From a virus, in the IMG/VR virus record IMGVR_UViG_3300044617_001891, positions 1 through 27,072 of that record: 27,072 bases of DNA, one strand, 5' to 3'. Of the stretch, positions 1-27,072 are shown one piece after another. The notes below the pieces were generated by a model. That model worked only from the letters and a program-made list of their open reading frames with translations. It searched no databases and was not told the origin of the DNA. Position numbers and translations under genes: made by a program. The first letter of the stretch is position 1; the number at the start of each line of letters is the position of its first letter.

Positions 1-527
1 GTGTCTGTCCACAAATCGCTTAGATCATACCATTGATAACAAGAATTGGCATTGATCTTTTCTATGTTGTGCCGATTCAGCAGGTCAAACAAGATGTTCT
101 TTTTGATGCGCTTATGAAATAATGCTGGAAGGCGAATAATTGTAACAATGCTATTGGGGAATGTTTGCTTAACTAGCAGCTCAAAGATATAGCGCACAGA
201 GCCATAATCGATGGCGTGCATCTCAGGGAAATCTTGCACGTATTTATAGGTTTGACTATAAACATCAATCGTTGAATAAAGAATCACCTCCCTCGGTTTC
301 CATAACCTTATCTTTGTCAATACGTGATACATATTGTCAAAATCAGCGATTGGCGCCTGGTTTGCTTTCCATTTCTCTGCTGGCAAGCATGCCAAGTAAA
401 GCGTGTCAATATCTTCCTTCAACAATGGAGCAAGGTGAATATTCTCGGAATTAAAACGACAGTCAAAGTCATGGTGCTCGCGAAGCACGCTGCCAATCAA
501 TCCAGTGCTGCCAACCAAAACGTCCAT
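1..527 (-). CDS. NAD-dependent epimerase/dehydratase-like protein, 3' end outside the window
   Basis: An open frame of 175 codons runs from the ATG at 525-527 off the left edge without a stop. The N-terminus reads MDVLVGSTGLIGSVL, a Rossmann glycine motif (GxxGxxG) as in extended short-chain dehydrogenases that act on nucleotide sugars. Further on, YSTIDVYS resembles the conserved serine/threonine segment and DYGSVRYIFE resembles the catalytic YxxxK region, but with Arg in place of the usual Lys. The start lies one base after the stop of the MuF-like gene, so the two are probably translationally coupled. Phage enzymes of this class are usually linked to surface-glycan or nucleotide-sugar modification; the substrate cannot be told. 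The YxxxR change makes activity uncertain. Confidence 0.72.
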   Translation of the reverse strand, partial: MDVLVGSTGLIGSVLREHHDFDCRFNSENIHLAPLLKEDIDTLYLACLPAEKWKANQAPIADFDNMYHVLTKIRLWKPREVILYSTIDVYSQTYKYVQDFPEMHAIDYGSVRYIFELLVKQTFPNSIVTIIRLPALFHKRIKKNILFDLLNRHNIEKINANSCYQWYDLSDLWTD

Positions 528-528
528 C

Positions 529-1209
529 TCAAACTGCCACTGCTGGCGCCTGCTGTCGGAAGTATTTTACGCTGCATCGACAGTTCGCGCGGCATGCGCA
601 GCGCTGCCCAGGAAGCGGCACGCTGCCAATGGGAACCATGCCGCGAGCTGCATAATTTAGGCAATCCTGACAATGCTTTGCCTGAGAATCAAGAATACGC
701 CGCATCAAAGTGTATCCTTGTTTTTCTTGCCGAATACTAGCTCCTTCCCAAAAACTGCCGCGTACACTTTGAGCATATAGGCCGATGCGAGCAAGAGACT
801 GGGCAACAGAAACGCGACCGCCCAGAAGGTCATTAGCAAAATTCTGTAAGTAAGCATATTCCACACGGAGACGCTGCCCGATGCGCCCCCAGTCGGTAGC
901 CACCATTGCTTCACGTCCGCCATTGCCGATAATTGCCGCCTGTACATGGACAAGCTTAAGCGCTTCCCTTACGCTTCCTTGCCATTGGTCCAGCGTAATA
1001 TCGCCAGAGCCAAGCATACGTGTAAGACGCCGTAACTCAATACCAAGCCTGTTAATTCGACCATCCACCAATGCTTCCACTGCGCGAGCGCTGAGAAAAC
1101 GTCCATTGGCGCCGCGATACCTACCACTGATAGGGTCATAGCGCCAGGATGATTGATCAAAACGAGCAATGGCTTCGGAAAATTGAGAAAGATCATTGAG
1201 GCTGGACAT
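529..1209 (-). CDS. MuF-like minor head protein
   Basis: 226 residues. The C-terminal third carries a cysteine-rich pattern (HCQDCLNY, then a PLPGQRC turn, then CRANCRCSVKY) typical of the Mu gpF / SPP1 gp7 class of minor head proteins, which sit inside the capsid near the portal. The N-terminal part is mainly helical and has no other recognisable domain. It overlaps the portal gene by 17 bases and is followed after one base by the epimerase-like gene, giving the usual portal-then-MuF order. Assignment is by motif and position. Confidence 0.75.
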   Translation of the reverse strand: MSSLNDLSQFSEAIARFDQSSWRYDPISGRYRGANGRFLSARAVEALVDGRINRLGIELRRLTRMLGSGDITLDQWQGSVREALKLVHVQAAIIGNGGREAMVATDWGRIGQRLRVEYAYLQNFANDLLGGRVSVAQSLARIGLYAQSVRGSFWEGASIRQEKQGYTLMRRILDSQAKHCQDCLNYAARGMVPIGSVPLPGQRCACRANCRCSVKYFRQQAPAVAV

Positions 1210-3298
1210 CCTCTGCCTCCAGAATATCCTTGAAGCGCTCAGGCGCTTCCTTCTTCCATTGATTCAATGCAGCGGAAATGTCCTCTTCATCAATAAGAGA
1301 AGCTTCATCAATGTCAGCAAGAATGAGCCCGCTTGTTTTTAATGGCTCAATGGCGTCCGTTTTACTGCTGACCATTTTCGCAGGCCCCTTACGCTCAGGA
1401 TCGGGATCGGCTGCACGTTTGCGGCGCACGATTGTTTGGCGCTCTTCTTTGCTCATGGCTTGAGCTTTTGCCTGGGGAAGACACTTCGGCTTGCCTTCCT
1501 TTTCTTCGCGAGCGCCGCAAGGGCCAAGGATTTCACCATTGGCTCCAATCCTCACCCACTTTTCTTTGAACCACTTGTCAAGATCATCTGCGTGCAAATC
1601 ACCTTCGTCGCTCTTGAAGGCGCCAGCTAGGGATCCGTGCTTCTTCTTGTACATTTGCTTGTATTGCTGCACTACGTAGCCACTTGCATAGGCAGAAGGC
1701 CACACTTTAAATTTCGCCTTGGCAGCACTCACCGCACGAGAATGAAGCTCGGCATCGGTGAATTTTACGTCACCACGAATTTCTTCTAGATCACGAGGCA
1801 AGAAAAGGCCAGCAGCACTATCTTCCCGGCTGTCTTCCACTTCCCTGCTTCCATCCATGGGAAGCGTGCCATTTTCTTCATTCATTGGATCACGCCCACC
1901 AGGAGGAACAGCAAGCTTGCCTCCATTTTCACCCCCATTTTGAGTGGAGCCACCCCCGCCTTGAGTGGGAAGCTCGCGAATGACAGATGGATCCAGAGTA
2001 AGCTCCATGCTCCACTCAGAGCCACCATAACGAGCGTCCGCCACCTCTTTCGGACTCAGCACGCCAAGCTGAATATAACGGCCATCTACAGCCGCCACGC
2101 GAGCCCTTACGTCAGCCATTTCGCGTTCATTAAGCTCGAACAATGGATTGAAGGAGATGCGCCATGATTCAGGAAGCTCTCCCTTCGTTGGGCCTTCTTT
2201 ACTAAGCATGATGTATTCCATTAGCTTCTTGACAGGACGCTTAAAATGCGTGCCTTGGTAATCCGCCAAGGTTTTCGCGAAATCACGCTCTTCACTGCGA
2301 CCAGTGGAGCCCAAACCGCCAGGGCTTTCGCCAAATAAAACAGTGTGAGGAATTTTGCTGGCGCCAATAATATCCACGCGAAGCTTTTCTAAAATTTCCC
2401 CGATGCCGCCAAAGTTCCGACTAATAAATTCAAGCTCTTCTTTTTCAGCATCAATCGCGTAGCCGCGATAAATGCTCTTGCTCATATCATTCACCTGCAA
2501 ACGATCACGAATAGAGCTTTCCTTTCCAGCCGCAAGCATCGCAGCTAAGCCCCTCACTTTATGAACAAAAATATCAAATTCAGTGAGGAGCGTTGCTGCT
2601 GAATTTAAACCAGTCCAATAATGACGGAAGCTGTCATAAACAGTTTGCAAGCTGCTCATGCCCCAGCCATAATTGCGTTGCCTCACGCGATAAGGGAGCC
2701 AGTCCCCATCAAAACGCAAAATCCTGTCTTTATGAATATAAGTAAGCGTGGGCTCGTTAATTAAATCTCCAGAGATGATCTGATAATAAGTGGCTTTTGA
2801 ATAGTCGTATAAGTTTTCTTCGTTGATAACTGGGGCAATTTGCCATCTATCAAGACATTCAATTTCTTCAATGCGACGGATGTTGCGTTTATCGACAGGC
2901 ATGTAAGCGGGACGCCCATCGTCAATAAAGAGAAGTAGACAAGCACCCCCATAAAGGCGGGAGTTTTTGGCTGCAAGGTTAAGGTGCTCGAGGATGTAGA
3001 GATCTTCAATCGTTTGCTCAATGCCTTGTACTTCCTCGGCTCTTACGCCATCACCGCCAAACAACACTTTAAAGCCTTTCCTAGTGGCTTGATCCGCATA
3101 AATGTCAACAATGCGACGAGGCAGCCATTCGCCATACAGATTTTCAAGCTCCTCTTGAGCAAGAAAGACAGTAGCAGTGGTTTTGGTGTATTGCGCCTTG
3201 TCACGACCAGTGCCCATGCCGATCAGCACGTTTTGAAGGCCGTCCGCGCGAATGCCACCTGCCGTGGCATGCCCTAAATCAATTGCTTCGCCTTCCAT
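1193..3298 (-). CDS. Phage portal protein (DUF1073-like) with C-terminal DUF5872-like extension
   Basis: 701 residues. Residues about 20-430 resemble the DUF1073 portal family: an N-terminal TATVFL..EELENLYGEWLPRRIVDIYADQ segment, then SRLYGGACLLL, then the HTVLFGESPGGLGSTGRSEERDF stretch near residue 320, which is very typical of these portals. A low-complexity Gly/Thr/Asn linker follows. A second domain near residues 500-640 contains AKFKVWPSAYASG, LDKWFKEKWV and a CGAREE..KPKCLP segment, which I associate with DUF5872, normally a separate small phage or bacterial domain of unknown role. The portal forms the dodecameric DNA channel; the tail domain is an unusual addition of about 200 residues. 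ATG at 3296-3298. Confidence 0.82.
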   Translation of the reverse strand: MEGEAIDLGHATAGGIRADGLQNVLIGMGTGRDKAQYTKTTATVFLAQEELENLYGEWLPRRIVDIYADQATRKGFKVLFGGDGVRAEEVQGIEQTIEDLYILEHLNLAAKNSRLYGGACLLLFIDDGRPAYMPVDKRNIRRIEEIECLDRWQIAPVINEENLYDYSKATYYQIISGDLINEPTLTYIHKDRILRFDGDWLPYRVRQRNYGWGMSSLQTVYDSFRHYWTGLNSAATLLTEFDIFVHKVRGLAAMLAAGKESSIRDRLQVNDMSKSIYRGYAIDAEKEELEFISRNFGGIGEILEKLRVDIIGASKIPHTVLFGESPGGLGSTGRSEERDFAKTLADYQGTHFKRPVKKLMEYIMLSKEGPTKGELPESWRISFNPLFELNEREMADVRARVAAVDGRYIQLGVLSPKEVADARYGGSEWSMELTLDPSVIRELPTQGGGGSTQNGGENGGKLAVPPGGRDPMNEENGTLPMDGSREVEDSREDSAAGLFLPRDLEEIRGDVKFTDAELHSRAVSAAKAKFKVWPSAYASGYVVQQYKQMYKKKHGSLAGAFKSDEGDLHADDLDKWFKEKWVRIGANGEILGPCGAREEKEGKPKCLPQAKAQAMSKEERQTIVRRKRAADPDPERKGPAKMVSSKTDAIEPLKTSGLILADIDEASLIDEEDISAALNQWKKEAPERFKDILEAEDVQPQ

Positions 3299-3323
3299 AA
3301 CGAACGCTGATGGCTATGTTGTA

Positions 3324-3352
3324 TTGCTTTCAGTCTAATTCCTGGATACATT
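3324..3352 (+). promoter_or_regulatory. Possible sigma70-type promoter for the terminase operon
   Basis: In the 74-base divergent gap between portal and nuclease-like gene, TTGCTT (3324-3329) and TACATT (3347-3352) are separated by 17 bases, 20 bases before the ATG at 3373. Spacing is ideal but both boxes are imperfect, so this is a weak call. Confidence 0.3.
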
Positions 3353-3372
3353 GTCCGTAGAAGCTGGCCATT

Positions 3373-3873
3373 ATGGACTGGTTGATGCCACTCACCTTTG
3401 CCTTCACTCCTGATCAGCGCCAACGGGCTCGTGATGAAGCTTTTCGCAGGCAGTCTCTCAACGAAAAGCAAGGCAAAAAAGGCAGGAACAATGGAGCGGA
3501 GAAAGGAGATTTAGCACTACGCCATCATTTACTCGGTGCTGCAGGAGAAATGGCGGTCGCAGTGATGCTTGACATGGAAGATAAGCTCTACCAAGAAACA
3601 GAGGCAAAACGTGGCTCTGCGGATCTTCCTCCAAATATTGATGTTAAAACTCGCTCTAAACATTATTACGATTTAATAGTGCAACTAGACGAAAGTCCAG
3701 ATAAGATATTGGTGCTCGTCACAATTGAAAACCGCATTACGCTTATCCATGGTTGGATAAAAGCCGCTGATGCGATGAAAGATCAATGGAAAAAAGATCC
3801 AGCGGGAGGGCGCCCTGCATATTTCGTTCCGAAGACTGAGCTATTATCTTTAAGCACCCTAAAGGCGTTATGA
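3373..3873 (+). CDS. PD-(D/E)XK nuclease-like phage protein
   Basis: 166 residues. A helix with GAAGEMAVAVML (Glu candidate) is followed by PPNIDVKTRS, a beta strand carrying the D-x-K pair of the PD-(D/E)XK nuclease fold, and then by LVLVTIEN and IHGWI strands. Such small proteins occur in phage genomes next to DNA-processing genes; the substrate is unknown. The gene begins the plus-strand operon and overlaps the GIY-YIG gene by the tetranucleotide ATGA at 3870-3873. A second ATG at 3385 could be the true start. No small terminase was found directly upstream of TerL, so a packaging role cannot be excluded. Confidence 0.6.
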   Translation: MDWLMPLTFAFTPDQRQRARDEAFRRQSLNEKQGKKGRNNGAEKGDLALRHHLLGAAGEMAVAVMLDMEDKLYQETEAKRGSADLPPNIDVKTRSKHYYDLIVQLDESPDKILVLVTIENRITLIHGWIKAADAMKDQWKKDPAGGRPAYFVPKTELLSLSTLKAL

Positions 3874-4607
3874 CGAAAGATCCTCGGCGCTTTTACGTTT
3901 ACGCATTCTTAAGAGAAAAAGACTCGGCGAATGGCAAGCGCGTGAGCCCCTATTACATTGGCAAAGGCAAGGATAATCGGGCATTTCGTAAACGTTATCG
4001 CGGAACTCGCCCACCAAAAGACAAGTCTCTGATTATCTTTATCCAAGAGGGGCTGACTGAAGAAGAAGCACTATCTCTTGAGCGATATTGCATTGCGCTT
4101 TATGGACGACTAGATCTTGGCACTGGAACTCTTCATAATCTCACCGATGGCGGAGAGGGCACTGTAATGCTTTCTCCTGAAATCAGGCGCAAATTATCGG
4201 AAGCGAGCAAGGGCCGTCGACATTCTGAAAAAACTAGGCGCAAGATGTCAAAATCAAGATCCGGACCAGGTAACCCAAACTATGGAAAAAAGGGGATGCC
4301 TAGCAGCTTTAAAGGTCGCAATCACACCGAAGAGTCGAAACGTAAAATTTCCGAAGCAAAGAAAGGGCGCAAGCAATCACCAGAGGAGCGTCGCATGAGA
4401 TCAGAATGCGCTCCGCCAAGGTATGAATATGAAGCAATCTCGCCTTCTGGTCAAGTTTTTATCGTGTATAACTTGGCCGCTTTTGCGCGAGAACATGGAA
4501 TGAAGCAGCACAATCTTGCGTCGGTTGCTAGGGGCAGGATTAAACAGCACAAAGGGTGGAAAATTAAAATCTTGAAAAACTTGAGGCAAGAAAATGCTGA
4601 AGTGTAG
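3870..4607 (+). CDS. GIY-YIG homing endonuclease with NUMOD3 repeats
   Basis: 245 residues. The N-terminus shows FYVYAFLR and PYYIGKGK, the two strands of the GIY-YIG catalytic domain, followed by an NLTDGGEG segment at its end. Residues about 105-170 contain repeated KLSEASKG, KMSKSRSG and KISEAKKG units, the NUMOD3 DNA-binding repeat of homing endonucleases. The C-terminus (FIVYNLAAFAREHG..LASVARGR) resembles a NUMOD1-type helix-turn-helix. It begins inside the stop of the previous gene and ends 14 bases inside terminase, so it looks like a free-standing endonuclease lodged between two operon genes without breaking either. No intron boundaries were recognised. Confidence 0.85.
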   Translation: MTKDPRRFYVYAFLREKDSANGKRVSPYYIGKGKDNRAFRKRYRGTRPPKDKSLIIFIQEGLTEEEALSLERYCIALYGRLDLGTGTLHNLTDGGEGTVMLSPEIRRKLSEASKGRRHSEKTRRKMSKSRSGPGNPNYGKKGMPSSFKGRNHTEESKRKISEAKKGRKQSPEERRMRSECAPPRYEYEAISPSGQVFIVYNLAAFAREHGMKQHNLASVARGRIKQHKGWKIKILKNLRQENAEV

Positions 4608-5961
4608 CGATTTTGCCAAGCATGCCCTTGGCTTAACTCTCTATCCCAAACAGGCCGAATTACTTGACGACTTCTTTCGTCCTGGCATTTCAACTGCTAT
4701 CTGGGCGCTTGGTAGGCGCAGCGGCAAAAGCTTTCTTGCCGCGATTGCGTGCATCTACATGTGCTTTGTATTGGAACAAGACTACAGAAGCCGAGTGAGA
4801 AAAGGCGAAAAGTGGTACATTGTTGCGGTGGCCAACTCACAAGACCAGGCACGTATCGCCTTAAACAATATTCGGCAATTAATCCTTGAGAGTCCATTCG
4901 CCCAAGAAATCGTTCGCGAAACTGCCGACATTATTGAAATCAGCAATGGATGTGTATTCAAGGCAATTCCCACGTCTGGTCGAGCCGCTCGTGGTCTCGC
5001 TTGTGCGGGCGCGGTATTTGACGAGTTGGCCTTCGCGACAGAAGGCGATGCAAATAGCGGGGGACGGGGAATTTATGATGCCATTTCTCCTTCAATTGCC
5101 CAATTCTCAGGCAAGGGACGAATCCTTGAACTTTCTTCTCCATGGTTGACAACAGGTATTTTCCACGATCATTACAAAGAGGCCGCATCGGGAAGATTTC
5201 CGTTCATGATTGCGGCGAATTATCCCACTTGGGAGATGAATCCAACCATCTCAAGAGACTTCCTTGATGCCGAAAGGCAGCGTGATCCCGACAAATTCGC
5301 CGTTGAATACGGCGCTCAATTTGCCTCCAACCTTTCGGCGCTAGTCAATAGCGATGTGATTGATGCCTGTATTGATGATCGCCGCGCAGCATTACCACCA
5401 CGCCCTGAATTCCAGGGAGCTTACGTCCTTGCCCTTGACCCCGCCCGTGGTGGCGTTGGCCGTGACGACTACACTGCTTGCATTGTTCACTATGAGAACG
5501 GCACTTTGGTTGTTGACAAGTTCCATTCTTTCGTTGCTGATTTTGAAATTAATGGACGGATGGAAGTCAATATCAATGCAGTAGAAGATTGGATTAAGGA
5601 ACAGCATCGTCTATACGTCTTCGACACTATCGTGATGGACCAATTTAATAGCGCAGGCACAATTCAAAGTCTTGCGAGTGATTTGCCGATCACAGAACTA
5701 ACGTGGACCGTCAGTTCCAAAATGAAAGCTTTTAGCAAAATGAGGGAGCTGTTCAATGCAGGGCAAATTAATATCTACCGCCATGAGAAAGCCCTTATGC
5801 AGCTTAAAAATCTCACTGTCATCTATAAACCCAGTGGGCAATGGAGTGTAACTGGTGGTAAAGCCACTGGCATTGACGACTTAGCATTTGCCATGGCTGG
5901 TGCCATTCTTGCTGCAAGCAAAGATGATGACATTGGTTGGATCGAAAGCTTAATCTCCTAG
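4594..5961 (+). CDS. terL: Terminase large subunit
   Basis: 455 residues. The ATPase domain shows Walker A GRRSGKS at residues 40-46 and a Walker B-like AGAVFDELAF around residue 140. The C-terminal RNase H-like nuclease domain shows ALDPARGGVGRDDYTA, IVMDQFNSAG and the final acidic GIDDLAFAMAGA. The product packages DNA through the portal encoded at 1193-3298 and cuts the concatemer. Length is normal for compact terminases. The ATG lies inside the 3' end of the GIY-YIG gene, which suggests translational coupling. The portal is on the opposite strand, which is less common than a co-directional order. Confidence 0.93.
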   Translation: MLKCSDFAKHALGLTLYPKQAELLDDFFRPGISTAIWALGRRSGKSFLAAIACIYMCFVLEQDYRSRVRKGEKWYIVAVANSQDQARIALNNIRQLILESPFAQEIVRETADIIEISNGCVFKAIPTSGRAARGLACAGAVFDELAFATEGDANSGGRGIYDAISPSIAQFSGKGRILELSSPWLTTGIFHDHYKEAASGRFPFMIAANYPTWEMNPTISRDFLDAERQRDPDKFAVEYGAQFASNLSALVNSDVIDACIDDRRAALPPRPEFQGAYVLALDPARGGVGRDDYTACIVHYENGTLVVDKFHSFVADFEINGRMEVNINAVEDWIKEQHRLYVFDTIVMDQFNSAGTIQSLASDLPITELTWTVSSKMKAFSKMRELFNAGQINIYRHEKALMQLKNLTVIYKPSGQWSVTGGKATGIDDLAFAMAGAILAASKDDDIGWIESLIS

Positions 5962-6013
5962 TATGATTTTCAAACAATAGTTCTGTCATGAAGTGACTTA
6001 TTGCAAATTAACT

Positions 6014-6256
6014 ATGGAGGAAACAAAATTCCTCGTCGCATTATTGGAAAACGCCCCCATTAGTAGGCAAACTTCCTTGCAGCTTCTTGCCGCTGAACAT
6101 CTATATATTCCCACCTTGCTACCCAAGCTCAAGGCTCATGCCAAGCGGCTAAAGACAGAAGAAAGTCTTGAACGTTCATGGGAAGCCGATGCCACTGATG
6201 ATGACTACATGCCAGACCATCAAGGCGACGAAAGCTTAAGAGAATATGACGCCTGA
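6014..6256 (+). CDS. Small hypothetical protein after terminase
   Basis: About 80 residues from ATG 6014; an upstream GTG at 5993 would add seven residues. Helical N-terminus (METKFLVALLENAP-like) and a very acidic tail (DATDDDYMPDHQGDESLREYD). No family recognised. It lies 52 bases after terL on the same strand and is followed by non-coding structured sequence. A recruiting or regulatory role alongside terminase is possible but not shown. Confidence 0.5.
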   Translation: MEETKFLVALLENAPISRQTSLQLLAAEHLYIPTLLPKLKAHAKRLKTEESLERSWEADATDDDYMPDHQGDESLREYDA

Positions 6257-6314
6257 TCATCGTCATGTTATGATTTCAAGGCTTTCGCGAAGCACGCTGG
6301 CCAGCGTTAACAAC

Positions 6315-6432
6315 GAACAGTTCGGGGGAACTGTTCTGCAGACCAAGATGAGCCAAGGCTATGGGCCAACCCATAGTTAAATGCTGTACAAAGACGGATT
6401 GAAGCCCCGTCCTCAGCGCCTTGGTTTCAATC
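6315..6432 (+). ncRNA. Hairpin-rich structured RNA next to a tRNA-like element
   Basis: Three strong local stems are visible: GAACAGTTC/GAACTGTTC with a GGGG loop (6315-6336, 9 bp), CTATGGG/CCCATAG with a CCAA loop (6359-6376, 7 bp) and GATTGAA/TTCAATC (6397-6432, 7 bp), the last ending where the tRNA-like sequence begins. AGACG at 6392-6396 can also pair with CGTCT at 6458-6462 inside the tRNA-like element. No open frame fits. A GATGAGCCAAGGC stretch recalls part of the P4-P6 region of cyanobacterial tRNA-Leu group I introns, but no P7 could be built. Confidence 0.45.
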
Positions 6433-6508
6433 GCCTTCGTGGTGAAACAGGTAAACACGTCTAAACCCCGCTGCCGAAAGGCTTGCAGGTTCGAACCCTG
6501 TCGAAGGT
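6433..6508 (+). tRNA. tRNA-like element with a degenerate anticodon arm
   Basis: 76 bases. The acceptor stem GCCTTCG/CGAAGGT pairs along its length, the D arm GTG..CAC has GG in the loop, and the T arm GCAGG-TTCGAAC-CCTGT is canonical. Between D and T arms only 26 bases remain. They contain a GCC-GAAA-GGC mini-hairpin but no five-base stem with a seven-base anticodon loop, so no anticodon can be assigned. It is therefore a tRNA relic, a tRNA mimic, or part of the larger structured RNA just upstream. The HNH gene starts 41 bases downstream. Confidence 0.5.
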
Positions 6509-6548
6509 ATACGTTAAGATAGAGCAAATATGCGTTTACCAGTTCGAC

Positions 6549-7367
6549 ATGGCCGGCTTGAATTATTCGACCACGCAAATTGAAGAGGCAGTAAAAACTA
6601 GCAAAAGTCTTGCTGGTGTATTGCGAGCACTTGGTCTTTTGCCCGTAGGAGGAAATTACAGAACGATTAAGAAAAGGATTAAGGAATTAAATCTTGATAC
6701 ATCTCATTTCACGGGGAAAGCATGGATTCCCAAAGGCGCCGAGGTGAAAAAATTTGATGATTTGACTACAGCGCAAGCAATTAAAAAGCGTTTGATTAAC
6801 GAGCGCGGACACAGGTGTGAGTGCTGCCGAAAAGAAATGTGGCTAGGAGGTAAAATTATTTTGGAGCTAGATCATATAAATGGAGACAGGGATAACAATA
6901 GCCGAGAAAATCTTCAGCTACTTTGTCCCAATTGCCATGCGTTAACTCCGACTTACAGGGGCAAGAATATAGGAGAGAATGCAAAGAACCATCGGGCTGC
7001 GTGCCATCAAAGGCATCGTGAATTAAAGCTTGCTAGTGGCCAATACGCATACAAAGAGCAAGTCGAGTCAAACAAGAAAAAACAAGATAGCAGGCAGGGA
7101 CAAGAAAAGAAGAAGCGCCTCGCAAAAATTGCATCATGCATGAAATGCAACGTCCAAATTGGCAGTAACACAAAGACCCAAATGTGTGCTGATTGCTATC
7201 ACAAGTCAACTCGCAAAGCCGAAAGGCCAGCAATTGACATACTTATCAAAGAAATACAAAATAGCTCTTTTTTGAGTGTTGGCAAGAAATATGGAGTTTC
7301 CGACAATGCAATTCGCAAATGGCTCCGCATGGCCGGTATTGACCCCAGGGGCATCATGTTAAGCTGA
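6549..7367 (+). CDS. HNH homing endonuclease
   Basis: 272 residues from ATG 6549; a longer frame starting at 6483 would run through the tRNA-like element and is not preferred. The HNH domain reads CECCRKEMW, then LELDHINGDRDNNSRENLQLLCPNCHA, containing the zinc-binding cysteine pairs and catalytic His-Asn-His pattern. A second cysteine cluster (CMKCNVQIG..CADC) lies near residue 200, and a C-terminal helix-turn-helix (SVGKKYGVSDNAIRKWLRMAGI) probably recognises DNA. The organisation is that of free-standing phage HNH homing enzymes. It sits between the structured RNA and the riboswitch candidate. Confidence 0.85.
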   Translation: MAGLNYSTTQIEEAVKTSKSLAGVLRALGLLPVGGNYRTIKKRIKELNLDTSHFTGKAWIPKGAEVKKFDDLTTAQAIKKRLINERGHRCECCRKEMWLGGKIILELDHINGDRDNNSRENLQLLCPNCHALTPTYRGKNIGENAKNHRAACHQRHRELKLASGQYAYKEQVESNKKKQDSRQGQEKKKRLAKIASCMKCNVQIGSNTKTQMCADCYHKSTRKAERPAIDILIKEIQNSSFLSVGKKYGVSDNAIRKWLRMAGIDPRGIMLS

Positions 7368-7369
7368 AA

Positions 7370-7422
7370 GGACGTTCACCCCAGCAATGGGGCGCATGAC
7401 TCGCACGGTACGGAACGGGACC
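7370..7422 (+). promoter_or_regulatory. Candidate glutamine-type (downstream-peptide) riboswitch
   Basis: CGTTC (7373-7377) pairs with GAACG (7413-7417), enclosing a CCCC-AGCAAT-GGGG hairpin (7379-7392) and a conserved-looking ACGGTACGG segment. This matches the P1/P2 plan and the opening CGUUCACCC of the glnA / downstream-peptide RNAs known from cyanobacteria and their phages, although the internal core differs from the consensus I remember. It lies directly upstream of a short peptide gene, as downstream-peptide RNAs do. An overlapping 16-residue frame (7396-7446) ends in ATGA with the next start. Confidence 0.45.
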
Positions 7423-7442
7423 GCGCATCATCGGGAACCATC

Positions 7443-7562
7443 ATGAACCCACTCGCTCTCATCAAGCAGCAGCTTGAGAAAGCTGCTCGCCTGCGTGAAG
7501 CTCAACATGCTTCTCTCGTTTATCGCGGCGTTGCCTACGTGCCCAAGCCTCATTGGTTTTGA
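7443..7562 (+). CDS. Short DUF4278-like peptide
   Basis: 39 residues: a helical N-terminus followed by LVYRGVAYVPKPHW. The YRGVxY motif is characteristic of the cyanobacterial DUF4278 family, small proteins of unknown role. The ATG overlaps the TGA of a 16-residue leader frame, and the gene is preceded by a possible glutamine-sensing riboswitch and followed within 30 bases by a strong terminator. That layout suggests a compact, independently controlled unit, perhaps linked to host nitrogen status; this is inference. Confidence 0.62.
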   Translation: MNPLALIKQQLEKAARLREAQHASLVYRGVAYVPKPHWF

Positions 7563-7590
7563 GCAGTGCCTTGGTTTTAAGCATTAAGCA

Positions 7591-7614
7591 AAGGAGCCCT
7601 AAGGCTCCTTTTTT
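7591..7614. terminator. Bidirectional rho-independent terminator
   Basis: AAGGAGCC-CTAA-GGCTCCTT with a run of six T on the plus strand. It ends the peptide unit from the left and lies against the 3' end of the convergent methyltransferase gene. Confidence 0.85.
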
Positions 7615-8536
7615 ATTGACTCATTTGTTTTGCCAGTTCCTTGATCCTTCTCAATGGAACATCGGCCACTTGCGGAACAATACTATTTCCTAATTGCTTA
7701 AGTCGGTCCACCCTATTGGATAGCCCATCATCTCCTCGACGAAGTGCGGGTTGAGATACATAGGATCGCCAGTTAGGATTGAGCGATTCTCCCCTGGCTT
7801 GCCACTGTTCCCGTAATTGTGGCCCAATTCTGCTCCAACTGTCCAACTCAGCTTCTCCCCCCTCGTCACCCCCACGCAAGCTGGATAGTGATAGGTTCTG
7901 TCCAAATGGTCCGATGCCGTTGGAGTGGGAAGCATTCTGCCTATCACTGTTTCCAAATTGGGAAAGCGAGATTTCCCCAAATTGCCTTCCGTATTGATTC
8001 GTGCCGCCATTGCCGAGCAAGTCCGAGGAGTAGGCAATAATCCAGATGCGTTCTCGCTTGTGACAGGCTCCCAAATCACTTGCTGGAATAATTGCCCACT
8101 CTGCATCGTACCCTGCTTTGGCAATTTGAAAGAGGGTTTCTTGGAAAGTTTCCCCGTTTTTGTGGGATAGTAAATTCCTAACGTTTTCAAGCAAGAGGAA
8201 GTCAGGTCGAAGCTCCCTAGCCAAACGGATGATTTCATAAAACAACACACTTCGCTCTCCATCGTATCCTGCCTGTTTTCCTGCGACGCTAAGGTCTTGA
8301 CAGGGGAAGCCTGCAGTAATGAGAGAAAGTCCGTTTGGACAAAGTGGGGCGATGTCTTCCGCTGAGAGCGAACGAACGTCCGTGAAGATAGGCGTATCGG
8401 GCCAGTGCTTGCGAAGCACTCTCCGACAAGGCTCGTCTGAATCACAGAAGGCAATGGTCTTGAAACCACCGACAAGTTGCTCGGCTGCATAGCTGAAGCC
8501 TCCTATGCCAGAGAAGAGATCTAGAACCGTAAGCAT
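7613..8536 (-). CDS. dcm: DNA (cytosine-5) methyltransferase
   Basis: 307 residues with the C5-methyltransferase motifs in order: I DLFSGIGGF (near residue 6), IV GFPCQDLSVAG with the catalytic Pro-Cys, VI ENVRN, VIII KRERIWII, and IX/X RVDRLKQLGNSIVPQ. The target-recognition region between VIII and IX is Ser/Gly-rich. It would methylate host-like or phage DNA and may protect against restriction; specificity cannot be read. Remarkably, another frame of the same strand (7690-8490) also encodes a conserved-looking methyltransferase-associated protein. Confidence 0.92.
   Translation of the reverse strand: MLTVLDLFSGIGGFSYAAEQLVGGFKTIAFCDSDEPCRRVLRKHWPDTPIFTDVRSLSAEDIAPLCPNGLSLITAGFPCQDLSVAGKQAGYDGERSVLFYEIIRLARELRPDFLLLENVRNLLSHKNGETFQETLFQIAKAGYDAEWAIIPASDLGACHKRERIWIIAYSSDLLGNGGTNQYGRQFGEISLSQFGNSDRQNASHSNGIGPFGQNLSLSSLRGGDEGGEAELDSWSRIGPQLREQWQARGESLNPNWRSYVSQPALRRGDDGLSNRVDRLKQLGNSIVPQVADVPLRRIKELAKQMSQ
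7690..8490 (-). CDS. Overlapping-frame methyltransferase-associated protein
   Basis: 266 residues lying wholly inside the methyltransferase gene, same strand, different frame. It is not a random shadow. It contains ASPVKTLASQE, LPKQGTMQSGQL, two LLPTP/MLPTPTASD boxes and a C-terminal YLNPHFVEEMMGYPIGWTDL. I know this set of motifs (SG.MRNG, LPTPTASD, LNP.FVE.LMG.P.GWT) from phage proteins annotated beside, overlapping or fused to DNA methylases. Its function is unknown. The start is uncertain; it could be a translationally coupled internal start. Confidence reflects motif recognition by eye. Confidence 0.65.
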   Translation of the reverse strand: MQPSNLSVVSRPLPSVIQTSLVGECFASTGPIRLSSRTFVRSQRKTSPHFVQTDFLSLLQASPVKTLASQENRQDTMESEVCCFMKSSVWLGSFDLTSSCLKTLGIYYPTKTGKLSKKPSFKLPKQGTMQSGQLFQQVIWEPVTSENASGLLPTPRTCSAMAARINTEGNLGKSRFPNLETVIGRMLPTPTASDHLDRTYHYPACVGVTRGEKLSWTVGAELGHNYGNSGKPGENRSILTGDPMYLNPHFVEEMMGYPIGWTDLSN

Positions 8537-8539
8537 GTC

Positions 8540-8680
8540 TCAGGATCGCTGAAGATACTCCACTGTATCGCGCACCGACTCGTTCGGCAAGCCCCTATTC
8601 CAATGACGAACGGCATTAGCGCATATTGCAACATTGGTAATCAAATACGAAGCAAAAATAAACGTGCGAACAATTGCCAC
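8540..8680 (-). CDS. Small putative membrane protein
   Basis: 46 residues from a GTG at 8678-8680, preceded by AAGGA nine bases upstream; an ATG at 8761 would give 73 residues but overlaps the upstream gene by 59 bases. A hydrophobic stretch IVRTFIFASYLITNVAICANAV suggests one membrane-associated segment, followed by a charged tail. No family recognised. It ends three bases before the methyltransferase start. Confidence 0.45.
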   Translation of the reverse strand: MAIVRTFIFASYLITNVAICANAVRHWNRGLPNESVRDTVEYLQRS

Positions 8681-8702
8681 TGTATCTGCTTCCTTGTCGC
8701 AA

Positions 8703-8939
8703 TTACTCTCCTTGCTCCCCAGAGCCTTTGCCCACACTCTCCATAGCTTCTTCCTGCGCATAAATCCAGGCCTTTAGTTCTGTTACATACTTTCTAATGA
8801 TGACAGCTTTTTCAAGATGCCAATGGTCCATGGTTAAGAAAAATTGAGCATTGTGCCAATCAATGGCTCTCAATGATTGATAAATGATTGGATTGAGCGG
8901 TTCACGCAGGGGCGTGTTGAACGTTCGACGCTCGCTCAC
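8703..8939 (-). CDS. Hypothetical protein
   Basis: 78 residues starting MSERRTFNTPLREPLNP, with a helical centre (WHLEKAVIIRKYVTELKAWIYAQEEAMESV) and a Gly/Glu-rich end. No family recognised. It overlaps the end of the phosphoesterase gene by 38 bases, so the two share a transcript. Confidence 0.62.
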   Translation of the reverse strand: MSERRTFNTPLREPLNPIIYQSLRAIDWHNAQFFLTMDHWHLEKAVIIRKYVTELKAWIYAQEEAMESVGKGSGEQGE

Positions 8940-9474
8940 GGCGGAAAAAGTCTTTTATATCTTCAAATGCTACTGGAGAAAAATTGTTCCTTTCTAGGCA
9001 TGCATTGAAATAGCGTTTATCTACTTGCCCGTCATTAGTGAGAATTTGATGACAATGCAAATGGCCATGTACATTGCCCGTGTAATGACCAGACAGGCAC
9101 GATGGATGCACGGGAACATGTGTGAAGATTAAGCCTCCAGGAAACGTGCTATCACAAGGATGGAAGAATGCTCCCCGCACGTCTTCAAAATATGGCAAAT
9201 AGTCCTTTAATGCTCCTTGATCATGATTACCACGAATGAGAATCTTCCTTCCATTGAGACGAGAAAGAAGCTTTAACGATGCACGAGGAATAACTACATC
9301 CCCAAGATGGTAAACAGTGTCGCGTTTGCCTACTTTCGCGTTCCATCGCTCAATAATTGTTTCGTCCATTTCTTCGCACGATGAGAACGGGCGTAATAGT
9401 TCACCATCAGGACGCAAGAAATCAATCATCTTCGCATGGCCAAAGTGAGTATCTGACGTAACGAAAGCGCTCAT
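8902..9474 (-). CDS. Calcineurin-like metallophosphoesterase
   Basis: 190 residues with the metal-binding motifs in order: SDTHFGH (D-x-H), YHLGDVV (GD), IRGNHD (GNHD), FTHVPVHP and NVHGHLH (GHxH). This is the small phage phosphoesterase group related to YfcE/MJ0936-like enzymes, which hydrolyse phosphodiesters or phosphomonoesters with two metal ions. Substrate unknown. Starts with ATGA overlap after the 9471-9719 gene. Confidence 0.85.
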   Translation of the reverse strand: MSAFVTSDTHFGHAKMIDFLRPDGELLRPFSSCEEMDETIIERWNAKVGKRDTVYHLGDVVIPRASLKLLSRLNGRKILIRGNHDQGALKDYLPYFEDVRGAFFHPCDSTFPGGLIFTHVPVHPSCLSGHYTGNVHGHLHCHQILTNDGQVDKRYFNACLERNNFSPVAFEDIKDFFRRERASNVQHAPA

Positions 9475-9719
9475 TGTTTTTTACTTTGCGTATGCTCAAG
9501 ATAGGCGCTTAATTTACAGCCTGTCACTTGTCCATCTTTTTCAATGTTGATAACGTAGGAATCTTCTCCTTGCACCTTCACCGCTTCTTCTACTACTGCC
9601 ACTCCCATTCCAATGATGGTGCCAGTGCTTACATTCAGTCTTCTTGCCAAATATTTGAGAACTGTTTGCAGATCTTCACCAACGTCATACGTGGCCGCGC
9701 GAGGCGCTGGTTTGAACAT
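9471..9719 (-). CDS. Hypothetical protein upstream of the phosphoesterase
   Basis: 82 residues. The N-terminal half (DVGEDLQTVLKYLARRLNVSTGTIIGMGVAVVEEAV) looks like a short helical, ribbon-helix-helix-like fold; the C-terminal half is beta (YVINIEKDGQVTGCKL). DNA binding is possible but unproven. ATGA overlap with the phosphoesterase. Confidence 0.62.
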   Translation of the reverse strand: MFKPAPRAATYDVGEDLQTVLKYLARRLNVSTGTIIGMGVAVVEEAVKVQGEDSYVINIEKDGQVTGCKLSAYLEHTQSKKQ

Positions 9720-9747
9720 GGTTCAATGGAGAAGAAAGCTCATCATA

Positions 9748-9817
9748 GGACAGCCCCAGGAATCGAACCTGGCATTCTGGGCTATCTGCCCAACGTGTAC
9801 CACAACACTTAACCGTC
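9748..9817 (-). tRNA. tRNA, identity uncertain (anticodon loop irregular)
   Basis: On the minus strand a full cloverleaf of 70 bases can be drawn: acceptor GACGGTT/GGCTGTC (three G-U pairs), D arm GTGT..ACAC with GG, anticodon stem TTGGG/CCCAG with loop CAGATAG, and a canonical T arm CCAGG-TTCGATT-CCTGG. The loop would give GAT (Ile), but base 33 is A instead of the near-universal T, and base 8 is A. CCA is not encoded. It may be a decayed tRNA or a different fold in which TGGGC-AGATA-GCCCA is the variable arm. Confidence 0.55.
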
Positions 9818-9837
9818 AGCAGCCCCTGGTTTGAGCA

Positions 9838-10069
9838 TCGTTGAGAGGCTTAGGGGCGAGGATCCGTCAAGCTTGCCAAATGGGTTGAGGGCTCACCAGT
9901 GGATCAATCTGGCGGGAGCGTCCTCCCGACCTGCAAACGCAGGATTTTACGCAAGCCAGGAAAGACACTCCACAACCAACGGTGGACCTTAGAACTGGCT
10001 GCACACTGCCGACAGAGCAGCAGTGGTGGTGGCCCGATGCAAAGCAGAGCGGGAACTCAACAAGCATAG
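9838..10069. other. Non-coding stretch with hairpins
   Basis: No convincing gene. A Cys-rich 66-codon minus frame exists but looks like chance. Stems CGGGAG-CGTC-CTCCCG near 9916 and CCTGC-AAAC-GCAGG near 9931 are visible. Since the tRNA follows on the minus strand, this may be the leader of a tRNA-containing transcript. Confidence 0.35.
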
Positions 10070-10094
10070 CAAAAGGCGCCCCGAAAGGCGCCTT
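10070..10094 (-). terminator. Rho-independent terminator after the endonuclease VII-like gene
   Basis: AAGGCGCC paired with GGCGCCTT (10073-10094); read on the minus strand the stem is followed by TTTT. Ten bases after the stop at 10104. Confidence 0.75.
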
Positions 10095-10103
10095 GCTTCA
10101 AAA

Positions 10104-10676
10104 TTAACCTTCACCCCTGTCACTTAGGTAGATAACGGCTTGCTCTAGTGTACTAATCAAATCATTTGCATTGCCAAGCATTAAGTTGCATTTTTGGCAA
10201 AGCATGCCACGGACTTTCCCCGAAGCGTGACAGTGATCAACCACTAGCTCCCTAGTTTTCCTGTCTGACTCTTCCGCGCCACAAATTGCACACTTGTGAT
10301 CTTGGCTCTCTAGAAGACAAAGGTATTCCTCGTAACTGATCCCATAGTTACGCAACAAATAGGAGCTCTTGGCTTTAATGGGATCCCTCTTGGGCTTGTT
10401 TCCACTTGCGATCATTTCCGCATAGCGCCTTTGATCATATTCGCGCTTTGATTCGCGCCTTCTGCTGCGATAATGCTCAGCGTTGCCGTTGTAACGAGCC
10501 CTCGCCTTGGCATTGCCGCATTCCTTGCACCATCCCTGCCTACCCATCATTCCCTTGAGATGCTTTGCAAATTCCTCAAGGGGCTTAATTTCGCCACAGA
10601 CAGTGCAAGGGCGCCTGCCGTCTTGAATGATCGCTTTGCCCAGTGTGCGGCCATCGGGCCTGCGGGTGTTTCCCAT
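10104..10676 (-). CDS. Endonuclease VII-like HNH nuclease
   Basis: 190 residues from ATG 10674-10676; a longer frame to 10814 crosses a terminator and is rejected. An N-terminal zinc-ribbon-like region (CTVCGEIKPLEEFAKH..CKECGNAKARARY) is followed by CAICGAEES, LVVDHCHASGKVRGMLCQKCNLMLG, the hallmark of the recombination endonuclease VII family (T4 gp49 type), which cuts branched DNA. Many phages use such proteins as homing enzymes, so either role is possible. It has its own flanking terminators and is therefore an independent unit. Confidence 0.85.
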   Translation of the reverse strand: MGNTRRPDGRTLGKAIIQDGRRPCTVCGEIKPLEEFAKHLKGMMGRQGWCKECGNAKARARYNGNAEHYRSRRRESKREYDQRRYAEMIASGNKPKRDPIKAKSSYLLRNYGISYEEYLCLLESQDHKCAICGAEESDRKTRELVVDHCHASGKVRGMLCQKCNLMLGNANDLISTLEQAVIYLSDRGEG

Positions 10677-10723
10677 GTAATTTGCTCGTCCTGCTAATTG
10701 TAGTAAGTAAATAGCGTGGAGAA

Positions 10724-10746
10724 CAAAAGGCGCCCAAATGGGCGCC
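10724..10746 (-). terminator. Terminator after the NrdB-like gene
   Basis: GGCGCCC-AAAT-GGGCGCC, followed on the minus strand by TTTT. It lies 30 bases after the NrdB-like stop. Confidence 0.78.
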
Positions 10747-10776
10747 CTGCTATTTGGGAAGAGAGGCGAGGGGTCT

Positions 10777-11505
10777 CTAAGAATACATAGGAAGCGAGGT
10801 GTTCGGACTTTCAAAGAAACTAATCGCCCTGCTGTTCCTGCTCACTGCCATATCAGGAGCCTTGCCCGTCCAGAACAAGCTCTTCGACTGACGCAGCCAA
10901 AAATCCTTGTTCAGCCACTGATTAGACGATGCGCTGAGGTCATCAAAGAGCCAAGCAGCAGTGGCGGCACGAAGCTTGTCAAGGCTTTGGCTTTCTTTCT
11001 CGCCTAGCTCTTTGCTCACCATGGCATTGGCCACTGTGTGAACCCTTTCGTCCCTACTGATGTCTTGCGAAACAGTACGCATGCCAACGTCACCAGTTTG
11101 GCGAAAGAACGGAAGTGCCACAAAGAAAATAGAACGCTCCATGATGCCCGCCTTCAAAATGGGGTGGGCAGGATGTTCATTCCATGCCTTCAAGATGTTC
11201 ATCACTTCCTTTTCAGCCTTTTCATCTGTGCCATGAGCATCAGCCACATAGTTCAATGCATCCAAGTGGCGATCCTCATCCTCCTGATTGGAGCGAAGAG
11301 TTTCAATGATGCCAGGCGTCGAAGGAAGCTCACGCTGCATGCCTTGTTCCAAGAGATCCTTTACGGGAATCTCCAGATGGCGCAGCGCAAGCGCCTTGAA
11401 TAGCGTCGCCTCAGCTCCTTCAGTTACTTTCCCCTTGGCCACGGCAACGGGCTGCCAAGAGCGCTTCTTGGTAAGCAAATTGAGATAGGGGCTTGCAGCG
11501 GTCAT
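10777..11505 (-). CDS. nrdB: Ribonucleotide reductase small subunit-like ferritin-fold protein
   Basis: 242 residues from ATG 11503-11505 (a TTG four codons earlier is less likely). Two ExxH motifs, EDRH (in NQEDEDRHLDALNY) and ERVH (in ISRDERVH), plus the Glu of GIMERSIFFVALPFF give the dimetal site of an R2-like protein. Four residues after the first His, where the radical tyrosine normally sits, the residue is Leu; a Tyr lies two residues later. The protein is short compared with ordinary R2 (about 320-380). It follows the NrdA-like gene, supporting a class I reductase that supplies dNTPs during infection, perhaps with a non-tyrosyl cofactor. Confidence 0.78.
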   Translation of the reverse strand: MTAASPYLNLLTKKRSWQPVAVAKGKVTEGAEATLFKALALRHLEIPVKDLLEQGMQRELPSTPGIIETLRSNQEDEDRHLDALNYVADAHGTDEKAEKEVMNILKAWNEHPAHPILKAGIMERSIFFVALPFFRQTGDVGMRTVSQDISRDERVHTVANAMVSKELGEKESQSLDKLRAATAAWLFDDLSASSNQWLNKDFWLRQSKSLFWTGKAPDMAVSRNSRAISFFESPNTSLPMYS

Positions 11506-11540
11506 TTTAATAAACAATGCGAAGGAAAATTAGGCAAGAA

Positions 11541-11558
11541 AAGGGCCGCAAGGCCCTT
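11541..11558. terminator. Hairpin between nrdA-like and nrdB-like genes
   Basis: AAGGGCC paired with GGCCCTT, with a short T run on both sides (TTTTC on the minus strand). Lies four bases after the NrdA-like stop; may reduce rather than stop read-through into nrdB. Confidence 0.65.
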
Positions 11559-11561
11559 GTT

Positions 11562-13007
11562 TCATTCAGCGCAGCTAGAACAAAAACCACCGTCTAATGA
11601 ACAACTTTCAGAAGCATTTTTGGCATCATCGTCGAAGCCAAACATGCTCTTGAAATCTTCATCGAGCGCGGCGTATGCGTCATCTTTACGCTGCATGTCT
11701 GGAAGAACTTGCAGGCTGTAATAGATGCTTGTCTGAGGAGATTCTAGCCAATCACGCAGGAATGTTTCATCGTAAGTGACCAAATCTCCCCAAGTATTCA
11801 TGGAATAACCATGGAAAAGACCAGTGCGTTGATAAAGAGAAACAATGCCATTTGCCACTTTGAAGAAAGTTTCCCATCCCACTTCAGCAGCAATTTCCAC
11901 TTCTCCATAGTCAAAGCTTTCCACGCCAAACGTGCCACTGTCGCGATCAACCATGCGCCCAATAGGAGGAGCAATTTCAGGGGCAGTGGTGAAACCACGG
12001 GAGTCGAGGTAGCGATAAGAGCATGATGCAGTGGGGGCGATGCAGAAGGCGCGTTCCATGCCATGCTCGCGAGCGATCTCAGCAGCGGCGCGAATGCCTT
12101 TGTCGAAAGCGTAGACGGCTTTTCCAGCCACGGTATCTGTCCAATGGTGAGACCAAGGATGGGGATCTTCAATTAAATAGGCTTCAAGAGCATCGCCAAA
12201 GTCTTTATAACTGATGCCATGGATGGCAAGAAAATTGGCTAGACCCAGCACGCCCAGGCCAATTTGTTTATCAATGGAAGGGGAAAGATATTCACCAGTG
12301 TCGCCAACGCCAGTATTGGGATGGAGATCAACTAGCTGTTGCATTCCTTCCGCGAACGCTCCTACAATATTGTCAATGGTGCAAGCACCAAGATTTACGT
12401 GCTGTAACAAGCAAGTGCCACGATGCTTTAGCCAAATCTCTTCACAAACATTGGGCCAGATACGCTCCCCTTTCGCATCAAAACGCTTCTTAGTTAGCCA
12501 CATATCACCATTGGCAATTGCCTTCAAAAGAGCGGCAATAAGCTCGGGCGATGCTTTATCTAGAAAATCATTATCAACAGTAATAGAGCGCTTCACCCAG
12601 GGAAGATCTTTGCGGGAAGCTTGAATAAATTTAATTGCGTCTGGATGGTCGTAATCAAGATGCAAAGTAACGGCGCCATTGCGAAATTGACCGCCACGAC
12701 GTAACACCTCGTTCAGCTTGCTGTAAATAGTCGCAAAGCTTACGGGACCGCTAGCCACAAGTCCTTTTCCATTGTCTTCACCTTCTGGGCGAAGCTTGGA
12801 AAGGTTTACAGCCGCTCCTGCCGCATTGCGAAGAGCATGAGAAACAAAACGCCACGACGCCTCAATTCCATCCGGTCCCTCCATTGAGTCTTCAACCACG
12901 AACGTTGTGCAGCTCACCGGGAGCCTGCTTTCAGGGCTGTCCATCCAATCTTGCACTCGCCCCGTCCGCGCGATCATCTCACTTTTAGCTTTTTCCTTGA
13001 ACGCCAT
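11562..13007 (-). CDS. nrdA: Ribonucleotide reductase large subunit, compact
   Basis: 481 residues from ATG 13005-13007; in-frame codons further upstream run through a terminator and are not used. Catalytic features: VSCTTF (first active-site Cys), WPNVCEEI (Asn-x-Cys-x-Glu radical site), RGTCLLQHVNLGAC (second Cys), APTASCSYRY (substrate loop), and CSSCAE at the C-terminus as the re-reducing cysteine pair. The N-terminal ATP cone and much of the N-terminal domain of typical class I enzymes (over 700 residues) are absent, so allosteric activity control is probably missing. Adjacent to the NrdB-like gene. Confidence 0.88.
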   Translation of the reverse strand: MAFKEKAKSEMIARTGRVQDWMDSPESRLPVSCTTFVVEDSMEGPDGIEASWRFVSHALRNAAGAAVNLSKLRPEGEDNGKGLVASGPVSFATIYSKLNEVLRRGGQFRNGAVTLHLDYDHPDAIKFIQASRKDLPWVKRSITVDNDFLDKASPELIAALLKAIANGDMWLTKKRFDAKGERIWPNVCEEIWLKHRGTCLLQHVNLGACTIDNIVGAFAEGMQQLVDLHPNTGVGDTGEYLSPSIDKQIGLGVLGLANFLAIHGISYKDFGDALEAYLIEDPHPWSHHWTDTVAGKAVYAFDKGIRAAAEIAREHGMERAFCIAPTASCSYRYLDSRGFTTAPEIAPPIGRMVDRDSGTFGVESFDYGEVEIAAEVGWETFFKVANGIVSLYQRTGLFHGYSMNTWGDLVTYDETFLRDWLESPQTSIYYSLQVLPDMQRKDDAYAALDEDFKSMFGFDDDAKNASESCSLDGGFCSSCAE

Positions 13008-13015
13008 AAGACAAC

Positions 13016-13037
13016 AAAAGGGGGTCAGCGCCCCCTT
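13016..13037 (-). terminator. Terminator between HNH-AP2 gene and nrdA
   Basis: GGGGG-TCAGCG-CCCCC, followed on the minus strand by TTTTG. It isolates nrdA from the upstream endonuclease gene. Confidence 0.75.
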
Positions 13038-13066
13038 GGAAATCAACAAGCACAAACTAGCATGGA

Positions 13067-13618
13067 TCAATCGGGCACGTCGTTCAAACTTGCAAATTCT
13101 CCATGATGCTTTAAGGCTGCCTCGTTGTAAGCTCGCGCCGCTTCAAGTTCGGAGTGAAAAGTCCCAATCCAAATGTATTTACCATCGGCTTGCATCTTGG
13201 CAATCCACCTTTGGCGCCTCTCGTTCCAATACACGCATTTGTAATTACTCGTGTACTTTGATTTTGACTTGCCGCGATTGCGCATGTTTTCCCTATGCGA
13301 TGCCTCGCGGAGATTTTCGATCACGTTGTGCTTTTCTTGTGTTTCAATGTGGTCAATAAAAATGTTGTCAATGTTTTTGCCCGTGGCTAGCGCGTAGATC
13401 AGTCGATGGACGTAATAGGCACGCTTTTCTCCGTTATAAGTAATATTGACGGTCCAATAGCGAGTCTTGGGCATATAAGAGCCCGCAACATCGCCTTGCT
13501 GCGCATTGACGGAAACGGTCTTATTGCGCCGTAAACCGCTAGGGCTCGTTTCGTCAACAACAAAAAGCTCGTGCAAATAATCGAGCGGAGGCAGTGGCCT
13601 GCGTGTTAGCTTTGCCAT
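13067..13618 (-). CDS. HNH endonuclease with AP2 DNA-binding domain
   Basis: 183 residues from ATG 13616-13618. The middle part (YYVHRLIYALATGKNIDNIFIDHIETQEKHNVIENLREAS in pieces: VHRLIYALATG, FIDHIETQEKHNVIENLREA) is the HNH domain of homing endonucleases. The C-terminal part (YKCVYWNERRQRWIAKM, YIWIGTFHSELEAARAYNEAAL) is an AP2/ERF domain, the usual partner in phage homing enzymes. It lies upstream of nrdA, a frequent target of such enzymes, but nrdA itself is intact from its own ATG. Confidence 0.87.
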   Translation of the reverse strand: MAKLTRRPLPPLDYLHELFVVDETSPSGLRRNKTVSVNAQQGDVAGSYMPKTRYWTVNITYNGEKRAYYVHRLIYALATGKNIDNIFIDHIETQEKHNVIENLREASHRENMRNRGKSKSKYTSNYKCVYWNERRQRWIAKMQADGKYIWIGTFHSELEAARAYNEAALKHHGEFASLNDVPD

Positions 13619-13719
13619 GTCATCTAGAGATAGTAGGTGGCCGGGAGCGAGACGCGCCAACGTCGTCGCTCCAACTATTCTAATGGCAAATTGCTCCTTT
13701 GTGTGAGCCGAACTCTGGC

Positions 13720-13965
13720 TCAGTCGCACAAATTTTCAGCGTCCTCGACGGAGAGCCTGTCCTTGATAAAAAGCTTTGCTTCATTAAGCGTACGGAAATA
13801 ATGAGGAGCGCCGTCTACTGCAGCGAACCATTGAAACTCAGGCTTGCTGAAACATGGCCATAGCTTATAGGGACCATAGTTAAATGGCTGGCGTTCTGGC
13901 AAACCAAACATGGGAATAGTCCGTAGTTTTACCACGCTAGTTCTTCTCATAAACTGCGCATGCAT
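13720..13965 (-). CDS. Hypothetical protein
   Basis: 81 residues; ATG at 13965 or an internal ATG (MRRTSV) 15 bases later. Aromatic-rich centre (FNYGPYKLWPCFSKPEFQWFAAVDGAPHYFRTLNEAKLFI) that resembles small cyanophage proteins with a beta hairpin and a terminal helix. No family assigned. Upstream lies an AT-rich TATTAAAT stretch that could hold its promoter. Confidence 0.6.
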   Translation of the reverse strand: MHAQFMRRTSVVKLRTIPMFGLPERQPFNYGPYKLWPCFSKPEFQWFAAVDGAPHYFRTLNEAKLFIKDRLSVEDAENLCD

Positions 13966-13984
13966 TATTTAATACATTCTTCAG

Positions 13985-14560
13985 CAAACCGCCATCTACT
14001 GTCTGAATCCTTAAGAAATTGTGAAGATTTTTAGGCTTTTGTATCGCCATGATACGAAAAAACCCACATTTTACTCACAGGCTGAGATACGATTACCGTA
14101 AGCGGAGCACACGCCAAGCCCGGCTCCTCCCGCTTAGTCCCCTCCCGGACATCTCCCCTCTAACGGAGCGCCCAAAGCGCGAAGTGACGGGCAAAAAGGC
14201 TAGGTCAGCCCCGATGTCCTAGTAGCGGAGTCCCCCAAAGGGACGGAGCCTCTCCATTGAGGGGCGAATTTCAAAAAAAAGCTGTGTCAGTCTTATGTGA
14301 TGACACGGCCAAGCTATGCGTAGCTTCTGGGAAAGGCCAAAAAACAGGCGATTTCTATCTTTAAAAGCTTGAACGGCGGCTTTGGGCCGCCTTTTTGCTA
14401 ATGGCAATGGAAAGGAAATGCGCGATTTTGTGCGTCATTCCGACGGCTTGAGGCCGTCTCCATTGGAGAAGCTAATTGTCTGAAATGCCTCAAGCGGCGT
14501 CTTTCAGACTTGCTTTCGGCATGCTGCGACTAGGTTTTTGCTGGTTATAGTTTTGCAAAT
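13985..14560 (+). ncRNA. Stem-loop-rich intergenic region, probable small RNA
   Basis: About 575 bases without a gene. Visible structures: GTATC-GCCAT-GATAC (14040s), three AGCGGAG/ACGGAG-type repeats (14100, 14165, 14224), GTGTCA..TGACAC (near 14283), AAGCTA-TGCG-TAGCTT (near 14312), GACGGC-TTGAG-GCCGTC (14442-14458) and GTCTGAAA..TTTCAGAC (near 14478). A clean terminator at 14375-14396 implies a plus-strand transcript ending there. A CTTAGTCCCCTCCCGG segment at 14130 resembles the repeats at 19.3 kb. No known RNA family recognised. Confidence 0.4.
14375..14396 (+). terminator. Rho-independent terminator
   Basis: GGCGGC-TTTGG-GCCGCC followed by TTTTT, with no coding sequence upstream for several hundred bases; best explained as the end of a non-coding transcript. 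Confidence 0.8.
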
Positions 14561-14571
14561 GCTTCTTGTCA

Positions 14572-15057
14572 ATGACTGTCTTGCTGGAAAAACGCTGCTC
14601 TACGTGCGGCATCATCAAAAATATTGAACAATTTAGTCTTCAAAAAGATAACCGCGATGGACGACGTTCCCAGTGCAAAGAATGCTCTGCAGACTACCGA
14701 AGAGGCAATCCAGTGGTAGTGCAAACCGCCAACATGGTTAAAAATGCCCGTCAAAGAGCAAAAACTAAAAACCTGGCGTTCAATATCGACCATGATTTTG
14801 TTCGCTCAATAGTTCCCTCGCATTGTCCAATTTTCAATACCAAGCTCGAATGGTCTGCTCAACGAGGCAATGGTAATCGCCCTCTTCCAAATAGCCCCTC
14901 CCTAGATCGCATTGATCCAACTAAAGGATACACAAAAGATAATGTATGGATTATTAGTTACAAAGCAAATACAATCAAAAGCAATGCCTCTCATGAAGAG
15001 CTAAAACTAGTCACAGAAGCCGTTGGACGCGCCATCGTTGATTCGCTTGACTGGTAG
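14572..15057 (+). CDS. HNH endonuclease
   Basis: 161 residues from ATG 14572 (a TTG two codons earlier is also possible). An N-terminal zinc-ribbon-like region (CSTCGIIKNIEQFSLQ..CKECSADYRRG) precedes an HNH-type domain: HCPIFNTKLEWS, then SPSLDRIDPTKGYTKDNVWI, ISYKANTIKSNA. This set (SLDRID, GY..DNV, N.iKs.A) is typical of small phage HNH enzymes. It follows the structured non-coding region without an obvious ribosome-binding site. Confidence 0.82.
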   Translation: MTVLLEKRCSTCGIIKNIEQFSLQKDNRDGRRSQCKECSADYRRGNPVVVQTANMVKNARQRAKTKNLAFNIDHDFVRSIVPSHCPIFNTKLEWSAQRGNGNRPLPNSPSLDRIDPTKGYTKDNVWIISYKANTIKSNASHEELKLVTEAVGRAIVDSLDW

Positions 15058-15306
15058 GTATAAATACTTAGAGGGTGAAAAAAGTAGATCATTTTTAATT
15101 CCACTTTTTGAGGAGGTATGCCCAGCCCACCACTGTACTACTGCCGTACTACTGCTCCCTAGTACGCCAGTACCATCAGCCATGCTTATGCCAAGCATAA
15201 GCAAAACTGTATAAAGAATTGTTGCAAAGTGTCGAAAACTGGCGCATGATTCTATATACTTTAGGTGCAGCAGAGATGCTGTAACGAACCTCGCAAACTC
15301 AAGGCT
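15058..15306 (+). other. Intergenic region with short repeats, a stem-loop and a 14-residue frame
   Basis: Contains GTACTACTGC twice in tandem (around 15135-15155) and a strong stem GCTTATGC-CAA-GCATAAGC at 15184-15202. AGGAGGT abuts an ATG at 15118 that opens a 14-codon frame (to 15162); the spacing is too tight for ordinary use. TATACT at 15255-15260 could be the -10 box for the next gene, but no good -35 box is seen. Confidence 0.35.
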
Positions 15307-15453
15307 ATGTCAATTGCAGACATGTTCGCTGCTCAGTTAGAAGAACTGAAGCGGCGAGATATTGAGTCACAGCGTCGCACTCAAGAATTAATCGAACGTT
15401 CACGCCGTTTGATTGAAGAACTAGAGGCGATAGATCTAGACTCAAAAGTATAA
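15307..15453 (+). CDS. Small coiled-coil protein
   Basis: 48 residues, MSIADMFAAQLEELKRRD onward, almost entirely charged helix with heptad-like leucines and repeated RR/EE pairs, predicted to form a coiled coil. ATG 15307 chosen; a GTG at 15265 would add 14 residues. It is the last ordinary-composition gene before the purine-rich block and has its own terminator. Confidence 0.6.
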   Translation: MSIADMFAAQLEELKRRDIESQRRTQELIERSRRLIEELEAIDLDSKV

Positions 15454-15458
15454 CAAAA

Positions 15459-15484
15459 GGCCCCTAAAATAGGGGCCTTCTTTA
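15459..15484 (+). terminator. Rho-independent terminator
   Basis: GGCCCC-TAAAATA-GGGGCC followed by TTCTTTATTTTTT. Closes the coiled-coil gene six bases after its stop. Confidence 0.88.
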
Positions 15485-15624
15485 TTTTTTATATTATGCG
15501 GCTATGCGCATAGGAGATATTCCCTCACAGCGGCCACTGACCAGGCCATAACTATAGGCAGGCACAGCGAAAGCCTGTCACCCTAGAGAGCAGCAGGCGG
15601 GGCTAGAAGGCGGGATAGAGAGGG

Positions 15625-15855
15625 CTAGCAGGGCGGGTAGCCGATCCTACGTAGGCGGGATTGAGAGGGGAGAGAGCGGAGGAGGAGGAGCCAGAGGCCA
15701 GGGAGGCGAAGGGAGAGGAGAGAGAGCCATCCTGATTCTCGAGAGCGCCATGAGGCGAAGCGAGCGAGGAGGGGGAGGCCAGGGGGAGGAGCGGAGCGGG
15801 AGACGATGAGGAGGGAGCGAGAGGAGAGGGAGGGGAGACGGTAGGAGCGGATCAC
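15625..15855 (-). CDS. Possible last gene of the purine-skewed block
   Basis: 76 residues from a GTG that overlaps the previous stop as GTGA. Composition is Leu/Ser/Arg/Pro-rich with no recognisable motif. A competing frame starts at ATG 15749-15751 and gives 34 residues, MALSRIRMALSPLPSPPW onward, ending at 15647. The sequence cannot decide between them, and either may be spurious. Confidence 0.3.
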   Translation of the reverse strand: MIRSYRLPSLSSRSLLIVSRSAPPPGLPLLARFASWRSRESGWLSLLSLRLPGLWLLLLRSLPSQSRLRRIGYPPC

Positions 15856-16073
15856 GAGAGAGGCTCCTCCTCAGTCTCTGAGGCCTCGAGGAGGAGCTCC
15901 TCTAGTTGGGAGATGAGGCAGGAGAGAGAGAAGGCACGAGAGGGGGAGGCTGTCTCGAGCTCTGAGAGTAGGGAGGAGAGCGCCTCCTCTGCCTCCTCGA
16001 GAGAAGCGAAGGAGGCGAGGCTATGGTTCACGCCGTATTCGTCAGGAGCGGAGAGAGAGAGGGGGAGAGCCAT
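15852..16073 (-). CDS. Hypothetical protein, homologue of the 19791-20024 gene
   Basis: 73 residues. It aligns without gaps to the protein encoded at 19791-20024: about 21 identities in 66 positions, including P4, S6-L7, D11-E12, G14-V15, L19, F22, C52, I54, Q56-L57, E59 and E63-A64. Many differences are conservative and follow composition (Asp to Glu, Ile/Val/Met to Leu, Lys removed). 54 of 73 residues are Leu, Ser, Ala or Glu and there is no lysine. Function unknown. The ATG follows a GGAGGCC hairpin on the far side of a pyrimidine-rich leader. The homology shows that this odd DNA encodes real protein. Confidence 0.75.
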   Translation of the reverse strand: MALPLSLSAPDEYGVNHSLASFASLEEAEEALSSLLSELETASPSRAFSLSCLISQLEELLLEASETEEEPLS

Positions 16074-16096
16074 GGGAAGGAGAGAGGAGGAGAGCG

Positions 16097-16114
16097 GGAG
16101 GCCTTGAGGCCTCC
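16097..16114. repeat. Intergenic hairpin 1 of the purine-skewed block
   Basis: GGAGGCC-TTGA-GGCCTCC, 7 perfect pairs, between the DUF7227-type gene and the next gene. No T run, so termination would be atypical; processing or protein binding is possible. Confidence 0.7.
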
Positions 16115-16129
16115 TTAGGGAGGAGCTTC

Positions 16130-17236
16130 TCAGATGCGAGAGAACCTGTAGGAGCCTCCTCCTGCCATGAGGCCAGAGTCAGGAGCGAGAGCGAAGCGAG
16201 AGGCCGCAGAAGGATCGGCTCCTCTTGATCGCTTGAGGCGGAGCAAGACGGCGAGGCCAGAGAAGCCAGGAGCGGGAGCGGGATCGAGCATCCTGAGATC
16301 ATTTGCATCCCCATCAATGCACTGGAGGAGAGCTTCTCTGCCTCTGTCATTGCGGAGGAGGAGGGAGCTCGGGAGCTCCTCTCCTTTGCTGGCCAGGATT
16401 GGAACCGCCAGAGAGAAGCCTGCCTCAACGGCATCAAGAGCGCGAGAGGCTCCTCCCTCACGATCAGCAGCGAGAGAGGCCGTTGTATGGATGCCTGCCT
16501 GTCTCATGGCCAGGAGGCCAGAGCGTCCGTACACGGGAGCCTTGGCATAATCGTAGAGAGAAAGGAAGGGGACAGATGCGAGAGCCTCAGGGATGGTGCG
16601 GATGCCCTGAGGGATAGGAGCGCCGAACAGAGCGGAGAGAGCCTCTGCCTCCTCACGAGAGAGGCGAACAGAGAGCCAGGCCTCCTGCCATGGGAGTTCT
16701 TGAGTGCCATTAAGGCGGAGCGCGAAGGGGAGGCCGAGACGGCGGGCCTTGCGATAGGAGAGGCCAGCCGCCCATAGGAGGGAGAGAGCGAAGGCCTCAC
16801 GATCAGCAAGGAGAGCAAGGGAGCGGCGAGCTCTGCAGGCTCCTACGCTCTGACTGATTCCCCCGTGGCCAGAGAAGGCGAGGCAAAGCTCCTGACAGGC
16901 CTCTGAGGCGAAGGGGCAAGCATTAAAGAGGAGAGCTCGAGCGGTGAGGCCTTCTCTGTCTGCCAGAGCGCGGATGCCAGGGAGCTCTCCTCTCACGGGA
17001 GAGGCATGAGAGCCAGGAGAGACGGCTCGAGCGAGGCCGCGAGAGGGGAGGAGATGGAGAATCGATGAGAAGGCGAGGCCGCTCCCTTTTGCGAGCTTTG
17101 CATTCGCGGAGCCTGACGTCAGAACAGAGTCTACGGAGAGCCCGAATCTAGAAAGGAGGGAGCGAACGCGCTCAGGAGCGCGAGGAGCGCGAGAGAGGCG
17201 AGCGGGAGCGAGAGGAGCCAGGAGAGCGGGAGCCAT
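16130..17236 (-). CDS. DUF7227-type conserved phage protein
   Basis: 368 residues with the motifs I know from this widespread phage family: SANAKLAKG near residue 46, LLFNACPFASEACQELC with three cysteines near residue 105 then SGHGG, ACRARRSLALLADREAF, FALRLNGTQELPW near residue 175, YDYAKAP near residue 232, and DGDANDLRMLDP near residue 325. The cysteine cluster may bind metal. Function unknown. The protein is Arg/Leu/Ser/Ala-rich where relatives use Lys, Ile, Asn and Thr, yet all the diagnostic motifs survive, so it is under selection. Its ATG lies about 35 bases after hairpin 2. Confidence 0.78.
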   Translation of the reverse strand: MAPALLAPLAPARLSRAPRAPERVRSLLSRFGLSVDSVLTSGSANAKLAKGSGLAFSSILHLLPSRGLARAVSPGSHASPVRGELPGIRALADREGLTARALLFNACPFASEACQELCLAFSGHGGISQSVGACRARRSLALLADREAFALSLLWAAGLSYRKARRLGLPFALRLNGTQELPWQEAWLSVRLSREEAEALSALFGAPIPQGIRTIPEALASVPFLSLYDYAKAPVYGRSGLLAMRQAGIHTTASLAADREGGASRALDAVEAGFSLAVPILASKGEELPSSLLLRNDRGREALLQCIDGDANDLRMLDPAPAPGFSGLAVLLRLKRSRGADPSAASRFALAPDSGLMAGGGSYRFSRI

Positions 17237-17271
17237 GAGAAGGAAGGAGAGAGGAGAGCGAACAGAGAGAA

Positions 17272-17291
17272 GGCCTCCCTATGGGGAGGCC
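17272..17291. repeat. Intergenic hairpin 2
   Basis: GGCCTCCC-TATG-GGGAGGCC, 8 perfect pairs, between the 17298-17537 gene and the DUF7227-type gene. On the minus strand it is followed by TTCTCTCTG. Confidence 0.72.
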
Positions 17292-17297
17292 AGGAGC

Positions 17298-17537
17298 TCA
17301 GGAGCGAGGGGAGCGGGAGAGCTTCTCAGCAGCATCGCAGGATGCAGCAGCAGCCAGAGCGAAGGATGCAGCAGCAGCAGAGGCGAACAGAGCGAAGGGA
17401 GCGGCGAAGGGAGCCGCTTCTCTAGCGGAGGGAGCCAGAGCAATGCGAGAGCCGTAGGTAGCGGTGCAGAGGCCGAACCCTACAGAGCCCGCGAACAGAG
17501 CGAGGGTAGGAGCGAGAGCGCGAACAGAGCGGAGCAT
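17298..17537 (-). CDS. Small Ala-rich, possibly membrane-associated protein
   Basis: 79 residues. The N-terminus MLRSVRALAPTLALFAGS continues as VGFGLCTATYG, which looks like a signal anchor or one membrane segment. The remainder is Ala/Phe/Ser-rich, ending in KLSRSPRS. No family recognised. It is flanked on both sides by GGCCTCCC hairpins, so it is a module of its own. Confidence 0.55.
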   Translation of the reverse strand: MLRSVRALAPTLALFAGSVGFGLCTATYGSRIALAPSAREAAPFAAPFALFASAAAASFALAAAASCDAAEKLSRSPRS

Positions 17538-17577
17538 GAGACAGAGAGCGAGAGGGAAGGAGAGCGGGAAGGAGAGC

Positions 17578-17597
17578 GGGAGGCCTCGCGGCCTCCC
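17578..17597. repeat. Intergenic hairpin 3
   Basis: GGGAGGCC-TCGC-GGCCTCCC, 8 perfect pairs, nine bases after the stop of the 17606-17722 gene. Confidence 0.72.
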
Positions 17598-17605
17598 TTG
17601 AGAGA

Positions 17606-17722
17606 TCAGAGAAGGGAGGAGCGGAGCGCCTGCCAGAGGCAGGCAACGCCGGCGTGATCGTAACGACCGCCGGAGCTCTGAGTGTTTGTGATGATCAGAG
17701 CGGAGATGAGATCAAGAGCCAT
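17606..17722 (-). CDS. Very small hypothetical protein
   Basis: 38 residues, MALDLISALIITNTQSSG onward, then RYDHAGVACLWQALRSSLL. Its residue range is wider (Thr, Asn, Tyr, His, Trp) than chance frames in this block, which supports a real gene. An in-frame ATG at 17759-17761 would add 13 residues. The shorter start is preferred because the shared TGCCAGAGACAATAG element then lies 39 bases upstream, almost the same distance as before the 18478-18852 gene. Unknown function. Confidence 0.5.
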   Translation of the reverse strand: MALDLISALIITNTQSSGGRYDHAGVACLWQALRSSLL

Positions 17723-17760
17723 GAGAGGGAAGCGAGAGAGCAAGGCGATCGCTCGCCTCA

Positions 17761-17775
17761 TGCCAGAGACAATAG
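17761..17775 (-). promoter_or_regulatory. Shared 15-base upstream element, copy 1
   Basis: TGCCAGAGACAATAG on the plus strand (CTATTGTCTCTGGCA on the coding strand), identical to 18888-18902. Each copy lies 36-39 bases before a gene start and next to a GGCCTCC-type hairpin. TATTGT could act as a -10 box. Confidence 0.45.
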
Positions 17776-17787
17776 GCGATATAGAGG

Positions 17788-17805
17788 GGGAGGCCAGAGC
17801 CTCCC
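17788..17805. repeat. Intergenic hairpin 4
   Basis: GGGAGGC-CAGA-GCCTCCC, 7 perfect pairs, between the 17839-18009 gene and shared element copy 1. It is in the position of a terminator for the upstream three-gene cluster. Confidence 0.68.
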
Positions 17806-17838
17806 GCTCCTCTTGAAATATTTCGCAACAAACGACCG

Positions 17839-18009
17839 TCAGAGATCGGAGGAGGAGAGCTCCTCGAGATCAGAGAGAAAGGCCTCGATCGTGGGAGACG
17901 GCAGCCACCTAGCGAGCTCCTCGAGGAGAAAGGGGAGGCCAGAGGAGGCGAGGCCGAGCTCCTCCGCGCGATCGAGGAGCCGAGCTCGTAAGTAGGAAGG
18001 GAGAGCCAT
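17839..18009 (-). CDS. Small helical hypothetical protein
   Basis: 56 residues, MALPSYLRARLLDRAEELG onward, then SSGLPFLLEELARWLPSPTIEAF and an acidic end. The sequence reads as two or three amphipathic helices with a Trp. It starts nine bases after the stop of the 18019-18195 gene, continuing a tightly spaced cluster. An AAGG in the leader could serve as a weak ribosome-binding site. No family recognised. Confidence 0.58.
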   Translation of the reverse strand: MALPSYLRARLLDRAEELGLASSGLPFLLEELARWLPSPTIEAFLSDLEELSSSDL

Positions 18010-18018
18010 GAGAGAGCC

Positions 18019-18195
18019 TTAGGAGGAGAGATCAGCAGAGCGAACAGAGAGAGGGAGCTCGGCACCTAGTGGGATGCCATGGCGAAGGCGAAGGAGGGAG
18101 CGCCTCTCACGGAGGAGGCGCTCCTCTGCCTCTCCTGAGAGGCGAGGGAGGAGGCGCTCGATTGTGGCGAGGCGCCTCTCGAGAAAGGAGAGCAT
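18019..18195 (-). CDS. Small helical hypothetical protein
   Basis: 58 residues, MLSFLERRLATIERLLPRL onward, a long charged amphipathic helix (coiled-coil-like), then HGIPLGAELPLSV. It starts nine bases after the 18205-18402 stop, the same spacing as to the next gene, which supports a translated cluster. No family recognised. Confidence 0.57.
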   Translation of the reverse strand: MLSFLERRLATIERLLPRLSGEAEERLLRERRSLLRLRHGIPLGAELPLSVRSADLSS

Positions 18196-18204
18196 GGCAG
18201 AGCC

Positions 18205-18402
18205 TCAGGAGACGGGAGAGAACAGAAGGGAGAGGAGCTCCTCGAGCGCCTCCTCTCTGTCAGCTCGAGCCTCAGGAGAGAGCGAGGGGGAGGAGAGCTC
18301 CTCCTCGAGCTCGCGAGCAAACAGAGCGGCCTCACGACGAGAGGAGAAGGAGAAGCGAGGCCAGGAGAGATCAGAGGCGAGGAGTTCGTGAGTGGGAGCC
18401 AT
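18205..18402 (-). CDS. Small hypothetical protein
   Basis: 65 residues, MAPTHELLASDLSWPRFSF onward, then RREAALFARELEEEL and a Leu/Glu-rich helix. The aromatic motif SWPRFSFSS followed by a helix is not what random GA-rich DNA would give. First gene of the three-gene cluster, starting 43 bases after hairpin 5. No Shine-Dalgarno sequence; the leader is pyrimidine-rich. Confidence 0.58.
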   Translation of the reverse strand: MAPTHELLASDLSWPRFSFSSRREAALFARELEEELSSPSLSPEARADREEALEELLSLLFSPVS

Positions 18403-18444
18403 GGGAGCGAGAGCGAGAGAACAGAGAAGGAAGGAGAGGAGGGA

Positions 18445-18465
18445 GGCCTCCCTTGAGGGGAGGCC
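18445..18465. repeat. Intergenic hairpin 5
   Basis: GGCCTCCC-TTGAG-GGGAGGCC, 8 perfect pairs, between the 18478-18852 gene and the next. Confidence 0.72.
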
Positions 18466-18477
18466 AGAGGCAGAGCC

Positions 18478-18852
18478 TCAGAGGAGGCCGAGACGAGATG
18501 CGCGGCGAAGGAGAGCGGAGCGGGAGGCCTTCGCCAGAGCGGGAGCTTTCTCTCCTGCCTCTGTCAGAGCCTCGATCAACAGAGCGCGAGGAGAGGAGGA
18601 GGAGAGAGGCTCTGGCAGAGCGGAGGCGAGGCGCTCGAGCGAGGAGGCTACAGAGCGAAGGAGAGGAGCGAGACGGCCTCGAGCCTGCCAGAGACGAGCG
18701 GTGAGAGCATGGCAGAGAGCCAGAGAGAACAGGAGCGCCTCGAGAGCCTGAGAGGCGATCGCCTCCCATGGGAGAGAGGAGAGCGCCTCGATCAAATCAG
18801 AGAGAGGAGGGAAGGAGGGAGAGGCAGAGCCTCTGAGAGAAGGGGAGAGCAT
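18478..18852 (-). CDS. Hypothetical helical protein heading the purine-skewed gene set
   Basis: 124 residues. After a Ser/Pro-rich start, the centre (DLIEALSSLPWEAIASQAL, then EALLFSLALCHALTARLWQARGRL) is strongly amphipathic to hydrophobic and could associate with membranes; the end is Ala/Leu/Arg-rich. No family recognised. It is the first gene transcribed from the side of the GATC cluster. Upstream are hairpin AGGCC-TCGC-GGCCT (18874-18887) and shared element copy 2. Confidence 0.55.
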   Translation of the reverse strand: MLSPSLRGSASPSFPPLSDLIEALSSLPWEAIASQALEALLFSLALCHALTARLWQARGRLAPLLRSVASSLERLASALPEPLSSSSPRALLIEALTEAGEKAPALAKASRSALLRRASRLGLL

Positions 18853-18887
18853 GAGAGCCAGAGAACAGAGAGGAGGCCTCGCGGCCT

Positions 18888-18902
18888 TGCCAGAGACAAT
18901 AG
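18888..18902 (-). promoter_or_regulatory. Shared 15-base upstream element, copy 2
   Basis: Exact copy of TGCCAGAGACAATAG, 36 bases before the ATG at 18850-18852 and abutting a short GC hairpin. See copy 1. Confidence 0.45.
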
Positions 18903-18954
18903 AAAGAAGGAGAGGAGGAGCCAGAGGCGCGGAGCCGTATTGTCACATCTCTTA

Positions 18955-19115
18955 ACATCAGGATCATGATCATGATCAGAGCGGGATCGTGATCATGAGA
19001 GAGAGCGAGAGCCGATCATGATGAGGATCCCCATCAAAGCGCCATCGTGATCATGATCGTGATCAACCGAGAGTGTGATCATGATCAGTAGCGTGAATGA
19101 TCATGATCATGGCCA
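18955..19115. repeat. GATC/TGATCA palindrome cluster, candidate replication origin or control site
   Basis: Fourteen GATC sites fall between 18962 and 19108, many six bases apart in GATCATGATC or GATCGTGATC runs (18962-18977, 18985-18994, 19049-19064, 19077-19086, 19099-19108). There is no gene here. The density resembles Dam-rich origins such as bacterial oriC, and TGATCA is itself a palindrome able to bind dimeric protein. It lies exactly where the strand-skewed block ends and just before 23-bp tandem repeats. Origin function is inference. Confidence 0.6.
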
Positions 19116-19266
19116 GTATCTGCTACGGATACGTATCAGTATCAGTCAGGATATCAGCACACAGCCCTATGTCAGCGTCTCCTGACATGCGTGTATGCGC
19201 ATATGCGTGTAGGCGCATAGAAGCATGAGCGAGGCCGAAAATGGGGGGCTGGGGCGGCTCCTAATA

Positions 19267-19334
19267 TACCGCATTCTGCTTAGTCCCCATACCGTCTTTC
19301 GTTTAGTCCCCTTACCGCGTTTCAGTTTGTTTTC
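19267..19334. repeat. 23-bp tandem repeats (iteron-like)
   Basis: Units start at 19267, 19290 and 19313. Each begins TACCG, followed by eight variable bases, then TTAGTCCCC and A or T; the third copy is degenerate in its second half. Regular 23-bp phasing is about two helix turns, as in initiator or repressor binding arrays. A related TTAGTCCCC occurs at 14134. Confidence 0.65.
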
Positions 19335-19491
19335 ACCAGCCATGGCCATCAAAAGCCGCCTTTAGGGCGGCTTCTTCGCTGGCAAACGGTCCTCCTACAA
19401 AGCTTTCATCATCATCAGCATAGAAATACCAACCTTCAACAAGTTCTGTACCTTTGCAGCAATCTTCAGAGAAGAAATCTACGAGAATCAT
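19333..19491 (-). CDS. Small acidic hypothetical protein
   Basis: 52 residues, MILVDFFSEDCCKGTELVEG onward; acidic and aromatic-rich (GWYFYADDDESFVGGPFASEEAALKAAF). It overlaps the previous stop by ATGA, fixing the start at 19489-19491. The ending pattern (F.se.eAl.aa) resembles small cyanophage proteins of unknown role. Confidence 0.6.
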   Translation of the reverse strand: MILVDFFSEDCCKGTELVEGWYFYADDDESFVGGPFASEEAALKAAFDGHGW

Positions 19492-19787
19492 TTCATTACC
19501 TGCTGAAGCCTCTTCCACAGCCATTGCTCTTTGGTATCGGGACGCATCAGCTCGTAGCCATCGTGATCAATGATGGCATCACCAGCGCTGTCTATGTAAC
19601 CTTCAACGTCCCTGCGCCAGATGCCCCTGCAAGAGCCTTGCTGGTCAAAGACGGCAATAATGTCTTCCCGATCCTCCATCGCTTGCCTGACGTGGAAGAG
19701 AAGGTCTCTCAAACGGGCCGCTTGGTAGCGGCCTCTAGTGGGAGGGAAATACGGGCCGTTGTCTTGATAAGTGGAAATGGTCAGCAT
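19488..19787 (-). CDS. Hypothetical protein
   Basis: 99 residues, MLTISTYQDNGPYFPPTRG onward; mixed alpha/beta with many aromatic and acidic residues. No family recognised. It starts three bases after the 19791-20024 gene and overlaps the next by ATGA, so the three form one translation unit. Confidence 0.62.
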   Translation of the reverse strand: MLTISTYQDNGPYFPPTRGRYQAARLRDLLFHVRQAMEDREDIIAVFDQQGSCRGIWRRDVEGYIDSAGDAIIDHDGYELMRPDTKEQWLWKRLQQVMK

Positions 19788-19790
19788 GGT

Positions 19791-20024
19791 TCAGAAAGCA
19801 GGACGGTCAGGAAGGAAGTCAGGCTCTTCTTCAGCCTCGTGAACAATTTCTTTGAGCTGGTCAATAATACAGCGAATGGCATACGCTGCACCAGGCCCCA
19901 CATTGTCTAATGCTTCGTCCATTGTTCTAATTTCATCATGCACGTCTTGAATAGTTTCAAAAGTCTTGAGGGCGTAAGGCACGCCCCATTCATCATCAAC
20001 AATGAGAGAATAAGGCATTGTCAT
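19791..20024 (-). CDS. Hypothetical protein, ordinary-composition homologue of the 15852-16073 gene
   Basis: 77 residues, MTMPYSLIVDDEWGVPYALK onward, then a helical half with YAIRCIIDQLKEIVHEAEEEP. Aligns gap-free with the product of 15852-16073 (see there). Here Lys, Ile, Val, Asp and Trp are used normally. The conserved DE(W/Y)GV turn and the C-I-QL-E helix look structural. Function unknown. First gene of a three-gene unit. Confidence 0.7.
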   Translation of the reverse strand: MTMPYSLIVDDEWGVPYALKTFETIQDVHDEIRTMDEALDNVGPGAAYAIRCIIDQLKEIVHEAEEEPDFLPDRPAF

Positions 20025-20040
20025 TTAAAGAGAGGGGAGA

Positions 20041-20058
20041 GGGCTGCGGGGGCAGCCC
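20041..20058. terminator. GC hairpin between gene units
   Basis: GGGCTGC-GGGG-GCAGCCC, seven pairs; no T run on the minus strand, so a weak terminator or processing stem. The sequence 20062-20154 shows no gene. Confidence 0.5.
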
Positions 20059-20154
20059 TTGACTGAGCTAGGCCAAGCTTCACGAGGCGAGGCTTTAACG
20101 ACACTCAGTTGCCGGTAACGCTCCAATGAAGAAAAATTGGGCGAAGCGATACTA

Positions 20155-20412
20155 TCACATTTGATCGCAGATGCCCATCAGTACTTCACCAACGTATTTC
20201 CTTGCTGCTTCAATGTGGCCAAAGGCTTCAGAGCGTTCATCACGAGCTTGATAGTAAGCATCAGGACCTTGCGGATAGAAATCTCGCCCGTTACACGTTG
20301 TAGAAGCAAAAGCTTCTAGGGCTTTGGTAAGGGCATCGTAGGCAGCAGCGTATTCATCACGGAGCGTGGTCTTGCCAGTGCCGTTGAGATGGAGAGTGGG
20401 AACAGTTGCCAT
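20155..20412 (-). CDS. Hypothetical protein
   Basis: 85 residues from ATG 20410-20412; a longer frame reaching 20580 runs back into the upstream gene and is rejected. MATVPTLHLNGTGKTTLRDE, then a helical part (YDALTKALEAFAST) and a Tyr-rich QGPDAYYQARDERSEAFGHIEAARKYV. No family recognised, although the region around YYQARDERS resembles small phage helical proteins. Confidence 0.6.
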   Translation of the reverse strand: MATVPTLHLNGTGKTTLRDEYAAAYDALTKALEAFASTTCNGRDFYPQGPDAYYQARDERSEAFGHIEAARKYVGEVLMGICDQM

Positions 20413-20449
20413 TAGGGAGGTTGCGGAGGGTGAGGAGGATAAGGAGGGC

Positions 20450-20671
20450 TCAGCCGTGGATGATGCTGTTGAAATATTGTTCGGCCTCCCATTTCTGATC
20501 AAAAAGGCCGTAGCTGGTGTCGTGAAGCTGGAATTCAGTGATGCGTTCCCAGCCATAAGCTTCCCACTTCGTGGAACCATCTGCGCAGAGGAAAGGGCGA
20601 ATGCCGTAGCCGCTGTGCTGTGCCTGACGGTCAGCTTCGAGACGGGCCTCGTAGGAAGGATAGTGCTTCAT
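20450..20671 (-). CDS. Hypothetical protein
   Basis: 73 residues from ATG 20669-20671 (MKHYPSYEARLEADRQAQHS). Contains ADGSTKWEAYGWERITEF and ends WEAEQYFNSIIHG. Small globular alpha/beta protein; no family recognised. Intergenic regions on each side are short. Confidence 0.6.
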   Translation of the reverse strand: MKHYPSYEARLEADRQAQHSGYGIRPFLCADGSTKWEAYGWERITEFQLHDTSYGLFDQKWEAEQYFNSIIHG

Positions 20672-20751
20672 TGATTCGGAGGGGCATCGCTGCCTGAACT
20701 GAGAGAACAATACAGCAGAAAGGCCCTGTTTCCATGGCCTGTCACAAAACT

Positions 20752-20961
20752 TTACGAAGCGTGGAGGCTTTCAATGCGGAAGGGGCCGAGGCGGCCTATT
20801 CTTAATGCTTTTTCCTTAACAAATTGCTGGCTGTTAGTTTTAGTGTTTTTGATTTTGTATAAACCAGTTTCAGGAATAGCTTTGACAATAATATACTCCC
20901 CCCTCCATTGTTTAAAGCCAACGTCATACAAATCAACAATAGTACCAACGGAGAATTTCAT
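20752..20961 (-). CDS. Hypothetical SH3-like small protein
   Basis: 69 residues, MKFSVGTIVDLYDVGFKQW onward, with YIIVKAIPETGLYKIKN. The beta-rich pattern (GTIVDLYD..W.GEYIIVKA....YKIKN) suggests an SH3-like barrel. Starts by ATGA overlap after the HicA-like gene, so they share translation. Confidence 0.62.
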   Translation of the reverse strand: MKFSVGTIVDLYDVGFKQWRGEYIIVKAIPETGLYKIKNTKTNSQQFVKEKALRIGRLGPFRIESLHAS

Positions 20962-21149
20962 GAGGACAACAGGCGCTTAATGTCACGCTCTACATTCTTC
21001 AATGCCCGCCAATCAGTGCAGCTTGTGCTGCAAACGAGAGTCTTGCCAGAAGAATGCTTAAACACGTAGTGCTTGTTCTTTCTATGAAGAACAAAGCCGT
21101 GTTGTTTAACAAGCTCAAACAATGCGCGTCTATTGTCCTTTAATGCCAT
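20958..21149 (-). CDS. HicA-like protein
   Basis: 63 residues: LVKQHGFVLHRKNKHYVFKHSSG, then KTLVCSTSCTDWRALKN and a terminal helix. The helix - GF.l.R....H.vf.h..g..l - helix arrangement is that of HicA/YcfA double-stranded-RNA-binding-fold proteins, in which the His is catalytic for mRNA cleavage. No HicB antitoxin is seen next to it; the ATGA-coupled neighbour is SH3-like. It may be an orphan toxin-like protein or have another RNA-linked role. Confidence 0.6.
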   Translation of the reverse strand: MALKDNRRALFELVKQHGFVLHRKNKHYVFKHSSGKTLVCSTSCTDWRALKNVERDIKRLLSS

Positions 21150-21388
21150 TACAAGAAGCGCCAGATATCGTCTTGCATACTGTCAGCAAGCGTTAGGAAG
21201 AAAGCTTTTGTGCGCTTATTTGGTTGACTTGCTGGGGCATGCTGAGGGGCTTTATGAACAAGGGCCAGAAGCTTAGAGCGAGCAGCAGAACGATCATCAC
21301 GAGAATAGCTTGATAAAGAATAGCCAGCATCTTTCACCATGCGAGAGATGGCACGCTGAGAGCGAGTTAGGAAGGGAGTGCAGGTCAT
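21149..21388 (-). CDS. Hypothetical basic protein
   Basis: 79 residues, MTCTPFLTRSQRAISRMVKD onward; basic, Ser/Ala-rich, with a helical end ADSMQDDIWRFL. No family recognised. The start of the HicA-like gene abuts its stop. Confidence 0.58.
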   Translation of the reverse strand: MTCTPFLTRSQRAISRMVKDAGYSLSSYSRDDRSAARSKLLALVHKAPQHAPASQPNKRTKAFFLTLADSMQDDIWRFL

Positions 21389-21391
21389 TGT

Positions 21392-21670
21392 TCAGAAGGT
21401 GAGGGTTTGACCGTTAGCTTTGATGCTCAACACGCGCTCACAATCAAACGAGCGCCATGCACCTTCGCCTACATTGCGAGCAATGGTGAAATCACGGCAG
21501 CGAATGATTGAAGGCTTCTTTACGGCAGTGCCTGTGCCTTTGATTTCCTTAGTGTCACGAGGATTGAAGCAAAGGCTGCGAACAGAGCCGTCTGCTTTTA
21601 CAAAGCGCACGTTCACAATGCTGCTACCAGCATTGAAGATGAAGCTTTTGATTTTGTCAGTTTTAGTCAT
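21392..21670 (-). CDS. Hypothetical beta-rich protein
   Basis: 92 residues from ATG 21668-21670. KIKSFIFNAGSSIVNVRFVK, then ADGSVRSLCFNPRD, IRCRDFTIARN, WRSFDCERVLSIKANG: repeated strands and turns of a small barrel that recalls conserved cyanophage proteins of unknown role. Three bases before the 21388 start. Confidence 0.62.
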   Translation of the reverse strand: MTKTDKIKSFIFNAGSSIVNVRFVKADGSVRSLCFNPRDTKEIKGTGTAVKKPSIIRCRDFTIARNVGEGAWRSFDCERVLSIKANGQTLTF

Positions 21671-21754
21671 TGGAGGAGCCATCGCTGGCAAAGGACTAGA
21701 GAAGGAAAGAGGCCCCCGAAGGGGCTCTCCCGCGTTCCCGAGGGAACAATAGAG

Positions 21755-21946
21755 CTACTGCACGGCGTTGTCAAGGGGATCAACCGGGAAGCCATTGGCA
21801 ATGCGGCAATAGCGTTCTGGGTGGAGCTTGAGGCATTTTGTCAAGCCCTCTTGATTTGGCATTGCCTGAGGGGCGGCTACCAGAGCAAAGGCACCAAGCC
21901 CAAAGGCGAAGGTGACAAGCATGAAAGAAGCAAGGTTCTTAGCCAT
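21755..21946 (-). CDS. Small secreted protein
   Basis: 63 residues from ATG 21944-21946. MAKNLASFMLVTFAFGLGAF then ALVAAPQA is a signal peptide with a plausible AxA-type site; the mature part of about 35 residues has two Cys (KCLKLHPERYC) that could form a disulfide. It starts four bases after the RlpA-like gene, so the two secreted products are co-expressed. Confidence 0.66.
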   Translation of the reverse strand: MAKNLASFMLVTFAFGLGAFALVAAPQAMPNQEGLTKCLKLHPERYCRIANGFPVDPLDNAVQ

Positions 21947-21950
21947 GATT

Positions 21951-22307
21951 TCAGAGGCGAGCGATACAGACGCGGGCAGTGCCTTGGCTGGGTGAAGCAA
22001 TCTTTGAGAAGCTGCCATAGGACAAATCGATCATGCGTCCCCCGTAGTATGGGCCGCGATCAAGGATGGTCACCACAGTCTGCTTTCCATTGTCACGGTT
22101 CGTTACAAGGAGGCGTGTGCCAAATGGAAGCGATGGGTGGGCAGCAATGGAGCCGTAGGCATTGAATCGAGCACCACTGGCAGTGCGTTGTCCGTCGTAA
22201 CCATCTCCAATGCCATAGTGCGAGGCGGTGCCGCATTGCCTTGCATGAGCAGGCGTTGGGAAAAGGGGAGCGAGGAGCAAGAGGGAAAGAAGAAATCGTG
22301 AAAGCAT
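21951..22307 (-). CDS. RlpA-like double-psi beta-barrel protein, secreted
   Basis: 118 residues. MLSRFLLSLLLLAPLFPTPA is a signal peptide ending AHA. The mature domain shows ASHYGIGDGYDGQRTASGARFN, LPFGTRLLVTNRDNGK and ILDRGPYYGGRMIDLSYGSF, the diagnostic motifs of the RlpA double-psi beta-barrel, with the conserved Asp of the DRGP loop present. Bacterial RlpA proteins act on septal peptidoglycan, some as lytic transglycosylases. In a phage it could aid lysis or remodel host wall. It is a minimal RlpA without the SPOR domain. Confidence 0.83.
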   Translation of the reverse strand: MLSRFLLSLLLLAPLFPTPAHARQCGTASHYGIGDGYDGQRTASGARFNAYGSIAAHPSLPFGTRLLVTNRDNGKQTVVTILDRGPYYGGRMIDLSYGSFSKIASPSQGTARVCIARL

Positions 22308-22369
22308 CAAGCTGGTGAAAAGAACTAGAGAGGCCCATCGCCATCGCTGGCGACAGTCTTACCATTGTG

Positions 22370-22602
22370 CCATGTCTGTCAAGGGGCTTGCTGGATGCTA
22401 TGCTTATGGAGCAGTCGGTTCTAGAGGCTTAATTGCTTCTCCTGTCGCAAGGCGGGCCGTGAGGGTGGACACTTGACGGAAGTGTGGGCAATGCTGTATG
22501 GCTTTGCCAGGGAGCTAGTCATTCTCCTGAGAGGCACATTTCCCTTCTAGGCGAGGAGATTTCCCCTAGTTGTTGTTGGGTATCGGAGGCTGCGCAGAGA
22601 GA
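22370..22602 (+). ncRNA. Non-coding stretch ending in a terminator, possible small RNA
   Basis: About 300 bases without a gene between the RlpA-like gene and the plus-strand peptide gene. Shows a CACTT-GACGG-AAGTG stem near 22470 and other short complementary segments. A strong plus-strand terminator at 22603-22625 with nothing coding before it suggests a plus-strand transcript. Confidence 0.38.
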
Positions 22603-22625
22603 GGGGGCTTCGGCCCCCTTTCTTT
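22603..22625 (+). terminator. Rho-independent terminator with TTCG loop
   Basis: GGGGGC-TTCG-GCCCCC followed by TTTCTTT. The UUCG tetraloop makes a very stable stem. Confidence 0.85.
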
Positions 22626-22678
22626 GTGCCTATACATAGTTGGCCGACAGTAGGCTATAGAAGGCCAGCCGATTCTTT

Positions 22679-22831
22679 ATGGAAAGGAAATTGTCTGTTG
22701 AGCAAGAGCGTGAACGTCTTGCACGATGGTTGAGAAATGGTGAGCAATATGATGATTGGGAATATGGAACAGAGCCTATTCCCGGAGACCATAGCTGGGC
22801 AAAAGAAAAGGCCCCATCAGGGACCTTTTAG
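22679..22831 (+). CDS. Small charged protein on the plus strand
   Basis: 50 residues, MERKLSVEQERERLARWLRN onward, then DDWEYGTEPIPGDHSW. A basic helix followed by an acidic, Trp-containing tail. The only plus-strand gene in the right third. The last codons run into the terminator at 22806-22829. TATACAT near 22631 and CTATAG near 22654 could be promoter elements. Confidence 0.58.
   Translation: MERKLSVEQERERLARWLRNGEQYDDWEYGTEPIPGDHSWAKEKAPSGTF
22806..22829. terminator. Bidirectional terminator between convergent genes
   Basis: AAAAGG..CCC paired with GGG..CCTTTT, giving T runs on both strands; it serves the plus-strand peptide gene and the minus-strand gene ending at 22845. Confidence 0.75.
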
Positions 22832-22844
22832 ATAGAGATAGTGA

Positions 22845-23141
22845 CTACTGGGCTTCAAGCTCAGTAGTGATGACGAAATCATATTCCTCGTCAATGGCTT
22901 CAAGCTCGGTAGCAATTGCGAAAATTGCCTCACGGATCGCATCGTTTCTTGCTTCCATGCCGTGATCCCAGTCACGATTGCCCGTGTACACAAAGTAAAC
23001 CCCAGGAGCAACTTGATCCGCAGCAGCACGAAGAACGGCAGCAGCACAGCGATAATCTTTTTCAAACGGACCATCGAGCCAGCCACAGTTATTCATATAG
23101 GCATCCAAAACTGCTTCTGCGGCGAGTGAAAGTTTAGTCAT
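22845..23141 (-). CDS. Hypothetical protein
   Basis: 98 residues from ATG 23139-23141, MTKLSLAAEAVLDAYMNNCG onward, with CAAAVLRAAADQVAP and an acidic end. The helical AAAVLRAAADQV core is a recurring sequence in Synechococcus-type small proteins. Overlaps the previous gene by eight bases. Confidence 0.66.
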   Translation of the reverse strand: MTKLSLAAEAVLDAYMNNCGWLDGPFEKDYRCAAAVLRAAADQVAPGVYFVYTGNRDWDHGMEARNDAIREAIFAIATELEAIDEEYDFVITTELEAQ

Positions 23142-23316
23142 TGAGCAGTCCTCCATCAACGAGACCGTCGCACCATTCTTTGAATGGTGCTTCAATCTGA
23201 GCCATGGCTTTGTTGTCGATAGTTTCAGGCTTGCGGATCATGCTGAGTGCCAAGCCCAAAGCATCGCCAAGGCGATTCTCCAGCGTGTCCAGTGGCACAA
23301 ACTTGTAGTCAGTCAT
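23134..23316 (-). CDS. Hypothetical MTDYK-type small protein
   Basis: 60 residues, MTDYKFVPLDTLENRLGDAL onward. The MTDYK start is shared with the next upstream gene, suggesting a duplicated or recombined 5' end. Overlaps its neighbours by four and eight bases. Confidence 0.66.
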   Translation of the reverse strand: MTDYKFVPLDTLENRLGDALGLALSMIRKPETIDNKAMAQIEAPFKEWCDGLVDGGLLND

Positions 23317-23792
23317 AGATTTGCCTCCTGCTCCAGCCAGCGAGCGGCTGTATAACCGACTTCGTTCTCACGCATCCACATTGCCACCTCACGGATCGCG
23401 GCACGGGCCATAGAGCCTTGATCCTTGATGCTCTCCATTAAAGCATCTTCAACTCGCTCCACCAATCGATAATTAACAATTTGGTTTGAATCAGGAGTTG
23501 ACTTTAAATTGAGTCCTAACTGGTCTTTGACTTGTTTCGCTTGATCAGGTGTCAACTTCAGCGGTTCGCTGATTTGATGGACCTTTGAGGCTTGGCGTTC
23601 AGCGGCTTCCAACGACTCGATCCGACTTATCAAAGCCGAAATGCTGGCGCTGGTTTCGACGATGTGTTTGTGAGCTGCAGCCTCCAGTGTTTCGACCCTG
23701 GCGCGGAGTTCGAGGATGCAGGACTCACCGGCAACGGTGGCGAATTTCTGCACATTTGCCCACTGTGCGGGGGTTGCTTTGTAGTCAGTCAT
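23313..23792 (-). CDS. Hypothetical protein of the MTDYKATPxQW family
   Basis: 159 residues. MTDYKATPAQWANVQKFATV is followed by SCILELRARVETLEAA, a coiled-coil segment that I associate with a large family in marine Synechococcus and cyanophages. The C-terminal part (AAIREVAMWMRENEVGYTAARWLEQE) also fits it. Function unknown. Start overlaps the upstream reading frame. Confidence 0.72.
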   Translation of the reverse strand: MTDYKATPAQWANVQKFATVAGESCILELRARVETLEAAAHKHIVETSASISALISRIESLEAAERQASKVHQISEPLKLTPDQAKQVKDQLGLNLKSTPDSNQIVNYRLVERVEDALMESIKDQGSMARAAIREVAMWMRENEVGYTAARWLEQEANL

Positions 23793-23995
23793 CGAGTTGT
23801 TCCAGTGCGCGGCGGATGGTGTCCCAGTCCTTGGGTGACGGCCGCCATCCGTTCCCAGTAAAGAGCCTTCAGCTCCTCATCCGTCGGTGTGGAACAGCCT
23901 ACGAGTACCCACTGCTTCCCATCCCACAGCTCAACAGGAGAGTTCTGAGGCTCGCCCTGCCACTTGAGCTCACCCACATGCGGTTCGTCAGTCAT
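23789..23995 (-). pseudogene. Hypothetical protein with an apparent frameshift near its 3' end
   Basis: Reads MTDEPHVGELKWQGEPQNS, then LWDGKQWVLVGCSTPTDEEL and YWERM, then degenerates to GLGHHPPRTGTTR. In the next frame the same DNA (23785 to about 23850) reads GNGWRPSPKDWDTIRRALEQ then LDD and a stop, a far more protein-like ending. A single-base indel around 23845-23870 would join them. Either a real frameshift, a sequencing error or recoding. Confidence 0.55.
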
Positions 23996-24030
23996 CAAGT
24001 TGCCTCAAAGTGAAATAGCTGAAAATTGAG

Positions 24031-24231
24031 TTAAACATGACGCCTATTTGTAAGTGGCTTAAGTGCCTCGATAGCGGCTCGGAGATGATTGGATGCTGTG
24101 TACACGTTGTCCACATCCCATCCCTTCACGGAGTCAGAGTAAAAAGACGGCAGATTTTCGTAGACAAGACGTAACTCAGTGATGAGTGTGTTCAGTTCGC
24201 TCTTGGCGTTCGCCCAGTTCATGTCAGTCAT
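24031..24231 (-). CDS. Hypothetical small helical protein
   Basis: 66 residues from ATG 24229-24231, MTDMNWANAKSELNTLITEL onward, then YTASNHLRAAIEALKPL. Two helices, no known family. Overlaps the upstream gene by eight bases. Confidence 0.64.
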   Translation of the reverse strand: MTDMNWANAKSELNTLITELRLVYENLPSFYSDSVKGWDVDNVYTASNHLRAAIEALKPLTNRRHV

Positions 24232-24556
24232 CGGGCAGGGCCTCCAGTGCGCGGAGAAGAATGTTGTAGTGGGCTGCGTCCAGTTCAGCGTCATCTAGAA
24301 CTGCGATGGCCTGTTCCTTAAAGCTCGGCGGCTTGGGGCGGCGGTCAGCGCGGATTTCATCAACAAGTTCTGGATCGGCTTTGAGCCACTCACAGCACGC
24401 CTCCAGCTCTTGGTCTGCGCCCCATTGGGCGACAGCTATAAGAACGCGTTGATCAAACGGGCTAATCACAGAAACTGGGGCGCCGTACAGCTCTTCCAGC
24501 CACTGCTGCACCAGCTCCGGCGGTGGGGTGATGGGGAAGGAATGATTCTCAGTCAT
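24224..24556 (-). CDS. Conserved picocyanobacterial/cyanophage protein (ITPPPELVQQWL family)
   Basis: 110 residues from ATG 24554-24556. ITPPPELVQQWLEELYG, then QWGADQELEACCEWL, then RRPKPPSFKEQAIAVLDD: all three are signature stretches of a small protein family abundant in marine Synechococcus and their phages, function unknown. It links this phage to that host range. Overlaps both neighbours by eight bases. Confidence 0.78.
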   Translation of the reverse strand: MTENHSFPITPPPELVQQWLEELYGAPVSVISPFDQRVLIAVAQWGADQELEACCEWLKADPELVDEIRADRRPKPPSFKEQAIAVLDDAELDAAHYNILLRALEALPDD

Positions 24557-24770
24557 TTTCAATGCCGATAGCTTGTTTGTTGGCGTAGTCACTGTGCAAA
24601 TACTGCCAGCGAAGAAGCGATGGAATGGAAGCTGGTTCAACGCCCATGTCTTCCAGCAGAAGTTCAAACCATTCTGCCATTGTGTCAATCACTTCCACCA
24701 CCTGCTGATCATCGGCCCTCTTGTTAAGAGCCTCTCCCAGCATTTCCTGAAGCTTGGTAAATTTGCTCAT
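24549..24770 (-). CDS. Hypothetical protein
   Basis: 73 residues, MSKFTKLQEMLGEALNKRAD onward, with a long helix ending EWFELLLEDMG. Helical; no family recognised. It starts two bases after the stop of the 24773-24946 gene. Confidence 0.65.
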   Translation of the reverse strand: MSKFTKLQEMLGEALNKRADDQQVVEVIDTMAEWFELLLEDMGVEPASIPSLLRWQYLHSDYANKQAIGIEND

Positions 24771-24772
24771 GA

Positions 24773-24946
24773 TTAAATGCCAGTGGCAGCACGGTAAAGC
24801 TTAAGGCACATATCCTCATGCTTTTGTTTCCATAGCTCTAAACGACCCTCCAGTTGCTGGAGAGAAAGCTGTCTGTTTAAGCGTTGAGGGCGCTCCCAAT
24901 CAAGATCGGGATCGTTGTCATAATCACCATCAGTAAAGAAGGCCAT
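24773..24946 (-). CDS. Small hypothetical protein
   Basis: 57 residues, MAFFTDGDYDNDPDLDWERP onward, then a helical QLSLQQLEGRLELWKQKHED and CLKLYRAATGI. Acidic head and helical tail. Exactly fills the gap between its neighbours (two bases either side), which supports it strongly. Confidence 0.68.
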   Translation of the reverse strand: MAFFTDGDYDNDPDLDWERPQRLNRQLSLQQLEGRLELWKQKHEDMCLKLYRAATGI

Positions 24947-24948
24947 GC

Positions 24949-25284
24949 TCACAAAGCTCCTTCTTTGATGGCACGTGCATAAGAAAGCAAATATTCTTCC
25001 AGATCTGCGCCAGTAGGAGCTTCTTCGACAAGGGCTTCATGGTCTTTCTTGTGGTGCTGCAGGGCTGCTTCAAATACGCGGCGAATGGCATCAAGAGCAA
25101 ATTGTTGCACAGCATTAGGTTCTTCATCAGAAGCCTTTTCTAATGTGCAAATAAATTCTTGTAGTTCTTGAAGGCTGATATTGACATTGACCATGGGAGA
25201 GCCGAGGCTCATCACAAGATTGTTGCCATGAAAGGCGCTAATACCGCCTTCTTCGCCTAACCAATGATAGAACCTTGTAGTCAT
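24949..25284 (-). CDS. Hypothetical protein
   Basis: 111 residues from ATG 25282-25284, MTTRFYHWLGEEGGISAFHG onward, then helical (LQELQEFICTLEKAS, AIRRVFEAALQHHK). A longer frame up to 25371 would cross the hairpin at 25300 and is rejected. No family recognised. Confidence 0.66.
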   Translation of the reverse strand: MTTRFYHWLGEEGGISAFHGNNLVMSLGSPMVNVNISLQELQEFICTLEKASDEEPNAVQQFALDAIRRVFEAALQHHKKDHEALVEEAPTGADLEEYLLSYARAIKEGAL

Positions 25285-25299
25285 TGCTTTAAAGAGAAA

Positions 25300-25327
25300 G
25301 GGCATGCAAGCTCTCGCCCGCATGCCC
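25300..25327. terminator. Intergenic hairpin
   Basis: GGGCATGC paired with GCATGCCC (8 bp, 12-base loop) between 25284 and 25356; on the minus strand it is followed by TTTCTCTTT, so it may terminate the upstream gene. Confidence 0.55.
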
Positions 25328-25355
25328 AGTAGTATGCCGCCTTCAGCAGGACAGG

Positions 25356-25796
25356 TCAAGCGTTGTAACAATTCTTAACAGAGCCTGCCTTCTCCCTCAG
25401 TTCAAGCGTGGTGCGATACGCAGCCTTATGGCTTGGCAATGGCCTGTCCCGCCATTTGGTGGCAATGCAGTGGCAAGCGCCCATAGGCTCTAGCACGACA
25501 TGCCTATTAGTCCTGTCAAGCAGAATTTGCAGGGCCTGGCGCTTCCGCTTGGAAAGATTAGGCTCAGGCTCTTCAATGCCCACCCTTGCATAGTCTGCCA
25601 GCTCAGACAGATCGTCCAGCAAGTTGGTCGTTATTACGAAATGACGACCGCGATGCTGTGCTTTAGACCATGCAGGATGCACGTTTTCTGCTGCTAGAGC
25701 CTTGGCATCTTCCTGAAGCTCAGGAGGAAGCACAATGTGAACTGTGGGGGCCAGTGGTGTGCCTTCAACAATGAAGGAAGGCTGATGCGTGTCCAT
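25356..25796 (-). CDS. Hypothetical protein
   Basis: 146 residues. VHIVLPPELQEDAKALAAEN, then HRGRHFVITTNLLDDLSELADYA, then NRHVVLEPMGACHCIATKW. Alternating helix and strand; no family recognised. ATG 25794-25796. Confidence 0.66.
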   Translation of the reverse strand: MDTHQPSFIVEGTPLAPTVHIVLPPELQEDAKALAAENVHPAWSKAQHRGRHFVITTNLLDDLSELADYARVGIEEPEPNLSKRKRQALQILLDRTNRHVVLEPMGACHCIATKWRDRPLPSHKAAYRTTLELREKAGSVKNCYNA

Positions 25797-25802
25797 GAAA
25801 AA

Positions 25803-25970
25803 TCAATGGAAAAGGAATTCACGGCTTTTGAAGATAACCAATGTATTGCCCCATATGCGACGAGGGAGCAATGCTTGAGCACCTAGGCTATTTTGCCAAC
25901 TAATAGAAAGCGGGCCGAACCACATTGTTCCCCAGTCACTTGTGCAAATTAGACCAATGAAATCATTCAT
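25803..25970 (-). CDS. Small hypothetical protein
   Basis: 55 residues, MNDFIGLICTSDWGTMWFGP onward, then LLPRRIWGNTLVIFKSREF. Aromatic and hydrophobic, probably a small beta protein. ATGA overlap with the upstream gene and a six-base gap to the next. Missed by a 60-codon cut-off. Confidence 0.64.
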   Translation of the reverse strand: MNDFIGLICTSDWGTMWFGPLSISWQNSLGAQALLPRRIWGNTLVIFKSREFLFH

Positions 25971-26143
25971 TGCAATTCCTCGGGAAGGTCTTCAGGAAGA
26001 GGCTTGATTTCTTCAATCAAAGCAATTTTAATATCGGGGCGCATTGCAAGCATAAAATGTTCAGCTTGTTTAGGAGACATTGCGCCCAAAGCAATAGTTT
26101 TACCTTCGGAAGTAGTTATCTTCCAAGTGCGACATGGAGTCAT
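25967..26143 (-). CDS. Small hypothetical protein
   Basis: 58 residues from ATG 26141-26143, MTPCRTWKITTSEGKTIALG onward, then SPKQAEHFMLAMRPD and an acidic Pro/Glu-rich end. ATGA overlaps on both sides place it firmly in the translated chain. Confidence 0.65.
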   Translation of the reverse strand: MTPCRTWKITTSEGKTIALGAMSPKQAEHFMLAMRPDIKIALIEEIKPLPEDLPEELQ

Positions 26144-26574
26144 AAGCAATCTTCCTCGATGTGTTCAAGAATGGCTTGAGAGAGTTCCTCTTCCAGCATA
26201 ATTTTCCAATCTTGATCACCGCCGAGACTTCCCACTTCACAAACAAGATGAAGACTGTCTGAAATGCGAGTGGCGTCCATCATGCAAGCCACTGCTTCTG
26301 GCATCTGACCAGTGGCAAACAAGTCTTCTGCTGCTTCCGTATGGGCTTCAAACCATTTACCAAGAGCAAACAGCGCCACTTGCCTGTAAACCTCGTCGCC
26401 GTAGCTCTCTAGGAGCTTCTCGATGCTCTGGTGGAGCTGAGGCGGAATGCCTACAGTGCCATGGTCAGCAAGGTGGGGAGCAATGGAAGCGGAGATAGCA
26501 TCACGCTTGTTTTGCTTGGCTGCAGCAGCCTCTCGCAGGAAAGCTTCGGCAGTAGAGAAGGTGAAATCAGACAA
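26140..26574 (-). CDS. Hypothetical helical protein
   Basis: 144 residues, MSDFTFSTAEAFLREAAAAK onward, mostly helical (LHQSIEKLLESYGDEVYRQ, ALGKWFEAHTEAAEDLF) with an acidic end. No family recognised. First gene of an ATGA-linked trio. Confidence 0.66.
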   Translation of the reverse strand: MSDFTFSTAEAFLREAAAAKQNKRDAISASIAPHLADHGTVGIPPQLHQSIEKLLESYGDEVYRQVALFALGKWFEAHTEAAEDLFATGQMPEAVACMMDATRISDSLHLVCEVGSLGGDQDWKIMLEEELSQAILEHIEEDCL

Positions 26575-26619
26575 GAGAGGAAGGCAACAATGACAGTGTG
26601 CCCACGCTAGCGGCGCTTG

Positions 26620-27024
26620 TCAATAGTCGTCTTTATTAATTGTTTGTAAAGGAATGGTCTCAGGCCATTCCTCTTTCTCTGGCTCTGCATCAAAACTAAC
26701 TTCCGCCGATGCAGGCAAGGAATTCTTCCTGCGTTCTTCGGTGGCAGTGGCTTCTTTTTCTTTTGCAATGGTGGTGGAAAGATCTTTTAGGAATTTCCTG
26801 TAGGAATTGTCTTGTTGTGACTCTTGTTTGATTTCATTGAGACCCAGCAGCTTCGCCTGCTCAACAAGAGAATTCTTTGCCACGTTAAGGAACGATGCGT
26901 CGCCAGCACATTCTTCAATTTTGATCATCTCTTTACCTCCATCGTCACCGCCTTCCATCATTGTTATCACACGCTTCCTTTTGCTTTTCTCAAAGCTATC
27001 AAGAGCCAAATCTTTTAAGTCCAT
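26620..27024 (-). CDS. Hypothetical charged helical protein, possible small-terminase-like
   Basis: 134 residues from ATG 27022-27024, preceded by GAAAGAG. The frame is open to the window edge, but a terminator at 27035-27059 lies just upstream, so this start is favoured. MDLKDLALDSFEKSKRKRV, then CAGDASFLNVAKNSLVEQAK and LLGLNEIKQES, then a Lys/Glu-rich helix and acidic tail. The SFLNVAKNSLVEQAKLLGLN stretch recalls C-terminal parts of some small terminases, and TerL lacks a recognised partner here; this is only a suggestion. Confidence 0.62.
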   Translation of the reverse strand: MDLKDLALDSFEKSKRKRVITMMEGGDDGGKEMIKIEECAGDASFLNVAKNSLVEQAKLLGLNEIKQESQQDNSYRKFLKDLSTTIAKEKEATATEERRKNSLPASAEVSFDAEPEKEEWPETIPLQTINKDDY

Positions 27025-27034
27025 TTGCTCTTTC

Positions 27035-27059
27035 AAAAGACGTGCTCGATGCACGTCTT
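27035..27059 (-). terminator. Rho-independent terminator at the right edge
   Basis: On the minus strand AAGACGTGC-ATCGA-GCACGTCTT followed by TTG; nine pairs. It would end a gene lying to the right of the window. Confidence 0.75.
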
Positions 27060-27072
27060 GATTCTTGAGAAT

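Follow-up and report, generated by a model that had tools for sequence, protein, structure and literature searches.

The window analysed here is the full 27,072-nt stretch of the viral record IMGVR_UViG_3300044617_001891 (IMG/VR). The virus is a relative of Synechococcus phage S-CBS4: at the DNA level, their portal genes are 74% identical. A block of unusual composition in this window forms an operon, in which a gene of the GP88 family (PF17338; Table 1) is surrounded by seven or eight small, conserved genes. The order of genes a, b, c, d, f, GP88, g and h is kept in up to 20 relatives and internal stops are absent which, together with the PF17338 match, bears out the claim of the first-pass annotation that real proteins survive inside the block. 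Genes d and h are also present in two cassettes with a different word preference (L084, described below, and L110), and look-alikes of gene f were noted by eye in the L113 and L084 cassettes. Each of the hairpins before a, b and GP88 is followed by a CU-rich leader and then by the ATG; no Shine-Dalgarno sequence was seen after any of them. A PADLOC search with six cassette proteins gave no match to a defence family.

Table 1. Features of the GP88 operon and its flanks (positions in the window).
Feature	Position	Strand	Evidence or remark
Ribonucleotide reductase gene (rnr), conserved right neighbour	11562-13070	-	Used as control
Convergent 62-aa gene, free of bias	15265-15453	+	Boundary marker; homologues in L006, L013, L084
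Terminator-like hairpin, bidirectional	15455-15481		3´ end of operon
Word-biased operon (CTC on coding strand, GAG on plus strand)	15585-19027	-	Best-scoring segment for block trimer composition; limits approximate
Gene h, 76 aa, Leu/Ser/Arg-rich	15625-15855	-	17 relatives
Gene g, 73 aa, Glu/Leu-rich, fast-evolving	15852-16073	-	9 relatives
GP88-family gene, 368 aa	16130-17236	-	PF17338, phrog_1617
GGCCTCC/GGAGGCC hairpin	17272-17291	-	5´ of GP88
Gene f, 79 aa, small hydrophobic (membrane-like) protein	17298-17537	-	14 relatives
ORF e, 51 aa, doubtful gene	17606-17761	-	2 partial hits only
Gene d, 56 aa	17839-18009	-	pN/pS 0.24, strongest purifying selection among the small genes
Gene c, 58 aa	18019-18195	-	12 relatives
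Gene b, 65 aa	18205-18402	-	12 relatives
Similar hairpin	18434-18452	-	5´ of gene b
Gene a, 124 aa, first of operon	18478-18852	-	18 relatives, 27 loci; pN/pS 0.41
Similar hairpin	18874-18887	-	5´ of gene a
TGATCATGATCA repeats, free of bias	18957-19141		Upstream side of operon
Tandem iteron-like repeats, ~23-bp, CGGTAWRGGGACT-N9-10	19270-19320	-	
Conserved left neighbour gene, 99 aa	19488-19787	-	Homologue at S-CBS4 record end

The terminator-like hairpin is equally placed, as judged by eye, in L006 and L084. On the other side of the operon, many cassettes have iteron-like repeats immediately 5´ of them, and none were found elsewhere in the relatives' sequence examined. Given that they are adjacent to cassettes only, the TATAGGGACT repeats are less likely to be T7-like promoters than iterons or regulator sites. 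Since tandem iteron-like repeats adjoin the cassette and the cumulative skew has a minimum there, a replication origin nearby is possible, with an initiator-bound origin as a putative element.

The composition of the block sets it apart from the remainder of the record. Across 15520-18955 (3436 bp), the purine fraction R of the plus strand is 0.658, compared with 0.502 in the rest, and other 3436-bp stretches of the record range from 0.472 to 0.541, none higher. The trimer GAG occurs on the plus strand at 125.4/kb in the block vs 16.2/kb outside it. The change at the block edges is complete within about 250 bp, and GC content steps from 42-51% in the adjoining intervals to 61-65% inside, in agreement with the abrupt edges and ordinary flanks described at first pass; the purine count given there for 15661-15720 (52 of 60) is exact. 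The block is unusual and the first observation is confirmed; its possible causes have been narrowed. The coding strand, although pyrimidine-rich, is likewise enriched in GAG (observed/expected 5.5), indicating that the bias belongs to the word and not to the strand alone. In the intergenic DNA of the block, GAG is found at 139/kb and CTC at 18/kb on the plus strand, so this DNA is polar as well. The bias spans the operon, between the leader preceding gene a and the bidirectional terminator; the force behind it acts across codon boundaries, on coding and intergenic DNA and in both orientations, and ends at the operon edges. The strong local force suspected in the first-pass annotation is real, and acts at the level of nucleic acid.

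The GP88 protein matches PF17338 above the gathering cut-off (39.4 bits vs 24.4, E = 7.9e-10) as well as phrog_1617, with dN/dS of about 0.12-0.2 among closer pairs. Residues C107, C114, C118, Y228, Y230, K232, G309, D310, D313 and R315 are invariant in 20 GP88 sequences, the three cysteines forming a C-x6-C-x3-C pattern. The invariant Cys and the YDYxK and C-terminal GDxxDxR motifs are common to this protein and to distant members of the family (PF17338, PHROG 1617), including jumbo-phage homologues. The predicted structure (pLDDT 86.7) is TIM-barrel-like; Foldseek returned zero PDB matches at E ≤ 0.001, a sequence search of the PDB returned none, and the best VIA-align match, a viperin-like one, has a Z of 5.8, below the meaningful level. 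The spacing of the cysteines (x6, x3) departs from the CxxxCxxC cluster motif of radical SAM enzymes of the viperin or PqqE type, and the fold match to these is weak. Literature searches on PF17338 and on the word bias gave nothing usable.

GP88 relatives were found on 34 IMG/VR contigs. In all 29 with a close GP88 (59-92% identity, full matches) there is a biased, sharp-edged segment, up to 4 kb long and in several cases cut by a contig end, with coding-strand A of 0.09-0.14 and C of 0.36-0.43. Related contigs, where the first-pass annotation had proposed to look, therefore do hold the block, and its occurrence in 29 of them rules out an assembly chimera. The five contigs with a distant GP88 (24-26%) lack the segment. 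That relatives with the same genes should share the bias held in every case at GP88 identities of at least 59%, but not at about 50%, where another set of words is used. Distant members of the family (24-34%; L031-L035, L074, L107, L118 and L137) lie in ordinary DNA; the word preference, or dialect, is not a property of the GP88 family.

The locus was located through its left neighbour gene in 80 contigs. The cassette can be present or absent even among phages in which this gene is 92-97% identical. Between phages, GP88 has diverged far less than rnr (dN of 0.08 vs 0.31 between L006 and L009, for example), which indicates that the cassette is horizontally exchanged. S-CBS4 has homologues of rnr, at the start of its record, and of the left neighbour gene, at the end; read across the record ends, their order is conserved, but they almost adjoin and the cassette is absent. 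A nucleotide search with the block among known phages gave no match. Collectively, these data show that cyanosiphoviruses of the S-CBS4 type have a variable locus here, and that the block is a GP88 operon that can be exchanged at it.

Other cassettes sit between the same two neighbours. Operons with a GP88 of about 50% identity (L084, L083, L071, L134 and others) share part of the gene order and have a GC content of 61-71%, but they encode Leu by CTG rather than CTC, Ser by AGC and Ala by GCC. Under codon control they favour CTTTG/CAAAG, CCCTG, CTGG and GCCC and, to varying degrees, avoid CTC, GAG and GCTC. Two further cassettes, L080 and L113, have different main genes and no detected GP88 (a Pfam search with the L113 main gene pair gave no hits), and favour CTC/GAG and AGA/TCT; CTC and GAG are about equally enriched in them, and hence there is no strand asymmetry. 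Low-GC cassettes (L074, L107, L118, L137, L070 and L072) showed no dialect beyond controls.

We examined the choice of synonymous bases in the block. In its 4-fold codons, the third base tracks the base that opens the following codon: GCN ends in T in 89% of cases before C and in C in 84% before T, and GGN ends in A in 45% before G. Measured in single genes, this dependence reaches z = 6-10 in the block vs 0.4-2.8 in rnr; pooled mutual information was discarded in favour of these values, as it is inflated by related genes and was high in rnr too. Because the next codon governs the third base, codon or tRNA adaptation is ruled out. A conditional logit of synonymous choice ranked CTC first (1.77), CCT second and GAG third, and in shuffles that fixed the protein and the codon counts, CTC and GAG came out on top with z = 14.3 each (z = 12.8 for the pair in the window alone, with the same control). 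The excess of the words is thus larger than composition, codon use and protein requirements would produce. The portal gene of the window shows a milder preference for AGC/GCT.

These results establish that the primary signal is the word CTC/GAG in both orientations and that the strand bias is secondary. The force had been described as strand-specific; this is a secondary aspect, since CTC and GAG are equally over-represented under codon control, and L080 and L113 carry the word without the asymmetry. The purine richness of the plus strand stems at least partly from the ease with which CTC is accommodated in Leu, Ser, Ala and Pro codons. The polarity of the intergenic DNA is left unexplained by such ease.

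Synonymous changes were polarised by an outgroup, with expectations matched for the type of base change. In the cassette lineage of the block (L1), CTC/GAG was gained 22 times vs 8.9 expected and lost 50 times vs 82.6 expected (p = 1.3e-8), and per opportunity, word gains were 4.7 times as frequent as losses. The reverse was observed in the ~50%-identity GP88 operons of the same site (L2), with 13 gains of CTC/GAG vs 27.3 expected and 17 losses vs 4.2 (p = 6.3e-11). Their own words, a list derived from static counts in the same sequences, were favoured (gains 18 vs 5.1, losses 38 vs 75.6; p = 5.6e-13). No significant word preference was detected for the polarised synonymous changes of rnr (p = 0.07). 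The force is current and specific to the cassette lineage. In absolute numbers, losses in L1 exceed gains (50 and 22), which may reflect slow decay of the dialect or an undercount of gains by parsimony.

Overall, these observations are best explained by selection on an exchangeable operon whose word is read by a putative factor, a reading that we adopt tentatively and rate at somewhat less than an even chance. A word-specific force on nucleic acid keeps the GP88 operon dense in CTC/GAG, and we infer that this force is selection by a sequence-specific reader, a putative factor that would read the words along the DNA or the transcript of the operon. Selection is favoured over mutation given that the preference changes sign between closely related backbones at a single locus, and given the precision at the level of the trimer. 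The dialect would then be a self-label: a cassette would benefit from matching the words, or from being free of those preferred by its rivals. That the mutually exclusive dialects of rival cassettes are such labels, by which a putative factor separates own from rival and imposes synonymous selection of opposite sign, is a narrower proposal that we consider unlikely. Candidates for the factor are a product of the cassette or a nuclease, modification enzyme or binding protein of phage or host, and protection from a nuclease or restriction system, raised at first pass, is possible. GP88, a weakly radical-SAM-like TIM-barrel protein, is a candidate for a cassette-encoded factor. L080 and L113 have the word of L1 without its main gene, which weakens GP88 as the setter of the word.

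The main rival to selection on words is a local self-templating mutational process. In this scenario of cryptic simplicity, frequent short-patch template switching or gene conversion within the cassette would copy words that are already common to new positions, and lineages would drift apart with no reader. We regard this as improbable on the whole, with about as much weight as the self-label proposal. Like cryptic simplicity, the operon has a local, repetitive and lineage-specific vocabulary, here in both orientations, and the window contains more repeated 12-mers than an order-4 Markov model predicts (186 vs 116 ± 25). Agreement with the remainder of the block is slightly better for derived changes than for controls (mean rank 0.585 ± 0.022). 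Derived changes are also clustered at distances of up to 6 nt (163 vs 95), but changes in rnr cluster likewise (369 vs 259). The same excess in rank would arise under selection for additional words. Unlike what cryptic simplicity would lead one to expect, the proteins are under strong purifying selection, words are gained by synonymous change, protein lengths are nearly constant with few length changes, the bias is precise to the trimer with sharp edges at the operon ends, and the same word recurs in gene sets whose main genes differ.

Less likely again is selection on the RNA, where an RNase or RNA-binding protein of phage or host, or the mechanism of translation start, would favour CUC-rich, A-poor mRNA, and where the CU-rich leaders and intergenic hairpins would be part of the system. 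The bias does coincide with the predicted transcription unit, skipping the upstream repeats and the convergent gene, and the genes behind hairpins have CU-rich leaders. However, GAG is as strongly favoured as CTC under codon control, and the two are about equal in L080 and L113. Folding gains in codon shuffles were small or opposite between cassettes (z = -1.7, -1.8, -4.1 and +2.1), and in dinucleotide shuffles, the coding strand gave z = -0.8 and -0.4 vs -0.4 and -0.3 in the flanks. As folding is not consistently favoured by either control, the structural requirement on RNA suggested in the first-pass annotation was rejected.

It is quite unlikely that the block is a fading relic of the composition of a recent donor. 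A GC content of 63-70% in a 48% phage, the movement of the cassette between phages and its patchy presence are consistent with such a relic; the dialect, however, persists over a GP88 dS of about 0.3 to 1.5, and word-creating changes are favoured at present. Close GP88 proteins were absent from one scan of 84,980 bacterial and archaeal species and from PLSDB plasmids, and INPHARED contains distant ones only. Of the recent acquisition proposed at first pass, horizontal exchange stands, but the plain form fails in the face of the word-creating synonymous changes that are still favoured. Mutational exposure of one strand, whether through transcription or at a replication origin (the latter raised at first pass), to which the adjoining iteron-like repeats and a cumulative GC skew minimum at the block (in two long contigs, and partly the product of the block itself) might point, is very improbable and as sole cause is effectively refuted by the polarised changes, as it leaves unexplained the opposite dialects of alternative cassettes at one site, the word in both orientations, the lack of strand asymmetry in L080 and L113 and the absence of bias from neighbouring non-coding DNA.

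Chi (RecBCD), KOPS (FtsK), DNA uptake sequences and the cyanobacterial HIP1 are words of about 8-12 bp that are spread genome-wide. As in these systems, a short word, often polar, appears to be selected far above chance at the DNA level, within genes too. Here, by contrast, the word is a trimer that is confined to one 3-4 kb operon, with other words in alternative operons; in two long contigs, the genome-wide spread typical of Chi and KOPS was not seen, the word being found in the cassette only. The GP88 operon is a natural case in which synonymous sites obey a short nucleic-acid word and not codon or tRNA needs, with sister cassettes that have the opposite preference at the same site and with rnr as a neutral internal control. 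If the local, word-specific process is mutational, the cassette would carry its own mutator. If it is selection, a putative factor would read trinucleotide density along an operon, for which we know of no precedent.

The regulatory DNA beside the cassette, in the window and in relatives' loci, carries palindromes resembling host operators. Two of these, AGTACNNNDGTACT and GAGAATNATTCTC, we take to be like the cyanobacterial LexA box and the Fur box, respectively; clusters of TATGCGCATA and TGATCATGATCA are also present in this flanking DNA. A pattern search bore out one LexA-like match, at window position 15161.

In some cassettes, GP88 is replaced by a pair of uncharacterised proteins (~250 and 270-296 aa) that are rich in Glu, Ser and Leu; a Pfam search gave no match for the L113 copies. 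The portal gene, whose product has a C-terminal DUF5872 domain, also mildly favours words of its own when tested by codon-preserving shuffles (AGC/GCT, z 6.7; GAGC/GCTC, z 6.7).

The genome arm adjoining the cassette is crowded with several homing-type endonuclease genes and one endonuclease VII gene. An HNH-like ORF lies immediately upstream of a Glutamine-II riboswitch match in this phage genome, and a tRNA-Ile gene directly adjoins an abiF RNA scoring above the gathering cut-off.

Upstream of the cassettes are tandem repeats whose sequence varies among cassettes. They are of two types, GGTAWAGGGACT or GACCCGGCTAG, and the type does not track the cassette's word dialect, that is, its short-word preference.

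Coordinates of features in the window and in relative IMG/VR contigs (L036, L080, L083, L084, L113)
Feature	Position	Strand
Homing-type (NUMOD3, HNH_3, AP2-HNH) and endonuclease VII genes	window 3870-4607, 6483-7367, 13067-13729, 10104-10814	
Protein pair replacing GP88	L080 6225-8161; L113 9736-11511	
Portal gene	window 1193-3298	-
Glutamine-II riboswitch match (RF01704)	window 7370-7426	+
tRNA-Ile (GAT) gene	window 9748-9817	-
abiF RNA (RF03085)	window 9821-9857	-
Operator-like palindromes or clusters	window 15130-15175; L036 6300-6345; L084 4455-4700; L083 8985-9010; L113 8665-8700	
Tandem 22-24-bp repeats	window 19270-19320; L083 8880-8960; L113 8490-8580; L084 4370-4430
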